Origin: Anaeromyxobacter paludicola
GTDB lineage: Bacteria > Myxococcota > Myxococcia > Myxococcales > Anaeromyxobacteraceae
Reading direction: 5' to 3'
Assembly: GCF_023169965.1 (NCBI RefSeq)
Contig: NZ_AP025592.1
Coordinates: forward strand, 1,922,001-1,986,000
Length of the DNA: 64,000 nucleotides
A model generated the notes under the pieces. The model was not told the origin of the DNA. It searched no databases and saw only the letters and a list, made by a program, of their open reading frames with translations. Below, piece after piece: positions 1-64,000 of the stretch (positions are counted from its first letter, which is position 1; each line of letters begins with the position of its first letter). A program made the translations under genes and the position numbers.

Positions 1-100
1 TCGACCCGTGCGCGTGGTGCGACCCGAGCCGACGCTCGCCCGGCACTGCCAGGCGCTTTCGGTCGGCGCAGTTCGCGACGATGTGAAGACGGGTTGCCAT
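1..100 (-). CDS. Partial unknown gene after folE2 (runs off the left edge)
   Basis: An ATG at 98-100 (minus strand) opens a frame that stays open to the window edge, so only about 33 N-terminal residues are visible. It starts two bases after the folE2 stop, so it is probably translationally coupled and the fifth gene of the preQ0 operon. The visible N-terminus, MATRLHIVANCADRKR, has the hydrophobic-strand-then-Cys/Lys look of small 'CSxxK'-type proteins, but no family can be fixed from this much. From context it could belong to a 7-deazaguanine DNA modification island; that is inference. Confidence 0.55.
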   Translation of the reverse strand, partial: MATRLHIVANCADRKRLAVPGERRLGSHHAHGS

Positions 101-102
101 CG

Positions 103-906
103 CTAGACGGAAGGACGCTTCCACTCGATTCGCGCGAAGGCGCTGTGGTTGTGGATGCTCTCCTGGTTCACTGCTTCCACTCTGAACCAGGCAATGCGGT
201 CGTCCGATTGAAGCTTGGACGCGACGTTACGGACCATATCCTCGACGAACACCGGGTTGTCGTATGCCTGCATGGTGACATGCCGCTCGTCCGCACGCTT
301 CAGCAGGGGGTACACGGGAGCGGAGCCCGAGGTCTCGGCCACCGCAACCAGTTCTTCGATCCAGATGAGCGCGGGATGACCTTCCGCCTCGCGTTCCCCA
401 CGAACCTCGATGGTGACAAGGCCTCGTTGGTTGTGCGCGCCGTAGTCGCTGATGGCCTTAGAGCATGGACACAGGCTGGTGACCGGAACGCGAACCCCCA
501 GCAGGAAGTCATCAGAGCCGCCGTTGACCTCTCCGATGAACCAGCAGTCATAGTCCATCGGCGCGGTGGCGCCACTCACCGGCGCAACGCGCTCGAGGAA
601 ATACGGAAAACGGACCTCGATGCGCGCACTCTCCGCCTCGAGAACCGCCTTGAGTTGCTTGAGGACCGTCGGCAGCGTCCGCATCGTCACCTCACCGCGG
701 TGCTCGGAAAGCACCTCGATGAAGCGGCTCATGTGCGTGCCCTTGAAATGATGCGGAAGGTTCACGGACATCGTCAGACTAGCCACTGTCTGCTGCTTCT
801 CGTGCAACCGGTCGAGAATGACGATCGGGTATTTCAGGTCGGTCACCCCGACCTGATCGATCGCGATCTTCCGGTCGTCGGGCGAACCCTGGAGGTCGAC
901 CATCAT
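103..906 (-). CDS. folE2: GTP cyclohydrolase FolE2 (type IB)
   Basis: Converts GTP to 7,8-dihydroneopterin triphosphate, the first step of folate and 7-deazaguanine synthesis. The 267-residue protein carries the family signature SLCPCSKAISDYGAHNQRG, including the conserved Cys of the metal site, and the FolE2 N-terminal DDR/I(A)ID-QVGV segment. The start is the ATG at 906, which overlaps the queD stop as TGATG and has a strong GGGGAGGAG box upstream; a second ATG follows directly at 903. Within this operon it feeds QueD, so its role here is preQ0 supply rather than folate. No metal-dependent FolE (type IA) gene is present in the window. Confidence 0.93.
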   Translation of the reverse strand: MMVDLQGSPDDRKIAIDQVGVTDLKYPIVILDRLHEKQQTVASLTMSVNLPHHFKGTHMSRFIEVLSEHRGEVTMRTLPTVLKQLKAVLEAESARIEVRFPYFLERVAPVSGATAPMDYDCWFIGEVNGGSDDFLLGVRVPVTSLCPCSKAISDYGAHNQRGLVTIEVRGEREAEGHPALIWIEELVAVAETSGSAPVYPLLKRADERHVTMQAYDNPVFVEDMVRNVASKLQSDDRIAWFRVEAVNQESIHNHSAFARIEWKRPSV

Positions 907-1268
907 CACTCCTCCTCCCCGCGGTAGATGCAGCCCGAAGTGCATGTCTCACGAACGACGATCTCGGACAGAAGCGGAAGTCCGGGCTTCAAACGACGCC
1001 AGATCCAGCGCGCCAGCACCTCGCTCGTGGGGTTCTCGAGGCCGTCAACCTCGTTGAGATAGTAGTGGTCGAGCCTGTCCAGCAGAGGCTGGAACGCCTT
1101 CTTGATATCGCCGAAGTCCATCACCCAACCGGACTCCGAACCCACCGGACCCCGGGCGTGCAACTCGACCATGAACGAATGGCCATGAAGCCTGGAGCAC
1201 TTGTGCCCAGGCGGGACGTTAGGCAACCGGTGCGCCGCCTCGAACGTGAACTGCTTGAAGAGTTCCAC
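906..1268 (-). CDS. queD: 6-carboxy-5,6,7,8-tetrahydropterin synthase QueD
   Basis: Converts dihydroneopterin triphosphate to 6-carboxytetrahydropterin, the second step to preQ0. The 120-residue length is normal. Visible signatures are FEAAHRL and CSRLHGHSF (zinc-binding histidines and catalytic Cys), [16 protein letters not shown] and the C-terminal VRET stretch. The gene lies 7 bp after queE and its stop overlaps the folE2 start, consistent with one polycistronic transcript running queC-queE-queD-folE2. Confidence 0.95.
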
Positions 1269-1275
1269 GGTCCTC

Positions 1276-1917
1276 TCACCGGATTCCGAGCCACTTGTGT
1301 GCCTGGAGACTTACCCGCCATGGTGGATTCGCGAGGCAGTACTCGAGGACGCGCTGCGTGTTCTCAACGCGGCGCGGCCCGTCCATCGGCTGCAGGAAGA
1401 ACTCTGCGAACGGTAGCGAGGCGTATCTCTTCGGCTCCGCACCAAACTGCGGGAAGATGAGCTTGAGCTCGTTGCCCGTGCGCACAGCGAGTTCCGTTCC
1501 CGCTTTTGGGCTGACACACACCCAATCGATTCCGCTGACCAGCGGAACGGTCCCGTTCGTTTCGACGGCGATTTCAAACCCCCTCACATGCAGAGCTCTC
1601 ACGAGTAAAGGGTCGAGTTGGAGACCCGGCTCCCCGCCAGTGCAAACCACGAAAGGCCGCCGGTTCGGCGCAGTCGAGCCAGGCCACGCGTTGCGAACCG
1701 CATCGGCGAGATCATCCGGCGAGGCAAATCGCCCTCCGCCGGGTCCGTCGGTCCCGGAGAAGTCCGTATCGCAGAAGCGACACACGGCTGAAGCGCGGTC
1801 GACTTCCCGCCCAGACCACAAATTGCAACCCGAAAACCGACAGAACACGGCGGGGCGCCCGGCGTGGCCACCCTCGCCCTGAACCGTGTAGAAGATCTCT
1901 TTGACGACGTATGCCAT
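1276..1917 (-). CDS. queE: 7-carboxy-7-deazaguanine synthase QueE (radical SAM)
   Basis: Radical SAM enzyme that ring-contracts 6-carboxytetrahydropterin to 7-carboxy-7-deazaguanine (CDG). The 213-residue protein starts with the typical [19 protein letters not shown] stretch. The cluster-binding cysteines have the family's long spacing (C at CNLWSG, then CRFC, CX14CX2C) rather than the standard CX3CX2C. TGGEP and ETNGT, which bind SAM and substrate, are present. It sits between queC and queD with only a few bases of spacing. Confidence 0.95.
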
Positions 1918-1923
1918 CGGGCT

Positions 1924-2634
1924 CTACGGGGCTCGTCCGTATACCGGGTCGGTCATCCCAAGCTCCTCAAAGCCCTTGTTCCTTAGAAGGCACGAGTCGC
2001 AATGGCGACAGGCTGCGCCACTCGGTGATGGGTCATAGCAGGAACTCGTCAAGGAATAATCGACACCGAGGTCGAGTCCCTTGCGGATGATCCCTGCCTT
2101 GGTGAGCCGAAGCAGCGGCGTGTGAATCCGCAACCGCTGACGCCCCTCGACTCCCGCCTTCGTGGCGAGATTCGCCATCCGCTCATACGCTTCGATGTAC
2201 TCGGGCCGGCAGTCCGGGTAGCCGCTGTAGTCGAGTGCGTTAACGCCGAGGAAGATGTCGCCTGCCTCGAGCACCTCAGCCCACGCGAGGGCGAACGACA
2301 AGAAGATGGTATTGCGTGCAGGGACGTACGTTACCGGGATGCCCTCACCCATGTGGTCCAGGGGCCTATCTTTCGGAACCGCGATGTCGGCCGTCAGCGC
2401 CGACCCGCCGAACACCCGCAGGTTGATGTCGGCAATGACGTGCTGCCTCACGCCGTAGCGGGAGGCGACCCGCTGCGCTGCTGCGAGTTCCGCAACATGC
2501 CTTTGTCCGTACCTGAAGCTGAGGGCGTACGACTCGTAGCCCTCTGAATTCGCGATGGCGAGAGCGGTCGTCGAGTCCAGGCCACCACTCAGAAGCACGA
2601 CGGCTTTCGATCGATCAGACATCGTCTTCACCAT
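1924..2634 (-). CDS. queC: 7-cyano-7-deazaguanine synthase QueC
   Basis: ATP-dependent enzyme that converts CDG plus ammonia to preQ0. The N-terminal PP-loop SGGLDST binds ATP, and the C-terminal cysteines (SSCYDPS then [10 protein letters not shown]) form the zinc site. The start is chosen at the ATG at 2634, preceded by GCAGG; a GTG at 2640 and an ATG at 2622 are alternatives. It is the first gene of the operon. The leader contains a half-copy (2728-2736) of the palindrome found in front of the divergent Xre gene, so Xre may regulate it. There is no queF or tgt nearby, so preQ0 is the apparent end product. Confidence 0.95.
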
Positions 2635-2727
2635 ATTCACCTGCGGCGCGGATGACGGAAACTGCGTCCGTCGGTCGGACCTGGAACCGCACAGTTTCGT
2701 ATCACTTCAGATCGGCGACTCCTACAG

Positions 2728-2736
2728 ATTTCGAAC
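2728..2736. promoter_or_regulatory. Half-site of the Xre-linked palindrome in the queC leader
   Basis: ATTTCGAAC at 2728-2736 matches one arm of the 16-bp palindrome at 2841-2856. It lies about 95 bp upstream of the queC start, in the divergent queC/xre intergenic region. It may be a second, weaker site for the same regulator; this rests on sequence similarity only. Confidence 0.4.
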
Positions 2737-2840
2737 GGTGCCCGGTGCCGAGATCTACCATGCAGGCCTGACGTCAGGGCCGCACGGGATCCCCAACCTG
2801 CTCCGTTGCCGTGAGGCCCCAGTTTTACATCGGTTCTAGA

Positions 2841-2856
2841 GTTCGAAATTTCGAAC
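2841..2856. promoter_or_regulatory. Perfect 16-bp palindrome, likely Xre operator
   Basis: GTTCGAAATTTCGAAC is a perfect inverted repeat 34 bp upstream of the Xre-family gene at 2891. The position and symmetry fit autoregulation by a homodimeric helix-turn-helix protein. The region is divergent, so the same site could also influence the que operon on the other strand. Confidence 0.65.
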
Positions 2857-2890
2857 CCACGATAGCCATCTCTCGGGCTACCGTCAACCT

Positions 2891-3247
2891 GTGCCGAAAT
2901 CCGGACGCAGGAGCACCCTTCACCGGCGTGTGCCGGACGCGCTTGCGCAGCGCGTCGGCGCCCGCGTGAAGTCGCTTCGCACCACGCGCGGCATCAACTT
3001 CGACGCGTTTGTCGAGGAGTGCGAGGTCGGAAGGGGTTACGTCTCAGAGCTTGAACGCGGGTTCGTTGTCCCCAGCGTGACCGTCCTTGCGAAGGTCGCA
3101 GCCGTCTTAGAGGTCACCATGGCGGACCTGGTGGCCGGAGAATCTCCTCGAGAGGAGTTGTTCAAGGAGACCGTTGGCTTGCGGGAGGAGCAGATCCGCA
3201 ACTTGCTGGAAACAGTTCGTCAACTCAAGGCATCCTCCCACTCCTGA
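2891..3247 (+). CDS. Xre-family transcriptional regulator
   Basis: A 118-residue protein. A basic N-terminus is followed by a helix-turn-helix at about residues 20-75 (VGARVKSLRTTRGI, then GRGYVSELERG and PSVTVLAKVAAVLEV) and a C-terminal helix (EELFKETVGLREEQIRNLL) that looks like a dimerisation coiled coil. The start is the GTG at 2891, within a short distance of a perfect palindrome that is probably its operator. It is divergent from queC and is the best candidate regulator of the preQ0 operon. It is similar in type to the small controllers found with modification systems, but no methylase or nuclease is visible here. Confidence 0.85.
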   Translation: MPKSGRRSTLHRRVPDALAQRVGARVKSLRTTRGINFDAFVEECEVGRGYVSELERGFVVPSVTVLAKVAAVLEVTMADLVAGESPREELFKETVGLREEQIRNLLETVRQLKASSHS

Positions 3248-3489
3248 CGAGTGCAGCCAAGGGAACCTCGACCCGTGCCTTAGATTCGGAGTGTGACGAC
3301 TGAAAACGCCTGCCGCCCGCCCCGACTCTTAGACCAAGATCGAAACCCTGCACCTGTGCTACAATGGCCTGCTCGATCCAATTGGCGTTACGCAACCCCC
3401 GGTGCTGATGCTGGCGCGGTTGCTTTCCACAACCTCGACCTAGCCAAGCTTTGCGGCGATGTTGCGCCAGACGTCCCGCATTTGACCAT
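3248..3489. other. Intergenic, no gene seen
   Basis: This stretch lies between the convergent Xre and PH-domain genes. It holds an extended -10-like TGCTACAAT near 3357 on the plus strand, but no credible gene follows it. Base composition is lower in GC than in the T4SS region. Confidence 0.4.
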
Positions 3490-3867
3490 CTAGTCGACTT
3501 CGCGAGCTGCCTCCACCATCGCCTTCCGGAAGGCCATCGGACGCGCCATGGGCAGGAAAGCCTGTCGCCCGCCGCCCACCCCTACGACGAGCACTGACCC
3601 GAAGCCCAAGAGCCTGGCGAGAAGGCTCTGCTCGACGCGGATCGACTCGAAGCGGCTCAGCGAAAGCTCGAAGGTGCTCCGGCGCAGGAACCCGCTCGCG
3701 ATGACGATGCGTCGGCTCGTCACGACCGCCTCGCAGGTCAGCCAGCGCGCGAGCGGGAGGAGGAACAGCGTCAGGAACGCAGAGGGGTAGAGGAAGATCG
3801 TCCAGTGCAGGCGACCGCGATGCAGGATCTCCTCCTCCGGCGCCACGATCGAATCGACGTATCGCAT
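3490..3867 (-). CDS. Small PH-domain (bPH2/DUF304-like) membrane protein
   Basis: A 125-residue protein with ATG at 3867 and an excellent AAGGAGG box. A hydrophobic segment at about residues 22-42 (WTIFLYPSAFLTLFLLPLA) is followed by the typical bacterial PH pattern: VVTSRRIVIASGFLRRSTFEL, then LSRFESIRVEQSLLARLLGFGSVLV and a final Gly-rich strand. Proteins of this type (YdbT/YvbH-like) sit in the membrane; their molecular role is generally unknown. It stands alone between the preQ0 region and the surface cassette, and nothing ties it clearly to either. Confidence 0.75.
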   Translation of the reverse strand: MRYVDSIVAPEEEILHRGRLHWTIFLYPSAFLTLFLLPLARWLTCEAVVTSRRIVIASGFLRRSTFELSLSRFESIRVEQSLLARLLGFGSVLVVGVGGGRQAFLPMARPMAFRKAMVEAAREVD

Positions 3868-4143
3868 CGGTCCTCCTTGCTTCATCCGGGCCGTCCGCAG
3901 GCCCGCTCTCGCGATTGTCCACGCCGCTCCGACACAGCGTGACGCGGAGCCGCAGCTTCGACCCTGGCGCCCGAGGCGGATAGCAAGCTCGGGTCTGTCC
4001 CGCGCCTCCGCGCGCGAAGCCCGGCAATGCACCGCACCTGTTCGGGCCCCACGCAACACCAACAGTCAACGCAAAGCGAAGCCCGCTTGATTTCGGTCAC
4101 GTTCCGGCTTCCTTGATGGGGCGGGCCATTGACACACAGTTCA

Positions 4144-4161
4144 GGCATGGCACAGCATGAC
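4144..4161. promoter_or_regulatory. CATG palindrome, site 1 (surface cassette)
   Basis: GGCATG-GCACAG-CATGAC has the 6-6-6 geometry of the GGCATG-N6-CATGCC palindromes at 24823, 36829 and 47333, with one mismatch in the right arm. It lies 112 bp upstream of the Ig-like lipoprotein start and is probably an operator for the surface cassette. Confidence 0.55.
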
Positions 4162-4164
4162 CGC

Positions 4165-4191
4165 AGCTCGTGAGCAAGTGACCTCTCGACC
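4165..4191. repeat. 27-bp direct repeat, copy 1
   Basis: Matches 41716-41742 at 23 of 27 positions with the same spacing: GCTCGTGAGC then GACCTCTCGACC. One copy lies in front of the surface cassette and the other between the relaxase and Hachiman genes. Its function is unknown. Confidence 0.45.
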
Positions 4192-4273
4192 GGCAGTGAC
4201 GCCGGCCATGAGGGAAGCCTGTTCTCGGGATCGCCCGAATCCACCAGGTTCGCGCAGTCTCAAGGGGGAACTC

Positions 4274-7200
4274 ATGAACTGGCCTCGCGCTTGCTCTAGC
4301 GTCCTCTTGCTTTCGCTCGGCGGAAGCCTGCTCTGTCTGCCCGGCTGCTCCGGCCAGCCGGCGCTCGACTCGGCTCCGGCCCCGCAGATCACCTTCCTCG
4401 CCCCTTCGCCGAACGGAGCCGTGCACGGCAAGGTCCCGGTGCAGGTCCAGGTGAAGGGCGTCGCCCCGCTGTCCTCGGTGGCGTTCACGGCGCCGGCGAG
4501 CCTCGTCTCGGCCCAGCCGAGCTTCGTTGACAGCTACAAGACCAGCGCCACGCTGCTGGCCGTCCTCGACGCCAGCGGGCTCGCGGACGGGCCGGTCACG
4601 ATCACAGCTGCTGCCGAAGACGAGCTCGGCCACCGGACCACCCAAGACCTCCAGGTCACGGTCCAATCCCGGGGAGCCAGCATCACCGTCGCGAGCCCGA
4701 GCGAACAGGCGACGGTGAAGGGGACGGTCTCGGTGACTGCGCAGGCTACTCCCGACAGCGGCGGCAACGTCGTGAGCTTCGTGATGGTGGATGCTCCCCC
4801 GGGCATGGGCATGAACGCGGCGTCGGACCCGGGCTCTTTCTCGGCGACCTGGGACACCACCAAGGCGCTCGAGGGCGCGGCGAGCCTGCACTTCCGGGCG
4901 ACCGACAACGCCGGGACGGTCTCCGATAAGACCCTCACGGTCGTGGTCGACAACGTTCCGCCCGGCAGCTTCGATGTCCGGGTCTCGGCGGGCGCGCCGA
5001 TCCAGGGCGCCACCGTGGCGGTCATGGCCATCGACGATTCGACGGGCGCGGTGAACACCGCCATCGGCCAGAGCGGGCTCCTCGGGGTCGGAGGGCCGAC
5101 GGACGCGAACGGGAAGGCCACCGTCGTCCTCACCACAGAGAACTACGTGGGCCCGGTCCAGGTGATCGCCTCGGGCACGGCCCTCAGCTACTCGGATCCG
5201 AGCGCCGCCACCCCGACCAACATCCAGATCCCGGCCGGCTTCACCTTCACGTCCTACCTCGCGAGTTACGCGAGCGGCACCGGCGTCACGACACCCCTCT
5301 CCCTCTGGACGACGCTCGCCGACCACGAGGCGCTCGCCTACGCGAAGGGGCTCCACCCGGCCCATCCCGGCAAGAGCAGCCTCAGCAGCGCGCTCACGCT
5401 CCGCGACCAGCTCTTCGTGAAGCACATCACCGCGAGCGCTACCGCCTGGTCACCGGCCGCGCTGCGCTGGACCGTCCCGGTCATGCTCACCGCGGGGTCG
5501 CAGACCCTCCTCGACGCGTCCTACGCCGGGCTCTTCGACGTGGCCCTGAACCAGCTTGCCCGCGACACCGCCCTCAAGGCCGGCTACGGCTCGGACTCCT
5601 CGGCCATCAACGCCATCTCCCTCGCGCAGCTCCTCGAGCAGGACCTCGACGCCGACGCCCAGTTCAACGGCAAGGGGCCGCAGGGCACGCTGCTCCGGAC
5701 GCTGGGGACGACCCCGGTGACGCTCGACTCGCAGTTCCTGCGAGTCCCGCTCGCCACCGCCCTCGACGAGTGGATCCGCTCGAGCCTCAACAGGTCCGGC
5801 ATCTCGCGTACCGACCTCACCAACGCCGGCGTCTACGACGCCATCACGGCGGACGCGACCGACCTCTTCGGCGACCCGCCTAGCCTCGGGTTCGACACCA
5901 CTCCGCCCTCGGTGGTGGCGACCTTCACCTACTCGGTCGCGAACGGCCCGCAGAACGCCGCCCCGGTGGGTGCGAACAAGAACCTCGTCGGCGGGATCGT
6001 GACCGTCACCGTTGACGCCGCCGACGTATCGGGCGTCGCCTCCATCGCGGTCACCGTGAGCGGCTCGGCCGTCTCGCGTGACCTACAGCGCTCGACGGCG
6101 AGCCACTTCGTCGGCACCTGGGACACGACCAAGGCCGCCGACGGCCCCGTCTCCTTCGTGGTCACTGCGATCGATACGATGAGCAACGCCGGCACGACGA
6201 CCTTTACGCTTGTCGCCGACAACACCCCGCCCTCGATCTCGGTCGCGAAGCCGCTCCCGAGCGCCTTCTATTCGACGGCAATCGATCTCGATGTCACGGC
6301 GACCGACGCCGGGGCTGCTCCGAGCGGGGTCGCGTCGCTGACGCAGCTCGGGCTCGCCGGCTTCCTCTCCGCCGACTCGAACCCGGCCCACCTCGTCGGG
6401 ACCTGGGACACGAGCGCGGTCGCGGCCGGCGCGACCTCCGTCGCTACGACCTTCACCGCGACCGATCTGGTCGGCAACTCTACGAACCTCCAGATCAGCA
6501 TCCATCTCGACCGGACTCCGCCCGCGCTCTCCTGGGCAGTGACGCCCCCGGCCGCCATCCAGCACGCGAGCGACAACCTCGGGCACTACTCCCTGCTCTT
6601 GAAGGCCTTTGACAGCCCAGGGGCGGGCGTCAAGGCGGTACACGCGCGCGTCGGCACCAGCTTCCCCGTGGACGGGACGCTCCAGCCGGACGGCTCGTGG
6701 TTGGTCACGGTCCAGCTTGCCTCCTCCCAGCACAACAGCATCGCAGTCTGGGCCGACGACCTTGCCCTCCCGGTCGCGAACAGTGGAGTGAACGCTCTCG
6801 CCCCCTACCAGCTCACCGCCGACATCCTCATCGACAACACCCCGCCCACCGCCACCTCCGACGGCGCCTTCGCCTCCTACTACGACGAGCGGGGCATGAC
6901 GATCCTCGTCGACGGCTCGGGCCGCGCCCAGATCCCTGCGCAGTACAGCAAGGGCCCCCTGGTGGTGATCCCGTCCGGAAGCTCCATCTACAAGACGGCG
7001 ACTCGACTTGGCTCGGGCGGCACCCCCAACATCGCCGAGATCGAGAGCACCAACGCGAACAACACCCCCACCTTGCGCTTCGTTGTGCCGTATTCGGCGG
7101 CGACCGACTCGGCCATCGTGAACGCGAACTTCACCGCGCTCGTCTCCTCGGGCGGCTCCACCCCAATCGCTGCCAGCGGCGCCCTCTTTCCGAGCACCAG

Positions 7201-8527
7201 GACCGACCCGAGCAACCTCTACTTCGACCTCCCACTCTCGAGCGACATCGTCCCGCCGCTCGCGAGCGTGGCCGGCGCAGCGACGGTATCGGTGACCCTC
7301 TCCCTCGCTGATGCTGCCGGCAACACCGCCTCCGTTGGGCCGTTCACTTACACCTTCCACGTCATCGGCCCGGTGGTCGCGATCGTCGAGGACACGAGCT
7401 ACCCGACTGCGGGGGATCCCAAGGCAGCGACGAGCTACACCGTCACCGCCGCCGCCTACGCCTCGCTCTTCACCTATTCCCCGGCGTTCCTGCCGGAGCA
7501 GCAGGTGCGGCTCGTCCGCTACCTGGTGAGCAATCCCGCCTCGACCCCGGTGGCAGTGACCGCCCCGGTATCCGGTTCCGTCGCCGTCAACGAGACCTGG
7601 TCAACCGACAACGCTTCCATGAGCGGCAACTACGCCGCCGACGGCTTCCTCTTCCAGGGAACAGTCTCCTGGGGCGACCAATGCGACGCCATCCCGCAGT
7701 ATCCCGGCGAGACCGCCGGCAGCGCGCCACAGTCCTGGACCTATCTCTCCCATAGCAGCGGGATGGGCCAGCAGTACTCGGTCGAAAACTACTCCGGACA
7801 GCCCTGGGACCGAGCGAACTCGGCCGCGACCATCTACCAGGCGGAGACCGCTGCGCCGGGCACGCTCGCCTACGTAGTGGCGTCTGACCACGAGGGAAGC
7901 GCTGCTCAGGTGGTCGCGGGCGAGTACGTGGTCCCGGCGGCGCAGGGCACGGTCCCCGGGGAGATCGCCATCTACGTCACGCGCCCGGCCGCGACCAGCC
8001 GGGCGCAGCTCCCGCTTAACTTCACCAAGGTGAACCCCACCAGCTCGACTCCGCCCCGCTTCGAGATCTGGAGGGACGACGCCTGGCTCAATGACGGCGT
8101 CGACCGAGCCTGCACGCACGTGGTGACGCAGAGCGCCGACATCAACCAGAGCCAGGCGGCCTGTCTCGCCTTCGGCGCCGACCCCTCCGCGGTCGTCCCG
8201 ACATCCGACGTGCGCGGCAGCGGCTGCCGCTTCAACCAGGACAGCTGGTGGAACGCTCGCGGATACGCGTGCGTCTGCTACATGCCCGACCTGCCCGGCT
8301 GGTCCGGCATCGCCAGCCCGGCCGTGTACACCTGGTCCACGAACGTCGGCAGCATCTACCGCAACTGGCAGAGCTACCGTTTCGTGAACTACCTCGCGCA
8401 GTCCGTAGAGCAGCTCTCGGGGTCGTTAGGCCTCGTGAGCCAGGGGCTCCTCCCGAACCTGCAGCCGTTCGGTGAGCCCCAGACCCTCAAGAGCGGCGTC
8501 TCCTTCGCCCGCACCCTCTCCCACTGA
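4274..8527 (+). CDS. Very large Ig-like-repeat lipoprotein (putative adhesin)
   Basis: A 1,417-residue surface lipoprotein. The start is the ATG at 4274, behind AAGGGGGAA; the signal peptide ends in a lipobox (LPGC, Cys about residue 25). Most of the protein is β-rich Ig-like modules separated by conserved linkers such as VDNVPPG (about 223), FDTTPPS (about 540), ADNTPPS (about 649), LDRTPPA (about 744) and IDNTPPT (about 853). Residues about 290-530 form a mostly helical insert. The last 200 residues are Cys- and Trp-rich ([19 protein letters not shown]), like a globular tip. The predicted site is the outer surface. It is the first gene of a three-gene plus-strand unit next to the T4SS, so mating-pair contact is a reasonable inference. 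It has no recognised named family. Confidence 0.85.
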
Positions 8528-8538
8528 CAGGAACAACC

Positions 8539-9090
8539 ATGCCATCGCGCCGCCACCTCGCCGCCCTCCTCGTCCTTTGCTCCCTTGCCTGTAACGGCGC
8601 CACCGGCCCGCAGGGACCGGCGGGGCCGCAGGGGCCGGCGGGCCCCCAGGGAATCCCCGGAGCCGCAGCTGCTCAGGGGGCCATCGGCCCCCAGGGGCCG
8701 GCGGGGCCGCAGGGACCTACTGGGCCGCAGGGCCCCACGGGGCCCACGGGGCCCACGGGATCTCAAGGTCCTGCGGGCCCCCAGGGCTTGACCGGCGGCG
8801 GGCTCTACACCTCGCGCGCCGACATCTACTGCCGGCACTCGGCCGTGGGGACGACGAGCGGCATCACCGGCGTGTCTTGCGATGCCGCCGCCGACCTCCC
8901 GCTCACCGGCTTCTGCACCGAGCACGAGACGCAACTGCTCCACCTCGCGTCCGATCCCACCAACAACGGCTGGCCGGGAAACTCCATCTTCCCGGCAGCC
9001 ATCACCTGCATCTGGACCGACAACACCGGGACCGCCGTGAACACCTTGACCACCTCGCAGGCCCACATCTGCTGCATCAAGCACCCGTGA
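8539..9090 (+). CDS. Lipid-anchored collagen-like protein
   Basis: A 183-residue protein. The signal peptide ends in [10 protein letters not shown] (lipobox LAC, Cys about residue 18). A Gly-X-Y tract follows directly (about residues 21-86), rich in GPQGPA and GPTGPT triplets, with one short Ala-rich interruption. The C-terminal head of about 95 residues has several Cys, including a terminal CCIKHP. A trimeric collagen stalk lifting a disulphide-bonded head off the membrane is the natural reading. It starts 11 bp after the adhesin stop and is probably co-transcribed with it. Bacterial collagen-like proteins often mediate adhesion; the partner here is unknown. Confidence 0.85.
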
Positions 9091-9121
9091 GCCGAGGGAC
9101 CTCGGCGCCTGGAGACTCGCC

Positions 9122-9754
9122 ATGAGACCAGCGCGGCTCTTCCTCCTCGCAGTGCTCGCCATGTTGCGCCCCGTACCGGCGCATGCCGACAGGGGCGAGA
9201 CCTACGCCCTCCTCTCGGTCGAGCCCGGGGTGGCCGGCTTCAGCGACCCTTCGTTGGGGAGGGCAAGCTCCACCCAGTTCCGCAGCGAACTCGGGCTCGT
9301 CGGCTACTACGGCCTCACCAACGCGCTCCACGTCGGCGCGGCCGTCCGGTACGCCACCAGTTCCGGCCTCTCCTTCTCGCCCTCCGCTGCGGGCCTTCCC
9401 GGCGGTCCCACCTATCCCGGAACCCTCGTCGCGACCGACCAGGCCTTCTCCGCTTCGGCCCTGGCTCTTTACCGGTTCGACAGCGGCTACCACCTCGCGC
9501 CCGTCCTCGCCGGGGAGGTCGGGTACACCACTCAGAGCCTCCACGACGTCGCTCTTGTTCCCCAGGGCACGAGCTACGGCATCCCTCTCTCGTCCAGAAC
9601 CGATTCCGCTCCCTTCGCGCGCGTCTCCGCGCTCGTCGAGTGGCGCTTCGCAAACCGCTGGGTCTCCATCGCCGGCGTGGCGGTCATGCGAACCGGGCTA
9701 CAGTCTGCGCCCTGGCAATGCACCTTCCCGATCATGGTCGGGATGATCTGGTAG
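9122..9754 (+). CDS. Small outer-membrane β-barrel-like protein
   Basis: A 210-residue protein with a cleavable signal peptide (MRPARLFLLAVLAMLR, cut near AHA-DRG). The rest alternates polar and hydrophobic residues with aromatic ends, such as RSELGLVGYYGLTNALHVG and ALYRFDSGYHLAPVLAGEV, and ends in a tryptophan (MVGMIW), as expected for an OmpA/OmpW-size barrel. It is the third gene of the surface cassette and ends 4 bp before the convergent virB11. It may be an outer-membrane partner or exporter for the two lipoproteins; no specific family is recognised. Confidence 0.7.
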   Translation: MRPARLFLLAVLAMLRPVPAHADRGETYALLSVEPGVAGFSDPSLGRASSTQFRSELGLVGYYGLTNALHVGAAVRYATSSGLSFSPSAAGLPGGPTYPGTLVATDQAFSASALALYRFDSGYHLAPVLAGEVGYTTQSLHDVALVPQGTSYGIPLSSRTDSAPFARVSALVEWRFANRWVSIAGVAVMRTGLQSAPWQCTFPIMVGMIW

Positions 9755-9758
9755 CCCT

Positions 9759-10832
9759 TCACCCCTCGCGCCGGGCGAAGATCGGGTCGAAGTAGACCTC
9801 GGTCACCCGCCGCTCGGACATGAAGAGTACGACGTCGAGGGTGGCGTGGAGAACGCGCCGGATCTCGGCGACCTCGAGCCCTCGCCCGACCTCGCTGCTC
9901 TTGACCAGCCCCGCGATGCGATCGAAGGCCTGCACGGCACCGTTCGCGTGCGTCGTCGTGACCGAGCCCGGGTGGCCGGTGTTGAGCCCCTGGACGTACT
10001 CCCAGGCCTCGCTCCCGCGCAGCTCGGCGAGGAAGATCCGGTCGGGCGAGAGGCGCATGCAGGCCGCGAGGCACGCCTCGGCCGTCACGCGGCCCGGGCC
10101 CTCGCCGTACATGAGGTGGACGCGGTTCGGATGGCATGGGAGCGCGAGCTCGTGGACGTCCTCGATGGTGACGATCCGCTCGTGGGCCGGCACCTCGGCG
10201 ACGAGCGAGCGCGCGAGGGTGGTCTTGCCCGAGCCGGTCTTGCCGGCGATGACGACGTTCCTTCGCGCCAGCACCGCGCGCTGGAGGAACGCAGCAAGCT
10301 TCCCCTCCCGCTTGAGCGCGAGGAGTTCCACGTCCACGGGCTCGATCCGGCCGGCGTCCTGGCGGTCCGCCGCGGCGCGTGCTTCCTCCTTCGAGGGCCG
10401 GTGGAAGCTCACGTCCCGCGCCCCTTCGAAAGCTCCCTCCCCCTCGAGCTCCTCGAGAGTACGCACCGCCTGGAGGTGCTTGCGGATGGTGAGCGGCGTG
10501 AAGCCTCTCACGCAGGCCGGCTCGCGAACGATCTGGCCCCGCTCCCCGCCTGGCAGAACGACCGAGGCGAGGCTCCGCAGAGCGAGGCCGCTGTAGACCG
10601 CCATCCCGGTCGTGAGCGCGTCGAGGTGGGCGGCCGTGAGCGCCGGCGCCTCCTCCCGCGCCCAGCCCGCGAACGTGCGGAGCCAGAGCTCCCCGGGGCG
10701 GTTCACCGCGAGCTCGGTCACCTCGCCGCGAGCGAGGTAGGGCTCCAGTGGGCGGAGGAGCTGCCGGAGCGCGGTGTCGCGCCCCGGCCGGCTATCGATC
10801 TCGCTTCTCGGTTTGTTCGAGCCCATAGACAC
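9759..10832 (-). CDS. virB11: T4SS ATPase VirB11
   Basis: Hexameric traffic ATPase at the inner face of the T4SS. It has 357 residues. The N-terminal domain ends near residue 185, the Walker A is GKTGSGKTT at about residue 200, followed by an Asp box (IVTIEDVHEL), Walker B (RIFLAELRG) and a His box (GHPGSVTTTHAN). The start overlaps the virB10 3' end by 41 bp, with ATGs at 10832 and 10826. It is the last gene of the virB operon and converges on the surface cassette. Confidence 0.95.
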   Translation of the reverse strand: MSMGSNKPRSEIDSRPGRDTALRQLLRPLEPYLARGEVTELAVNRPGELWLRTFAGWAREEAPALTAAHLDALTTGMAVYSGLALRSLASVVLPGGERGQIVREPACVRGFTPLTIRKHLQAVRTLEELEGEGAFEGARDVSFHRPSKEEARAAADRQDAGRIEPVDVELLALKREGKLAAFLQRAVLARRNVVIAGKTGSGKTTLARSLVAEVPAHERIVTIEDVHELALPCHPNRVHLMYGEGPGRVTAEACLAACMRLSPDRIFLAELRGSEAWEYVQGLNTGHPGSVTTTHANGAVQAFDRIAGLVKSSEVGRGLEVAEIRRVLHATLDVVLFMSERRVTEVYFDPIFARREG

Positions 10833-11979
10833 CCCGGAAGTCGAGGTCCCGCGCGACCAGGATCCCCACCCGCTCGCCCTGGTTCACATAGAGGGTCGGG
10901 GGGATGTTCACGGTCGGCTCGAGCGAACGCGCCACCACTTCCTTGCCGGCGTTGGCGGTGTTCGCGACCGTGATGTTCGTGCCCTGCTGCGCCCCCCCGG
11001 CACGCGCGGCGGCAGCATCGGCGCCGTCCTCGATGACGCTCAGGAGGATGGCCGCGCCGAAGCGGTCCCAGAAGTGGGTGTCGACCGCCCCGCCCACGCC
11101 GGCCTCGCCGAGCGCCCCCGTCCCCGGCGACTGCAGGTCGACCACCACACCGGACGGCGTCTCCACCCGCGTCCAGAGGATGAAGATGCGCGCCTCGCCC
11201 TGCCGCACTCCGCCCTGGTAGCGCCCCACCACCCGGGAGCCACGGTCGAGGAGGACGACCCGTCCGTTCGTCGAGTAGACGTCTCGGGTGAGATAGCAGG
11301 AGGTCATCCCCGCCACCGTCGAGACCACCTTCGTCTCGAGGACGCAGTCGAGCATCGCCCCCTGGGTGACCAGGTAGTCGCGGTCGGGCAACCTTCCCGC
11401 CGCAGCACCCTTGAGCTCGACCGGCTCGAGCTTCTCTTCCAGGCCGTTCGCGCGATGGGCGCCGGCCGCGGGGGCCTCGAGCTGTGGCAAAGGCCCCCGC
11501 CCCGGCGGAGGTGTGGGCGCGGAGCTTTCTCCCTCCGTAGGTCCGAAGCCACGCGAGAGCCGCCGCTGCAGGGGGTCCGTCTCGGCGGGCGCGGCCGGTC
11601 CCGCCGTTTCGACCCCGGTGAGAGGGATCGGCGGCGCGACGATTCCGGTGGGGACTACGGGCGCAGGCGCCTCCGCGGGCGCGGCGAGCTTGAGCGCGGG
11701 CACCCGCTTCTCGACCCGCTCGCTCGCCTTGTCCTCCCGGCGCGCCTCGCTCTCCCGGCGGGCCGAGCGCGCCTTGAGGAGGAGCGCCGAGGCGAACGCG
11801 AGCGCGACGAGGCTCCCGAGCACGAGGAACGTCCGGGCGCCCACCGGCCAGGGCCGCCGGGCTCCTCCGAGTTGCGCCTTCCCACGGGCGCCCTCGACCT
11901 GTTCCCTAGCCTCCACGGCCTCCCGCTCGCGGTCGCGCTCGTCGAGGACAGCGCCGGCGTCGATCTCGGTCACGTTCAT
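10792..11979 (-). CDS. virB10: T4SS inner/outer membrane scaffold VirB10
   Basis: A 395-residue TrbI/VirB10-family protein. It has a cytoplasmic N-terminus with charged helices, one membrane span (about residues 50-68, FLVLGSLVALAFASALLL), a long Pro/Ala-rich periplasmic linker and a C-terminal β-barrel that begins at the TQGAMLDCVLETKV stretch. The antenna-projection region is the hydrophobic FGAAILLSVIEDGAD. Two cysteines in the barrel (DCVLE and SCYLT) may form a disulphide. It bridges the inner-membrane motor and the outer-membrane pore with VirB7 and VirB9. Confidence 0.93.
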   Translation of the reverse strand: MNVTEIDAGAVLDERDREREAVEAREQVEGARGKAQLGGARRPWPVGARTFLVLGSLVALAFASALLLKARSARRESEARREDKASERVEKRVPALKLAAPAEAPAPVVPTGIVAPPIPLTGVETAGPAAPAETDPLQRRLSRGFGPTEGESSAPTPPPGRGPLPQLEAPAAGAHRANGLEEKLEPVELKGAAAGRLPDRDYLVTQGAMLDCVLETKVVSTVAGMTSCYLTRDVYSTNGRVVLLDRGSRVVGRYQGGVRQGEARIFILWTRVETPSGVVVDLQSPGTGALGEAGVGGAVDTHFWDRFGAAILLSVIEDGADAAAARAGGAQQGTNITVANTANAGKEVVARSLEPTVNIPPTLYVNQGERVGILVARDLDFRGVYGLEQTEKRDR

Positions 11980-11981
11980 CG

Positions 11982-12746
11982 CTACCTCCAGAGCACGCGG
12001 TTCACGTCGGGCGAGGCCGTCCTGCTCGCGTTCCTACGACCGTCGGGGTCGTAGGCGTCGTTCCAGACCGCGAGCGCTCGGGAGCCAAGCCGGAGCACCC
12101 AGCGGGCTGCGACCTTGTGGACCACCACCACGTCGACCGCCGATCCGGTGCTGTGCCGGTTCACGATCGACTCGGCCCCGCTCTCGTCCACGAGGTAGAT
12201 GGCCGGGAGGTCCCGCTGCCCCGGGAACTTGAAGTAGGTGAACTCCCGGTCGTCCCAGGTGTTCACCGGGGCGAGGTCGAGGTCGCCGCTCATGCTGTAG
12301 GCGAGGTTCGGCTTCTCGCCGTTCCGGGCGAAGCCCTCCTCGACGGCGCTCTGCCTCAAGCTCTCGCGCCGCTTGCGGGCCGCCGTGTCCGGGTAGCGGA
12401 AGACCACCTCGAAGGTCGGAGCTGCCGCCGGCGCGGCGAGGAGCCTCAGGCCAAAGTGGTAGCTTCGCCGGTCGGTCACGACGGTCAGGTTCGAGTCGGC
12501 GTTGGTCGCGACGGCCTTCAGGAAGCAGTGGTTACCCTTCACGGCGAAGTCCCACGCCTTGCCGTCGCCAAAGGCATGCGTCACGTAGCTCTCGCCCGGC
12601 TCGAGCGCGACATGGGTCACCACCCCTGCGACCGCGTCGATCTGGACCACCTCGTCGGGGGCATAGGTGACGTAGCGGATGCGCCGGTCGGCGGCAGGGC
12701 CGGCACCAATGGCGAGGATGGCGGCCACGCAGATCATCGAGCGCAT
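11982..12746 (-). CDS. virB9: T4SS outer-membrane complex protein VirB9
   Basis: A 254-residue periplasmic protein. The start is the ATG at 12746 behind GAGGAG, with a short signal peptide (MRSMICVAAILAIGAG). The N-terminal domain has IRYVTYAPDEVVQIDAVAG and GESYVTHAFGDGKAWDF, and the C-terminal domain has the family's NLAYSMSGD and FKFPGQRDLPAIYLVD strands that contact VirB7. It lies two bases before virB10. Confidence 0.92.
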   Translation of the reverse strand: MRSMICVAAILAIGAGPAADRRIRYVTYAPDEVVQIDAVAGVVTHVALEPGESYVTHAFGDGKAWDFAVKGNHCFLKAVATNADSNLTVVTDRRSYHFGLRLLAAPAAAPTFEVVFRYPDTAARKRRESLRQSAVEEGFARNGEKPNLAYSMSGDLDLAPVNTWDDREFTYFKFPGQRDLPAIYLVDESGAESIVNRHSTGSAVDVVVVHKVAARWVLRLGSRALAVWNDAYDPDGRRNASRTASPDVNRVLWR

Positions 12747-12757
12747 CGAGAGCTCCT

Positions 12758-13441
12758 CTACCCGCCGCCCGGGATCTCGGGATCGACCCGGTAGCTCGTC
12801 ACCTGGAAGCCGAGGGGGTTCACGAGCCGGTCCTGCTCGCGCATCGGCCCCGCCGCGTACCGGAAGCCGACCGTGGCGACGAGGCTCTCCTCGGCAGGAG
12901 GTGCGCCGTCGCTCCGCGTCGTCCGCGCGACGAACCTCACCACGGCGGTGTCGGTCGTCGTCCCCGGCGTGATGGAGCGAACCTGCGGGAAGATACGGAC
13001 CCGGTTCGAGAGCACCTTGTCGCGCGCCTTGGGGCCGTCGAAGAGCGCCGCGTACTCGCGCTGAACGTCCGAATTCGAGAGGAGTGCGGTCGTATCGTAG
13101 GCGGTCTGGAGCGTCGGGTAGTCGTAGCTCTCGCGGGCGAGAACGTACTTGTTGAGGAAGTAGCGGTCGACCACCTCTCCGTAGCTCGCTTTCCCATCGC
13201 GGAGCGTCGTCACCAGGTCGACTGCGCCGGTGGCGTTGTCCACCCGCAAGACGAAGGCCTCGACGCGCTTCAGGGGGAGAAGCGCCACGAGAGCACCGAC
13301 CGCCGCGAGCACGAGGACGGAGGCGCCAGCGGCGACCCGCCACGCCGCCCGCCTGGAGCGCACCAGCTCGTCGAGGTAGTCGCGCTCGAGCCCCCGGCTC
13401 TCCTCGAGGTACCTCTCGAGATCGGTCGCCTTCATCGCCAC
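12758..13441 (-). CDS. virB8: T4SS inner-membrane protein VirB8
   Basis: A 227-residue bitopic protein. It has an N-terminal amphipathic segment, one membrane span (about residues 33-56, AAWRVAAGASVLVLAAVGALVA) and a periplasmic NTF2-like domain with the family pattern VVDRYFLNKYVLARESYDY and REYAALFDG. The start may be 13441 or the ATG two codons later. It overlaps the virB7 end. VirB8 nucleates assembly through contacts with VirB9 and VirB10. Confidence 0.92.
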   Translation of the reverse strand: MAMKATDLERYLEESRGLERDYLDELVRSRRAAWRVAAGASVLVLAAVGALVALLPLKRVEAFVLRVDNATGAVDLVTTLRDGKASYGEVVDRYFLNKYVLARESYDYPTLQTAYDTTALLSNSDVQREYAALFDGPKARDKVLSNRVRIFPQVRSITPGTTTDTAVVRFVARTTRSDGAPPAEESLVATVGFRYAAGPMREQDRLVNPLGFQVTSYRVDPEIPGGG

Positions 13442-13614
13442 TCCACCTCCCCTTCGCGCTGGCGTTCCCTCGACTGCGGCCGATTGCCTGCGGACCCGAG
13501 CTCCGGCGGCGCCGTCCGGTTCACCGGCACCCGCCGCGACTCGTCGGGAGGCTTCGGGCCTGGCGCCGAGGCGCAGGCCGTCGCGACGAAGAAGAGCAGG
13601 GCGAGCCCCCTCAT
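13432..13614 (-). CDS. virB7: T4SS lipoprotein VirB7
   Basis: A 60-residue lipoprotein. The start is the ATG at 13614, overlapping the virB6 stop as ATGA. The signal peptide MRGLALLFFVATACAS has a clear lipobox (TAC). The mature part is short, Pro/Arg-rich and disordered. Size, lipobox and position between virB6 and virB8 identify it; sequence alone would not. It is expected to anchor VirB9 in the outer membrane. Confidence 0.8.
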   Translation of the reverse strand: MRGLALLFFVATACASAPGPKPPDESRRVPVNRTAPPELGSAGNRPQSRERQREGEVEWR

Positions 13615-14486
13615 CGCGGTCTCTCCATGAGCAGGATCCGGTGCGCGTACCCGCCGCCCAGCCCGACTGCGAGGTGGTGCAGCTCCTTCAGGATCGCGAC
13701 CGAGACGATGGTGAGGAGGAGCGCGCCGCCGATGCCGTAGGAAACGTTCATGTCTCCGTCGAGCGCCACCCCGCCCATGTAGTTCGTGAAGATGGCGAGC
13801 AGGAAGGTGAATACCGCCGCGAACGTCACCACCACGAGCCCGTAGGTCGCGATCATCGCCACCCAGCGCTCGAAGAAGCGCTTCGTCCCCTCGAAGAGGA
13901 GCGCCGCGATGAAGATGGGTCCGAGCCCGACGAGGAGCGCCAGCATCACCTTGGCGACGAGGATGAGCGCTCCGCCGACCCCGACCATGATCACCGTCGC
14001 GAGGAGGAGGAGCACGCCGAAGGTGTAGAAGGCGATCCCTTGCTGCGTCATGAGTCCGCCCTTCTCGAAGGCGTCCTCCGCCTTCGCGAGCCCCTGGCCC
14101 GCGGCCCGGTCGATGAGCGCCGCCTGGCCGCCGCCGGTGTCGAGCGGGTCGGCGCTGAACGAGAGCCGCCCCTCGCCGCCCGCGACCACGGCGGCGAGCT
14201 CGTCGGGCGTCGTCCGAATGACTTCGGCGATCTCGCCCTGGTAGAGGCCGGCCCCGAGCGCGATCGAGACGATGAGCGCCGTCCGGACCACCTTCCCGAG
14301 GAACTCCTGCACCGGCTGGGCGACAGCCCCCCGCATGACGAGGATGCCCCAGAGGATGAACCAGACGGTGAGCCCGGCGCTGAGCACCGGCGTGATGGCG
14401 ACGATGACGCGAGAGGAGACGTCCCTCGAGAAGGCGGTGCTGACGCGGTCGAGCTCGGCGAAGAGTGGCGTGAAGAGGCGGAACAC
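13611..14486 (-). CDS. virB6: T4SS polytopic membrane protein VirB6
   Basis: A 291-residue polytopic inner-membrane protein of the TrbL/VirB6 family. Several clear membrane spans are visible: about 30-53, 63-80, 155-172, 178-202, 215-235 and 250-268. A large periplasmic loop lies in the middle (GQAALIDRAAGQGLAKAEDAF). It is the channel component that contacts DNA in model systems. It lies 3 bp after virB5. Confidence 0.88.
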   Translation of the reverse strand: MFRLFTPLFAELDRVSTAFSRDVSSRVIVAITPVLSAGLTVWFILWGILVMRGAVAQPVQEFLGKVVRTALIVSIALGAGLYQGEIAEVIRTTPDELAAVVAGGEGRLSFSADPLDTGGGQAALIDRAAGQGLAKAEDAFEKGGLMTQQGIAFYTFGVLLLLATVIMVGVGGALILVAKVMLALLVGLGPIFIAALLFEGTKRFFERWVAMIATYGLVVVTFAAVFTFLLAIFTNYMGGVALDGDMNVSYGIGGALLLTIVSVAILKELHHLAVGLGGGYAHRILLMERPR

Positions 14487-14489
14487 GGG

Positions 14490-15185
14490 TCACCTCCCTG
14501 GTGTCAGGCTGGCGCTGCAGCAGGCCGGCATGCCGCGGTTCGACGCGCCCAGGATCCGCTGCGCGAGGTCGCTCTTCTGCTGCTCCACGAGCTTCTCCTC
14601 GGCCCGCTGCAGCATGGCGACGAGCTGCAGCTTCGTCGCCTCGTTCTGCACCGCCGCCTGCTCGACGGCGAGGCGCGCGTGGAGCTCCTGAATGCCCTTC
14701 GGGTCCTTCGTCGTGTTGATGCGGCGCATGAGCTGCTCGATCTGGGAGAGCCGGGCCCGGGCGCCGTCGTAGGCGCGCAGCCCCACCGCCTTGTCCGTCG
14801 CCGCCGCCGACCGGCTGCGTGCGGCGATGCCCGCCTGCGCCGCCGTGGTCGAGTCCGGGAGCCGCTCCGCGGCCTGGATGCTCCGGAGCGAACCCGAGAT
14901 GCCCGCGTACCCGCCTGCCATCGCGCCGTCGTAGACGTGCGCCCAGTCAGAAGGGAGCGCCTCCCGGAGCGCCGGGTCGTAGAGGATCTCGCCGAGGTTC
15001 CGGGTTCCGCTCACGGCGGCGTAGGCCGCCTGGAGCTGGTTGAGCTGGTCCCCCAGCGTCTGCACCGACAACGTCATCTGCCCGAAGGTCGAGGCGTCGA
15101 AGACCGGCATTCCCGCGGCGCCAGCCCGGCCAGCGGCGAGCGCGCCGGCCAGCGCGACGACGGCCCAGCTTCCGCGAGCGCTCAC
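14490..15185 (-). CDS. virB5: T4SS minor pilus subunit VirB5
   Basis: A 231-residue exported protein of the VirB5/TrbJ type. The signal peptide MSARGSWAVVALAGALAAG ends near AGAAG. The rest is almost entirely helical (LGDQLNQLQAAYAAVSGTRN, RARLSQIEQLMRRI, QNEATKLQLVAMLQRAEEKL), as expected. In model systems VirB5 sits at the pilus tip. Its start overlaps the primase stop, so the primase and virB5 are coupled in translation. Confidence 0.88.
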   Translation of the reverse strand: MSARGSWAVVALAGALAAGRAGAAGMPVFDASTFGQMTLSVQTLGDQLNQLQAAYAAVSGTRNLGEILYDPALREALPSDWAHVYDGAMAGGYAGISGSLRSIQAAERLPDSTTAAQAGIAARSRSAAATDKAVGLRAYDGARARLSQIEQLMRRINTTKDPKGIQELHARLAVEQAAVQNEATKLQLVAMLQRAEEKLVEQQKSDLAQRILGASNRGMPACCSASLTPGR

Positions 15186-16522
15186 GGCCGCCCTCGGTTC
15201 GACGCGCGCTGAAGCTCCTGGCGCAGGGGGCCTATGTCGAGGTCGAGGCGGCGCGCCAGCACCCGCTCGAAGGTCGCCCGTGGCAGCCCCTCGGACGCCG
15301 CGAGCACGAGCGGGGCCACCGCCCGGAGGACCGCGAGCTTGTGCTCGACCGGCGCCTGCGTCCCAAGCCCTCCCGCCCGCCTGCGGATGGCGTCGTCGAT
15401 GAGGAAGTCGGTGAGCGGCCGGCTCTGATCGACGATCGCCTCCATCCCGCGGCGCCCGAAGCGGCCGAGGAACGCGTCCGGGTCGCTCTGCCCCTCGAGC
15501 GCGGGCGGGAGCCGCGCCACCGAGGCGGTGAGCGTCGAGCCGAGGAGCACCCGCGCCGCCCGCTGGGTCGCCATCGCCCCCTCCTCGTCGCCGTCGAAGA
15601 GGAGCACCACCTCCTCGCAGCCGGTCGCCGCGAGGAGGTTCAGTTGCTCCGAGGAGAGCGCCGGGCCTCCCGTTCCCACTGTCGAGACGAATCCCGCCTG
15701 GTGGAGCGCGAGGACGTCGAAGTAGCCCTCGACGAGAATGGCCTTCCTGCCGTGGCGGATGGCCTCTCGCGCCTGAAAGAGGCCGAAGATCGTGTGCGAC
15801 TTCTTGTAGAGGGGCGTCTCCGGGCTTGAGAGGTAGGTCGGCTCGGCGTCATCCCGGAGCGCCCGCCCGGCGAACCCGATCACCCGGCCGTATCGGTCGA
15901 GCGTCGGGAAAACGATCCGGTCCCGGAACCGATCGTGGTAGCGGGCCCCCACCCCCTCGCGTGCCGCCAGGACCCCGGCCTCGCGCTGCACGGCCGGAGC
16001 GATCCCCGCCGCCTCAAGCGCCCCCTGCGCTCCGTTCCAGGCGTCGAGGGCATAGCCGAGCCGGAACGCTCGCGCGGCCTCCTCGGAGATGCCACGCCGG
16101 GCGAGGTACTCGCGCGCCCGTTCGCCGTCCTTCCCCCAGAGCTGGCGCTGCCAGTGGGTCGCCGCCGCCTCGCAGGCCGCGAGGAGCGCGACCCGCTTCG
16201 CCCGGGCGCGCTCCTCGTCCTCCGAGAGCGGCTCTCGCGGGAGGGCGATCCCGAGGGAGGTCGCGACCTCGCGCACGACAACCGGGAACGGCTTTCCATC
16301 CGCACGCTGCAGGAACTCGAACAGGTCCCCGCCCGCGCCGCAGCCGAAGCAGATGTAGCGCTTACCGGCGGGATAGAGCCGGAAGCTCGCGTTCCGGTCC
16401 TCGTGGAACGGGCAGGCGCCGGCGTAGAACCTTCCCCGGCGCTCGAGCCTCACCCGGGTTCCGACGAGCTCGACCGGGTTGGCGCGCCTGCGGACCTCTT
16501 CGATCAACTCGGGTGCGATCAT
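15182..16522 (-). CDS. dnaG-like: DnaG-type primase inside the T4SS operon
   Basis: A 446-residue primase. The N-terminal CHC2 zinc-binding domain is complete (CPFHEDRNASF then YICFGCGAGGD), followed by the catalytic core (YLARRGISEEAARAF, then DRIVFPTLDRYGRVIGFAGR) and a Toprim domain (ILVEGYFDVLALHQAGF, then VVLLFDGDEEG). It is shorter than a chromosomal DnaG because most of the helicase-binding C-terminus is missing. The start at 16522 overlaps the virB4 stop (ATGA) and its stop overlaps virB5, so it is a true operon member. RP4 TraC and ColIb Sog show that conjugative primases can be exported to the recipient; a similar role is inferred here. Confidence 0.92.
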   Translation of the reverse strand: MIAPELIEEVRRRANPVELVGTRVRLERRGRFYAGACPFHEDRNASFRLYPAGKRYICFGCGAGGDLFEFLQRADGKPFPVVVREVATSLGIALPREPLSEDEERARAKRVALLAACEAAATHWQRQLWGKDGERAREYLARRGISEEAARAFRLGYALDAWNGAQGALEAAGIAPAVQREAGVLAAREGVGARYHDRFRDRIVFPTLDRYGRVIGFAGRALRDDAEPTYLSSPETPLYKKSHTIFGLFQAREAIRHGRKAILVEGYFDVLALHQAGFVSTVGTGGPALSSEQLNLLAATGCEEVVLLFDGDEEGAMATQRAARVLLGSTLTASVARLPPALEGQSDPDAFLGRFGRRGMEAIVDQSRPLTDFLIDDAIRRRAGGLGTQAPVEHKLAVLRAVAPLVLAASEGLPRATFERVLARRLDLDIGPLRQELQRASNRGRP

Positions 16523-18966
16523 GAAGCCTCCTCGAGCGGCTCGGCAGCGACGCCGACCCGCTCCCAGAACCGGGGGAGCCACTTCTCGGGCACGTCTCCA
16601 ACCTCCCGGGTGAGCTCGGCCGCAAGCCGGGCCCGGTCGGGCGTGCCCGAGAGCACCGCCAGCGCGCCCTCCATACCCGAGAGATCGAGCTCGGCGACGG
16701 CGGAGCTCTCGCCCTGCTTCACCAGGAACCGGCGGCTCGCCTCCGGAAGCGTCCGCACGAGCTCGTACTCGGCCGGCGTGAGCTTTAGCCCCTCGACGTA
16801 GTCCTCGCGCGTCGCGCTCGGGTTTCGAAGGAGGAGCAGGGTCGCGCACTGCTGGAGCACCGACTTGCCGACCGGGCTCTGGAGCGCGTCGTCGGGCTCC
16901 TGGGTGCAGAGGATGAGGAAGCCGTCCTGCTTGCGGATGGTCTTCCCCTTGTTCTTCGTGAGCTCGGCGAAGTCCTCCGCCGAGAGCGCCCGCCACCACT
17001 CGTCGAAGACGTAGATGAAGCGCCGCCCGTCGAGCATCGCCTCGGTGCGGTAGAGGAGGTACTTCATCATCGGCCCGCGCGCGTCGGCGGCGTCGAGGAG
17101 CTCGGTGATGTCGAAGCCGTAGACCCGGTGAGAGGAGAGGTCGAGCAGGTCCTCCTCGTTGTCGAAGACCCAGCCGTACTCGCCACCCGCACACCAGCGC
17201 CGGAGCCGCGAGGCGACGCTCGGGTGCGCCCCCTCTCCGCTGGCCGGGTCCGGGAGCGACTGCAGGAGGACCGAGAGGCGGCGGTCGCGCCGGTCGATGA
17301 GCGTCATGGTGGTGTTGACCGCGCTGTCGATCTCCTCCTCGTCCCGGTGCGTGAGCTCGGCTCCTCCCGCGCGCGCGAGCGCCTTCACGAGCTCCTTCAG
17401 GAAGAGGAGGTTCGCGCTCGTGGGCTCGAGCTGGAACGGATTCCACCCTGTCGGCTCGCCGCTCCGGAGCGGGAGGTAGCGGCCGCCCATGGCGCGCACC
17501 GCGATCTCGAGCCCCCGGTCCTTGTCGAAGGCGACCACCGTGGGCCGGAACTTCTGGACCTGGGCGAGGAGGAAGCTGAGGAGCACGGTCTTCCCGGCAC
17601 TGGACTGGCCGAGGATGAGCGTGTTCCCGAGGAGCCGCTTGCCCTCGGAGTCCTCGCCCGGCGGCGAAGCGTGGAAGTTGAAATGGAGCGGCGTCCCGCT
17701 CGCGGTGCGGAGCACCGTGACCGCCGGCCCCCACGGGTTCCCTTTCGCCTTCCCGCTCATGAAGTTGTGGAAGGGCGAGAAGCAGAGGAAGTTCTCGGAG
17801 GTCACCGCCATCGGCCTGGGCCGCCAGCGGAAGTTCCCCGGGAGCTGCGCCCAGAAGCCCGCCTCGAGCGCGAGGTCCAGCGGCTTCGCCACGATTCCCC
17901 GGTCCAGGAACTCGGACCGTGCCCAGGCGAGGTGCCCGCGCACCTCCTCCACGCTCTCCCCGAAGGCGAGGAGCGTGGCGTGGTGCTCGCCGAGGACGAA
18001 CTCGCCCGACATGAGCTGGTCGAGGGCGCGGTCGATCTCGGCGATCTGGCTCTTGGCGACGTCCTTCGCGTCGAGGAGTCGCTGCTTGTGACGCTCCAGG
18101 AATCCCTTCGCAGCCTGCTTCGAGAGCGCGGTGAAGCTCTGGGAGAGCACCAGCTCGAAGTCGGCACGGAGCAGGCAGTCGAGGTCACCGGCGAGGGTGC
18201 CCCGGCCGTCGTACTCGAACACCTCCAGCATCCCGAACCGGCGTACGCGGTCTGGGAGCCGGAGCTCGCCCACCTCCCCGTGCCAGCCGAAGAGCGGCCG
18301 GTTCACGACCATGTAGTCCCCGAAGCGCCCTCGGCAGACCGGCATCGGGAGCCGCTCCCCGTTCACGAGCCGGGCGAGGAACTCGAGCGGCGCCGAGAAG
18401 ACCTTTCCTTCCGCGCCCTCGTAGGTGCCGAGGAGCTCGGCGCCATAGCGGCGCAGGGTGACGCCGAGGGCGCGGTTCACGTCGTCGAGCCGGGCGATGC
18501 CGTCCTGCTGGCGCCGGAGCTTCGCCTCGACGCTCTCCTTCTCGCGCCGCCCGAGGGCTTCGAGCACCTCGTCCCCCACGGTCCGAAGCACGGGCGTGAG
18601 GTAAAGCTCGTTCAGCATGAACTTCGAGCCGCGCAGGCTCGCCGCGTAGGCCCGGTCGAGGTTCCGGCAGAACGAGTTGTCGAAGGCGCTCGGCTCGTAG
18701 TCGTCCGCCCGCCGGCGGACGAGGTGCGACCAGAAGGCGACGCCCGGCTCCGCGAGCCCGCGCCAGGCGTTGTTGAGATCCGCCACCCAGGAGGCGCGCT
18801 CCTCGGCCGAGGCGGCTTCATGCGCCCGCCCCGCGAGCGCCCAGGTGGAGAGGTACTCGCCGCCGCGCGTCGCGAGGATGGTCGGCGTGACGTGGTGCGA
18901 GTACGGCAGGAAGTCGAAGACCGGCCGCTCCGCCCCGCGCACGCGGTCAGTGGCTAGCCCGCCCAT
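16519..18966 (-). CDS. virB4: T4SS ATPase VirB4
   Basis: An 815-residue T4SS motor ATPase (TrbE/VirB4). The N-terminal domain has FLPYSHHVTPTILATRGGEYL, and the Walker A is LGQSSAGKTVLL at about residue 453. Walker B is FIYVFDEWWRAL at about residue 656, and TQEPDDAL and the downstream Arg-rich motifs follow. The ATG at 18966 overlaps the virB3 end. It powers pilus assembly and substrate transfer. Confidence 0.94.
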   Translation of the reverse strand: MGGLATDRVRGAERPVFDFLPYSHHVTPTILATRGGEYLSTWALAGRAHEAASAEERASWVADLNNAWRGLAEPGVAFWSHLVRRRADDYEPSAFDNSFCRNLDRAYAASLRGSKFMLNELYLTPVLRTVGDEVLEALGRREKESVEAKLRRQQDGIARLDDVNRALGVTLRRYGAELLGTYEGAEGKVFSAPLEFLARLVNGERLPMPVCRGRFGDYMVVNRPLFGWHGEVGELRLPDRVRRFGMLEVFEYDGRGTLAGDLDCLLRADFELVLSQSFTALSKQAAKGFLERHKQRLLDAKDVAKSQIAEIDRALDQLMSGEFVLGEHHATLLAFGESVEEVRGHLAWARSEFLDRGIVAKPLDLALEAGFWAQLPGNFRWRPRPMAVTSENFLCFSPFHNFMSGKAKGNPWGPAVTVLRTASGTPLHFNFHASPPGEDSEGKRLLGNTLILGQSSAGKTVLLSFLLAQVQKFRPTVVAFDKDRGLEIAVRAMGGRYLPLRSGEPTGWNPFQLEPTSANLLFLKELVKALARAGGAELTHRDEEEIDSAVNTTMTLIDRRDRRLSVLLQSLPDPASGEGAHPSVASRLRRWCAGGEYGWVFDNEEDLLDLSSHRVYGFDITELLDAADARGPMMKYLLYRTEAMLDGRRFIYVFDEWWRALSAEDFAELTKNKGKTIRKQDGFLILCTQEPDDALQSPVGKSVLQQCATLLLLRNPSATREDYVEGLKLTPAEYELVRTLPEASRRFLVKQGESSAVAELDLSGMEGALAVLSGTPDRARLAAELTREVGDVPEKWLPRFWERVGVAAEPLEEAS

Positions 18967-19304
18967 CGACTCTCCTTCCCCTGCCAGCTGCGCAGCCCGC
19001 CCTCGGTCAGGGCGTAGGTGGAGGCACCCCACGGATCCCGGAGGCCGGCGCCCATAAGCAGGCGGAGCCGGTTCCTGAGCTTCGTGAGCGCACAGAGCCA
19101 GAGGATCCGGAAGGCGCGGTCGTCGGTGCGCGTGACCTGCGCCATGAGGAGCCACCCGGGGATAAGCAGGGCGAGCCAGCCCACCCCGAGGAGCACGGTG
19201 GCGCTCGCCACCGTGACGACCAGGATCACCGCCGGGACGAGCGGCACCCCGGCGACGGTCGGCACGCGGGTGGCGCCCTTGAAGAGCGGAAAGCGCGCAG
19301 TCAT
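18954..19304 (-). CDS. virB3: T4SS inner-membrane protein VirB3
   Basis: A 116-residue protein with the VirB3 signature FKGATRVPTVAGVPLVP, which ends in two close membrane spans (about residues 23-58), and the downstream RAFRILWLCALTKLRNR segment. It overlaps virB4 by 13 bp, as is common because VirB3 and VirB4 work together and are fused in some systems. Confidence 0.88.
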   Translation of the reverse strand: MTARFPLFKGATRVPTVAGVPLVPAVILVVTVASATVLLGVGWLALLIPGWLLMAQVTRTDDRAFRILWLCALTKLRNRLRLLMGAGLRDPWGASTYALTEGGLRSWQGKESRWAG

Positions 19305-19311
19305 CGCCGCC

Positions 19312-19587
19312 TCACGAGAGGAGCATGCTGACGAGTTGGCTCGCGCAGCCGACCATGAGGACGCCGCCGCCCCATTGCGCGAGCGTCCGGAAGTGGATCA
19401 CCCGGAGCCCCCACAGGACCGCGAGGATGATGAGCGAGACCACCGCGACGATGGGGATGAAGAGCATCAGCTCGCCCTGGAAGTTCTGCAGGGTGGAGCG
19501 GGCACGCGAGAGCCCCTCGGCCCGGACCGTGCCGGCGAGGGACGTCATCGCGACTACGAACGAGAGCTGCTTCACGCTTGGCTTCAT
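19312..19587 (-). CDS. virB2: T4SS major pilin VirB2
   Basis: A 91-residue pilin precursor with ATG at 19587 behind GGGAGAG. It has a signal peptide (SFVVAMTSLAGTVRAEG, cut after VRA), then a short helix and two hydrophobic segments (MLFIPIVAVVSLIILAVLWGL and LAQWGGGVLMVGCASQLVSML), the typical two-helix VirB2 layout. It lies between virB1 and virB3. Confidence 0.85.
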   Translation of the reverse strand: MKPSVKQLSFVVAMTSLAGTVRAEGLSRARSTLQNFQGELMLFIPIVAVVSLIILAVLWGLRVIHFRTLAQWGGGVLMVGCASQLVSMLLS

Positions 19588-19618
19588 CGGTCTCTCCCTG
19601 GTGACTGCGGGTGGGGCG

Positions 19619-20212
19619 TCAGCGGCGGGGCTTCGCCTCGCCGAAGGCGTCGGCGAGGGCGAACTGGAACGCGTCGTGGGATGGATCAGACTTCGGGGCG
19701 GCGGGCAGCGGCCGCGCGCGCTCGCGCCGAGCGCTGCGCACGGCCGGTGGCAGCGCTTTCTGCGCCAGCGCAGCACGCACCGACGCGACGTAGCCGTTTG
19801 CGAGGCCGCGTGTGAAGTGGCCGGTGTTGTAGCAGGAGAGCGCCGCCGCCCTGGCGCGCTCGCCGGGGCCGTACCGGCGCTCGGCCCGCCCGCGACACTC
19901 CTCGAGCACCGCGCTCGCGGCGCGCAGGTTCGTGCAGGGCTCGAAGACACTCTTCGCGTCGAGCCCGAGCCGGGCGAAGTTCGCGCTGTTCACCTGACCG
20001 AGCCCGGCGTCGAAGCTGTAGCCGCGCTCCGCGAGCCAGCGCGCCATGGCGGACGCCTCGCCGCGGTCGCGCGGCTGCCGGACCAACTCCACCCCGCCGT
20101 TGACCGCGAGCGCGAGGGGATCCCCGCCGGACTCCACCCGCACTATCGCTGCGAGGAGGTCGAGGTCCGCGGCGAGGCCGCAGGACATGGCGAGCGCGAC
20201 TACGCTCGCCAT
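19619..20212 (-). CDS. virB1: Lytic transglycosylase VirB1
   Basis: A 197-residue SLT-family enzyme that opens peptidoglycan for T4SS assembly. The catalytic Glu lies in IVRVESGGDPLALAVN, and the other motifs are GLGQVNSANF and ALSCYNTGHF. A weak N-terminal signal segment (MASVVALAMSCGLAA) is present. The C-terminal 50 residues are Pro/Arg-rich and unrelated to the fold. It is the first gene of the virB operon; the palindrome at 20260-20278 lies 47 bp upstream. Confidence 0.9.
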   Translation of the reverse strand: MASVVALAMSCGLAADLDLLAAIVRVESGGDPLALAVNGGVELVRQPRDRGEASAMARWLAERGYSFDAGLGQVNSANFARLGLDAKSVFEPCTNLRAASAVLEECRGRAERRYGPGERARAAALSCYNTGHFTRGLANGYVASVRAALAQKALPPAVRSARRERARPLPAAPKSDPSHDAFQFALADAFGEAKPRR

Positions 20213-20259
20213 TTGCCTTCACCCTGCCCGCGACAGGGCCCCGTCTCGCCGGCTCCGTT

Positions 20260-20278
20260 CACCATGTTTGGCATGGTG
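20260..20278. promoter_or_regulatory. CATG palindrome variant upstream of the virB operon
   Basis: CACCATG-TTTGG-CATGGTG is a perfect 7-bp inverted repeat with a 5-bp spacer, 47 bp upstream of virB1. It contains GGCATG and shares CACCATG with the sites at 36829 and 47333, but the spacing differs by one base from the 6-6-6 sites. It is probably a related operator. Confidence 0.5.
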
Positions 20279-20354
20279 CAACGTGCCCGCGCGTTTCGTC
20301 AAGACGCCCGCCCTACAAGGGTACTCGAAGCCCTCGCCACCGAAGACGGCCGAT

Positions 20355-20525
20355 GAGCGCGGGGCGGCTTCCGACGTGACCGTCACGGACGGCAATATCA
20401 CCGCCCGAGCGCTGAGCTTCTTCGAGATGCGCGACGAGCGGATCTGGCGCGTGACGGAGTTCTGGCCAGATCCCTTCCCAGCCGCGGCCTGGCGCTCCGC
20501 TTACGTGGAGCCCGCATCGCCGTGA
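20355..20525 (+). pseudogene. C-terminal piece of an NTF2/SnoaL-like protein (inverted)
   Basis: A plus-strand frame reads ASDVTVTDGNITARALSFF and then EMRDERIWRVTEFWPDPF, ending at a TGA at 20523-20525. This is the C-terminal half of a SnoaL-like (NTF2 fold) protein. It has no start or N-terminal half on this strand. The matching N-terminal half lies on the opposite strand at 20803-20600. An inversion of about 200 bp explains both; GGGGCGGCT at 20361-20369 and its inverse at 20536-20544 lie near the junctions. Confidence 0.7.
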
Positions 20526-20803
20526 GCTGATGGCCAGCCGCCCCTTGATCCCCCAAGCGCAGCGGGCGCTGTCATGGCCGCCGCGATACACATGAGGCCG
20601 TTCACTGTGAACCGCCAAGCAGCGGCGGCGGGATAGTTGGCGTTGATCGCCGCGAAGTTCTCGCGCCCGCGAACGCGCTCGCCCGACTGCGGCCACTCCA
20701 GCACGTAGCCATCGTGCAGGAGCCGCCCGGCCGCCTGCCAGTCGTTCGAGTTCATCGCTCGCCAGAAGCGCTCGACGAGTTCGCGATTAGAGTCCGCCAC
20801 CAT
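20501..20803 (-). pseudogene. N-terminal piece of an NTF2/SnoaL-like protein
   Basis: Starts at the ATG at 20803 behind GGAGAGGG. NRELVERFWRAMNSNDWQAA, EWPQSGERVRGRENF and AINANYPAAAAWRFTVN match the first 68 or so residues of SnoaL-like proteins. From about 20600 downward the resemblance stops and the frame runs into unrelated codons until 20501. The missing C-terminal half is the plus-strand piece at 20355-20525. The intact ancestor would have been a small polyketide-cyclase-like protein of about 120 residues, unrelated to transfer. Confidence 0.7.
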
Positions 20804-21044
20804 CGCCCTCTCCGACCTGTTGGCCTTGCAGTCTATGCCGCCGAGAGCCCCGCGTGCACCTCCCATGATCAAGCTCGGCTCGCCGCGGCGTGAAGGTCAT
20901 GGTTTGGTGCTGAACCTCGGCTCCCGAGGTGTGGCGCAATCAGGGTCGGAACAACTCATGCGAGTGCTATTCGCGTGGCCAACGCGCTCTCGTTGCCGTA
21001 AGAACCGCCCTCAGTTCACGCCCCTTTAGTCACCGAGGAAGACC

Positions 21045-21407
21045 ATGGCCCGTCCCCCCGCCGTCCATACGCTCGATGAGGTGATCCGCGCCACCGTTCA
21101 GCAGGTGGCCGCGAGCGCTTCCGTAGCCATCGCCAAAGCGGTCGCCCAAATCGCCGCCGAAGAGCTCGAGAAGAACCTCGCCCTGGACACCACTCCGAAG
21201 GCCGCACGACGCGCGGTTCGTGCCGGCTCTCGGGCGAGGCCCCGGGTCGAGGTCACGAGGTGGGTGGCCGACAAGCGCGCCCGCCGGGTGCCGAACTTCG
21301 TGATCGAAGCCACTGGCTGCAAGACCAAGAAGGCCATCGTGGCGAAGTACGGCGACAACGCGGCCTTCGAGAAGGGCAAGGCCCTCCCGAAGGCCAAGGC
21401 CGCGTAG
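21045..21407 (+). CDS. Small basic protein, unknown
   Basis: A 120-residue Lys/Arg- and Ala-rich protein with ATG at 21045 behind GAGGAAG. The N-terminal half is an Ala-rich amphipathic helix (ATVQQVAASASVAIAKAVAQ), the middle is basic (RRAVRAGSRARPRVEV) and the C-terminal part is RRVPNFVIEATGCKTKKAIV. The composition suggests DNA or RNA binding. Family not recognised. It stands alone between the broken NTF2-like gene and a convergent gene. Confidence 0.65.
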   Translation: MARPPAVHTLDEVIRATVQQVAASASVAIAKAVAQIAAEELEKNLALDTTPKAARRAVRAGSRARPRVEVTRWVADKRARRVPNFVIEATGCKTKKAIVAKYGDNAAFEKGKALPKAKAA

Positions 21408-21462
21408 CTCGCCGTCGGACGCAGAGGGCGCCAGTGCCTCGCGTGCCACCGAGTGGAGCGGC

Positions 21463-21960
21463 TCAGCCCCGCTTCGCCCGCCGCGGATACTGGTACTGCG
21501 GCGGCAGCTTGATCTTCTCGAGGTCGGCACGGATGGCGCGGGCCTCCTCGGGCGTCTCCGCGTGGATCACCTTGAAGCAGGCCTTGAGCCGCCCGATGTG
21601 GGCGAGCGTGGCGCCGATGATGAACATCGGCTCGCTCGCGTGCACGTGCTCGGCCGCGCGCGTGATGAGCTCGGCGACCGAGAGGCTCACGGTGATCGAC
21701 ACCCGCACCTCGGTCGGCTCGTCGCCGCGCTCCGGAAGATAGGGCCAGGAGGTCGCGAGCGGCTCGACCGGCTCGACCGACCAGCGGACCCCGAGGCGCG
21801 CCGCCTCGTTGATCACCGCCTCCTGCATAAGCTGCGTGCGCTCCATGCCGTTCAGCGCCGCGCACGCCTGGTCGAAGATCAGGTTCTCGAGCGCGTGCAT
21901 CCGCAGCGTCTTGGTCCGGAAGGACTTGCCGCGTTCCACGATGGCCTCGCCTCTCGACAT
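21463..21960 (-). CDS. Unknown protein downstream of the kinase
   Basis: A 165-residue soluble protein with ATG at 21960. The N-terminal half is helical (TLRMHALENLIFDQACAALN, RTQLMQEAVINEAARLG), the middle a β-strand region (PTEVRVSITVSLSVAELITR) and the C-terminus KLPPQYQYPRRAKRG. It follows the kinase on the same strand with about 18 bp between them, so it may be co-transcribed and be a kinase partner or substrate. Family not recognised. Confidence 0.65.
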   Translation of the reverse strand: MSRGEAIVERGKSFRTKTLRMHALENLIFDQACAALNGMERTQLMQEAVINEAARLGVRWSVEPVEPLATSWPYLPERGDEPTEVRVSITVSLSVAELITRAAEHVHASEPMFIIGATLAHIGRLKACFKVIHAETPEEARAIRADLEKIKLPPQYQYPRRAKRG

Positions 21961-21978
21961 CCTCGCCCTCCTCCCCGC

Positions 21979-23865
21979 TCACCGCACCGCAGCCGGCGCG
22001 TTCACGTATACGACGAACGACGTGCCGGCGGCGACCTCGTTGTCCACCGCGCGCAGGCCGACGCGCTGGCCCTCCCCCACCGCCACGCCGCTGAAGGTGA
22101 GCTCCCGGTCGCCCGCCGTGATCCGATCACACGTCAGCGGGACGCGGCCATCTCTCGGCAGCCGCGCAGTGCATGCGAGCGTACTCCCCTTCGGCACCGC
22201 CGGCATACCTTCAGCGACCACCTCTTCCGCCACCTCCGCGGAGGCCTGGCCGGGGTGCGTGGCGTCGAGCGAAGAGACGAGCCGCGCCGGTACCAGCGTG
22301 CCTCGCGGCAGGGTCGCTCTAGCGCTCCCGACGCTGGGCCGGTCGGCGAACTCCGCCGGGCGAGACCGCTGCGGCGTGCGCTCAGGCGGAGGAGGCTCGC
22401 GCTCTTGCGTGGCGCTTCGGCCGCCGGCTTTCGCGGTGCGCTTCGGTCGGACGACCGGCTCGACCAAAGCGTCGACTTTGGCCTCCAAAGCAGGAGGCTG
22501 CGCCAACGGCGGCGGCACAGGACCCTTCAGTATGTCCACTGGCGTTCTCGTCTGGACCGGCTCCGAAGACGGCGCCGGCATCGCGGCCAGCGTGCTGCGT
22601 CGCCGGGCCTCGACAAACCTCGCCGCCCCCCAGAGCGTGGCTGCCAGGGTGCCTGCGGCAAGGGCCGCTGTCGCCCAGCGCCGTGCCGAAATTTGCCTTC
22701 CTGCAGAACGGGTCGGGGGCGACCTCGCCGCGACCTCGTTCTCGGCGACTGCGCCTCGCGCTGTCCACCCCTCGCTCCCGTCTCCCGAGGAACCTCGCGG
22801 CGCGGGTCGCCCGGGGGCATCGAGGAGCCCGAACTCGCGCAGCTCCGCCGCGCAGTCGCTCGGCCAGTACGCCTTCCCCAGCGACGCGAGGTAGTCCCGC
22901 AACGCCCGCGAAAACTCGGTTCCGTCCTGGAACCGCTCGCCGCGCTCCTTCGCGAGCGCCCTGGCGCAGATCGCCGCGAGCCCGCTGGGGAGATCCTCCG
23001 TCGCCGCCGCCACGTCCGTGGGATCGCACTCGGCGATCTTCTGCAGCGTGCCGACCTCGCTGCCTGTGTCGAAGACGCGGTTCCCGGTGAGGAGCTCGAC
23101 GAGCACGATTCCCAAGCTGAAGAGGTCGGAGCGCCCGTCGAGCACCTCCTCCGAGGCTTGCTCGGGGCTGAAGTAAGAGTACGTCCCTCGCTGCTGCCCG
23201 GTCCGCGTCCGATCGCGCCCCTCGAGCCGAGCGTAGGCAACCCCGAAGTCGAGCAGCTTTACCGCCCCGCTGCGCGCGATCATCACGTTCGAAGCCTTGA
23301 CGTCGCGGTGGACGATCCCGAGCGCGTGCCCGTCGTCACCGGTGAGCGCGTGGGCGTGGTGCAGCGCCTCGGCGACGCTCGCCGCCACGTGGCAGCAGAG
23401 CGCCTCGCTGAGCCTCCGGCCGGCGCTGCGCGCGGCCTCCGAGGCCGCCTTCGCGGTCACGCCATCGACGTACTCGAGGACGAGGTAGTACCGCCCATCC
23501 AGCACGGCGAGGTCGTGCGCTTCAGCGATGTTCGGATGGCGCAGTCGGGCCGCGAGCCGGGCCTCGTACACGAACGCCCGCCGGGTCCGCTCGTCCAGGT
23601 CGAGGCCCGCGAGCATGCACTTCAGCGCGACGTCGCGGGTGAAGCCCGCCGGCCCAAGGCGGCGGGCGAGGAACACCTCGGCCATTCCGCCCCGCCCGAG
23701 AGAGCGCACGACCTCGTAACGCGCTCCTTCGCCACCGAGGACGAGGTTCTCGCCCGCCCGGAGCGGGCTCGCCCAGCCGAATGGCGCTTCGGGCTGGGTT
23801 AGATCGGCATCCCCCAGATCGAAGCGCGACGTCGGCGCTGCCGTGTTCTCGCCCCTCGTCGCCAT
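21979..23865 (-). CDS. Transmembrane Ser/Thr protein kinase with VirB10-like outer domain
   Basis: A 628-residue protein. The kinase domain spans about residues 50-300: Gly loop SLGRGGMAEVF (56-66), Lys82 in VALKCML, HRDVKASN (186-193) and DFG (206-208), all catalytic residues present. A Pro-rich linker leads to one membrane span near residues 398-418 (ATAALAAGTLAATLWGAA). The outer domain includes LPRGTLVPARLVSSLDA and VPKGSTLACTARLP, which read like the start of a TrbI/VirB10-type barrel; this is a resemblance only. The start at 23865 follows the upstream stop by 4 bp, so the pair is coupled. It is probably a sensor kinase of the element or its host surface. Confidence 0.88.
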   Translation of the reverse strand: MATRGENTAAPTSRFDLGDADLTQPEAPFGWASPLRAGENLVLGGEGARYEVVRSLGRGGMAEVFLARRLGPAGFTRDVALKCMLAGLDLDERTRRAFVYEARLAARLRHPNIAEAHDLAVLDGRYYLVLEYVDGVTAKAASEAARSAGRRLSEALCCHVAASVAEALHHAHALTGDDGHALGIVHRDVKASNVMIARSGAVKLLDFGVAYARLEGRDRTRTGQQRGTYSYFSPEQASEEVLDGRSDLFSLGIVLVELLTGNRVFDTGSEVGTLQKIAECDPTDVAAATEDLPSGLAAICARALAKERGERFQDGTEFSRALRDYLASLGKAYWPSDCAAELREFGLLDAPGRPAPRGSSGDGSEGWTARGAVAENEVAARSPPTRSAGRQISARRWATAALAAGTLAATLWGAARFVEARRRSTLAAMPAPSSEPVQTRTPVDILKGPVPPPLAQPPALEAKVDALVEPVVRPKRTAKAGGRSATQEREPPPPERTPQRSRPAEFADRPSVGSARATLPRGTLVPARLVSSLDATHPGQASAEVAEEVVAEGMPAVPKGSTLACTARLPRDGRVPLTCDRITAGDRELTFSGVAVGEGQRVGLRAVDNEVAAGTSFVVYVNAPAAVR

Positions 23866-23869
23866 CCGG

Positions 23870-24784
23870 TCAGAAGTCGAGGCCGCCGAGGGTGACGGCG
23901 CGCCGCTTCCCGGCCCCCTCGTAGACGGTGAGCTCGAAGGGTCCGCCGCCGCTGTCACCCTCGGGGAGGCGCAGCGAGACCACGCCGCTGCTCACCCTCT
24001 GGAACTCGATCGTCCTCTCCGACAGGTACTCGCGCTTGTTCGCGCCCTTGTTCACCACCACCGAGCCGACCTCGATCGGGATGCGACCGCGGTTCTCGAG
24101 CGTGAAGGTCAGGATCACCTCCCGGCCGAAGTAGCAGAGCTCGGTCACCTCGAGCACCATGTCATCGTTCCGCGCGCGCGAGCCCTTCTTCGAGCAGTGG
24201 TGCGGCTCGCTGAAGGCGCGGAGGAACCGGCCGCTCACCTCTGCGTCGATGCGCGCGGCGCTCTCTGCCTCGAGCTTCGCCTTCTCCACCCGGACGTACT
24301 CGCTCTCGCCGGCCCGGTTCGGGTAGACGAGCACCACCCGCGTGTCCGCCGCCTTCCGCTCGACGCGTTCCAGGTAGAGCATGAGCGTCGTGTGCTCGAG
24401 CCGGACGAGCACGGTGGTAACCGCCTCCTGCCCCGACTTCGACTGCCGCACCGCCTCGCCGTTGGGGGTGATGGCGAGGAACCTGCCCTGGGCCACGGTC
24501 TCGACCCGGAAGAGCGCGTCGCTGTCGGGGTTCCGCAGGTCGGTGCAGTCGCCGCACGTGGGCGCGCCGAGCATGTCCTCCGGAAACTCGACCGTGGTGA
24601 GGAGGTTGCGACTGGTCCGGATCGCGATCGCCTTCCCGGCCGACTTCTCGTCCAGGACGACCTCCCGGACTCCCTGCACCGGCGCGGGTGCGGCCGAGGC
24701 CGCATCCTTCACTCCACCGGGCGGGGCGGCCGCCAGGAGCGCGAGGGAGACCGTCGTCATCGCGAGCGTCGAAGCGGTAAGCAT
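23870..24784 (-). CDS. DUF2381-like secreted protein paired with the kinase
   Basis: A 304-residue protein with ATG at 24784 behind GGGAGGGG. It has a signal peptide (MLTASTLAMTTVSLALLAAA) and a β-rich body with KAIAIRTSRNLLTTVEFPED, a TCGDCTD pair and EVILTFTLENRGRIPIEVG. The arrangement (secreted β protein, then Ser/Thr kinase) matches the DUF2381/TIGR02268 pairs known from Myxococcales. It could act as the outside partner of the kinase. The family call is from memory of the pattern. Confidence 0.7.
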   Translation of the reverse strand: MLTASTLAMTTVSLALLAAAPPGGVKDAASAAPAPVQGVREVVLDEKSAGKAIAIRTSRNLLTTVEFPEDMLGAPTCGDCTDLRNPDSDALFRVETVAQGRFLAITPNGEAVRQSKSGQEAVTTVLVRLEHTTLMLYLERVERKAADTRVVLVYPNRAGESEYVRVEKAKLEAESAARIDAEVSGRFLRAFSEPHHCSKKGSRARNDDMVLEVTELCYFGREVILTFTLENRGRIPIEVGSVVVNKGANKREYLSERTIEFQRVSSGVVSLRLPEGDSGGGPFELTVYEGAGKRRAVTLGGLDF

Positions 24785-24822
24785 GGCGGGACCCCTCCCA
24801 GCCGCGCGCCGACTGCGCGCGG

Positions 24823-24842
24823 TGGCATGCCCAATCATGCCA
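24823..24842. promoter_or_regulatory. CATG palindrome, site 2 (kinase operon)
   Basis: TGGCATG-CCCAAT-CATGCCA is a perfect 7-6-7 palindrome, 38 bp upstream of the DUF2381-like start. It has the same core and spacing as the sites at 36829 and 47333. It is probably the operator of the kinase operon. Confidence 0.6.
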
Positions 24843-25178
24843 TTTCCCGCCGGGGGTCCAGCGGGATCTGCGCGGAGCGCCCCAACTGGTCACCGGAGGA
24901 GGAGGCCCAGGGGCCGACCTGCCCTCTATGCGCGTGGGCCTCCCAGAGGCGCCGAACTCTCGCCGTTCACCCTCTGTCCTGCAGGGCCCGTCGACCCGCT
25001 CCCGCTCCCCGAGTGGCCGCGCTCCGAGCCAGCCGAAAGCCTGCGCGTCCTCCGCGCCCGCCCGCGCCACCTCGCAAGCAGCCTCGGTGGCACGGCTCCT
25101 CCGGAGGGCTCCGCCGCGGCGCCGAGAAGCCTCGGACGCGCGATCGGCCGGCTCTCCGCGCTCATGGTCGCTGCTTCA
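24843..25178. other. Intergenic, no gene seen
   Basis: About 340 bp of GC-rich DNA between the divergent kinase operon and the 63-residue gene. Open frames exist on both strands but none has a ribosome binding site or recognisable protein character. It must contain the promoter for the plus-strand unit starting at 25238. Confidence 0.4.
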
Positions 25179-25205
25179 GCCGCCCCAGCCTGGGGTGAGG
25201 GCGGC
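25179..25205 (+). promoter_or_regulatory. Leader hairpin 1
   Basis: GCCGCCC (25179-25185) pairs with GGGCGGC (25199-25205), and the loop holds a smaller CCCCA/TGGGG stem. It ends about 20 bp before a CAGGGAG ribosome-binding box and the ATG at 25238. It has no U-tract. It belongs to a series of structurally similar leaders in 25-33 kb. Confidence 0.5.
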
Positions 25206-25237
25206 ATGAAGCCGCGCCCACCACAGGGAGCCGGAAG

Positions 25238-25429
25238 ATGGCCAACACGACCTACACGGTGAAGAAGGCGAAGAAGCAGGGCGAGAAGACGTTCTACCAG
25301 GAGGTGGGGAAGCTCCTCATCCGCGAGGGCGCCAAGAACGGCGTCCTCTTCCTCCACTTCCTCGACGGCGAGTACGCCGTCTTCGTCCAGGAGCCGCGCG
25401 AGCAGGGCGGCGACGGCGCCGCCAAGTAG
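25238..25429 (+). CDS. Small conserved-looking unknown protein (63 aa)
   Basis: Starts behind CACAGGGAG. The body KTFYQEVGKLLIREGAKNG then LFLHFLDGEYAVFVQEPRE is a compact β protein resembling the small 'single fold, one-tryptophan-lacking' proteins common in phages and plasmids, where the function is unknown. The N-terminus is Lys-rich. It is a free-standing gene ahead of the toxin-antitoxin pair. Confidence 0.65.
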   Translation: MANTTYTVKKAKKQGEKTFYQEVGKLLIREGAKNGVLFLHFLDGEYAVFVQEPREQGGDGAAK

Positions 25430-25528
25430 TCAGACCGGGCGGCGGGGGCCGCAGCGCCCCCGCCGGTCTGGCTTGAGCACAGCCCCGGATGAGGCCCGCG
25501 CGGGACGCGCGGCCGCCAGGGCTTCTGC

Positions 25529-25557
25529 TTGCAAGTGAAAGACTGTCCACATATTGT
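25529..25557 (+). promoter_or_regulatory. Promoter of the Xre-RES toxin-antitoxin pair
   Basis: -35 TTGCAA (25529-25534) and -10 TATTGT (25552-25557) have an exact 17-bp spacer, in an AT-richer island 31 bp before the antitoxin ATG. The antitoxin would be expected to repress it, as in other Res-Xre pairs; no clear inverted operator was identified. Confidence 0.55.
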
Positions 25558-25588
25558 TTCTTCTGAACGACGAGCAACAGAGGGCATC

Positions 25589-25963
25589 ATGCGAGCGCAC
25601 GCACCTGCGAACACCCCCGAGCCGAGCGCCGTCCTCACGAAGGCGACGCTTCGCGCGGCCTCTTCGCTCGACGTCTCGAACGCAGAGCTCGCCAAGATCA
25701 TCGGCGTCAGCGCAGCGTCCGTTTCGAGGCTCCGTTCGTCTGCGCGCACCATCGCCCCCGGGACGAAGGAAGGCGAGCTCGCGCTCACGTTCCTTCGCCT
25801 GTACCGGAGCCTCGCCGCTCTCCTTGCGGACCCGGCGAAGTGCCGGAGCTGGTTCCACTCCCAGAACCATCACCTCGGCGGCGTGCCGGCGGAGCTCGTC
25901 CGACGCGTAGAGGGCCTCGTCGATGCCACCCAGTATCTGGACGCGATGCGGGGGAAGGTCTAG
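25589..25963 (+). CDS. Antitoxin, Xre/MbcA/ParS family
   Basis: A 124-residue antitoxin with ATG at 25589 behind AGAGGG. The N-terminal helix-turn-helix is at about residues 18-58 (AASSLDVSNAELAKIIGVS then SVSRLRSS). The C-terminal MbcA/ParS/Xre toxin-binding domain has ELALTFLRLYRSLAALL, WFHSQNHHLGGVPAELVRR and GLVDATQYLDAMRGKV. The downstream RES toxin starts inside its last 14 codons. It binds and neutralises the toxin and represses the operon (family knowledge). Confidence 0.92.
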   Translation: MRAHAPANTPEPSAVLTKATLRAASSLDVSNAELAKIIGVSAASVSRLRSSARTIAPGTKEGELALTFLRLYRSLAALLADPAKCRSWFHSQNHHLGGVPAELVRRVEGLVDATQYLDAMRGKV

Positions 25964-26690
25964 CGCCCGCGAACTGCGATGCGCTCCCTGGCGCGTCGTG
26001 GAGGGGCAGCGGATCATTTCGACGCGATCCCTCGTCGACTCTGACGCCGAACACGACCTCCTCGAGGAGATGATCGACGCGAGCAAGCCGGCCCTGCCGC
26101 CGGAGCCCGCGTTCGCCGGTCTCCACTACCTCCTCTACACGCCATTCCGTTACCCACCCCTGCGCCACGGTTCCCGGTTCGGCCGCAGGCACGAGCGCGC
26201 GCTCTGGTACGGCGCGGAGGAGCTCGCCACCGCCCTCGCGGAGGTGGCCTACTACCGGCTCCTCTTCTTCGAGGGCACGGCGGCGCAACTCGCGCCGGAC
26301 ACGATCACCGTTTCCGCTTTCCAGGCGCGGATCAGAACCAGCGCGGGGGTCGACCTCACCGACCCGGTGTTCAAGCCGTACCTCGCCAGCCTCTGCTCGA
26401 AGACGAGCTACGCCCAGAGCCAGGCGCTCGGCTCCGAGATGAGGGCGGACGGGATCGAGGTGGTGCGCTACCCCTCTGCGCGCCATCCGGGGCAGGGCCT
26501 CAACCTCGCCCTGTTCACCCCGGCTTTCGCGGCGAAGACGCCCGTCGGTGCGCCGCAGACTTGGTACTGCACGGTGACGCCCACGCGCGACGTGGAGTTC
26601 CGGTACGAGGCCGTCGCGGGCGTCCAGAAGGTCGACTTTCCACGCAAGAGATTCCTGGTGAGGGGCGCGCTGCCCGCTCCAGCACTCTAG
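25923..26690 (+). CDS. RES-domain toxin
   Basis: A 255-residue RES toxin; members of this family degrade NAD+. The Arg-Glu-Ser type residues lie in PFRYPPLRHGSRFGRR, ERALWYGAEELATALAEVAYYR and KTSYAQSQALGSEM. The ATG at 25923 has AGAGGG 8 bp upstream and overlaps the antitoxin by 41 bp; similarity to the family begins only around APWRVVEGQRIISTR, so a later start (up to GTG 25998) is possible. It probably acts as an addiction module that stabilises the element. Confidence 0.9.
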   Translation: MPPSIWTRCGGRSSARELRCAPWRVVEGQRIISTRSLVDSDAEHDLLEEMIDASKPALPPEPAFAGLHYLLYTPFRYPPLRHGSRFGRRHERALWYGAEELATALAEVAYYRLLFFEGTAAQLAPDTITVSAFQARIRTSAGVDLTDPVFKPYLASLCSKTSYAQSQALGSEMRADGIEVVRYPSARHPGQGLNLALFTPAFAAKTPVGAPQTWYCTVTPTRDVEFRYEAVAGVQKVDFPRKRFLVRGALPAPAL

Positions 26691-26716
26691 GATTCCTGAC
26701 GCTCGACTGCCCAGGC

Positions 26717-26759
26717 CGGCACCTCGCCGCCCCAGTTCCAGCGCGGCGGCGCGGTGCCG
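26717..26759 (+). promoter_or_regulatory. Leader hairpin 2
   Basis: GGCACCTCGCCGCC (26718-26731) pairs with GGCGGCGCGGTGCC (26745-26758) with one mismatch; the outer C/G pair extends it. It lies 12 bp before CAGGGAG and the parB start at 26784. It has no U-tract. Confidence 0.6.
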
Positions 26760-26783
26760 CCCGACACGAACCAGGGAGCTGTC

Positions 26784-28484
26784 ATGCCAGCCACAGCGAA
26801 GAAGACAGGGGCGAAGCCAGCCAAGTCCCGACAGGCACCGAAGTCGATTCCGGTCGCCCTCATCGACATCGGCCTCATCGATCCGTCGCCGCTGAATCGC
26901 GACGCCGGACGCGACCTTGTTCCGCTGATCGAGTCGATCCGGCGCTTCGGAATCCAGATGCCGATCAAGCTCCGGCCCAAGGGAGAGCGGTTCGAGATCA
27001 TCTACGGCGAGCGGCGCTGGCGCGCCGCCAAGGAGGCCGGGCTCGACGCCATTCCGGCGACGGTCGAGGACCTCTCCGACGAGGAGGCCCAGGCGCGACG
27101 CATCCTCGAGAACACCCAGCGCCAGGATCCTCACGCGCTCGAGGAAGCCGAGGCCTACGAGCGACTCCTCGCCATGCGCGACCGGAAGGGCAAGGCGGTC
27201 CACACCGTCGAGTCGGTCGCCGAGGTCGCCGGGCGCTCGCCGGCCCACGTCTACCACCGCCTGAAGCTCACCGCGCTCGCTCCCGAGCTGCGGAAGGCGT
27301 TCTACGCCGGCGAGCTCTCGGCGACCGGCGCGTTCCTCGTCGCTCGCGGCATCCCGACCGAGCTCCAGGCCGAGGCCTGGGCGCGGATGAAGCGCTACGC
27401 CGAGGCCGACGCCTTCGAGGACGAGCTCGACGACGAAGGCCACCTCACCGTCTCGGCCATCGAGGACATCATCGACCGCGATTACGCCCGCCGGATCGAC
27501 GGGGCACCGTTCCCGGTCGGGGACGCGAGCCTCGTCCCCGCCGCTGGAGCCTGTGCCGCCTGCCCGAAGCGCAGTGTGAATCAGCCGGCGCTCTTCCCGG
27601 AGCCCGACCGCGAGGACGTTTGCACCGACGTCGCCTGCTGGCGCGGCAAGGTGGCCGCGTTCATTGAGCGTGAGCGGCGCGAAGTGTTCGCGGTGGGCGG
27701 GACCGTGCTCCTCGAGGAGGAGTCGCGGCGCGTCTTCAACGGCGGCGCGGCGCTCCCCTGGAACAGCCCCTGGATCGACCTCGACGGCCCCTGTCACGAG
27801 CACCCCGAGCGCCTGCGCTGGCGCGAGCTGCTCGGCGACCTCTGCCCGGCGCCGACGCTGGCGTTCACTTCCCAGGGACGGCCCATGCGGCTCGCCCGGC
27901 GCGCCGAGGCCCTGGGGGCTCTCCAGAAGAACGGGATCGACCTCTCCGCGCGCCGCCCTCCGGGCGAGCCCGCGACCGAAGCCGGCGGCTCGAGCGCGGA
28001 GTTCTCCAGCCGGCCAGCGCCGCCCAGCGACGCGGCCGAGACTCGCTTCACCGCCGAGGTCGCGCGCGCCACCCGGCAGCGGCTCCTCGCAGCAGTCGTG
28101 GCCGCAGCGGAAGGCGCCGCTCCGGACGACGACCGCTTCGCGAACCTCGTGTACGAGACCATCCTGCACGGCGGCTACCACAACGCGCTCGTGGACACCG
28201 TGAAGCGTCGCGCCGGCAAGGTCCCGAAGGGCGAGCAGCCCGAGGTCGCGCTCGCCCGGATCGCGGAGGGGCTCTCCGGCCCTGCGCTCCGCGCGCTCGT
28301 GCTCGAGCTCTGCCTCTCTCGGGGAGCGTACTTCATCCTCTCCGGGGACAAGTACCCGCGCGACCTCGCCCGCGCGCTCGAGGTCTATGCGATCGACGCA
28401 GAAGGGCTCGAGAGGGCGGTCGCAGACGAGCTCGGCGCAAAGCGGGCGGCTCGCGCAGGCAAGACCGTCGCGACGCACGCGTAG
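26784..28484 (+). CDS. parB: ParB-family protein (long form)
   Basis: A 566-residue protein with ATG at 26784 behind CCAGGGAG. After a Lys-rich tail comes a ParB N-terminal domain (IPVALIDIGLIDPSPLNRD, PLIESIRRFGIQMPI, YGERRWRAAKEAGLDAIP, RILENTQRQDPHALEEAEAY) and a helix-turn-helix (VESVAEVAGRSPAHVYHRLK). Beyond residue 170 is a long extension with a Cys cluster (AACPKRSVNQPALF then CTDVACWRGK), as in plasmid ParB/RepB-like proteins with a zinc-binding C-terminal part. No ParA is adjacent, so a role in transfer or gene control rather than partition is possible. Confidence 0.88.
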   Translation: MPATAKKTGAKPAKSRQAPKSIPVALIDIGLIDPSPLNRDAGRDLVPLIESIRRFGIQMPIKLRPKGERFEIIYGERRWRAAKEAGLDAIPATVEDLSDEEAQARRILENTQRQDPHALEEAEAYERLLAMRDRKGKAVHTVESVAEVAGRSPAHVYHRLKLTALAPELRKAFYAGELSATGAFLVARGIPTELQAEAWARMKRYAEADAFEDELDDEGHLTVSAIEDIIDRDYARRIDGAPFPVGDASLVPAAGACAACPKRSVNQPALFPEPDREDVCTDVACWRGKVAAFIERERREVFAVGGTVLLEEESRRVFNGGAALPWNSPWIDLDGPCHEHPERLRWRELLGDLCPAPTLAFTSQGRPMRLARRAEALGALQKNGIDLSARRPPGEPATEAGGSSAEFSSRPAPPSDAAETRFTAEVARATRQRLLAAVVAAAEGAAPDDDRFANLVYETILHGGYHNALVDTVKRRAGKVPKGEQPEVALARIAEGLSGPALRALVLELCLSRGAYFILSGDKYPRDLARALEVYAIDAEGLERAVADELGAKRAARAGKTVATHA

Positions 28485-28582
28485 AGCCGGAAGCCTCTTT
28501 CGCTGAGCTTCCGGCGCCTCACACCCCGCCGGACGCAGTTCGCGGAGCTGGCCATGTCCTCCCTGTCACGGCCCGCCGAGCA

Positions 28583-28611
28583 CGCCCCCGGGGCATCGTG
28601 CCCCGGGGGCG
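28583..28611 (+). terminator. Strong hairpin after parB (terminator-like)
   Basis: GCCCCCGGGGCA (28584-28595) pairs perfectly with TGCCCCGGGGGC (28599-28610) around a TCG loop; the outer C/G pair makes 13 bp. It is followed by CTTCGTTTC, only weakly T-rich. It lies 100 bp after the parB stop. Confidence 0.55.
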
Positions 28612-28640
28612 CTTCGTTTCGCCCCACCCGCTCCTCCCGC

Positions 28641-28682
28641 CGGCGACGTGCCGCCTGCGGCGTCGAAGGCGGCACGTCGCCG
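28641..28682 (+). promoter_or_regulatory. Leader hairpin 3 (before radC)
   Basis: GGCGACGTGCCGCC (28642-28655) pairs perfectly with GGCGGCACGTCGCC (28668-28681), 15 bp with the outer pair, loop of 12. It ends about 10 bp before the GGGGAGG ribosome-binding box of radC. No U-tract follows. Confidence 0.65.
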
Positions 28683-28704
28683 CCTCGGAATGGGGAGGTG
28701 ACGC

Positions 28705-29370
28705 GTGAAGAACGAGGCTCCAACCACTGCGCACGAGCGGCTCGATCAGCTGGGCGCGCGGGCGCTGTCCGACGCCGAGCTGGTGGCGGTCCTGCTCGGA
28801 CCTTTCAGCGGCTCCAACAGCGTACGCGACGCAGCGCTACATCTCCTCGACGAGCGTCCCCTCTCCGAGATCGCCTGGGCCTCCGCCGACGAGCTCCGGC
28901 AGGTACAGGGCATCGGCCCGGCTCGGGCGGCCGCGCTCGTCGCGGCCTTTGAGCTTGGCCGGCGCGGCGCCTGGTCCGCGCCGAAGCGCGGCGAGCGCAT
29001 CCTCGATCCGAGCCGCGTGTACGAACTCTTGCGGCCGCTGGCCTACGCCGAACGGGAGGAGTTCCACGTCATCCTGCTCGACGTCCGCGGACGCCTCCTC
29101 AAGAGCGTGAAGGTCGCGGAGGGCTCGATCTCCCAGTGCCCCGTCTCGCCGCGCGACGCCCTGCGCGAACCGGTCCGGATCGGCGCGCACGGGGTGGTGT
29201 TCGTCCACAATCACCCCAGCGGCGACCCGGCCCCGAGCGCCGAAGACGCCGACCTCACCGACCGGCTCCGCGCCGCGTCCGAGCTCGTCGGAGTGCTGGC
29301 CCGCGACCACGTCATCGTGGCGACCGGTGGCTATTACTCGTTCGTGGAGGCCGGGCGCTGGAGGAGGTGA
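28705..29370 (+). CDS. radC: RadC/MPN-family JAMM protein
   Basis: A 221-residue protein with GTG start at 28705 and GGGGAGG upstream. An N-terminal helix-hairpin-helix region (RLDQLGARALSDAELVAVLL, QVQGIGPARAAALVAAFELG) is followed by an MPN+ domain with a complete JAMM metal site (VVFVHNHPSGDPAPSAEDADL). RadC proteins are common in phages, plasmids and ICEs; the biochemical role is unsettled. It is part of the ParB-RadC-MoxR-VWA block. Confidence 0.93.
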   Translation: MKNEAPTTAHERLDQLGARALSDAELVAVLLGPFSGSNSVRDAALHLLDERPLSEIAWASADELRQVQGIGPARAAALVAAFELGRRGAWSAPKRGERILDPSRVYELLRPLAYAEREEFHVILLDVRGRLLKSVKVAEGSISQCPVSPRDALREPVRIGAHGVVFVHNHPSGDPAPSAEDADLTDRLRAASELVGVLARDHVIVATGGYYSFVEAGRWRR

Positions 29371-29392
29371 ACCCACCCGCCCGTGCGGGCGC

Positions 29393-29435
29393 GCGGCCCC
29401 GCGCCGCCTCTCCGAGGCGCGCGGCGCGGTGCCGC
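29393..29435 (+). promoter_or_regulatory. Leader hairpin 4
   Basis: GCGGCCCCGCGCCGC (29393-29407) pairs with GCGGCGCGGTGCCGC (29421-29435) with one mismatch. A smaller GCCCG/CGGGC hairpin precedes it at 29379-29390. It ends 10 bp before CACGGGGAG and the ATG at 29461. Confidence 0.6.
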
Positions 29436-29460
29436 GGCACACGCACGGGGAGATCATCAA

Positions 29461-30336
29461 ATGAGCCTCTCGCTCATCCGCAGTCATCTGCAGACCGCCG
29501 GTCAGCACGTCGGAGACATGCTCTGGTGGACGCTCGAGGACGCACGCATCGGCCGAGCCCGCCTCGAGGAGGTCTGGACCTCCGCCGGCCTCCCTGCGGC
29601 GCTCCTGCCGGAGCCGCCCACGCCCGAGAAGGCCCTGCGCACCGCTGTCCGCGAGGCGCAGGTCGGCCAGCAGGGCCACCTCATCCGGCTCGGCAAGGAG
29701 GACGACGACGAGCTCGTCTTCGCCGTCGTGCAGGAGCAGCGCGACGGCGCCGGCAACGTGAGCTACCGGCAGGAGGCCCGGATCGTCCTCCGCCGCCTCG
29801 TCACGCCCTTCCTCGGAAGTGACGCACCCGACCACGAGCTCGTCCGCGCGGTGCGCCAGCGCTATGAGGCCCTCCTCACCACCCACACCGCCGACGACGT
29901 CCGCCGCGCACTCGTGAAGACGCTCGCCTCCTGCGCCGCGGTCACGTTGCGCGATCACGGCGGCGTGTACTGGGTGCCGGCGCCGTTCGCGGAGACGCTC
30001 CGGCGGCTCCAGGTGGCCGTGGCCGGGATCGGCGGGAGCCGGCTCGACGTCATCCCGGTGCACGCCTCCCCCGAGGCCTCGCAGGCGCTCGGCGCCGCCG
30101 CCCGCTCAGCGCTGGAAGACGACCTCGCCGTCCTCACCGCCGAGATCGAGACCTTCCTGCAAGAGCCGCCGGAACGCGCCTCCACCCTCACCCGCCGCCT
30201 CGCCACCTTCGACGAGCTGCGCGCGAAGGCCCACCTCTACCACTCCGTTCTCGAGGTCCAGGTTGCGGACCTGGACGCCCGGCTCGACGACCTCACACGC
30301 CACGTCGAGGGGCTCCTCCAGGCAAAGGCATCCTGA
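29461..30336 (+). CDS. Unknown protein of the MoxR-VWA block (possibly DUF6744-like)
   Basis: A 291-residue protein, mostly helical, with ATG at 29461 behind CACGGGGAG. Segments include VGDMLWWTLEDARIGRARLE, KALRTAVREAQVGQQGHLIR, YRQEARIVLRRLVTPFLGS, GGVYWVPAPFAETLRRLQVA and a C-terminal coiled coil (VQVADLDARLDDLTRHVEGL). It resembles proteins labelled DUF6744 in phages and mobile elements, but this is a memory-based suggestion. It directly precedes the MoxR ATPase and could be its adaptor or substrate. Confidence 0.7.
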   Translation: MSLSLIRSHLQTAGQHVGDMLWWTLEDARIGRARLEEVWTSAGLPAALLPEPPTPEKALRTAVREAQVGQQGHLIRLGKEDDDELVFAVVQEQRDGAGNVSYRQEARIVLRRLVTPFLGSDAPDHELVRAVRQRYEALLTTHTADDVRRALVKTLASCAAVTLRDHGGVYWVPAPFAETLRRLQVAVAGIGGSRLDVIPVHASPEASQALGAAARSALEDDLAVLTAEIETFLQEPPERASTLTRRLATFDELRAKAHLYHSVLEVQVADLDARLDDLTRHVEGLLQAKAS

Positions 30337-30349
30337 GCGACGCGCGCGC

Positions 30350-30369
30350 CGCCGCTCTCACGAGCGGCG
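30350..30369 (+). promoter_or_regulatory. Leader hairpin 5 (before the MoxR gene)
   Basis: CGCCGCTC pairs with GAGCGGCG around TCAC (8 bp, core 30350-30369); flanking GCGCGC tracts can extend it with a bulge. It is followed by CACAGGGAG and the ATG at 30400. Confidence 0.5.
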
Positions 30370-30399
30370 CGCTTGCCGCTCCTCACAGGGAGCCATCCG

Positions 30400-31545
30400 A
30401 TGACGTCAGCACTCCAACCGATCCAGCAGCTTTCCCAGGATCTCAACGCCCGCTTCCCCGAGAGGCGCGAGGTCATCGACGGCGCCCTCTGCGCCGTCCT
30501 CGCCGGCGAGCACCTCCTCTTGCTCGGCCCGCCCGGCACCGCCAAGAGCGCGCTCGTCCGGGCAATCGCGCAGGCGTTCGAGGGCAGCTACTTCGAGCGA
30601 CTCCTCACCCGGTTCTCGACCCCCGAAGAGCTCTTCGGACCGGTGAGCCTCAAGGCCCTCGAGCAGGACCGCTACGCCCGCGTCGTCGCGGGGAAGCTGC
30701 CGGAGGCACAGTTCGCGTTCGTGGACGAGGTGTTCAAGGCGAACTCCGCCATCCTGAACAGCCTCCTCACCGCCATGAACGAGCGGCTCTTCCACAACGA
30801 TGGGGCGCCGGTGCAGATGCCGCTCGTGAGCCTCTTCGGGGCATCGAACGAGCTGCCCGACGGGAAGGAGCTCGAGGCGCTCTTCGATCGCTTCCTCCTC
30901 CGCTTCGACGTCCAGTATTTGCGCCGGCCGTCGAGCTTCCGCGCCGTCGTCACCGGGTCCGAGCCCACCGCCTCCCTCGCCTTCCCGTTCCAGGCGCTTC
31001 AGGACGCCCAGGCCGCCGCTGCGGCCGTCATAGTCACCGACGCGACCGTAGACGCCCTCCTCGCCATCCGAGACGCCTGCACCGCCGAGGGCATCGTCGC
31101 CTCCGACCGCCGCTGGAAGAAGAGCCTCCGCGTGGTCCAAGCCCACGCCTTCCTGGCGGGAGAGAGCGCGACCACCCCCGAGGACCTCCTCGTCCTCGTC
31201 GACGCGCTCTGGCGCGAGCCCAAGGAGCGCGCCAAGGTGGCGCGGCTCGTCGGCGAGCTCGCCGACCCTGTGAGCGCGAAGGCGGCCGAGATCCTCGATG
31301 CGGCCCGCGAGACGGCCGCCAAGGTCGCCGGGCTCCGCTCCTCCGACCGCAAGGCCTACATCGCGAGCGCCGCGCAGGCGCTCGACGACTTCAAGGCGCA
31401 GCAGGCGCGCCTCGCCGACTTGGCGCGCGGCGCCGGGCCGCGCGCCAAGGCCACGCTCGCCGACGCCGGCCAGGAGATCGCCCAGCTCCACTCCGATCTC
31501 GCCAGGTCCGTCACGCACGGCCTCGGGCTCGCCGGCGCGCGCTGA
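30400..31545 (+). CDS. ravA-like: MoxR/RavA-type AAA+ ATPase
   Basis: A 381-residue AAA+ ATPase with ATG at 30400 behind CACAGGGAG. Walker A is LLLGPPGTAKSALVRAIA, then FSTPEELFGPVSLKAL, Walker B AQFAFVDEVFKANSAILNS, sensor LVSLFGASNELPDG and FDRFLLRF. The C-terminal part (DFKAQQARLADLARG) is helical. MoxR ATPases act as chaperones that load or remodel complexes together with a VWA partner, here the next gene 14 bp downstream, a RavA-ViaA-like pair. Confidence 0.92.
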   Translation: MTSALQPIQQLSQDLNARFPERREVIDGALCAVLAGEHLLLLGPPGTAKSALVRAIAQAFEGSYFERLLTRFSTPEELFGPVSLKALEQDRYARVVAGKLPEAQFAFVDEVFKANSAILNSLLTAMNERLFHNDGAPVQMPLVSLFGASNELPDGKELEALFDRFLLRFDVQYLRRPSSFRAVVTGSEPTASLAFPFQALQDAQAAAAAVIVTDATVDALLAIRDACTAEGIVASDRRWKKSLRVVQAHAFLAGESATTPEDLLVLVDALWREPKERAKVARLVGELADPVSAKAAEILDAARETAAKVAGLRSSDRKAYIASAAQALDDFKAQQARLADLARGAGPRAKATLADAGQEIAQLHSDLARSVTHGLGLAGAR

Positions 31546-31559
31546 AAGAGAGAACGCCC

Positions 31560-32846
31560 ATGCGACGCAACGCCTTCGACGTTCCCAAGTGGCACCTCAT
31601 CCAGCACCGCGACGCGCGGGGGCTGCCGCTCCCCGCCGGCAACGACTCCCCCCGGCGCAGGCTCGAGGACGAGCTCTTCGAACGGCTCTACGCCGGCGCT
31701 TGTGAGCCGATCCCGGAGGCGGACGCGGTCCCGGCCCTGCGGGCCTGGTCCGAGCGGGTCCACGCAAGCTGCGAGGCCCTGCCCCAGTTCAGCCGGCTCG
31801 CCGACGAGTGCCGCGGCGACGCGGCTGCTGCCGCCGCCGCGGTCGAGAGCCTCCTCGACGCCCTCGGCGAGCTCCCGCCGCCTGAGGCGCCCGCGCCGCG
31901 AACGGCGGCGGGCTCGGCCAAGGACCCTCTCCGCCGGCCGCTCGTCGCCGCTTGCGCGGCGGCTTCGCGCGCCGCCGAGGAGCTGCGGGAGGCGACCGAG
32001 GGGCTTGCCGGGGTCGCTCCCGGCTCCTCCACCGAGCGGGGCGGGCCCGGCGACGGCCGGGCCGCCCGGAGCCTCGCGGCCAGGCTCCGGAGCGACGAGC
32101 GCCTCCGGCGCATCGCGCTCCTCGCTGGCCGGATGAAGCGCATCGCCGCGTCGAAGCGGCGCGGGCGGGTCCGGCACGGCGCCGACGAGGTGAGCGACGT
32201 GATTCAGGGCGGCGAGCTCGACCGGGCGCTGCCGGTCGAGCTCGCCCGCCTCACACACCCGAGGCGCCGGCTCGACTTCCTGCGGAGCCTCCTCGAACGA
32301 CAGGTGCTCGAGTACCAGCTCACCGGGAAGGAACCGCTCGGCCGCGGTCCGCTCGTCGTCCTCCTCGACAAGAGCTCGTCCATGGACAGCGACGGCGGCG
32401 CCAGGGACATCTGGGCGACCGCGCTCGCGCTGGCGCTCTTCGAGCAGGCGCGCGCCGAGCGCCGGACCTTCGCGCTCATCGCCTACAACGCGGCACCCTT
32501 CCACGTCGAGGTGGTGCGCCCTGGCGACGCACTCCCCGAGGAGGCACTCTTCACCCGCTGCGGCGGAGGGACGTCCATCTCCGCAGCGCTCACCCGGGGA
32601 CTCGACCTCGTCGCCGAGGCACGCGGCGAGCTCAGGCGTGCCGATCTCGTCCTCGTCTCCGACGGAGAGGACGATCCCGGCCCCGCGTCGGAGCTTCGCG
32701 CGCGCGCGGCCGCTATGGGCGCGAGCATCTTCGGGCTCGCCATCGGGATGCCCGGCGCGGCGCTCTCGCCCTGGTGTGACGAGGCGCACGGCGTCACCGA
32801 TCTCGCGACCCTGGAGCCTGCAGTCGCGAGCGCCCTGTTCGCGTGA
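31560..32846 (+). CDS. viaA-like: VWA-domain partner of the MoxR ATPase (ViaA-like)
   Basis: A 428-residue protein. The N-terminal 260 residues are helical and Arg/Ala-rich. The C-terminal VWA domain has a complete MIDAS: VVLLDKSSSMDSDGG (about residue 265), CGGGTSISAALTRGLDL (about 333) and LVLVSDGEDDPGP (about 362). It is coupled to the MoxR gene. In RavA-ViaA the VWA protein binds the ATPase and the target; the target here is unknown. Confidence 0.9.
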   Translation: MRRNAFDVPKWHLIQHRDARGLPLPAGNDSPRRRLEDELFERLYAGACEPIPEADAVPALRAWSERVHASCEALPQFSRLADECRGDAAAAAAAVESLLDALGELPPPEAPAPRTAAGSAKDPLRRPLVAACAAASRAAEELREATEGLAGVAPGSSTERGGPGDGRAARSLAARLRSDERLRRIALLAGRMKRIAASKRRGRVRHGADEVSDVIQGGELDRALPVELARLTHPRRRLDFLRSLLERQVLEYQLTGKEPLGRGPLVVLLDKSSSMDSDGGARDIWATALALALFEQARAERRTFALIAYNAAPFHVEVVRPGDALPEEALFTRCGGGTSISAALTRGLDLVAEARGELRRADLVLVSDGEDDPGPASELRARAAAMGASIFGLAIGMPGAALSPWCDEAHGVTDLATLEPAVASALFA

Positions 32847-33028
32847 TGGCGCGCCGAGCGCTGCCGCCGAGCATCGGTCCGTCTCCGTCCGCTCGCTCCG
32901 GCGGCGCCGAGAGACCGCCGTGCCCCGCGCGACGACCGCGCCAGCTCTCAACGGCCTCGCTGTCACGGTCGCCGCCTCACTGCGGCGGGGCCCGGCATCG
33001 GCACCGCCTCCGCGCGCTCGAGGGCGCC

Positions 33029-33064
33029 ATCTCGCCGCTCCACTTCGTTCGAGAGCGGCGAGAT
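33029..33064 (+). promoter_or_regulatory. Leader hairpin 6
   Basis: ATCTCGCCGCTC (33029-33040) pairs perfectly with GAGCGGCGAGAT (33053-33064), loop of 12. It is followed by AACAGGGAG and the ATG at 33090. The preceding 180 bp (32847-33028) contain no supported gene. Confidence 0.65.
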
Positions 33065-33089
33065 ACCGCCCAAACAGGGAGACGGACAG

Positions 33090-33263
33090 ATGCTCTACGA
33101 CAAGGCAGCGCGGTACACCGACCTGCAAGACGCGATCGAGGAGACGTTCGAGGGCATGAAGCTCGAGATGATCGCCTGCGAACTCTGCGGGGACTATCAC
33201 CCGCCCGACATCCACCTCACCCCGTTCACCCCCTACGACCCCGCCGACCCGGAGGAGGCGTAG
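33090..33263 (+). CDS. Small Cys-containing protein (57 aa)
   Basis: ATG at 33090 behind AACAGGGAG, the same box as its neighbours; stop at 33261. The protein reads DKAARYTDLQDAIEETFEG, then MIACELCGDYH and an acidic Pro-rich tail. CxxC plus His could bind a metal. It ends 2 bp before the next gene, so the two are coupled. Family not recognised. Confidence 0.65.
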   Translation: MLYDKAARYTDLQDAIEETFEGMKLEMIACELCGDYHPPDIHLTPFTPYDPADPEEA

Positions 33264-33265
33264 CC

Positions 33266-33766
33266 ATGGCCGGCACCGACGAAGTTGTCGGACGCATCCT
33301 CTCCCGCAAGCCCTTCACCGTCCTCGGGTACAGCGCCGAGGACGCAGTCTGGTGCCCCGAGTGCCTCCGGACGGCTGCCGGGCTCTCGCCCGGGCGGACC
33401 GACACCTGCGGGCGCCCGGTGGCCCCGCTCTACGCGCGGGACGCTGCGGTACGCGAGGAGGTCTGCGAGTACTGTGACCGCGCGCTGTACGAGCTACTCG
33501 CGACCCGCTCCGGACCGAAGCCCGAGCAGAAGCCGGTCACCGCCCAGCTCCGGGTGCACGGGAAGCGCACCGCGATCGAGTTCGACCGCGTGCCACCCCT
33601 GGACATCCGGAACCAGCTCAAGAGCAGCGGCTGGCGCTGGGATCCGCGGTTCCGGGTCTGGTGGTCGGGCGAGGAGACACCACGGGTGCCGGCGGGCATC
33701 GTCCTTCCGACCGCGCTGCGGGCTCCGGCGGCTCTGGGGCCGCTGATTCGCAGGCGACGGGACTGA
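33266..33766 (+). CDS. Zinc-ribbon-like protein
   Basis: A 166-residue protein with ATG at 33266. Two pairs of cysteines (WCPECLRT and VCEYCDRALYE) plus CGRP suggest a zinc-binding N-terminal half. The C-terminal half (FDRVPPLDIRNQLKSSGWRW then RFRVWWSGEE) resembles the small 'fold around GWRWDP' module seen in plasmid proteins that contact nucleic acid; this is tentative. It is the last gene of the plus-strand block. Confidence 0.65.
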   Translation: MAGTDEVVGRILSRKPFTVLGYSAEDAVWCPECLRTAAGLSPGRTDTCGRPVAPLYARDAAVREEVCEYCDRALYELLATRSGPKPEQKPVTAQLRVHGKRTAIEFDRVPPLDIRNQLKSSGWRWDPRFRVWWSGEETPRVPAGIVLPTALRAPAALGPLIRRRRD

Positions 33767-33814
33767 GCAGCGCCCCGCCTCCATCTAGGAGCTGCTGCAT
33801 CCGGAATCACTCGT

Positions 33815-33841
33815 GCAACGTAACGTGTGGCGTTGCGTTGC
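33815..33841. terminator. Hairpin between convergent units
   Basis: GCAACGTAACG (33815-33825) pairs with CGTTGCGTTGC (33831-33841) with one G-U in RNA, loop TGTGG. It lies 48 bp after the last plus-strand gene and before the ends of the minus-strand genes. No U-tract; it may serve both directions. Confidence 0.45.
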
Positions 33842-33898
33842 TTGAGTGAAACCGGAACCAAGCCAGCGCGCGGAGGCCTGTTCGCGGCCTGTGCCGGG

Positions 33899-34105
33899 TC
33901 ATGCCTCCGCGCCGGGCATGGCCTCCTCGGGCTCGGCGCTCTCGAACTGCTGGACGACACCGCGGAGGAGGTCGAACAGCTCGGCGCGGGCCTGCGCGGT
34001 TATCGATGAGCGCGCCCGGATGCTTCCGGGCGACTCGTGCTCATGCTGGCCAACCTTATTGGCCGCGCCCGTTCTCCCTGTCCGGCCCCAGGGGAGCCGA
34101 AGCAC
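33899..34105 (-). CDS. Possible short coupled ORF (68 aa)
   Basis: A GTG at 34105 lies three bases after the stop of the upstream gene, so reinitiation is possible. The C-terminal half (RSSITAQARAELFDLLRGVV then QQFESAEPEE) looks like a real helix, but the N-terminal half is Gly/Arg-rich and there is no ribosome binding site. It could be a remnant of a longer gene. Confidence 0.3.
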   Translation of the reverse strand: MLRLPWGRTGRTGAANKVGQHEHESPGSIRARSSITAQARAELFDLLRGVVQQFESAEPEEAMPGAEA

Positions 34106-34108
34106 TCT

Positions 34109-34456
34109 TCAGCACACATGTGTTTCGCACGGGATCCCGTGCTGATCGAGGAGCGCCTTGAGATCCGCCGTGCCGGTGAAGGTCTCGTTCGCGTAGGCGT
34201 CCCGCAGCGCGGCAAGCAGGTTCGCGCGTTGGCACGCCAAGGCGGCGGCGACCGCTCCGACGTGCTCGGCCCTCACGGTCAGGAAGTACTCGTATTCATC
34301 GTCGCCGGTGAGCTCCCTTACCTTCGGTCCGAGGTCCTGACCTTCGAGGCAGAGGTCGCCGTTCCCCGCCAGGCGAGCGTCGAGGTGGATGTGGATTCCT
34401 GGTTCGCGCACGTCCATCAGTGTCACGATGCCGGTGCCCTCGTTCACGAGCGACAT
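34109..34456 (-). CDS. Small conserved-type unknown protein (115 aa)
   Basis: ATG at 34456, overlapping the end of the HD-domain gene by 13 bp, so translation is coupled. YEYFLTVRAEHVGAVAAAL then LLAALRDAYANETF and DLKALLDQHGIPCE match a pattern seen in many bacterial hypothetical proteins. The function is unknown. The coupling suggests that it works with the HD hydrolase. Confidence 0.65.
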   Translation of the reverse strand: MSLVNEGTGIVTLMDVREPGIHIHLDARLAGNGDLCLEGQDLGPKVRELTGDDEYEYFLTVRAEHVGAVAAALACQRANLLAALRDAYANETFTGTADLKALLDQHGIPCETHVC

Positions 34457-35022
34457 AGCGCCTCCATCTCGCGCACGGTCACCTCGAGTTCGCTGACCAC
34501 GTGCGCCACGTTCGATCGCTCCCCCGCGCGGCCGAGGGCTTTCGTGATCTCTGCATAGTACCAGAGGGTGTCCAGACCGCCGGCGAAGCGCTGGAGCGTC
34601 GCAGGGCCTTCGCGGCGCAAGTCGACGACGATGGCGCGGGCGTTGTCGAGTTTGTCGCAGGCACAGACGAGGAGCGTGCGCGCATCCTTGTGCGGGAGGC
34701 CCGCGAGATAACGCTTCTTCCGCTCTCGCCACGGCGGCTTCGGGACCTCGAATGCGTCGGTGCACCCCTCCACGATGCGCGCCACCCCCTCGCCAAATTG
34801 CTCCCTCAGGAGATCGAGCGTGGAACGGCCGCCCGCGTCCTCGGCGGCGTCGTGAAGGAGGCCGGCGATCGCTTGCTCCTCGTCGCCTCCGAACTGCAGC
34901 ACGAGCGACGCCGTCGAGAGGAGGTGTGTCGCGTGCGGGATGTCGGTGCCCTTGCGCTTCTGCTCCGCGTGGAGGCTGAGCGCAAGCGCGACCGCGCCCT
35001 CGAATCTGTGACTGAGCGCCAT
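34444..35022 (-). CDS. HD-domain phosphohydrolase (small alarmone hydrolase-like)
   Basis: A 192-residue HD-domain protein. Metal-binding residues: His in DIPHATHLLST, HD in IAGLLHDAAEDAGG and Asp in CDKLDNARAIV, with RKKRYLAGL between them. This layout matches the RelA/SpoT and MESH1-type (p)ppGpp hydrolases; without structural comparison the substrate cannot be fixed. It is a single-domain protein with no synthetase. A cargo or regulatory role is inferred. Confidence 0.8.
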   Translation of the reverse strand: MALSHRFEGAVALALSLHAEQKRKGTDIPHATHLLSTASLVLQFGGDEEQAIAGLLHDAAEDAGGRSTLDLLREQFGEGVARIVEGCTDAFEVPKPPWRERKKRYLAGLPHKDARTLLVCACDKLDNARAIVVDLRREGPATLQRFAGGLDTLWYYAEITKALGRAGERSNVAHVVSELEVTVREMEALCRS

Positions 35023-35125
35023 TGGCTTTTTCCTCCCTTGACGCCTTCAGCTTACGCGCCAGGCAGACATGATGCGTTGGCGAACGGGCACATGCCAACG
35101 GCTCCGCTCCGCCGCGGCGATACGC

Positions 35126-36313
35126 CTACCCGGCGCGTTCCGGGGCGGCTGCGGCCCCCAGTTGTGTTGCCTCGATCTCGCGTACCACGCCGCGCAGCAC
35201 CGTGAGCAACTCGGCGACGGCCTCCGGCGTCGCCACTGCCGGGTCGCGCACGCGGTCGAGGTGGACGACGAGCCGGGTCTTCTCTCTCCCCGTTCGCTCG
35301 AAACAGGGGGTCCCTCCCCCGCCCTTCCCGTCCGTGTGCTTGCGGCGCCGGTCCGCCAGCGCCGCCCTCGCTCTCGCGACGGACCAGCCCTCCTTCTCCG
35401 CCCGCGTCACCACTTCCTCGAAATGCTCAATGAGGGCCTTCTGCGCCTCCTCCGCCTTCCGGCAGGTTGCCCTCACTACCTTCGGGTCCTGGTACGTCTC
35501 GGCCGCGTAACGCGCCATCGCCGAGGCGTCGAGCTCGAGCTCGCGTGCTCGCGCCCAAGCCTCGACGAGGTTCCGGTACTGGATCTCGCGCTTCGCTGCG
35601 CCGCGCAGCTCGTTCTCCGCTAGGAGCTTGTTCCAGTGTCGCGCCAGCTCAAACCCCATCTCGCGGCGGACCGCCCGGCGCAGGAGAGCCGCCTGTAGAC
35701 AACGGGGCGCCTTCAGCAGGCCAACCAGGTTCCGCGCGACGATGCCGTTCAGGCCACGCTCCGCTCCCACCTTCTCGATAAGCTCGCCCATCGGCCTGTC
35801 CGGCGAGAGCTGCCGTTCGCGGTCCGCCGCGTCCTGGAGGGCGATCGCTTCCTCGATCGGCGAAAGCCCCTCGCGCTCCATGTTCTCCGCCCACTGCTTC
35901 TCCCTCGCGCGAAGCTCGTCGGTTACCCCACCCTGGAGCGGCGGGAGCACCTTGCAGCGGATCGTGGCGAGGCCGGCGAGGCGGGAGGCGCGCCAGCGCC
36001 GCTCGCCCCAGAGCAACCTGTACCGGCTCGACTCTCCCGCCCCAGCACCGTCAACGGGCGTCACTCCCGGCTCCTGCAGGAGGCCGTACCTGGTGATGCT
36101 TACCGCGAGCCGCTGGAGCGACTCCTCGTCGAACGCGCGGCGCGGCTGCGCCGGGTCCGGCTCGATCGCGTCGAGCGGGATCTCGCGCAGGACGGCGACC
36201 GCCTCGGCCGCGGCGGTCGCCAAGCCGGCTCGCGTTGAGGGCGGCGCAGCCACCCTCAACGCTTCGTGTGCTGCCGGGTTGTCGCTCTTCTTTCCGTTCA
36301 TCCGATCCGTCAT
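35126..36313 (-). CDS. parB: Second ParB-family protein
   Basis: A 395-residue protein with ATG at 36313 behind AGGAGGAAG; a longer frame upstream lacks such a signal. ParB N-terminal domain: IPLDAIEPDPAQPRRAFDEE, then LAVSITRYGLLQEPGV and LLWGERRWRASRLAGLATI, followed by EKQWAENMEREGLSPIEEAI and a helix-turn-helix. The C-terminal half is charged and helical (KAEEAQKALIEHFEEVVTRA). It is divergent from mobC across the oriT candidate, so it may bind there. It is distinct from the longer ParB at 26784. Confidence 0.88.
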   Translation of the reverse strand: MTDRMNGKKSDNPAAHEALRVAAPPSTRAGLATAAAEAVAVLREIPLDAIEPDPAQPRRAFDEESLQRLAVSITRYGLLQEPGVTPVDGAGAGESSRYRLLWGERRWRASRLAGLATIRCKVLPPLQGGVTDELRAREKQWAENMEREGLSPIEEAIALQDAADRERQLSPDRPMGELIEKVGAERGLNGIVARNLVGLLKAPRCLQAALLRRAVRREMGFELARHWNKLLAENELRGAAKREIQYRNLVEAWARARELELDASAMARYAAETYQDPKVVRATCRKAEEAQKALIEHFEEVVTRAEKEGWSVARARAALADRRRKHTDGKGGGGTPCFERTGREKTRLVVHLDRVRDPAVATPEAVAELLTVLRGVVREIEATQLGAAAAPERAG

Positions 36314-36439
36314 GACTTCCTCCTGTCCGTGGCGGCTCTCGCCGTTGGTCGCTCCTTGACGCTTCGCTTCGCGCTTTCCTGTTTGCACGTCGACCCGGTC
36401 GCCGCGCGGCGGGTCCGCCGTACTGGAGCGGCAGGCGCT

Positions 36440-36745
36440 CTGCGCCTTCGCGGCCCCCGTGAAACGGGCCGGAATTTTCGGCATCGAAGCGTCACGAACG
36501 GGCTGTCGCCCGTTCGGCTTTTGGACGCCCTTCTCGAGGTCGCCGCCGGCCTGCGGCGCCGCTCGCTCGGGAGCCCTCTCGGGTCCTTAACGGTCACAGA
36601 CCATACGCACCCGCCGCGTGCCGCTAGGCGCGCGCAATCACGGCGCATTTCCGAACGAACCCGTCGACCCCTGTCGCCAACAGGGTGACAAACGGCGGCG
36701 AACCTCCTGTTTTGACTCACCGTGGCTGTCGCCAGCCTGTCGCCG
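36440..36745. other. oriT: oriT candidate with CTGTCGCC repeats and hairpins
   Basis: CTGTCGCC occurs four times as direct repeats (36503, 36671, 36726, 36737). Inverted repeats: CCCGT/ACGGG near 36453, CGAACGGGC/GCCCGTTCG at 36495-36516, and CCCTGT/ACAGGG at 36669-36685. The position between a divergent parB and mobC-traD-relaxase matches where MobF systems such as R388 keep oriT. No known nic sequence was recognised, so the nick site is not assigned. Confidence 0.5.
36495..36516. repeat. Perfect 9-bp hairpin in the oriT candidate
   Basis: CGAACGGGC and GCCCGTTCG flank TGTC; on the plus strand it is followed by GCTTTTGG. No plus-strand gene ends here, so it is more likely a DNA or leader structure than a gene-end terminator. 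Confidence 0.55.
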
Positions 36746-36828
36746 CGCCCCACACGCCCGAGTTCGCTGCCAATCGGGTCGAACCGCCGCTGGAAGTTGA
36801 TCTTCCCGTCGGAGGCGTTGCATTCTAC

Positions 36829-36846
36829 GGCATGCTTCACCATGCC
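36829..36846. promoter_or_regulatory. CATG palindrome, site 3 (mobC-traD-relaxase operon)
   Basis: GGCATG-CTTCAC-CATGCC, perfect 6-6-6 palindrome, 55 bp upstream of mobC. It is likely an operator for the DNA-processing operon. Confidence 0.6.
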
Positions 36847-36901
36847 AGGCACGTTACGCAACTATCGCCTGACTCGTCAACCATCCACGGAGATGAGCCC
36901 C

Positions 36902-37243
36902 ATGAGCTCCACCAACGTGCACGTGAGATTGAGCAGCGAGGCCTGGCGCCGTTACTCGGCGGAGGCGCAGACGCGCGGCATCGCCCTCGGTACGCACCTG
37001 CGCCAGCGGCTCGAGGAGCAGGACCGGCTCGTAGCTGAACTCGCGATCCATGCCGCGGCCGAGCAGAGCGCCGCGGCCCACGAGCAATCCGCCCCGAACG
37101 TTCCGGCCGCGGTCGCTCTTCCCCCTTTCCTGGAAGGCGCGCTTGCCGAGTTGCTGCTGGTGCTCCGCCAGCTCGCCGGTCCGCAGCGGTCCGCCGTCGC
37201 CCAGAAGGAAGTCGAGCGGCGCGGCCTCTCGTCCTGGAGGTAG
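36902..37243 (+). CDS. MobC/TrwA-like relaxosome accessory protein
   Basis: A 113-residue protein. ATG at 36902 is preferred over 36893 because GGAG lies 9 bp upstream. The N-terminus (NVHVRLSSEAWRRYSAEAQT then RGIALGTHLRQRLEE) fits a ribbon-helix-helix DNA-binding fold, followed by a helical C-terminus. It is followed by the coupling protein two bases after its stop. The expected role is oriT binding, relaxase stimulation and autorepression, as with TrwA. Confidence 0.75.
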   Translation: MSSTNVHVRLSSEAWRRYSAEAQTRGIALGTHLRQRLEEQDRLVAELAIHAAAEQSAAAHEQSAPNVPAAVALPPFLEGALAELLLVLRQLAGPQRSAVAQKEVERRGLSSWR

Positions 37244-37245
37244 CC

Positions 37246-38775
37246 ATGCATCCCGACGATCGCGCTAAGGCGGGCGCCCTTCTCGTGGCGGGAGTGCCGC
37301 TCGCGAGCTGGCTCTGGGTCGCGAGAGCGACCGGCGCGCTCGACCACCGCGGGCACGCCGCCCTGCTCCACCTCGCGCGGCTGACCGCGACGGGCGCTCG
37401 GCCTCTCCTCCTCACCGCCTTCGCCGCCGGCCTCGTCGCAGCGGTGGGGGCCCTTGTCCTCGCCCGCAAGCTGGCCGCGGCAGGTTTCGGTGGCGCCGCC
37501 TTCCGGGTCCACCTCCGCGGGACGAAGGTGGTGAGCCCGAAGCGCCTCGCCTGGTCCACCCGCGAGCGAGGCCAGCGGCAGATCACGGTCGCCGGAGTTC
37601 CCATGCCGACGTGGGTCGAGACCCTGCACCTCCTCGTCGGAGGTTCCACCGGCTCCGGCAAGTCGGTGCTCATCCGGGAGATGGCCTACTCCGCCCTCCT
37701 CCGCGGCGATCGCATCGTGGTTGCCGACCCGAACGGCGACATGCTCGCGAAGTTCTACCGGCCAGGCGATGTCATCTTGAACCCCTACGACTCGCGCGGC
37801 CTCGGCTGGACCTTCTTCAACGAGATACGGGCCGAGTACGACTTCAAGCGCTTCGCCCTGTCGCTCGTCCCGCGGGGGCAGACAAAGGAAGAGGAGGAGT
37901 GGTGCGCCTACGCGCGGCTCCTCCTCCGCGAGACCGCCCGAAAGCTCACTCTCGTAGGCCAGCCCTCCGTCGCGGAGCTCTTCCGCTGGACCACCATCGC
38001 CAAGCCGGCCGACCTCCAGGCCTTCCTCTCCCAGACCGCGGCCGAGTCGCTCTTCGTCGGCGCCGACAAGGCCCTCGCGAGCGCCCGGTTCGTTCTTTCG
38101 GCGAAGCTCCCCGAACACCTCTCCATGCCCGCAGGCGATTTCTCGCTGCGGTCCTGGCTCGCCGATCCGGCCGCCGGCAACCTCTTCATCACCTGGCGCG
38201 AGGACATGGCCGAGGCCCTCAAGCCCCTCATCTCGGCCTGGGTGGACGTCCTCTGTACCTCCATCCTCTCCCTCGGCGAAGACAAGGACCGGCGCATCTG
38301 GATGTTCCTCGACGAGCTCGCGAGTCTGGAGAAGCTCCCGAGCCTCGAGGACGCCGCCACCAAGGGGCGCAAGGCTGGGCTGCGGATCGTGGCCGGCCTC
38401 CAGTCCACCGCCCAGCTCGAGCGCATCTACGGGCGCGAGGAGGCGCAGACCCTGCGGAGCTGCTTTCGGTCCCTGGTCGTCCTGGGCGGAGCCAAGACCG
38501 ATCCCCGGACCTGCGAGGACATGAGCCAGAGCCTGGGCGAGCACGAGGTCGAGCGCGAGACCTACAGCCGGACGACGGGCCTAAGAGGCGACTCGACGAG
38601 CAGCCAGATCCAGCGCGCGCGAGAGCGCGTCGTCCTTCCCTCCGAGATCGCGAGCCTCCCCGATGTGACCGGCTATCTGGCGTTCGCCGGGGACCATCCC
38701 ATCGCGAAGGTGAAGCTCGACGTGGTCCACTTCCGGAACCGCGTCCCTGCCTTCGAGGAGCGGCTCGCATGCTGA
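37246..38775 (+). CDS. traD: VirD4/TraD-type coupling protein
   Basis: A 509-residue T4SS coupling ATPase. Two membrane spans (about 9-30 and 54-76), Walker A LVGGSTGSGKSVLIREMA (about 129-146), VVADPNGDMLAKFYRPGDV, Walker B RRIWMFLDELASLEKLP (about 347-363) and LQSTAQLERIYGREEA. It links the relaxase-DNA complex to the VirB channel. Its TGA overlaps the relaxase ATG (ATGCTGA). Confidence 0.95.
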   Translation: MHPDDRAKAGALLVAGVPLASWLWVARATGALDHRGHAALLHLARLTATGARPLLLTAFAAGLVAAVGALVLARKLAAAGFGGAAFRVHLRGTKVVSPKRLAWSTRERGQRQITVAGVPMPTWVETLHLLVGGSTGSGKSVLIREMAYSALLRGDRIVVADPNGDMLAKFYRPGDVILNPYDSRGLGWTFFNEIRAEYDFKRFALSLVPRGQTKEEEEWCAYARLLLRETARKLTLVGQPSVAELFRWTTIAKPADLQAFLSQTAAESLFVGADKALASARFVLSAKLPEHLSMPAGDFSLRSWLADPAAGNLFITWREDMAEALKPLISAWVDVLCTSILSLGEDKDRRIWMFLDELASLEKLPSLEDAATKGRKAGLRIVAGLQSTAQLERIYGREEAQTLRSCFRSLVVLGGAKTDPRTCEDMSQSLGEHEVERETYSRTTGLRGDSTSSQIQRARERVVLPSEIASLPDVTGYLAFAGDHPIAKVKLDVVHFRNRVPAFEERLAC

Positions 38776-41573
38776 GTCACAAGGTACTGACGCGGCAGGA
38801 CGTGGGCCGCGCCGCAAGCTACTACGAGGACGGCGCGGACGACTACTACGCCGGCGAGGGCGAGGCGTCCGCCTGGCAGGGGAAGGGGGCCGAAGCGCTC
38901 GGGCTCGAGGGGCCCGTCGGCGGCGCCCGGTTCCGGGAGCTCCTCGCCGCGCAGGTCGTCCCGGGCGAGCCCAGCGTGAGGTCCGGCACCCGCTCGGACT
39001 CGAAGGACCGGATCGGCATCGACCTGACCTTTTCGGCCCCGAAGAGCGTGTCGCTGCAGGCCCTGATCGGCGGGGACGAGCGCATCGTCGAGGCGCACGA
39101 CCGGGCGGTCGCGCGGGCCCTCGCGGTCGCCGAGGAGCGCGCCCAGGCCCGCAAGAAGGTGAAGGGCGAGAGCCGGGTCGAGGACACCCGCAACCTCGTC
39201 GTGGCGAAGTTCCGGCACGAGACGAGCCGCGAGCAGGACCCCCAGCTCCACACCCACGCGCTCGTGCTGAACCTCACCCGCCGCTCCGACAGCGCATGGC
39301 GGGCGCTCCGCAACGACGAGATCGTCAAGGCGACGAAGTACCTCGGCGCCGTCTACCGAGCCGAGCTCGCGGCCGAACTCCAGGAACTGGGCTACGCGCT
39401 CCGGCACGGGCGGGAGGGAATGTTCGAGCTCGCCCAGATGGAGCGGGCGCAGCTCGCAGGATTCAGCCGGAGGGCGGAGCAGATCGAGCGGAGGATGGCC
39501 CAGGAAGGGCTCACGCCCGAGCACGCCACGGCCGAGCAGAAGCAGCGCGTGAAGCTCGCGACACGGCCCAGGAAGGTGCCTGTCGCTCGTCAGGCACTCT
39601 TTGCCGAGTGGCAAGCCCGCGCGCGTGACCTCGGGATGGACCTGACCCGGCCGACGCCCCTGGAGTCGGGGGCACGACGGGACACGGGCGCCGGCCCCCG
39701 TGCCCCCGGTGCGGGCGCCCGGAGCTCCGACGAAGCCGCCAAGCGCAGCGTCCGGTTCGCAATCGCCCACCTAACCGAACGCCAGGCCATCGTCGAGGAG
39801 CGGGAGCTGCTCGACGTCTCGCTCAAACACGCGATGGGCCGGGCAACCCTGCCCGACATCCGGCGCGAGGTCGCGCGGCTCTGCTCCACGGGGTACCTCG
39901 TCCCCGAGACCCCCCTGTACCGGCCCGCGGACGGACCGGCGAACGCGCCCGCCCTCGCGAAGGGCGCCTGGATCTTGACGGAGGTCGCGCGGGGCGTGGA
40001 ACGGTCGGAGGCTCGCTCGGCCGTGGAGGCGGCCATCGCGACCGGCCGGCTCATCCCGGTGGAGCGAAGGTTCACCACGCAGACCGCGCTCGCACGCGAG
40101 AAGCGCATCCTCCGGATCGAGCGGGAAGGACGCGGCGCCCTGCAGCCGATCGGGGCGGCGGAGAGCCTGCGCCACCGGCTTGCCTCGAGCGACCTCAATG
40201 CCGGACAGCGCGCCGCAGTGGAACTCATCGCCACGAGCCCGGACCGGGTGGTGGGGGTGCAGGGGTACGCCGGCACCGGGAAGAGCCACATGCTCGAAGA
40301 GGCCCGGAGCATCGCCGAGGAGCGGGGCCACCGCGTGGTCGCAGTCGCCCCCTATGCGGCGCACGTCCGGGCCCTGCGCGAGCTGGGGGTCGAGTCGAAG
40401 ACGCTCGCCTCGTTCCTGGCCGCTCGGGAGAAAGGTCTCGACGAGAAGACCGTCCTTGTCATCGACGAGGCTGGCACCGTGCCGACGCGGCAGATGGAGC
40501 AGGCGCTCAAGCTCGCGGAGAAGGCCGGCGCGCGCGTGGTGCTCCTCGGCGATACGGCGCAGACCAAGGCCATCGAGGCCGGACGCCCGTTCCAGCAACT
40601 CCAGGAGGCCGGCATGCGAACCGCGGTCATGGCCGAGATCGAGCGGCAGAAGGCCCCCGCGCTGCGCGAGGCCGTATCCCTCGCCGCCCGGGGCGAGAGC
40701 GCGTCGTCGCTCGCGCGGCTTTCCGCCGTCCGCGAAGTTCGCGACGACCACGAGCGCCGGCGGGCGATCGCAGCCGACTACGCGCACCTGCCGGAGACGG
40801 AGCGCGCCAAGACCATCGTCGTCGCAGGCACGAACGACGCCCGGCGCGAGATCAACCGCGCCGTCCGCGAGGACCTGGGCCTCGCCGGCCGGGGGCGCGA
40901 GTTCGCCACCCTCGTTCGCCGCGACACCACCCAGGCCGAGCGCGCCTTCGCAAAGAACTACGCAGTCGGCGACATCCTCCAGCCCCAGCGCGACTACCCG
41001 AAGGCGGGGCTCGCGAGGGGAGCCCTGTACGAGGTGATGGAGAACGGCCCCGGAAACCGCCTCACCGTGCGGGGCGAGAAGGGCGAGGTGGTCGAGTTCA
41101 GCCCCATGACCTGCCGACGCCTGTCCGTCTACGAGCCGGAGCGCTCGGAACTCGCCGCCGGTGATCGCGTCCGAGTCACCCGGAACGACGCGGCGCGCGA
41201 CCTCGCCAACGGGGACCGCTTCACCGTCGCCGCCGTGACCCCGGCCGCGGTCACGCTCACCGACGGACAGCGCCATGTCGTGCTCCCTGCAGACCGGCCG
41301 CTCCACCTCGACCACGCCTACGCCACCACCGTCCACGCCAGCCAGGGGACGACCGCCGAGCGCGTCCTCGTCGACGCGACGACGAGAAGTAGGACGACGT
41401 CGCAGGAGGTGTACTACGTCGCGATCAGCAGGGCGCGGCAGGAGGCGCGCGTCTACACCGACGACCTCGCCCGGCTCCCCGCTGCCGTCGCGCGGGAGCA
41501 CGCGAAACACGCGGCGCTAGACTTAAGAGGCCCACGAGCGCATGAAAGGTCCGCGAGGATACGGCGCGACTAA
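38769..41573 (+). CDS. trwC: MobF conjugative relaxase-helicase (TrwC type)
   Basis: A 934-residue protein that nicks oriT and unwinds the transferred strand. The N-terminal relaxase domain has Tyr18/19 and Tyr26/27, Asp85 (IGIDLTFSAPKS) and the His triad His150, His161 and His163 (KFRHETSREQDPQLHTH), the same numbering known for R388 TrwC. The C-terminal SF1 helicase has Walker A GVQGYAGTGKSHMLEEA (about 496-512), Walker B VLVIDEAGTVPTRQM and the final TTVHASQGTTAERVLVD. The length is near the family norm. A diverged stub of a related gene end lies at 47102-47285. Confidence 0.96.
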   Translation: MLSHKVLTRQDVGRAASYYEDGADDYYAGEGEASAWQGKGAEALGLEGPVGGARFRELLAAQVVPGEPSVRSGTRSDSKDRIGIDLTFSAPKSVSLQALIGGDERIVEAHDRAVARALAVAEERAQARKKVKGESRVEDTRNLVVAKFRHETSREQDPQLHTHALVLNLTRRSDSAWRALRNDEIVKATKYLGAVYRAELAAELQELGYALRHGREGMFELAQMERAQLAGFSRRAEQIERRMAQEGLTPEHATAEQKQRVKLATRPRKVPVARQALFAEWQARARDLGMDLTRPTPLESGARRDTGAGPRAPGAGARSSDEAAKRSVRFAIAHLTERQAIVEERELLDVSLKHAMGRATLPDIRREVARLCSTGYLVPETPLYRPADGPANAPALAKGAWILTEVARGVERSEARSAVEAAIATGRLIPVERRFTTQTALAREKRILRIEREGRGALQPIGAAESLRHRLASSDLNAGQRAAVELIATSPDRVVGVQGYAGTGKSHMLEEARSIAEERGHRVVAVAPYAAHVRALRELGVESKTLASFLAAREKGLDEKTVLVIDEAGTVPTRQMEQALKLAEKAGARVVLLGDTAQTKAIEAGRPFQQLQEAGMRTAVMAEIERQKAPALREAVSLAARGESASSLARLSAVREVRDDHERRRAIAADYAHLPETERAKTIVVAGTNDARREINRAVREDLGLAGRGREFATLVRRDTTQAERAFAKNYAVGDILQPQRDYPKAGLARGALYEVMENGPGNRLTVRGEKGEVVEFSPMTCRRLSVYEPERSELAAGDRVRVTRNDAARDLANGDRFTVAAVTPAAVTLTDGQRHVVLPADRPLHLDHAYATTVHASQGTTAERVLVDATTRSRTTSQEVYYVAISRARQEARVYTDDLARLPAAVAREHAKHAALDLRGPRAHERSARIRRD

Positions 41574-41898
41574 GTATCCAGCCGCGGTGATGCTGCCCCC
41601 CTTGGGCCGCACCTCAGAAACAGTAATTGATCTCGACCAAGCCAAGAGCTGAGCGATCCCTTCATCTTGCAGGGGCACGTTTTTTGAACTTCGGGATCGA
41701 GAAGATCACGCTGTCGGCTCGTGAGCGACCGACCTCTCGACCTACACCGGATCACTTGAAGCGGGATGGGCATGCTAACCAATCACGCATGCAGTACAGA
41801 CGCCGTACCCTTCGGCCATGGGCTGATGGCGGCGCCGTTGTCGAGGAGCGTCTGGGATAGAGAAGGATCAACGAACATAGTAGGCTCGGGAGCACCAC
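41574..41898. other. Junction between transfer genes and Hachiman cargo
   Basis: A stretch of 325 bp with lower GC than its left neighbour. It contains the second copy of the 27-bp repeat (41716-41742) and a T-run near 41682. Small frames here have no supporting signals. It should contain the hamA promoter; no clear -35/-10 pair was fixed. Confidence 0.4.
41716..41742. repeat. 27-bp direct repeat, copy 2
   Basis: GCTCGTGAGC, five variable bases, then GACCTCTCGACC; 23 of 27 positions match 4165-4191. It lies about 145 bp after the relaxase stop. Confidence 0.45.
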
Positions 41899-42681
41899 GT
41901 GGGACTCTATAAGAAGTGGTGCGACTGCACGAAAGAGAAGGACAAGCGGAAGCGCTACTGGACGTATGTCGAAAAGGACGGCGGCCGTGACGCAATTCGC
42001 GATGATCTCGCCGAGACGATCCGCTCGCACTACGACCGGCTCGAACGCATCGCCGAGGACGTGGAGCGGCTCGGATACAACGTCGCCGCCAGGATCCTCC
42101 GCGAGGCGATGCCCCAGACGCCCAAAGGCCGCTCCGGCGATCTCGGCGAGATTCTCGCGACCGAGCTGGTCGAGGAAGAAATCGGCCTGCGCGTCCCTGT
42201 GCGCCGCCTTCGCTACAAGGACGGCCGCAACATGGCCATGCGCGGCGACGACTTCATCGGCGCCGGCTACGATGGGGCTGGCGAGAAACTCTGGCTCCTG
42301 AAAGGCGAAGCCAAGAGCAACAAGGTGCTCGGCAAGACCACGGTCACGAGCGCGCGTAAGGTGCTCAACCGCGACAACGGCCGTTGCACGCCCGATTCCC
42401 TGTTGTTCGTCGCCAACCGCCTGCTGGAGAGCAACGACCCGGACGACAACGCGCTGGGCCGCAGCCTCCGTGACGAGGTGGGCCTAAAGTCCCTTCGCGC
42501 CGATCGCATCGACCACATGCTCTTCACCGTGTCGGGCAACGGCCCCCACGCCTCCCTGAAGGAAGATCTCGACGCCGCAGGGGGCAACCGGGACCACTAC
42601 GTCGTGAACATCCACGTCGAAGATCACCAGGACTTCATCGCGGCCATGTACCAGGAGGCTGAAGACCTTGGAGACAATTGA
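41899..42681 (+). CDS. hamA: Hachiman nuclease subunit HamA (DUF1837)
   Basis: A 260-residue nuclease-like protein of the Hachiman anti-phage system. The PD-(D/E)xK pattern is visible: Glu84 in GDLGEILATEL, Asp118 in MRGDDFIGAG and Glu137-x-Lys139 in LLKGEAKSNK, with the DUF1837 layout around it. The GTG start at 41899 has GGGAG upstream; the gene overlaps hamB by 14 bp. HamA is held inactive by HamB and degrades DNA when the helicase senses damage or infection (family knowledge). GC is lower than in the ICE backbone, suggesting a separate origin. Confidence 0.93.
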   Translation: MGLYKKWCDCTKEKDKRKRYWTYVEKDGGRDAIRDDLAETIRSHYDRLERIAEDVERLGYNVAARILREAMPQTPKGRSGDLGEILATELVEEEIGLRVPVRRLRYKDGRNMAMRGDDFIGAGYDGAGEKLWLLKGEAKSNKVLGKTTVTSARKVLNRDNGRCTPDSLLFVANRLLESNDPDDNALGRSLRDEVGLKSLRADRIDHMLFTVSGNGPHASLKEDLDAAGGNRDHYVVNIHVEDHQDFIAAMYQEAEDLGDN

Positions 42682-45600
42682 CGAACTGACCGCGTTCCTG
42701 ACGACCGCGACCGTCGACGGCATCCTTGGGCGCTTGCTCTATCGTGGCGCCGCCTGGTCGCTGATGCGTGAGCAAGGCGTGTTGCCCGCGAATGCACCGC
42801 CCCTCGGCGCGACGATCGAAACCGATCTTGCCGAACACGGCTTCGCCCTGCTTAGGGGAGCGATGGCCCTGCGTGCTCGGGCCGGTGCGTCGGACCTGAC
42901 CAACAAGGCGTTCGAGCGCGCCGCCAACGCCTTCGAAGCTCTGGTGCGCAACGGCGACCCGCAGGCGCCCGAACGGGGCTTCCGCCGCACCATCGCCGCC
43001 GCAGCCTACCATCTGGCCGGCTTTTCGGCCGTCGCCTATTCGCTCTTCAACGAGACGGCGGACGACCTCAATGCCTCGCCGGGCGAAACGGCGGTTCGAC
43101 ACTTGATCCTGCGCGATCTCGGGCAGTTGCGCGGCTTCGTCCGCGAGTGGTTGGATGACGAGGCTCACGGCGATGAGCAGATCGGCTCGGCGCTAAGAAG
43201 CGAAGAGCCCGACGTCGATGCGGTGCTGTCGACTATCCTGAACACAACGATCTGTCGGGCCCTGGCGCATTTTGATTTCGCGCTCGAGACGGGCGCGCCC
43301 GAGCCGCTCGAAAGCGCACGGGCCCTGCTCGGCACCGCGGTCAGCCTGGCGGACAATGCTGAGAATGTTCCGCTATGGTGGATCTCCCATCTCTGTCGGC
43401 ACCTAATCGACGACCTCTGGCAGCACTCGCTGCACCAGAACCTGCCGACCGAGCCGCCTAAGGGGACGGAGGGCATATACCCGGACCTGCGCCGGCTATT
43501 TATCTCCTCGCTCTACGCCCGAAAGACGTCTGAGGTGGAGCTGTGGCCTTCGCAGCGCGAAGCGGCTCAGCGTTCCACGGACGTCACCGACGACCTGGTC
43601 GTCGCCTTGCCGACCAGCGCCGGCAAGACGCGGGTGGCCGAGATCGCCGCGCTGATGACCTTATCGTCGGCGCGCCGGGTGCTGATCGTCACGCCATTGC
43701 GCGCCTTGTCGGCCCAGACGGAGCGCTCTTTCAGAAAGACCTTCGCGCCCCTCGGCTTCAGCGTCTCCTCGCTTTACGGCGCTAGCGGCCTTTCGGCCGG
43801 TGATGAAGACGCCCTTCGCACCCGCGAGATTATCATCGCGACACCCGAGAAACTCGACTTCGCGCTGAGAAGTGACCCGTCACTGATAGACGATGTCGGC
43901 CTGATTGTCCTCGATGAGGGTCACATGATTGGCCCGAGCGAGCGTGAAATCCGCTACGAGACACTGGTACAGCGCCTGCTTCGGCGCGCGGATGCGGCAG
44001 AACGCCGGATCGTGTGTCTCTCCGCCATCCTGCCGAGCGGCGACGAGTTGGATGATCTCACCGCCTGGATCCGCTCCGACGAACCGGGTGAGCCGGTGCG
44101 TTCCGACTGGCGTCCGACACGGCAAAGGTTCGGCGCGCTCACCTGGCGGGGCAAGGACGCATTGCTCCGGCTCGACCTCGACGACGACGGTCCGTTCCTC
44201 GACAAATTCGTCGTGGAGAAGCCGGCGCTCGGGAAAGAGAAGAAGCCATATCCGCGCACGAACTCCCATCTCGCTCTGTTCGCGGCGTGGGAGTTCGGCA
44301 TGCAGGGCAAGCGGACCCTGATCTTTTCCACTCAGGCGAATTGGGTCGAGAGCTACGGCAAACAGGTCGTGGACCTCTGCGAGCGCGGCTATCTGGGTTC
44401 GCTGCTGGAGGATGATGCGTCGATCGCCCGGGCCTTGGAAGTTGGCAAGGAGTGGCTGGGCGAAGACCATCCCGCTGTCGCCTGCCTGAAGCAGGGAGTC
44501 GCCATCCACCACGGCCGGCTGCCGAGCCCGTTTTTGCGTGAGCTGGAAGCCCTTTTGTCCGATGGGGTGCTGAAGGTCATCGTCGCATCGCCGACGCTCT
44601 CGCAGGGCCTGAACCTCAACGCCGCCGTGCTCTTGGTGCCCGCCCTATATCGCGCCTCTGAGAAGATCAAAGGCGAGGAGTTCGCGAATGTTGCGGGCCG
44701 TGCGGGGCGCGCCTTCGTCGATGTCGAGGGACTGATTGTCCACGTCATGTTCGACAAGGTCGACTGGCGAATGAAGGAATGGAGGAACCTGGTCGCCTCC
44801 GCCAAGGCGCGCACGCTGAAAAGCGGCCTCATCCAGATCGTCGCCGAGATCCTTGAGCGCCTGTCGCGCGAGGGTATTCTGGATCGCGATGACGCGTGGG
44901 AATATCTCGCCAATGCTCGCGAAGCCTGGAGATCGCCCGAGGAAGAAGCCGCAGTCGCCGAGCGGCTGGCCGCCGGCGTGGATGACCACGCCGATGGCGA
45001 CGACGATGAAGGCGGCGGCGATGACGAGGAAGAAGCCATCGATGAGGAGCCGCTTTCGCAAATCGTCGAGCGCCTCGATGCGACCGTGTTCGGCCTGATC
45101 GAAGCACTCGATTCGGACCGCGCCGACCTGCCGAAGCTCCTAGACGAAGCGCTTAAGGGATCGCTCTGGGCCCGCCAGATTGCCCGCGAGGACGAGGACG
45201 TCGCCCCGTTGCACAAGAAGGTGTTCGAGGTGCGCGCCGATCTCATTTGGAAGAGCACCACGGCGCAGGCGCGGCGCGGACATTTCGCGATGGGCGTCGG
45301 CCTTGAAGCTGGGCTCGTCATCGACGCCATGGCCGACGAGCTGGCCAAACTCCTCGACCGGGCTGACGAAGCGGCGCTGAGCGGCGATGTAGAGGAACTT
45401 GTCGATGCGCTTGGCGGCCTCGGCGAGCGCCTGCTGTTTATGCGGCCCTTTATCCCCGACAAGGCGAATGCGCTGCCGGCAGACTGGAAAGCTATCCTGC
45501 GTAGCTGGGTATCCGGCGAGGAGGTTTCGAAGATCGGACCGCAGAACATGCGGGCTATCGAAGAGGCTTTCACCTATCGTCTGGTCTGGGCGCTGGAAGC

Positions 45601-46171
45601 TGTCCGCACCCGCCGCATGTCCCTCGGCTGGTCGCCGCAGACGGTGGCGGGCGGCGCCGCAGCGGCGGTCGAGACCGGCGTCCCGCAATTCATGATGTCG
45701 ATGCTGATCCGCGCGGGCCTTCCGTCACGGCGGGCGGCGATGGCGGCGATCGAGGATGCGAAGCCTGTCTTCGTCACGCCCGCCGAGATGCGGGCTTGGC
45801 TACTATCCGACGAGATCACGGCCTACACCGACGCCGGCGACTGGCCCACACCCAATACCGCCGCCCTATGGGCTCGCTTCCGCACCGAAGCCCTCAGCGG
45901 CGGCATCCAGAAGTGGTCGGTCGAACGCTATAAGCGCCTGCTCGACATCGCGGGCGCCCCGCCTGCCGGCCTCTATCGGATCGTCACCGACGAGGGGGAC
46001 GGGCGGACCTGGCTGGCGACGCCCGACTACCAGCGGGTCGCCGCGTTCAAGAAGCCGGCTGTCGATCCTAAGCCCAGCCTCTTCTCGGGTAGGTTGCTCG
46101 GCAACACCCGGCTGGTGGAGGCGTTGCGTGTCGGCCGCGGGAAACTGCGCTGGCCGCAGGCCGATGCGTAA
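42668..46171 (+). CDS. hamB: Hachiman helicase HamB
   Basis: A 1,167-residue SF2 helicase. It starts with TTG at 42668 behind AGGAGG. Walker A is VALPTSAGKTRVAEIA (about 312-327), the DEGH box VLDEGHMIGPSE (about 413-424), motif V/VI ASPTLSQGLNLNAAVLLVP and NVAGRAGRAFVDVEG (about 675). An acidic tract lies at about 775-795 (DDHADGDDDEGGGDDEEE), and a long helical C-terminal domain follows. Composition matches hamA. It overlaps hamA by 14 bp. Confidence 0.95.
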   Translation: METIDELTAFLTTATVDGILGRLLYRGAAWSLMREQGVLPANAPPLGATIETDLAEHGFALLRGAMALRARAGASDLTNKAFERAANAFEALVRNGDPQAPERGFRRTIAAAAYHLAGFSAVAYSLFNETADDLNASPGETAVRHLILRDLGQLRGFVREWLDDEAHGDEQIGSALRSEEPDVDAVLSTILNTTICRALAHFDFALETGAPEPLESARALLGTAVSLADNAENVPLWWISHLCRHLIDDLWQHSLHQNLPTEPPKGTEGIYPDLRRLFISSLYARKTSEVELWPSQREAAQRSTDVTDDLVVALPTSAGKTRVAEIAALMTLSSARRVLIVTPLRALSAQTERSFRKTFAPLGFSVSSLYGASGLSAGDEDALRTREIIIATPEKLDFALRSDPSLIDDVGLIVLDEGHMIGPSEREIRYETLVQRLLRRADAAERRIVCLSAILPSGDELDDLTAWIRSDEPGEPVRSDWRPTRQRFGALTWRGKDALLRLDLDDDGPFLDKFVVEKPALGKEKKPYPRTNSHLALFAAWEFGMQGKRTLIFSTQANWVESYGKQVVDLCERGYLGSLLEDDASIARALEVGKEWLGEDHPAVACLKQGVAIHHGRLPSPFLRELEALLSDGVLKVIVASPTLSQGLNLNAAVLLVPALYRASEKIKGEEFANVAGRAGRAFVDVEGLIVHVMFDKVDWRMKEWRNLVASAKARTLKSGLIQIVAEILERLSREGILDRDDAWEYLANAREAWRSPEEEAAVAERLAAGVDDHADGDDDEGGGDDEEEAIDEEPLSQIVERLDATVFGLIEALDSDRADLPKLLDEALKGSLWARQIAREDEDVAPLHKKVFEVRADLIWKSTTAQARRGHFAMGVGLEAGLVIDAMADELAKLLDRADEAALSGDVEELVDALGGLGERLLFMRPFIPDKANALPADWKAILRSWVSGEEVSKIGPQNMRAIEEAFTYRLVWALEAVRTRRMSLGWSPQTVAGGAAAAVETGVPQFMMSMLIRAGLPSRRAAMAAIEDAKPVFVTPAEMRAWLLSDEITAYTDAGDWPTPNTAALWARFRTEALSGGIQKWSVERYKRLLDIAGAPPAGLYRIVTDEGDGRTWLATPDYQRVAAFKKPAVDPKPSLFSGRLLGNTRLVEALRVGRGKLRWPQADA

Positions 46172-46391
46172 GGGTAAGCGGTAGCCACGCTCTATTCCTG
46201 GTCGGCGACCAGAAGCGCGCGCCCATTGCAAAAGGGAGAGCGCACGACTTGGCGCGACTGCGGCGGCTTGCTCACCGCCGTCATGCCGGTCGAGAACACG
46301 CCCCACAGGCGGCACAAGGCCGGCAATCGAAAGCGGGCTGGTGGAATTGCCGAATCCGCTGGCAGCTACTCTGCTCGACTATGTCCGCAGG

Positions 46392-46988
46392 TCATTTCTG
46401 AACGATGGAAAGGGGCGTCGCATACGGGAACAGCGGGTCCACAACCTGCTTGCCCGATAGCCATACGATGTTGTTGCTCGTCGAATACCAACCGGAGATG
46501 CATTGGGACCCCTCATAATGGGAGTGCCCCACCATCTGCTGAACACCGACACCGCTGGTCGCCATGTAGAGCGCGTTGCCAACAGGGTAGCACTGCATCG
46601 ACCATGCTGACGAGGCAGCCGAGAGAAATACGAGGTATGGCGTGCCCGAGCAGTCGGCGGATCCGTACTGCACAACCACTCCGCCTTGCGTGTATGCAAG
46701 AGGGTCGGTAACAGTACCGCTACCAGCCAGAGTCACGAAACACCCAGCGCGCAGTGAGTACAGGATCGGGCTGCCGTAAGAGTAGCTGAGTGTCCCGAGC
46801 TCCCTCTGCTGCGCATCGACGACGCACGCCGACCCCGCTGGACAAGTGCTGTCAGTTGAAGGACTTTGGGTGACGCCAGCGTCCGGCGGGAGGCTATTAC
46901 CTGGTGCCGTCGCGGACCCGCCGCAGGCCGCAACCGTCGCACCCAGCACCAGCACCAGCACCAGCACGCCTCCCCGCCGAATATTCAT
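46392..46988 (-). CDS. Small lipoprotein, unknown
   Basis: A 198-residue lipoprotein with ATG at 46988 behind GGGGGAA. The signal peptide MNIRRGGVLVLVLVLG has a tandem Leu-Val stretch (CACCAG repeats in the DNA) and the lipobox is VAACGGS. The body has six or more Cys and β-rich segments (LGTLSYSYGSPILYSLRAG, GGVVVQYGSADCSGTPYL). It looks like a myxobacterial surface lipoprotein. It is convergent with hamB, separated by about 220 bp with no supported gene. Confidence 0.75.
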   Translation of the reverse strand: MNIRRGGVLVLVLVLGATVAACGGSATAPGNSLPPDAGVTQSPSTDSTCPAGSACVVDAQQRELGTLSYSYGSPILYSLRAGCFVTLAGSGTVTDPLAYTQGGVVVQYGSADCSGTPYLVFLSAASSAWSMQCYPVGNALYMATSGVGVQQMVGHSHYEGSQCISGWYSTSNNIVWLSGKQVVDPLFPYATPLSIVQK

Positions 46989-47101
46989 TGTGGGCGTTCC
47001 CCCGTAATTAGAAGTCGCATTAGACCACAAGAACGGGCTGATTGCCTTGATCATCGTCGGTATCCGTCCGGACACGGCCGTGTTGACCCCCGGCCGGAGG
47101 G

Positions 47102-47285
47102 GGAGCGCGCCAAGACCGACGAGAAGCAGGACGACGTCGCAGGAGGTCTATTACGTGGCGATCAGCGGGGGACGGAGGAGGCGCGAATCTACACGGAAGA
47201 CCTCGCGCGTCTCCCAGCAGCGGTGACGCGGGGGCTCGAGAAGCAGGCGGCGCTCGACCTGGACCGCTCGGGCCAGAGCAGATAG
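47102..47285 (+). pseudogene. Remnant of a relaxase 3' end
   Basis: From about 47102 the DNA aligns with the relaxase 3' end at about 41360-41530. GACGACGTCGCAGGAGGT is shared, and the protein VYYVAIS then RIYTEDLARLPAAV matches VYYVAIS and RVYTDDLARLPAAV. A one-base loss after the GCGATCAGC segment shifts the frame, so the piece cannot be translated as a relaxase end. The divergence is too large for a recent duplication; it is better explained as the tail of a second, related relaxase gene. Confidence 0.75.
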
Positions 47286-47332
47286 GCCCTCAGATGTGGC
47301 GTCCTACTCCCGAGACCTTGACGCGGAAGGCA

Positions 47333-47350
47333 GGCATGGCTCACCATGCC
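47333..47350. promoter_or_regulatory. CATG palindrome, site 4 (xis-int unit)
   Basis: GGCATG-GCTCAC-CATGCC, perfect 6-6-6 palindrome, 100 bp before the 26-codon leader ORF and 177 bp before the excisionase-like start. It shares TCACCATGCC with site 3. Confidence 0.6.
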
Positions 47351-47450
47351 CCACAGCACTGCGATTCCGATCGGCTCGCGCTCGAAGACCCTGGCTAGCC
47401 GTGCCCGAGCCCGGCGCCCGGGAAGTCCCCTGCACGACAAGGAGAGGCTG

Positions 47451-47531
47451 ATGTCCGGCGCTGACCCTCTTCCCCTGACCCCAGCCATCCACTGCCCCGA
47501 GGCCTCGTGGCACGCGAGGGCTCTTTCTTGA
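47451..47531 (+). CDS. 26-codon leader ORF before xis
   Basis: ATG at 47451 behind a strong AAGGAGAGG box. It encodes MSGADPLPLTPAIHC and then a short tail, ending at TGA 47529-47531. The stop overlaps a TTG (TTGA) in frame with the excisionase-like protein, the usual pattern of translational coupling. The peptide itself resembles nothing known; it may be regulatory. Confidence 0.45.
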   Translation: MSGADPLPLTPAIHCPEASWHARALS

Positions 47532-47758
47532 GCGCCCGGTCCTCCGAAGCAGCAGCCAGGGCCCTCGCCCCGCCCGCTCCGACTCTCCTCACCGTGGACG
47601 AGGTCGCGGTCCTCCTCCGTACCACGCGCAAGGCCGTCTACACGCTCGCCGAGCGCGCCCAACTTCCCGGGGTGGTCCGCCTGGGGCGGCGGCTCCTGTT
47701 CCGTCGGGAGACCCTGGTAGAGTGGCTGTCGGAGAAGAGTGGAGCGCCTTCGCCGTAA
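47528..47758 (+). CDS. xis: Excisionase-like helix-turn-helix protein
   Basis: A small MerR/AlpA-type DNA-binding protein: LLTVDEVAVLLRTTRKAVYT then GVVRLGRRLLFRRETLVEWL, the classic winged-helix excisionase pattern. The start is TTG 47528, coupled to the leader ORF; GTG 47507 is an alternative that would add seven residues. It ends 11 bp before int. The expected role is to direct excision of the element and possibly to control int. Confidence 0.82.
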   Translation: MSARSSEAAARALAPPAPTLLTVDEVAVLLRTTRKAVYTLAERAQLPGVVRLGRRLLFRRETLVEWLSEKSGAPSP

Positions 47759-47769
47759 GGAGATCGGCG

Positions 47770-48951
47770 ATGAGCGTGAGAGTACGAAGAAGCAGGAACG
47801 GGAAGGGCTGGGAAGTGGACATCCTCGTCCGCACACCAGACGGGAAGAGGATGCGGGAGCGCACCGACGCCCCCGTGTCTTCCAAGACCGCGGCCCGACG
47901 TTGGGCCGAGGCGCGCGAGCACCAGCTCGCGCTGAACGGGCGCCCGCAGCGCCGCGTCGTGCCGACGGTGCTCGAGTTCGGCCCCCGCTACATCACGGAG
48001 TACTGCGAGGCGAACCGGCAGAAGCCGAGCACCATCATCCAGAAGAAGCTGATCATCGACTACTACCTGAAGCACCGGGTGGGATCGAAGAAGCTCGACC
48101 AGGTCACCGACTCGGACGTCCAGAAGCTAAAGGCGGACCTCCGGGACCTGAGCCCGAAGACGACGAACAACGCCCTCGTGTGCCTCAACACGATGCTCAA
48201 GTCCGCCGTCGAGTGGCACGTCATCGACCGGATGCCGTGCACCATCAAGCTGCTCAAGGTGCCCCGAACCCTGGAGCCGAAGTTCTACGAGCCGCACCAG
48301 TACGAGCGGCTCGTCGAGGTGGCGCGTGAGCTCGATCCCCGCATCGAGCTCTTCGTGCTGCTCGGTGGCGACGCTGGCCTGCGCTGCGGCGAGATCATCG
48401 CCCTCGAGCAATCCGACGTGGAGCTCCGACGCGGCTACCTGGTGGTCCGGCGCTCCGAGTGGGAGGGCCACCTGACCGTCCCGAAGAGCGGCCGGGAGCG
48501 GAAGGTCACGCTGACCGCCCGCCTCAAGGTCGCCCTCACAAGGAACCGCCACCTCCGCGGCGACCGGGTCCTCTGGCGCGACGACGGGCACGAGAAGGTG
48601 ACGCAGGTGCTCCTGGCGAAGTGGATGAGCCGCGCCCAGCGGCGCGCCGGCCTCAAGGTCACCGGCGGCATCCACATCCTCCGCCACACCTTCTGCTCGC
48701 GGCTGGCGATGGCCGGCGCGTCCACGAAGGCCATCCAGGAGCTCGCCGGGCACCAGCAGATCAGCACCACCCAGCAGTACATGCACCTCTCACCGGCCGC
48801 GAAGTCCGAGGCCATCGCGCTGCTCGACCGGGGAGAGGACCTGAAGGCGGAGGGCGCCGCCCCGGCCGATCTTGATGCTGGCCGTGGAGCAGGCGTGGAG
48901 CAGACGGGGTTGGAAGGAGGGGCCCAAAAGACAACGCCCCGTGATTCCTAG
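47770..48951 (+). CDS. int: Tyrosine integrase of the element
   Basis: A 393-residue tyrosine recombinase with ATG at 47770 behind AAGGAG. It has an N-terminal arm-binding region, a core-binding SAM-like domain (TIIQKKLIIDYYLKHRVGSK then LSPKTTNNALVCLNTMLKSA) and the catalytic residues Arg (GDAGLRCGEIIAL), Lys (TVPKSGRERKV), HxxR (IHILRHTFCSRL), His (LAGHQQIST) and Tyr (TQQYMHLSP). It ends 21 bp from the 3' end of a tRNA-Pro gene, the usual place for an integrase of this type. Confidence 0.95.
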   Translation: MSVRVRRSRNGKGWEVDILVRTPDGKRMRERTDAPVSSKTAARRWAEAREHQLALNGRPQRRVVPTVLEFGPRYITEYCEANRQKPSTIIQKKLIIDYYLKHRVGSKKLDQVTDSDVQKLKADLRDLSPKTTNNALVCLNTMLKSAVEWHVIDRMPCTIKLLKVPRTLEPKFYEPHQYERLVEVARELDPRIELFVLLGGDAGLRCGEIIALEQSDVELRRGYLVVRRSEWEGHLTVPKSGRERKVTLTARLKVALTRNRHLRGDRVLWRDDGHEKVTQVLLAKWMSRAQRRAGLKVTGGIHILRHTFCSRLAMAGASTKAIQELAGHQQISTTQQYMHLSPAAKSEAIALLDRGEDLKAEGAAPADLDAGRGAGVEQTGLEGGAQKTTPRDS

Positions 48952-48964
48952 GGAATCACAGGGC
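48936..48964. terminator. Hairpin over the int stop codon
   Basis: GTGATTCC (48941-48948) pairs with GGAATCAC (48952-48959) around the TAG stop codon; GCCC/GGGC extend it past one mismatch. It sits between int and the tRNA 3' end and could end int transcription. Confidence 0.55.
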
Positions 48965-48972
48965 GAAGTGAG

Positions 48973-49000
48973 TCGGGGAGACAGGATTTGAACCTGCGAC
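48973..49000. other. att: Likely attachment site at the tRNA-Pro 3' end (right junction)
   Basis: The 3' part of the tRNA (T arm and acceptor stem) faces the integrase, as expected when an element integrates into the tRNA 3' end and restores it. The other copy of this sequence was not found in the window, so the core and the left junction are not defined. Inference from position. Confidence 0.45.
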
Positions 49001-49046
49001 CCCTTGGTCCCGAACCAAGTGCTCTACCAGGCTGAGCCACTCCCCG
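48973..49046 (-). tRNA. tRNA-Pro (anticodon CGG)
   Basis: On the minus strand the acceptor stem CGGGGAG pairs with CTCCCCG plus discriminator A. The anticodon loop TTCGGGA lies between CTTGG and CCAAG, giving anticodon CGG. The T loop GGTTCAAATCC is normal. No CCA is encoded. It is next to int and is the integration target. Confidence 0.95.
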
Positions 49047-49215
49047 GTGCAACGCTGCTACTACGCGAACTTCCGCCGCGGCTCGGGATCCGCGACTCGC
49101 GTAAGGCGGCGTATGTACTGGACACCGGCGGGGGTGTCAAGCGCTGCCTCGCGGAGAATCCGAGGCGCTCGACGGAGCCCCCGCGCGGCCCCGCCCGGGA
49201 GGCCCAGCAGCGACC

Positions 49216-49692
49216 CTACGCGTGCGCCCCGCTGCTCTCCCACGGCCGCGTCTGCAGGCACTGGTCGATGTACTCGAGGTGCCGCCGCTCGTCGGCGGCG
49301 CAGCGCTGGATGACGGTCTCCACGTCCTGCGGCCACGGCATCGACACGGCCTGGCCGTAGTTCTTGTTGGTGAGCCGCTCGTTGCTCTGCATCGCCTTCA
49401 ACGCCTGCTCGGTCCCCATGTTCGACCGCAGCGCGGTCATCCCCTCGATGAGGAACCCCTTCACGTCGGGCCGGTCGCGCGGCGGCTGGTCGCCGTACCG
49501 GGTGACGATGGGCGACAGGTCGGTCACGTGCCGCCGGTGGTCCTGCTGGAACTCGGTCAACCGCGACTTGATGCTGTAGTCCTTGATGTTGTCGATCGCG
49601 TGCTGGTACGCGCGGATCGCGTCGATGTCGAGCTGGATGAGGTCCTTCAGCTCCTTGCACATCTGCTCGTTCGTCATCTTGTCACCGATCAC
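49216..49692 (-). CDS. DUF2383-like ferritin-like four-helix protein
   Basis: A 158-residue helical protein, starting GTG 49692 behind AAGGGGACG (ATG 49677 is an alternative). ELKDLIQLDIDAIRAYQHAI and QQDHRRHVTDL, then VIQRCAADERRHLEYIDQCL, have the spaced Glu/His pattern of ferritin-like bundles. The likely role is metal binding or stress related. It is the first chromosomal gene after the tRNA. Confidence 0.8.
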   Translation of the reverse strand: MIGDKMTNEQMCKELKDLIQLDIDAIRAYQHAIDNIKDYSIKSRLTEFQQDHRRHVTDLSPIVTRYGDQPPRDRPDVKGFLIEGMTALRSNMGTEQALKAMQSNERLTNKNYGQAVSMPWPQDVETVIQRCAADERRHLEYIDQCLQTRPWESSGAHA

Positions 49693-49849
49693 GGCTCGTC
49701 CCCTTGGCGGCCGAAGCCGCTCGTCTGGTTCGAGCCGAAAATGCGGACCGCGCGCCCGGGACGCAGCGCCCCCGGGGTGTCGGGAGGCAGGGGGGCGCGG
49801 GCGCGGCGAGGCGGCGGCGAGGCGAGGGCCTCCGTGAAGAGCCGTCGGG

Positions 49850-51148
49850 CTAGAGCTCGGCGGTGGCGGCGGCCGTCACGCCGGCGGGCGCCAGCGCGCG
49901 CCGGGTCCCGCGCCCGACCATGAGACAGAAGAACCCGGCCACCATGCAGATGGTCCCCGCCGCCACGAAGGCGTGGTGGTAGTCGCCGAGCCGGGTCCGG
50001 ATGACGCCGGCCCCGAGCGCGGCCACGGCGGCGCCGACCTGGTGCGCGGCGAACACCCAGCCGAACACGATGGGCGCGTCCTCCTTCCCGAACGCGTCGG
50101 TCGCGAGCCGCACGGTGGGCGGCACGGTCGCGATCCAGTCGAGCCCGTAGAACACGGTGAAGATCGACAGCCCGGTCCCGGCCTCCAGGAGCGCGTGGGG
50201 CAGGAACACGAGCGAGAGCCCGCGCAGGAAGTAGTACGCGAAGAGCAGCCGCCGGCTGTCCCAGCGGTCGGTGAGCCAGCCGGAGAGCGTGGTCCCGAAG
50301 AGGTCGAAGATCCCCATGGTCGCGAGCAAACCGGCGGCCCGCACCTCGGGCATGCCGTGGTCCATGCACGCGGGGATGAGGTGGGTGCCGATGAGCCCGT
50401 TGGTGCTCATCCCGCACACGAAGAACGTCCCGGCGAGCAGCCAGAAGTCCCGCGACCGCGACGCGCGCGCGAGGGTCCGCACGGCGAGCGCGGCGGGGTT
50501 CCCGCGCCTGGGCGCGTGGACGGCGTCGCCCTCCTTCGCCCCGTACGGCAGGAGCCCCACGGCGGCGGGCGACTCGCGCACCAGGAGGAGCGCCAGCGGC
50601 ACGGTGGCGAGCGCCCCGAGCGACACGATGCGGAGCGCGGCGCGCCACCCCTCCCCCTCCGCCACCCGCGCGAGCAGCGGCAGGAAGAGCAGCTGACCGG
50701 TGGCGGTGCTGGCGGTGAGCGCGCCGAGCACGACCCCGCGCCGCGCCGAGAACCACCGCGTCACGACGGCGGTGCCGAGCACCATGGCGGCCATGCCGGT
50801 CCCGACGCCGACGCAGAGCCCCCACAGGAGCACGAGCTGCCACGGCGACCGCATCCAGGTGGCGGCGAGGAGCGCGGCGGAGAGGAGCCCCATCGCGAGC
50901 GCCATGGTCCGGCGGATCCCGATCCGCTCCGCGATGGCGGCGCAGAACGGCCCCATGAGGCCGTAGAGCAGCAGGTTCACCGAGATGGCGCCGGAGATGG
51001 TGGCGCGCGACCAGCCGAGCTCGCGCTCCAGCGGGACGATGAGCACCCCGGGGGTGGCCCGGATCGCCGCCGACACGAGCAGCACCACGAACGTCGTCCC
51101 CACCACCCACCAGCCGTAATGAACCCGCTTCGTCATCCGTCGCGTCAT
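49850..51148 (-). CDS. Major facilitator superfamily transporter
   Basis: A 432-residue MFS protein, about 12 membrane spans. ATG at 51148 behind CCAGGAG. The loop 2-3 motif is visible (AAIAERIGIRRTMALAMGLL), and a corresponding one in the second half (LSGWLTDRWDSRRLLFAYYF). The substrate cannot be told. It is divergent from a LysR regulator, which probably controls it. Confidence 0.88.
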   Translation of the reverse strand: MTRRMTKRVHYGWWVVGTTFVVLLVSAAIRATPGVLIVPLERELGWSRATISGAISVNLLLYGLMGPFCAAIAERIGIRRTMALAMGLLSAALLAATWMRSPWQLVLLWGLCVGVGTGMAAMVLGTAVVTRWFSARRGVVLGALTASTATGQLLFLPLLARVAEGEGWRAALRIVSLGALATVPLALLLVRESPAAVGLLPYGAKEGDAVHAPRRGNPAALAVRTLARASRSRDFWLLAGTFFVCGMSTNGLIGTHLIPACMDHGMPEVRAAGLLATMGIFDLFGTTLSGWLTDRWDSRRLLFAYYFLRGLSLVFLPHALLEAGTGLSIFTVFYGLDWIATVPPTVRLATDAFGKEDAPIVFGWVFAAHQVGAAVAALGAGVIRTRLGDYHHAFVAAGTICMVAGFFCLMVGRGTRRALAPAGVTAAATAEL

Positions 51149-51252
51149 CCGTCGCTCCTGGGGCGCCGCCCCGGGCGCCGGAAGACCTCACCCTAGGCGG
51201 AGCTCCGGCCGGGCGCCCGCGCCAGCGCTGCATACGTGCTATTCATCCCTGA

Positions 51253-52128
51253 ATGACCGACGACTGGGACCACCTGCGCTTCTTCCTGGCGGTGGCGCGG
51301 GCGGGCACGCTCAGCGCGGCGGCGACGACCCTCGGCGTGAGCCAGCCGACGGTGTCGCGCCGCATCGCGGCCCTGGCGGAGCGCTTCGGCACGGCCCTCC
51401 TCCGGCGCGACGGGAGCCGCTACGTGCTCACGGGCGCGGGGGCGAGCGTCCTCGCCCGGGCCGAGCGGATCGACCGCGAGGTCCTGGCGGTCTCGCGCGC
51501 GGTGGACCGGCTCGACGCGCAGCCGCACGGCTCGGTCCGGCTCTCGGTCCCCGACGGGCTCGGCCTCGCGCTGGTGGCCCCGGCCCTCGACGACTTCCGG
51601 CGCGAGCACCCGGGCATCGACCTCCTCCTGCACGCCGAGGCGGAGATCGTGAACCTGTCGCGGAGCGAGGCCGACCTGGCGCTCCGCTTCGTGCGCCCGC
51701 GGCAGCGCGAGCTGGTGATGCGGCGGGTGGGCTCCATCCCGTTCCGGCCCTACGCCTCGCCGCGCTACCTCGCGAGCCGCCCGCGCGAGCGGGGCGGGCC
51801 GCCGGTGCTGCCGGGCGACGACCTGGTGGCCTTCCCGGAGGCGATGGCGGGGGCGCCGCAGTCGGTCTGGCTGCGCAGGCACGGCGCGCCGGGGCGGGTG
51901 CGGGTGCGCGTGCGCAGCTCGGTGCCGATGAAGGCGGCGCTCCTCGCGGGCGCGGGGATCGGGCTCCTCCCGGACTACCTGGGCGACGACCCGGGGCTCG
52001 TGCCGCTCACGGCGGAGCCGGTGATGCGCCGCGAGGTCTGGCTGGTGTTCCACCGCGCCCTCAAGGACGTGGCCCGGGTGCGCGCGGTGGCCCGCTTCGC
52101 GGCGGAGCTGCTGCGGCCGTGGAGGTGA
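51253..52128 (+). CDS. LysR-family regulator
   Basis: A 291-residue protein with a typical LysR helix-turn-helix at residues 5-65 (LRFFLAVARAGTLSAAATTL then GVSQPTVSRRIAALAERFG) and an effector-binding domain with HGSVRLSVPDGLGLALVAPA and AGAGIGLLPDYLGDDP. It is divergent from the MFS transporter across 104 bp; by the LysR rule it likely regulates that gene. Confidence 0.92.
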   Translation: MTDDWDHLRFFLAVARAGTLSAAATTLGVSQPTVSRRIAALAERFGTALLRRDGSRYVLTGAGASVLARAERIDREVLAVSRAVDRLDAQPHGSVRLSVPDGLGLALVAPALDDFRREHPGIDLLLHAEAEIVNLSRSEADLALRFVRPRQRELVMRRVGSIPFRPYASPRYLASRPRERGGPPVLPGDDLVAFPEAMAGAPQSVWLRRHGAPGRVRVRVRSSVPMKAALLAGAGIGLLPDYLGDDPGLVPLTAEPVMRREVWLVFHRALKDVARVRAVARFAAELLRPWR

Positions 52129-52129
52129 A

Positions 52130-53476
52130 CTACCTCACGCACACCGCCTCGATCTCCTCCACGGTCTTCGGCACCGCGTCGGTGAGGTTCTCCATCCCCT
52201 CCGGCGTCACCAGCACGTCGTCCTCGATGCGGATGCCCATGCCGCGGTACTCGGCCGGCGCCTCGGCGTCGTCGGGCGCGACGTAGAGCCCGGGCTCGAT
52301 GGTCAGCACCATCCCGGGCGCGAGCACGCGCGGCTTGCCGTCCACGAAGTAGGCGCCGACGTCGTGCACGTCGAGCCCGAGCCAGTGGCTGGTGCGGTGC
52401 ATGTAGTAGCGCCGGTACCCCTTGTCCTCGAGCCGCTCCTCCACCGTGCCCTGCAGGAGCCCGAGCCGGATCATCCCCTCGGTGAGGCGCCGGACGCAGA
52501 GGTCGTGCACGCTCTCGAGCGCGACGCCGGGGCGTACAGCCGCCATGGCCTCGAGCTGCGCCTGGAGCACCACCTCGTAGAGCGCCCGCTGCGGCTTCGT
52601 GAACGCACCGCTCACCGGGAAGGTGCGGGTCACGTCGGCGGTGTAGAGCTCGTACTCGCCGCCGGCGTCCACGAGGCAGAGCTCCCCGTCCTTGAGCACG
52701 GTCTCGCCGGCGCGGTAGTGGAGCACGCAGGCGTTCTCGCCGGTGGCGACGATGGTGCCGTAGCCGGGGCCGCTCCCGCCGCGCCGCCGGAAGGCGTACT
52801 CGATCTCGGCCTGGACCTGGCTCTCCTTCCGGCCGGGCATGCCGTCGCGCATCGCCCCCATGTGCGCCTCGGCGGTGATCTCGGCGGCCCGGCGCAGCCG
52901 CGCCACCTCCTCCGGCGACTTCACGAGCCGCAGCTCGTGCATCACCGGCCCCACGTCCTTCACCTCGCGCGGCGCCTCGGCGCCGGCCCGCGCCCGCGAC
53001 CTCAGGTCCGCGAGCGCCCGCGCCACCCGCGCGTCCCAGGTCGCGTCGTTGCCGAGGCGGAACCAGAGCGGCCCGGCCTTGTCGAGGAGCGCCGGGAGCC
53101 GGAGCTCGAGCTCGGCCACCGGGAAGGCCTGGTCGGCGCCGTAGAGCTCGCAGGCCCCCTCCACGCCGGCGCGCCGGCCGTTCCAGATCTCCTTCTCCTT
53201 GTCGCGCGGCCGCACGAACATCACCAGCTCGGGCCGGTCGGGCTCGCCGTCGGCCTCGGGACCGCACCGCCCGGCGAAGAGCAGCGCGCAGCCCTGCGGC
53301 TCGTCGAAGCCGGTGGCGTAGTGGAAGTCGCTGTCCTGCCGGAACGGGTACTCCGCGTCGGCGTTGCGCGACTTCTCGTCGGCCGCCGGGAGGAGCAGCA
53401 CGCCGCCCCCGAGGGCGCGCATGCGGTGGAGGATGGCGGCGCGGCGGCGGCGGAAGATCTCGAGGTCGCGGTCCAT
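52130..53476 (-). CDS. pepP: Xaa-Pro aminopeptidase (M24B)
   Basis: A 448-residue metallopeptidase. N-terminal creatinase-like domain (LLLPAADEKSRNADAEYPFR), then a pita-bread domain with the five metal ligands: Asp (DAGGEYELYTADVTRTFP, two Asp), His (HRTSHWLGLDVHDVGAYF), Glu (LTIEPGLYV) and Glu (MGIRIEDDVLVT). It releases N-terminal residues before proline. It is convergent with lysR, one base apart. Confidence 0.93.
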   Translation of the reverse strand: MDRDLEIFRRRRAAILHRMRALGGGVLLLPAADEKSRNADAEYPFRQDSDFHYATGFDEPQGCALLFAGRCGPEADGEPDRPELVMFVRPRDKEKEIWNGRRAGVEGACELYGADQAFPVAELELRLPALLDKAGPLWFRLGNDATWDARVARALADLRSRARAGAEAPREVKDVGPVMHELRLVKSPEEVARLRRAAEITAEAHMGAMRDGMPGRKESQVQAEIEYAFRRRGGSGPGYGTIVATGENACVLHYRAGETVLKDGELCLVDAGGEYELYTADVTRTFPVSGAFTKPQRALYEVVLQAQLEAMAAVRPGVALESVHDLCVRRLTEGMIRLGLLQGTVEERLEDKGYRRYYMHRTSHWLGLDVHDVGAYFVDGKPRVLAPGMVLTIEPGLYVAPDDAEAPAEYRGMGIRIEDDVLVTPEGMENLTDAVPKTVEEIEAVCVR

Positions 53477-53541
53477 GCCGGTTCCATATCACCGGCTCCG
53501 GGGCTTTCCCAGGACGCCCCCGCCCGCGCCGCCCTGGCCCC

Positions 53542-55302
53542 TCAGCCCTCCCGCTTCGCCGGCCAGGGCGCGCCGCACCAGCGCTGGAAGGCCTCCCGCT
53601 CCCCCTCCGACGCGCCCTCGCGGGGCGCGAGCCAGAGCGTGTCTTCCGGCGGCTCGGCGAGCGGCACCCGCACCTCCAGGAGCGCCTCGCGCCGGAACAC
53701 GTGCAGCCGCAGCTCCCCCGACGGCCCCCGCTCCTTGAGCCGCTCGAGGAGCTGGGCCTTGTCCACCTTGAACCCGCCCTCGGCGATGATCTCGTCCTCG
53801 GCGTAGAGCCCCGCCCGCTCCGCCGGGCTCCCGGCCCGCACCGCGCTCACGGTGAGCTTCGCGTTGCCGCCGAGGTCCACCCCGAGCCACCCGCCGGGCC
53901 CGTTCTTCTGGCCAGGCCTGGCCGGCGTGCCGCCCTTGTCCTCCGGCCCCTCCGCCTTGCGCCGGTGCAGCGCGAGGCCGAGGTGCTCGAGCGCCAGCGC
54001 CTCGGTGGGCGGCACCGTCCCGCGCACGTGGGCGTCGAAGAAGGCCCGCGCCGCGTCTTCCCCGAGGAGCTCGGCCACCTCGCGCTCGACGCCGTCCTCC
54101 GGCACCCCCTCCGCTCCGTAGCGGCGGTAGAGCCGGAGCAGGAGCTCGTCGAGCGAGCGCCCCGCCCGGCGCAGGAGGAGGTCGAGCGCGAAGGCGACGC
54201 ACTCGCCGGCGAGGTAGTACGAGACCCCGCTGTTCACGCTGTTCTCGTCGGGCCGGTAGAGCTTCACCCAGGCGAGGAAGCTCGCCTCCTCGGGGCTCAT
54301 CTTGCGCGCCCCCGGCGTGCGCGCGAGCGCGGTCAGCTCCTCGCCCAGGTGCTGCAGCAGCTTCTGGCCGTCGATGAACCCGGCGCGGGCGAGCGCGAGG
54401 TGGTCGTAGTAGCTCGTGACCCCCTCGAACCACCAGAGCAGGCGCGTGTACTGCTCGCGGGCGTAGTCGTAGGGCAGGAGCGCGCGCGGCTTGAGCCGCT
54501 TCACGTTCCAGGCGTGGAAGAACTCGTGCGCCACGAGCGACAGCGTCTCGGCGTAGGCGTCGGGCGGGTGGAAGCCGGTCCGGGCCACGTGCAGGGTGGT
54601 GCTCGACCCGTGCTCGAGCCCGCCCTTCCGCTTCTCCGAGAGGTGGACGAGGAACAGGTAGCGCTCGTAGGGGAGCCCGCCCATGAGCCCGCCCAGGTGC
54701 TCCACGATCCGGCGCACGTCGGCGGCGAAGCGCTCGAGGTCGAGCGTCCCCTCGCCCCAGACCGCGAGCTCGTGCTCCTTGCCGAGGGCGGTGAAGCGGG
54801 CGATCCGGTGGCGCCCCACCTCCACCGGCGCGTCCACCAGCGCATGGTAGTCGGGGGCGGTGAAGCGCGAGGGCCCGCCCCCGAGCGCGGTCGAGACCCG
54901 CCACCCCTCCGGCGCGACCACCTCGAGCGCGCAGGGCTCGCCCTCGCGCCCCTCGGCGTAGAGGAAGAGCGAGGCGCCGTTCCAGTAGCCGTGCGTCCCG
55001 TCGAGGTGGCTCGTGCGGACGGTGAGGTCGTTGGCGTAGACGCGGTAGCGGATCACCGCGCGGGCGGCGCCGCCGGCGACGAGCCGGAACCGCTGCTTGT
55101 CGAGCCGCTCGATCCGGAGAGGCCGGCCGCGCTCGTCCTCGGCCCGCACGCCCTCCACGTTCCTCGCGAACTCCCGGACGAGGTAGCTGCCCGGCGTCCA
55201 GACCGGCAGGGCCAGCACCGCCACGTCCCCGGGCCGCTCGAGCCGCGCCTCCACGTCGAAGAGGTGCCGGTGCGGCTCGTCCATCGAGACTCGGTAATCC
55301 AT
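53542..55302 (-). CDS. M61-family peptidase with PDZ domain
   Basis: A 586-residue glycyl-aminopeptidase-like protein. N-terminal β domain (VLALPVWTPGSYLVREFARN), catalytic HEFFHAWNVKRLKP with the third ligand in WWFEGVTSYYDHLAL, and a C-terminal PDZ domain (GWLGVDLGGNAKLTVSAVRA then GSPAERAGLYAEDEIIAEGG). No signal peptide is seen, so it is probably cytoplasmic. Confidence 0.92.
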   Translation of the reverse strand: MDYRVSMDEPHRHLFDVEARLERPGDVAVLALPVWTPGSYLVREFARNVEGVRAEDERGRPLRIERLDKQRFRLVAGGAARAVIRYRVYANDLTVRTSHLDGTHGYWNGASLFLYAEGREGEPCALEVVAPEGWRVSTALGGGPSRFTAPDYHALVDAPVEVGRHRIARFTALGKEHELAVWGEGTLDLERFAADVRRIVEHLGGLMGGLPYERYLFLVHLSEKRKGGLEHGSSTTLHVARTGFHPPDAYAETLSLVAHEFFHAWNVKRLKPRALLPYDYAREQYTRLLWWFEGVTSYYDHLALARAGFIDGQKLLQHLGEELTALARTPGARKMSPEEASFLAWVKLYRPDENSVNSGVSYYLAGECVAFALDLLLRRAGRSLDELLLRLYRRYGAEGVPEDGVEREVAELLGEDAARAFFDAHVRGTVPPTEALALEHLGLALHRRKAEGPEDKGGTPARPGQKNGPGGWLGVDLGGNAKLTVSAVRAGSPAERAGLYAEDEIIAEGGFKVDKAQLLERLKERGPSGELRLHVFRREALLEVRVPLAEPPEDTLWLAPREGASEGEREAFQRWCGAPWPAKREG

Positions 55303-55382
55303 GCGCGAACTCTATCCCGCGCACCCCGGACCGGCAGCGTTTCTGCTAGGGTACGAGCGCTCGCATCGGGGGTCGTCAACGG

Positions 55383-58300
55383 ATGGACTTGCGGATTTTC
55401 CTGCTGGGGCGGTTCGAGGTGCTGCGCGGGGACGCGCCCATCCCTTCCGACGCCTGGCGCCGCCGCCGGCCGGCCGACCTCCTCAAGCTCATCGCGCTCT
55501 CGCCCAACCGGGCGCTGCCCCGCGGCGAGGCGGTCCGGCTCCTCTGGCCGGACAAGGACCCGGCCTCGGGCGCCAACAACCTGCACCGCGCGCTCTACGA
55601 CCTCCGCCAGATCCTGGGCGGCCGCCACGTGGACATCGAGCGCGGCGTCATCCGGCTCGACCCGCAGGCCTGGGTGGACGTGGACGCCTTCGAGGAGTCG
55701 GCGGCCGGCGGCGCCCCCGGCACGCTCGAGTCGGCGGTCTCCCTCTACCGCGGCGACCTCTCCCCCGAGGATCCGGAGTCGGGCTGGCTCGTGCCCTACC
55801 GCGAGCGGCTGCGGCGCCGCTTCGCCGAGGCGGCGCTGCCGCTGGCGCGCGCCCTCGCCGAGCGCGGGGATCTGCCGGGCGCGGTGCCGCTCCTGCGGCG
55901 CGTGCTCGAGGTGGCCCCCGACGACGAGGCGGCGCACCTCGCGCTCATGCGCATCCACGCCGAGAGCGGCCGGCGCGCCGACGCGCTGCGGCAGTACGAG
56001 GCCTGCGAGCAGGCCCTGCGCGAGGCCCACCGCGCCGGCCCCGGCCCGGAGATCCAGGCGCTCCGGCAGGGCATCCAGTCGGGCGAGGTGGGGCCGCGGC
56101 GCAGCCACCTCCCCTACGACGGCTTCCGGCGCGCGGCGCGGCGGCTGCTCGGCGCGGCGGAGCCGCCGCCCCTGCGCGGCCGCAGCTCGACGCTGCTCCT
56201 CTTCCAGTCGCTCGTGGAGCAGGGGCAGGGCACGCTCGTGCTCCTCGGCGAGCGCGGCGTGGGCAAGACCCGGCTCGCCGTGGAGGGCGCCCGGATCGCG
56301 CAGGAGCGCGGGGCGGTGGTGCTGGCCGGCGTCTGCGACCCGGCCCGCGCGCAGCCCTTCGCCCCCTTCGCGGACGCCTGGGCCGACTACCACCGCGCCA
56401 CCCCGCTCCCCGGCGGCGGCCCCTTCGCGCGCCACGCCCCCGACGCCAGCCCCGAGCGCGAGAAGCTCCGGCTCATCGAGTCGGTGCAGCGCTCGCTCGC
56501 GACCATCGGCGCCGGCCGCCCGGTCTACCTGCTGCTCGAGGACGTCCACCAGGCCGACGAGTCGAGCCTCAACCTGCTCCACGTCCTCGCCCGGGTGGCG
56601 CGCACCTCGCGCCTCATGATCGTGGCCACCTGCCGCGAGGACGCGGTCCACTCCGGCGCGCCGGTGCAGATGCTCCTCGCCCACCTCGACTGCGAGCGGC
56701 TGGCGCGCGGCATCCGGGTGCAGCGGCTCGACCGGGCCGCCACCGCGGCGCTGGTGGCCGACGTGCTCGGGGCGCCGCCGGCCGAGGGGCTCGCCTCGCA
56801 GATCTACCGGATCACCGACGGGAGCCCGTTCTACGCCGAGGAGGTGGCGCTCGCCTTCCGCGAGTCGGGCCAGCTCTCCACGCCCGCCGACCCGGCCGCC
56901 GCCGTCCGCGCCCGGGTGGCCCGCCTCGGCGCGCGGGCGGAGCAGCTCCTCGCCGCCGCGGCGGTGGTGGGGCAGCGGTTCGACTTCGAGGTGCTCCGCC
57001 CGGTCGCGAAGCTCTCGGCGCACGACGCCATCGCCGTGCTCGACGCGTGCGCCGACGCGCGCCTCCTGCAGGAGGACGGCGAGGGCTACCACTTCCACCA
57101 CTCGCTGGTGCGCGAGGCGCTCTACGCCTCCCTGCCGCTCCCGCGGCGGGTGGAGCTGCACCGCGCCGTCGCCGACGCCGTCGAGGCCCGCGCCGCGGCC
57201 GTCCCGGGCGGCCTCGAGGAGGCGGCGGAGGTCATCGCCTTCCACCGCCGCGCCGGCGACCAGCCGGAGCGGGCGCTGCCGCACCTCGTCGCCGCCGGGC
57301 GCCGGGCCTTCGCCCGCGCCGGGCTGCGCGAGGCGCTGGCCTGCCTCTCGGACGCGCGCGACCTCCTCCAGCCGGCGGGCGCCACCGAGGCCCAGCGGCT
57401 CCTCGTGAACGTCGAGCTGGGCGAGGTGCAGCGGGCCATGGCCGACCTCCCCGGCCTCTCCCGCACCCTCGCCGAGGTGGGCGCGTGGCCGGGCGTCCCC
57501 TCCGCCGACCTCGCCGCCCGCGCGCGCCGCTGGGAGGCGCTCACGCTCGCCTGCGCCGGCGACGCCTGGGGCGCGGCCCAGCGGCTCGACCTCGACCCCG
57601 ACCTGCCGGTGGACCTGTACCTGGCCCGCTGGGAGGCGGAGCTGCTCGACGGCGCGCCGCACGACGCGATCGAGGCCTCGGTGGCGCGCCTGCACGACGC
57701 GGCGGTGGGGCGCGACGCGCACGACGCGCTCGCCCTGGCCCGCTCCATGGAGGGGGCGCTCGCGCTCGAGAGCGGCCGGTTCGACCTCGCCGAGCCGGCC
57801 CTGCGCGACGCGGTCGCCCTGCACCACGCCGCCGGCTCCTCGCTCGGCGAGGCCTGGTCGCTCGAGCGGCTCGGCGTGCTCCTCACCGCGCGCGGCCGGA
57901 TCGAGGAGGGCATGGGCGTGCTCACCGATGGCGTGCTCGCGGCGGAGCGCTCCTCGCTCAGGCTCCACGCCATGACCCGGCTCCACGCCTCGCTGGCGCG
58001 CAACCGGATCGCGGCCGGCGCCTTCTACGCCGCCGAGGACGCCCTCCGGGAGGCCTCCGAGTGCGCCGCCCGCCACGGCGCCTGCTCCATCTGCGACGCG
58101 GTGCTCCGGCCGGAGGCGGTGCGGCTCGCCATCGCCCGGGCCCAGCTCGGCGCGGCCGAGGACGAGGCGGCCCAGCTCGCCTTCATCGCCGAGCGCCGCC
58201 GCGGCCGCGTGCTCGGCCCCATCGCCGCCGCGGCCCGCGCGCGCGTGCTCCTCGCCCGCGGCGAGGGCGCCCTGGCCCGCGACGCCTTCGGCGCGGCGGC

Positions 58301-58466
58301 GAGCGGGTACAAGGCGGTCGGCGCCCTGTACGAGTCGGCCCGCGCCGCCGCGCTCGCCGTCCGCGCCGCGCGCGCCGCCGGCACCCCCGACGAGGAGGCC
58401 GCGCGGCTCGAGGCGGCCGCGCACGACACCCTCGCCGGCATGGGCGTGCCGCGGCTCGAGGATTAG
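55383..58466 (+). CDS. Large BTAD-AAA regulator (SARP/AfsR-like)
   Basis: A 1,027-residue protein. OmpR-like winged helix at about residues 1-95 (RRPADLLKLIALSPNRALPR), BTAD domain to about 235 (LPGAVPLLRRVLEVAPDDEA), then an AAA/NACHT-like ATPase with Walker A LLGERGVGKTRLAVEGA (about 285-301) and Walker B PVYLLLEDVHQADES. The rest is a TPR-like helical region. Such proteins are signal-responsive activators. It lies 9 bp before kdd, so it may be co-expressed with or regulate it. Confidence 0.88.
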   Translation: MDLRIFLLGRFEVLRGDAPIPSDAWRRRRPADLLKLIALSPNRALPRGEAVRLLWPDKDPASGANNLHRALYDLRQILGGRHVDIERGVIRLDPQAWVDVDAFEESAAGGAPGTLESAVSLYRGDLSPEDPESGWLVPYRERLRRRFAEAALPLARALAERGDLPGAVPLLRRVLEVAPDDEAAHLALMRIHAESGRRADALRQYEACEQALREAHRAGPGPEIQALRQGIQSGEVGPRRSHLPYDGFRRAARRLLGAAEPPPLRGRSSTLLLFQSLVEQGQGTLVLLGERGVGKTRLAVEGARIAQERGAVVLAGVCDPARAQPFAPFADAWADYHRATPLPGGGPFARHAPDASPEREKLRLIESVQRSLATIGAGRPVYLLLEDVHQADESSLNLLHVLARVARTSRLMIVATCREDAVHSGAPVQMLLAHLDCERLARGIRVQRLDRAATAALVADVLGAPPAEGLASQIYRITDGSPFYAEEVALAFRESGQLSTPADPAAAVRARVARLGARAEQLLAAAAVVGQRFDFEVLRPVAKLSAHDAIAVLDACADARLLQEDGEGYHFHHSLVREALYASLPLPRRVELHRAVADAVEARAAAVPGGLEEAAEVIAFHRRAGDQPERALPHLVAAGRRAFARAGLREALACLSDARDLLQPAGATEAQRLLVNVELGEVQRAMADLPGLSRTLAEVGAWPGVPSADLAARARRWEALTLACAGDAWGAAQRLDLDPDLPVDLYLARWEAELLDGAPHDAIEASVARLHDAAVGRDAHDALALARSMEGALALESGRFDLAEPALRDAVALHHAAGSSLGEAWSLERLGVLLTARGRIEEGMGVLTDGVLAAERSSLRLHAMTRLHASLARNRIAAGAFYAAEDALREASECAARHGACSICDAVLRPEAVRLAIARAQLGAAEDEAAQLAFIAERRRGRVLGPIAAAARARVLLARGEGALARDAFGAAASGYKAVGALYESARAAALAVRAARAAGTPDEEAARLEAAAHDTLAGMGVPRLED

Positions 58467-58475
58467 GACTCCGCC

Positions 58476-59498
58476 ATGGATCCCTACGGCCTGCGCCGGG
58501 TGGTGTCGCCGGAGGGCGTGCTCCCGCAGCGGGCCGAGGTGCTCGACCCGGCGCTCCCGCTCGGGGAGGACGAGCTGGCGGTGGCGGTCGAGGCGCTCAA
58601 CGTGGACGCCGCCAGCTTCCGGCAGATCGAGGGGGCGGTGGGGCGCGACCCCGCCCGGATCGCCGCCGAGATCGCGCGCATCGTCCGCGCCCGCGGCAAG
58701 CTCCACAACCCGGTCACCGGCTCGGGCGGGATGCTCATCGGCGCGGTCGCGGAGGTCGGGCCGCGCCACCCGGCGGCGGGCGCGCTCCGCCCCGGCGACC
58801 GGATCGCCACCCTGGTCTCGCTCACGCTCACGCCCCTCTCGCTCGAGGAGATCACCGCGGTGCGGCCGGAGATCGACCGCGTCGAGTGCCGGGGGCGCGC
58901 CGTCCTCTTCGCGACCGGCCTCTGGGCCCGCCTGCCGGCGGACCTTCCGGAGCGGCTCGCCCTGGCGGCGCTCGACGTCTGCGGGGCGCCGGCGCTGGTG
59001 GCGCGCCACGCGCGGCCGGGGATGCGGGTGCTCGTCGTCGGCGCCGGCAAGTCGGGCGCGCTCGTCTGCGCCGCGGCCCGCGAGCGGCTCGGCCGGGACG
59101 GCGAGGTGGTGGCCGCCGACCCGAGCGCCGCCGCGCTCGAGGCGGTGACCGAGGCCGGGGTCTGCGACCGGACGCTCCCGCTCGACGCCTGCGACGCGGT
59201 GGGCGCGCTCGCGCGGGTGCGCGCGGCCGGCGGCCCCTTCGACCTCGTGGTGAGCTGCGCCAGCGTGCCCGGCACCGAGATGGCCGCCATCCTCGCGGTC
59301 CGCGACGGCGGCACGGTGATCTTCTTCTCGATGGCGACGAGCTTCACGGCGGCGGCGCTGGGGGCCGAGGGGGTCGGCAAGGACGCCACCCTGGTGGTCG
59401 GGAACGGGTACGTGCCCGGGCACGCCGACCTCACGCTCGACCTGCTCCGGCGCCACCCCGGGCTCCGCGCGCTCTTCGAGCGCCGCTACGCCCGGTAG
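58476..59498 (+). CDS. kdd: L-erythro-3,5-diaminohexanoate dehydrogenase
   Basis: A 340-residue NAD-dependent dehydrogenase of the lysine fermentation pathway, converting 3,5-diaminohexanoate to 5-amino-3-oxohexanoate. Signatures are ALNVDAASFRQI, NPVTGSGGMLIGAV, the Rossmann motif VLVVGAGKSGALV (about 184-196) and VVGNGYVPGHADLTLD. The other lysine-fermentation genes (kce, kal, kamA) are not in this window. Confidence 0.88.
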   Translation: MDPYGLRRVVSPEGVLPQRAEVLDPALPLGEDELAVAVEALNVDAASFRQIEGAVGRDPARIAAEIARIVRARGKLHNPVTGSGGMLIGAVAEVGPRHPAAGALRPGDRIATLVSLTLTPLSLEEITAVRPEIDRVECRGRAVLFATGLWARLPADLPERLALAALDVCGAPALVARHARPGMRVLVVGAGKSGALVCAAARERLGRDGEVVAADPSAAALEAVTEAGVCDRTLPLDACDAVGALARVRAAGGPFDLVVSCASVPGTEMAAILAVRDGGTVIFFSMATSFTAAALGAEGVGKDATLVVGNGYVPGHADLTLDLLRRHPGLRALFERRYAR

Positions 59499-59538
59499 TC
59501 CGGCTAGGATGGCCCCTCGCCGCCCGAGGGAGCCCCGC

Positions 59539-59994
59539 ATGTCGCCCGACTCGCCCGTCGCCGCCGTCACCCACGCCATCCAGCTCTCGATCGCGCCGGT
59601 GTTCCTGCTCACCTCGGTGGCGGCGTTCCTGTCGGTGCTCTCCACCCGGCTCGGCCGGATCGTGGACCGGGCCCGGGTGCTGGTGGACCGGCTCGAGGCC
59701 GCGCCGCCGGAGCGCCGGGCCGCCATCCGCGACGAGCTCTGGCTGCTCGTGCGCCGGCGCCACCTCATCAACCTCGCCATCACCTGCGGCGTCACCACCG
59801 CCCTGTTCGTCTGCCTGCTCATCGCGCTCGCCTTCGCGGGCTCGATGACCCAGGCCGACTGGACCCGCGGCGTGGCGGCGCTGTTCGTGCTCGCCATGAT
59901 CGCCTTCGTCGGCGCGCTCCTGCTGTTCCTGCGCGAGATCCTGCTGGCGGTGGCGAGCGTGAAGATCGCGCCGGACGCGTCGCGCGAGGAGTAG
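59539..59994 (+). CDS. DUF2721 membrane protein
   Basis: A 151-residue protein starting at ATG 59539. Three membrane spans: about 12-32 (IQLSIAPVFLLTSVAAFLSV), 78-98 (LINLAITCGVTTALFVCLLI) and 112-132. The loop RLGRIVDRARVLVDRLEA is typical of DUF2721. Function unknown. Confidence 0.82.
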   Translation: MSPDSPVAAVTHAIQLSIAPVFLLTSVAAFLSVLSTRLGRIVDRARVLVDRLEAAPPERRAAIRDELWLLVRRRHLINLAITCGVTTALFVCLLIALAFAGSMTQADWTRGVAALFVLAMIAFVGALLLFLREILLAVASVKIAPDASREE

Positions 59995-60112
59995 CCGCGT
60001 CACCCACCTGCGCCCACCTCGGACGACGAGCGCGCATCCCGGGCTCGGGGGACTCGCCGGGGTGGCGCTCGCCTGATATCGGTGTCGGTCGATGGGGAGA
60101 GAAGGAACCACC

Positions 60113-60322
60113 GTGCTCGCTCGAATCCAGACCCGCCGGCGCGACGCCCTGGCCGTCGCCGAGCCGCTCGCGTCCGTGAGCCTCCGCCCGGCGGTGGTGC
60201 GCGCCGAGGAGGCCGAGGCGGCCCGCCGCTGCGACGCGAGCAAGGTGCTCCTCACCCGCGCGTTCTCCGCCGGGGGGATGCTCCTCATCGCCTGGAAGCT
60301 GCTCTTCACCCTGCACCGCTGA
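60113..60322 (+). CDS. Small protein with C-terminal membrane segment
   Basis: About 69 residues from GTG 60113 behind AGAAGGA (an ATG at 60092 is an alternative). The N-terminal part is charged; SAGGMLLIAWKLLFTL near the C-terminus is a likely membrane anchor. No family is recognised. Confidence 0.45.
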   Translation: MLARIQTRRRDALAVAEPLASVSLRPAVVRAEEAEAARRCDASKVLLTRAFSAGGMLLIAWKLLFTLHR

Positions 60323-60407
60323 GCCGGCGCCGGGCTGCCCGGGCGCTCCGCTCGCGCGCGCCAGGACCCGCGCCCGCCGCCCCTGCCGATCTGGCAGAAT
60401 GCCGCGC

Positions 60408-60493
60408 GGGGCCGTGGCGGAACGGTAGACGCAGGGGACTTAAAATCCTCCTCCGCGCGAGCGGAACTCCCGGTTCGAGTCCGGGCGGCCCTA
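60408..60493 (+). tRNA. tRNA-Leu (anticodon TAA)
   Basis: Acceptor GGGGCCG pairs with CGGCCCT (one G-U pair). Loop CTTAAAA between GGGGA and TCCTC gives anticodon TAA. It has a long variable arm (TCCGCGCGAGCGGA) and a standard T arm (CCCGG-TTCGAGT-CCGGG). No CCA is encoded. Confidence 0.95.
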
Positions 60494-60576
60494 CTCCCGC
60501 GCCCGCCTGCGCGCCGCGGCGCGCGCGGGGACCGGGGCGAAGGTGGCCCAGGGCTCCGGCGCGCCTCGCCTGCCCG

Positions 60577-61293
60577 TCAGATGTCCTCGTCCCGCCTCGG
60601 CAGGCCGGTGCCCGGGTCGCGGATGCGGCCGCTCTCGTCCTCGACGTCCACCCGCTCCTTGCGGACGTCCGCCTCGGCCGCGCGCTGCTCGGTCACCCGC
60701 TCCTTGCGCAGCCGGACCTCCTCCTTCACGACTGGCCGCTTGCGGATCTCGACCTCCTCCTCGCGGACCGGCATCGAGACGCTCTCCTTCTCGAACGTCG
60801 CCTCGCCGGGCCGGGCGTCGCGCGGCTCGGTGACCGGGACGCGCTCGACGCGGACCTCCTCGCGCGTGACCGGCACGTCGATGTGCTTGGTCTCGGTGAC
60901 CACGTCCTTGCGCAGGCGGACCTCGCCCGCGTCGCGCTCGCGCTTCAGCACGTCCACCTGCTCCTCCGCCACGGGTACCCGGACGTCCTCTCCGGTCGTC
61001 CGGGAGGCGGTCCCGATGCCGCTGGAGGTGGTCTCGGCGGCGCCGGAGGCGATGGCGCCGTAGTCGCCGCTCTCCCTCAGCCGCTCGAACGCGTCCTTGG
61101 TCAGGGCGAGCCGGATCTCGTCGCCGCTCGCGTCCACGATCTCCTCGTAGCGCGCGACGTAGTCCTTCGGGAAGAAGAACCCCTTCTCGATGGTGAACGT
61201 CGCGGTGCTGCAGGCCAGCACCTTCCCCAGCTTCTCGCCGTCCGAGCTGTAGACGGTCATCCCCTCTCTGATCTGGCTTCTGTCGGTCAGCAT
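60577..61293 (-). CDS. PRC-barrel/DUF2382 stress protein
   Basis: A 238-residue protein with ATG at 61293 behind GGAGGAGGAG. The N-terminal PRC-barrel (GMTVYSSDGEKLGKVLACST) is followed by a DUF2382 (YsnF/AvaK-type) region built of repeating RxxVxxE-type strands (VPVAEEQVDVLKRERDAGEV, KHIDVPVTREEVRVERVPV, EEVEIRKRPVVKEEVRLRKE). It is usually linked to envelope or oxidative stress; the mechanism is unknown. Confidence 0.85.
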   Translation of the reverse strand: MLTDRSQIREGMTVYSSDGEKLGKVLACSTATFTIEKGFFFPKDYVARYEEIVDASGDEIRLALTKDAFERLRESGDYGAIASGAAETTSSGIGTASRTTGEDVRVPVAEEQVDVLKRERDAGEVRLRKDVVTETKHIDVPVTREEVRVERVPVTEPRDARPGEATFEKESVSMPVREEEVEIRKRPVVKEEVRLRKERVTEQRAAEADVRKERVDVEDESGRIRDPGTGLPRRDEDI

Positions 61294-61427
61294 TTTGGGC
61301 GCTCCTCCTCCATGAACCTTGGGGGGCGCCCGGCCCATTCAGGAGCCGCCCTCATCGGGGACGGCCTGGGGAGGCGAGGCCGGCGCAGCGGCCCGCTGGA
61401 CACCGAGGGGAGGCGAGCCCCGACCGC

Positions 61428-61871
61428 CTAGTTGGGGAACTCCGGCGGCTCGACCTCGACGCCCTCGATCTCCTGCCGCCCGGCGAAGCCGCCGTCGAGC
61501 GCGTGCCAGTGGGAGACGGCCGGCTCGCCGAACTGCCAGCACAGGAAGACCGGCTCGGTCCCCCTCAGGCTGTAGAAGTCGATGAGCCCGGCCTCGAGGT
61601 CCTTGATGACGCAGCCGAGCCGCGTGATGCGCTCCACCGCGCCCGCGATCTGGCCGGCGATCTCCTTCAAGGTCGCCGCCTCGCGCTCCAGGCCGGCGGG
61701 CGGCTCCTGGCCCTGGTGCAGGATCCCTAGCGCCGTGTCGGCCCCCCCGAGCGAGGCGATCGCCGAGGCCAGGTCGGAGCGGAGCCGGGCGACGCGCCCG
61801 AGCTCCAGCTCCAGCACGGGGAGGAGCTCGTTCGCGTCCTCGACGCTGAAGAGGCGGTGCGCTTCGCTCAT
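61428..61871 (-). CDS. DUF2203 protein
   Basis: A 147-residue protein starting at ATG 61871. FSVEDANELLPVLELELGRV at the start and GCVIKDLEAGLIDFYSLRGT then FLCWQFGEPAVSHWHALDGG are the DUF2203 landmarks. Function unknown. Divergent from ffh. Confidence 0.85.
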   Translation of the reverse strand: MSEAHRLFSVEDANELLPVLELELGRVARLRSDLASAIASLGGADTALGILHQGQEPPAGLEREAATLKEIAGQIAGAVERITRLGCVIKDLEAGLIDFYSLRGTEPVFLCWQFGEPAVSHWHALDGGFAGRQEIEGVEVEPPEFPN

Positions 61872-61937
61872 GGCGGCCACCGTAGCATGGGCGTGTTATA
61901 AGCGCGGGCTCCGCCCGCCGGCGGACCAGGTGAACGC

Positions 61938-63599
61938 ATGCTCGAGACGGTTGCCAAAGGGTTCAAGGCCGCCCGCAACAAGCTGAAGGGCCGCACCGAG
62001 ATCACCGCCGACGCGGTGGACGACGCGCTGCGCGACATCCGCGTGGCCCTCCTCGAGGCCGACGTCGCCTTCGACGTGGTGAAGCGCTTCGTGGCCCGCG
62101 TCCGCGAGAAGGCCGTGGGCGAGGTGGTCGAGACCAAGGTGAAGACCGAGAAGGGGACCCTCAAGGTCACCCCCCAGGACCACTTCATCAAGATCTGCCA
62201 CGACGAGCTCGAGGCCCTCATGGGCCCGGTGGACACCTCGCTCAAGACCAACAGCAAGCGTCCGACCGGCGTGATGATGGTCGGCCTCCAGGGCTCGGGC
62301 AAGACCACCACCACCGGCAAGCTCGCCAGCCGCTTCCTCAAGGAGGGCAAGAAGCCGCTCCTGGTGGCCGCCGACATCTACCGCCCCGCCGCCGTCGAGC
62401 AGCTCAAGGTCCTCGGCGCCCAGCTCGGGGTGCCGGTCTACTCCGAGGAGGGGCTGAAGCCGCCGGAGCTCTGCAAGAAGGCCCAGGACGTCGCCTTCCG
62501 CGAGAAGGCCAACGTCATCCTCTACGACACCGCCGGCCGGCTCGCCATCGACGAGCCGCTCATGGAGGAGCTCGAGCAGATCAAGGCGGCGGTCGCGCCG
62601 GACAACATCCTGCTCGTCTGCGACGCCATGATCGGCCAGGACGCGGTGAAGACCGCGTCCGAGTTCGACCGGCGGCTCGCCATCGACGGCTTCATCCTCA
62701 CGAAGCTCGACGGCGACGCCCGCGGCGGCGCGGCGCTCTCCATCAAGGAGATCACCGGCAAGCCCATCAAGTTCCTCGGCATGGGCGAGTCGCTCGACCG
62801 GCTCGAGGAGTTCCGGCCGGAGGGGCTCGCGAGCCGCATCCTCGGGTTCGGCGACATCGTCGGCCTGATGAAGGACTTCGAGCAGCACGTCGACGAGGAT
62901 CAGGCGAAGAAGGACGCCGAGAAGATCCTCTCCGGCGACTTCTCGCTCGACGACTTCGTGAACCAGATCCGGCTGGTCCGGAAGATGGGGCCGCTCGGCG
63001 AGCTGATGGAGAAGTTCCCCCTCTTCGGCGAGCTGCCGGAGGGGTTCCAGTTCGACGACAAGCAGCTCACCCGCATCGTGGCGATCGTCGACTCGATGAC
63101 CCGCACCGAGCGGCAGCGGCCCGACACCCTCAACGACGCCCGCATCCGCCGGGTGGCGAAGGGCTCGGGGCGCGACGAGAAGGACGTCCGCGACCTGCTC
63201 AAGCAGTACAACGCGATGCGGGCGGTGATGCGGCAGATCGGCGACGCGCCGGGGCTGCTCTCGCGGCTGCCCGGCGTGAAGCAGCTCGCGCAGCTCCGCA
63301 AGCTGCAGGGCAAGGGCATGGAGGACGTGCTCGGCGGCGACGCGGCCGGCGTGGACCAGCTCCTCGGCGGCGGCATGGGCGTGGACCCGTCGCGCCTCGC
63401 CGGGCAGATGGCCGGGATGCCCAAGGGCTTCCAGCCGCGCATGCCGGCCGGCGCCATGGCCCGGGCCCGACTCATGGGCTACGCGCCCGAGCCGATCGCC
63501 GGCGGCGAGACCCGGGCCGACCGCGAGAAGCGCAAGAAGAAGCACAAGGCGGAGCGCAAGGCGCGCAAGGACGCGCGCAAGCGCAACAAGCGCAAGTGA
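61938..63599 (+). CDS. ffh: Signal recognition particle protein Ffh
   Basis: A 553-residue SRP54 GTPase. The N domain begins MLETVAKGFKAARNKLKGR; the G domain has VGLQGSGKTTTTGKLA, VAADIYRPAAVEQLKVL, YDTAGRLAID and ILTKLDGDARGGAALS. The Met-rich M domain (MRAVMRQIGDAPGLLSRL) is followed by a Lys/Arg tail. It targets membrane proteins co-translationally. Confidence 0.97.
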   Translation: MLETVAKGFKAARNKLKGRTEITADAVDDALRDIRVALLEADVAFDVVKRFVARVREKAVGEVVETKVKTEKGTLKVTPQDHFIKICHDELEALMGPVDTSLKTNSKRPTGVMMVGLQGSGKTTTTGKLASRFLKEGKKPLLVAADIYRPAAVEQLKVLGAQLGVPVYSEEGLKPPELCKKAQDVAFREKANVILYDTAGRLAIDEPLMEELEQIKAAVAPDNILLVCDAMIGQDAVKTASEFDRRLAIDGFILTKLDGDARGGAALSIKEITGKPIKFLGMGESLDRLEEFRPEGLASRILGFGDIVGLMKDFEQHVDEDQAKKDAEKILSGDFSLDDFVNQIRLVRKMGPLGELMEKFPLFGELPEGFQFDDKQLTRIVAIVDSMTRTERQRPDTLNDARIRRVAKGSGRDEKDVRDLLKQYNAMRAVMRQIGDAPGLLSRLPGVKQLAQLRKLQGKGMEDVLGGDAAGVDQLLGGGMGVDPSRLAGQMAGMPKGFQPRMPAGAMARARLMGYAPEPIAGGETRADREKRKKKHKAERKARKDARKRNKRK

Positions 63600-63622
63600 G
63601 CCGGGCGCGCTAGGGATCCGGC

Positions 63623-64000
63623 ATGGATCTCGACCCGCGCCCCCGCCTCGTCCCCCTCGAGCCCCGGCTCGTCCAGCTCGAGGACGGCACGCAGGGCGTC
63701 GTCCTGCGCGACCCCACCGGCGTCCTCACGCAGTCCGCGCTGGTGAGCCCGGGCGCCTACCTCGTCCTGGCCCACCTCGACGGCACGCGCACGCTGCCCG
63801 AGGTGGAGCGGGCGCTGGCGCTCCAGGGCCGGCCGGTGCCGCTCCCGGACATCGTGACGCTGGTGCGGCGGCTCGAGGAGTCCGGGCTCGTCCACGGCCC
63901 GGCGCACGAGGCGCTGCGGCGGCGCGCCCTCGAGGCCTTCCGCGCCCTCCCCGCCCGGCCGGCGAGCTGCGCCGGCGGCGCCTATCCGGAAGAGCCGGAG
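63623..64000 (+). CDS. MEMO-like protein with N-terminal winged-helix-like domain (partial)
   Basis: ATG at 63623; it runs off the right edge after 126 codons. The N-terminal part (RLVPLEPRLVQLEDGTQGVV, LPEVERALALQGRPVPLPDI, LVRRLEESGLV) looks like a PqqD-like winged helix. The last visible residues, CAGGAYPEEPE, match the start of a MEMO domain (AmmeMemoRadiSam protein B). The rest is outside the window. Confidence 0.65.
   Translation, partial: MDLDPRPRLVPLEPRLVQLEDGTQGVVLRDPTGVLTQSALVSPGAYLVLAHLDGTRTLPEVERALALQGRPVPLPDIVTLVRRLEESGLVHGPAHEALRRRALEAFRALPARPASCAGGAYPEEPE

Follow-up and report, generated by a model that had tools for sequence, protein, structure and literature searches.

A Hachiman cassette between a conjugative relaxase gene and a diverged relaxase remnant in a probably composite element of Anaeromyxobacter paludicola

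The window analysed here is a stretch of 64,000 nucleotides (positions 1,922,001 to 1,986,000 of NZ_AP025592.1) from Anaeromyxobacter paludicola, whose genome is a single contig of 4.59 Mb. A conjugative element, labelled G000, was found to span about 9.7 to 49 kb of the window; its relatives are labelled G013, G019, G024, G022 and G018. The element combined a TrwC relaxase and a TrwB coupling protein with type IV secretion genes (a VirB11-type ATPase, TrbI/VirB10, CagX/VirB9 and one more T4SS protein), as is expected of an integrative and conjugative element (ICE), and it carried accessory genes for ParB, RadC, MoxR and VWA proteins. The order at its right arm was TrwB, TrwC/MobF relaxase, HamAB, relaxase remnant, xis, int and tRNA-Pro(CGG) (Table 1). 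Several features outside this arm were also recorded. A kinase-domain protein with a weak, TrbI-like C-terminal match below the Pfam cut-off is encoded inside the element at 21,982-23,958. A RES-domain toxin-like gene lies at 24,986-26,690, and the stretch just 5' of it ranked with the most conserved DNA of the related elements (88-91% identity); the two are likely a toxin-antitoxin pair. A collagen-like tandem repeat with 18-nt units occupies 8,596-8,800.

Table 1. Features of the right arm of the element (positions in the window).
Feature	Position	Strand	Evidence or remark
Operator-like palindrome	36,829-36,846		Two mismatches to the xis-int copy; upstream of the gene that precedes trwB; G013 and G019 have it at the orthologous position
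TrwB/VirD4-type coupling protein	37,246-38,775	+	Pfam TrwB_AAD_bind 6.9e-98
TrwC/MobF relaxase-helicase gene	38,769-41,573	+	Pfam TrwC 1.1e-82; NCBIfam MobF 2.7e-82
DNA between relaxase homology end and HamA, including the non-native relaxase C-terminus	41,522-41,896	+	No plasmid match; junction
hamA	41,899-42,681	+	PADLOC HamA 8.8e-114; Pfam HamA
hamB	42,668-46,171	+	PADLOC HamB E=0; 92.5% amino acid identity to S. fredii plasmid protein
Truncated start of the gene after hamB in S. fredii pSF45436d	46,172-46,324	+	Plasmid comparison
Putative lipoprotein ORF	46,392-46,988	-	No family match
Relaxase 3' remnant (stub)	47,090-47,285	+	Equivalent of 40,787-40,814 fused to equivalent of 41,380 to stop; one frameshift; C-terminus LDLDRSGQSR
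Conserved promoter/operator-like motif TTGACG...GGCATGGCTCACCATGCC	47,318-47,350	+	Shared with G019 (ahead of its int region) and G024 (ahead of xis)
xis (HTH_17/excisionase-type)	47,507-47,758	+	Pfam HTH_17 2.6e-12; TIGR01764
Tyrosine integrase, tRNA-Pro(CGG)-targeting group	47,770-48,951	+	Pfam; relatives adjoin tRNA-Pro
tRNA-Pro(CGG), attachment gene	48,972-49,046	-	47-nt 3'-end stretch has a second copy about 40 kb distant in relative G018

An earlier note on this DNA had placed hamA, hamB and a lipoprotein-like ORF between the relaxase stop codon (41,573) and a relaxase remnant, and PADLOC, Pfam and alignment results showed that this cargo is real. A HamA (DUF1837) gene stands beside a HamB helicase gene, which is the arrangement that defines Hachiman, and protection against phages is predicted. 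Positions 41,897-46,324 shared 87% DNA identity with the Sinorhizobium fredii conjugative plasmid pSF45436d and 80% with Rhizobium and Agrobacterium plasmids. The match began just 5' of the hamA start codon and ended inside the third rhizobial gene, and a search of the flanks (41,522-41,896 and 46,325-47,089) returned no rhizobial-plasmid match. Since only this one segment is common to the rhizobial plasmids, the cargo is composite and only its HamAB part is clearly foreign. Judged by sequence, the HamAB genes common to an S. fredii plasmid and a myxobacterium are a case of long-distance transfer between phyla. HamAB is thus documented at this level of DNA identity between Rhizobiaceae plasmids and a chromosomal element of a myxobacterium.

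The relaxase gene upstream of the cargo, which the earlier note had called intact, indeed encodes complete domains, but its native last codons have been lost. Homology to the relaxase genes of both relatives compared (G013 and G019) stopped at 41,521, and the codons that follow (RGPRAHERSARIRRD) are non-native and replace a DRSxxx-type end. The native C-terminus LDLDRS... was found in the G013 and G019 relaxases and was kept in the G000 stub. The crossover in G000 lies inside the last relaxase codons, with the residues LDL kept. The best-ranked plasmid matches of this relaxase reached about 56%.

The stub was described in the earlier note as diverged and frameshifted from 47,102 onward. Divergence (82%) and frameshift (one base absent near 47,177) were both confirmed, and the start was moved to 47,090. 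Positions 47,117-47,258 aligned with relaxase positions 41,380-41,522 at 82%, with 26 differences in 145 positions and one gap, and positions 47,090-47,117 matched 40,787-40,814 at 25 of 28 bases. The two pieces thus leave 565 nt missing inside the stub, which before this loss must have extended 780 nt or more into the relaxase gene. A chance origin was rejected, as the local alignment score was 91 against at most 23 both in 200 shuffles and in the rest of the window tested. The differences from the upstream relaxase fell on codon positions 1, 2 and 3 in the proportion 4/4/18 (18/26 at third positions; binomial p=0.0002), indicating that the stub diverged mostly as a working gene and represents another allele, not a decayed recent copy. 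A recent duplicate was rejected on this ground, in agreement with the earlier reading that no simple recent duplication is involved. The stub was at a similar distance from its own relaxase and from the other alleles: identities were 82.1% to the G000 relaxase, 81.4% to the G013 relaxase, 79.3% to the G019 relaxase and 82.1% to the G013 stub. Bootstrap values for its placement in the relaxase tree were 45-71, and the allele could not be placed because the shared stretch is short (145 nt). An origin from another relaxase allele means that two related elements contributed, as had been proposed. The deletion and frameshift suggest that erosion is under way; most likely, the stub has no function and is still eroding.

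Between the stub and xis lies the palindrome GGCATGGCTCACCATGCC. G019 has it at the corresponding position ahead of its int region, and G024 has a copy with a single change ahead of xis. At up to three mismatches, 0.08 copies were expected by chance in the window and 3 were found. On the trwB side, upstream of the preceding gene, copies with one or two mismatches stand at orthologous positions in G000, G013 and G019. The shared form GGCAYGGCTCACCATGCC (one or two mismatches allowed; 36,829-36,846 and 47,333-47,350 in the window) was thus observed at the trwB side and at xis-int in several related elements. It is predicted to be an operator and probably links the control of transfer with that of excision. 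The operator ties the xis-int end beside the stub to this ICE family. The integrase, by contrast, is one of a group that other elements, which lack relaxase tails, carry at tRNA-Pro(CGG). The stub was absent from the read flanks of all integrase relatives examined, and we rejected the idea that it is a regular part of the integrase module. A left attachment site of the element was looked for over 54 kb upstream of the window and not found. About 26 kb of DNA there (positions 1-4,000 of the window and some 22 kb upstream of it) had a G+C content of 60-63%, against about 68-75% around it, and this stretch may be a further insertion that has deleted or conceals the left site.

To place these observations, we compared three elements with a complete relaxase (G000, G013 and G019, the last from Anaeromyxobacter sp. 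PSR-1), with four genomes in all. The TrwC domain was found in 3 of 145 genomes of the order and in 4 of 195 in a sample of the phylum. The core shared by the three elements was mostly 74-92% identical at the DNA level, and its homology ended at the relaxase end, at 41,521 for G000 and 7-8 nt past the stop codon between G013 and G019. Right behind the relaxase, all three Anaeromyxobacteraceae elements carried different cargo. In the G013 element (1,228,929-1,306,266, with 47-nt att repeats at tRNA-Pro(GGG)), three ORFs came first, among them those for a QatC-like protein (9e-55) and an HTH-ImmA/IrrE protein. A 413-nt relaxase tail with a frameshift followed, and beyond it lay genes for an LmuB-like SMC protein (8e-34) and a SIR2_2 protein, downstream of which lies an integrase of another type. 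The layout of relaxase, cargo and stub thus recurs in G013, whose stub is a mosaic, with a 5' part like the G019 allele and a 3' part like that of G000 (0/2000 permutations as extreme). In G019, the relaxase is followed by a 1551-aa protein without family match, the operator, int (a predicted tyrosine recombinase) and tRNA-Gly; there is no stub. The same interval therefore held Hachiman, QatC-like plus Lamassu/SIR2-like genes, or an unclassified protein, as is usual for a defence hotspot, and the variability attributed to the relaxase-int interval in the earlier note was borne out by different defence or defence-like genes in each of the three, too small a number for statistics.

The fourth genome, G024, belongs to the same genus as the window's host and is an 80%-complete draft. 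Its contig C281 starts 104 nt before a stub of about 377 nt, a relaxase tail whose frame is open, and the operator, xis, int and tRNA-Met follow. Nothing else in the draft matched the 12.9-kb conjugation region convincingly, and neither a TrwC domain nor a relaxase was found elsewhere in it. The tail before operator-xis-int supports an ancestral order of relaxase, operator, xis and int. A relaxase directly before xis-int had been expected in elements with an empty site. The order in G024 agrees with this and is also implied by the shared operator, but the relaxase end there is truncated, lies near the contig edge and belongs to a genome without a relaxase; no intact cargo-free element was found among the relatives. 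The same truncation means that stubs can be plain decay remnants. At C3:200144-212000 of G022, 79% identity to 28.7-33.7 kb of the window (RadC, DUF6744, MoxR and VWA genes) and a related int fragment were found, with neither a TrwC relaxase nor a relaxase tail; this locus is a decayed relative of the element family. The flanks compared of more distant MobF loci (Bordetella, Verticiella, Phenylobacterium and MAG DX1.bin89) held no second tail, searches of genome contigs by integrase peptide patterns confirmed no further relatives, and no related viral contigs were found. Because tails were searched for, part of the clustering of stub ends by the relaxase 3' end reflects ascertainment, and we drew no statistics from it.

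Taken together, we consider it fairly probable that the right arm is a composite of two related ICEs and that the relaxase-int interval is a slot in which defence genes gather. The conjugation backbone and its relaxase would derive from a first ICE, while a second would have supplied the int side: operator, xis, int and tRNA-Pro junction, together with the relaxase 3' end that is today's stub. The presumed ancestor would have had its relaxase directly before operator-xis-int, and the slot between them would be occupied in G000 by a HamAB cassette of the rhizobial plasmid type. By one route, homologous recombination in the relaxase would have been one-sided, its second joint being illegitimate; this would bring new cargo in behind the relaxase and displace the old tail and int downstream. 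By the other route, which fits about equally well, two ICEs would have integrated in tandem before a deletion; both routes are inferred. The G000 interval from relaxase to stub contained no att core or remnant, which is mild evidence against tandem integration, but a deletion could have removed the site. On the cargo side of the stubs, the joints lie between unrelated sequences, as would be expected of one joint in homology-facilitated illegitimate recombination; the other would have to lie within homologous sequence, a crossover for which there were no parental elements to compare. At least one joint is illegitimate, so the recombination invoked in the earlier note was worded too unspecifically. 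Its claim that cargo entry left the stub behind holds as to the two alleles, but the G024 stub has no known cargo and cargo entry need not have made the stub. Similar leftovers in related elements make the spot look like a recurrent docking place for defence genes. A further-reaching idea, that the MobF relaxase 3' end is a reusable recombination anchor and that each defence insertion leaves an orphan tail that dates and orders the acquisitions, so that past defence uptake could be read in sequence from the tails, is speculative and rather unlikely.

G024 illustrates that a tail and xis-int can persist when the remainder is absent, so the decay of an older resident has to be taken seriously as a rival, although we consider it clearly the less probable account. 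The stub, operator, xis, int and tRNA would then be the relic of an older ICE that decayed at tRNA-Pro; a second ICE with Hachiman cargo would have integrated beside it and lost its own int, and the cargo would have nothing to do with the origin of the stub. G024 has just such a relic, which comes close to a stub without cargo in a relative, the case that would count against the earlier note, and the G000 stub is already eroding. However, cargo or relaxase may be missing from the incomplete G024 assembly, and the G013 stub sits between two cargo blocks, not beside int. Much less probable is site-specific insertion, in which a mobile cassette enters at the relaxase 3' end, supplies a new copy of that end and pushes the old one away, as tyrosine-recombinase elements do at gene 3' ends. 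The end of core homology at, or shortly before, the relaxase stop in all three pairwise comparisons and the G000 crossover in the last codons would fit such insertion, but no recombinase gene was recognised between relaxase and stub in the cargo of G000 or G013, the displaced pieces are of unequal length (150 to about 800 nt) and not a short core, and the left cargo ends have no common sequence. Copying of the relaxase 3' end within one element at cargo insertion, followed by drift, would account for the direct-repeat arrangement around the cargo and is very improbable in view of the third-position bias, the equal distance to all alleles and the native C-terminus of the stub.

If the tails mark successive insertions, they would provide a sequence record of how and in what order conjugative elements gain defence genes, an order that is usually not visible. 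We found no papers in the searchable open-access literature on relaxase pseudogenes or truncated relaxases in ICEs, or on orphan tails that mark a defence slot, and such tails as markers of a defence hotspot may perhaps be new. Tandem accretion of ICEs brings two related elements together at a single attachment site, where deletions then produce composites; G000, as a probable two-element composite, would resemble these and differs in that no internal att site was found. It shares the TrwB-TrwC order and domain content with R388/IncN-type MobF (TrwC) modules, but is chromosomal, with a tyrosine integrase and a tRNA attachment site. In the type VI secretion orphan immunity arrays of V. cholerae, a conserved upstream gene anchors new modules and a process like homology-facilitated illegitimate recombination has been proposed (PMC5361080); measurements in E. 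coli conjugation put the frequency of this recombination very low (PMC3240628). In those arrays, old 3' ends and old cargo are likewise pushed downstream and kept as remnants, but a secretion or effector gene serves as anchor and effector-immunity pairs form the cargo, whereas G000 has a conjugative relaxase as anchor and phage-defence genes as cargo. Defence hotspots in ICEs and genomic islands are already known, for example in Pseudomonas (PMC12629846), and they too are variable intervals between conserved element genes with different defence systems per element. They were defined statistically over thousands of genomes, in a main text without relaxases, whereas the slot described here is seen in three complete elements and is marked by relaxase stubs.
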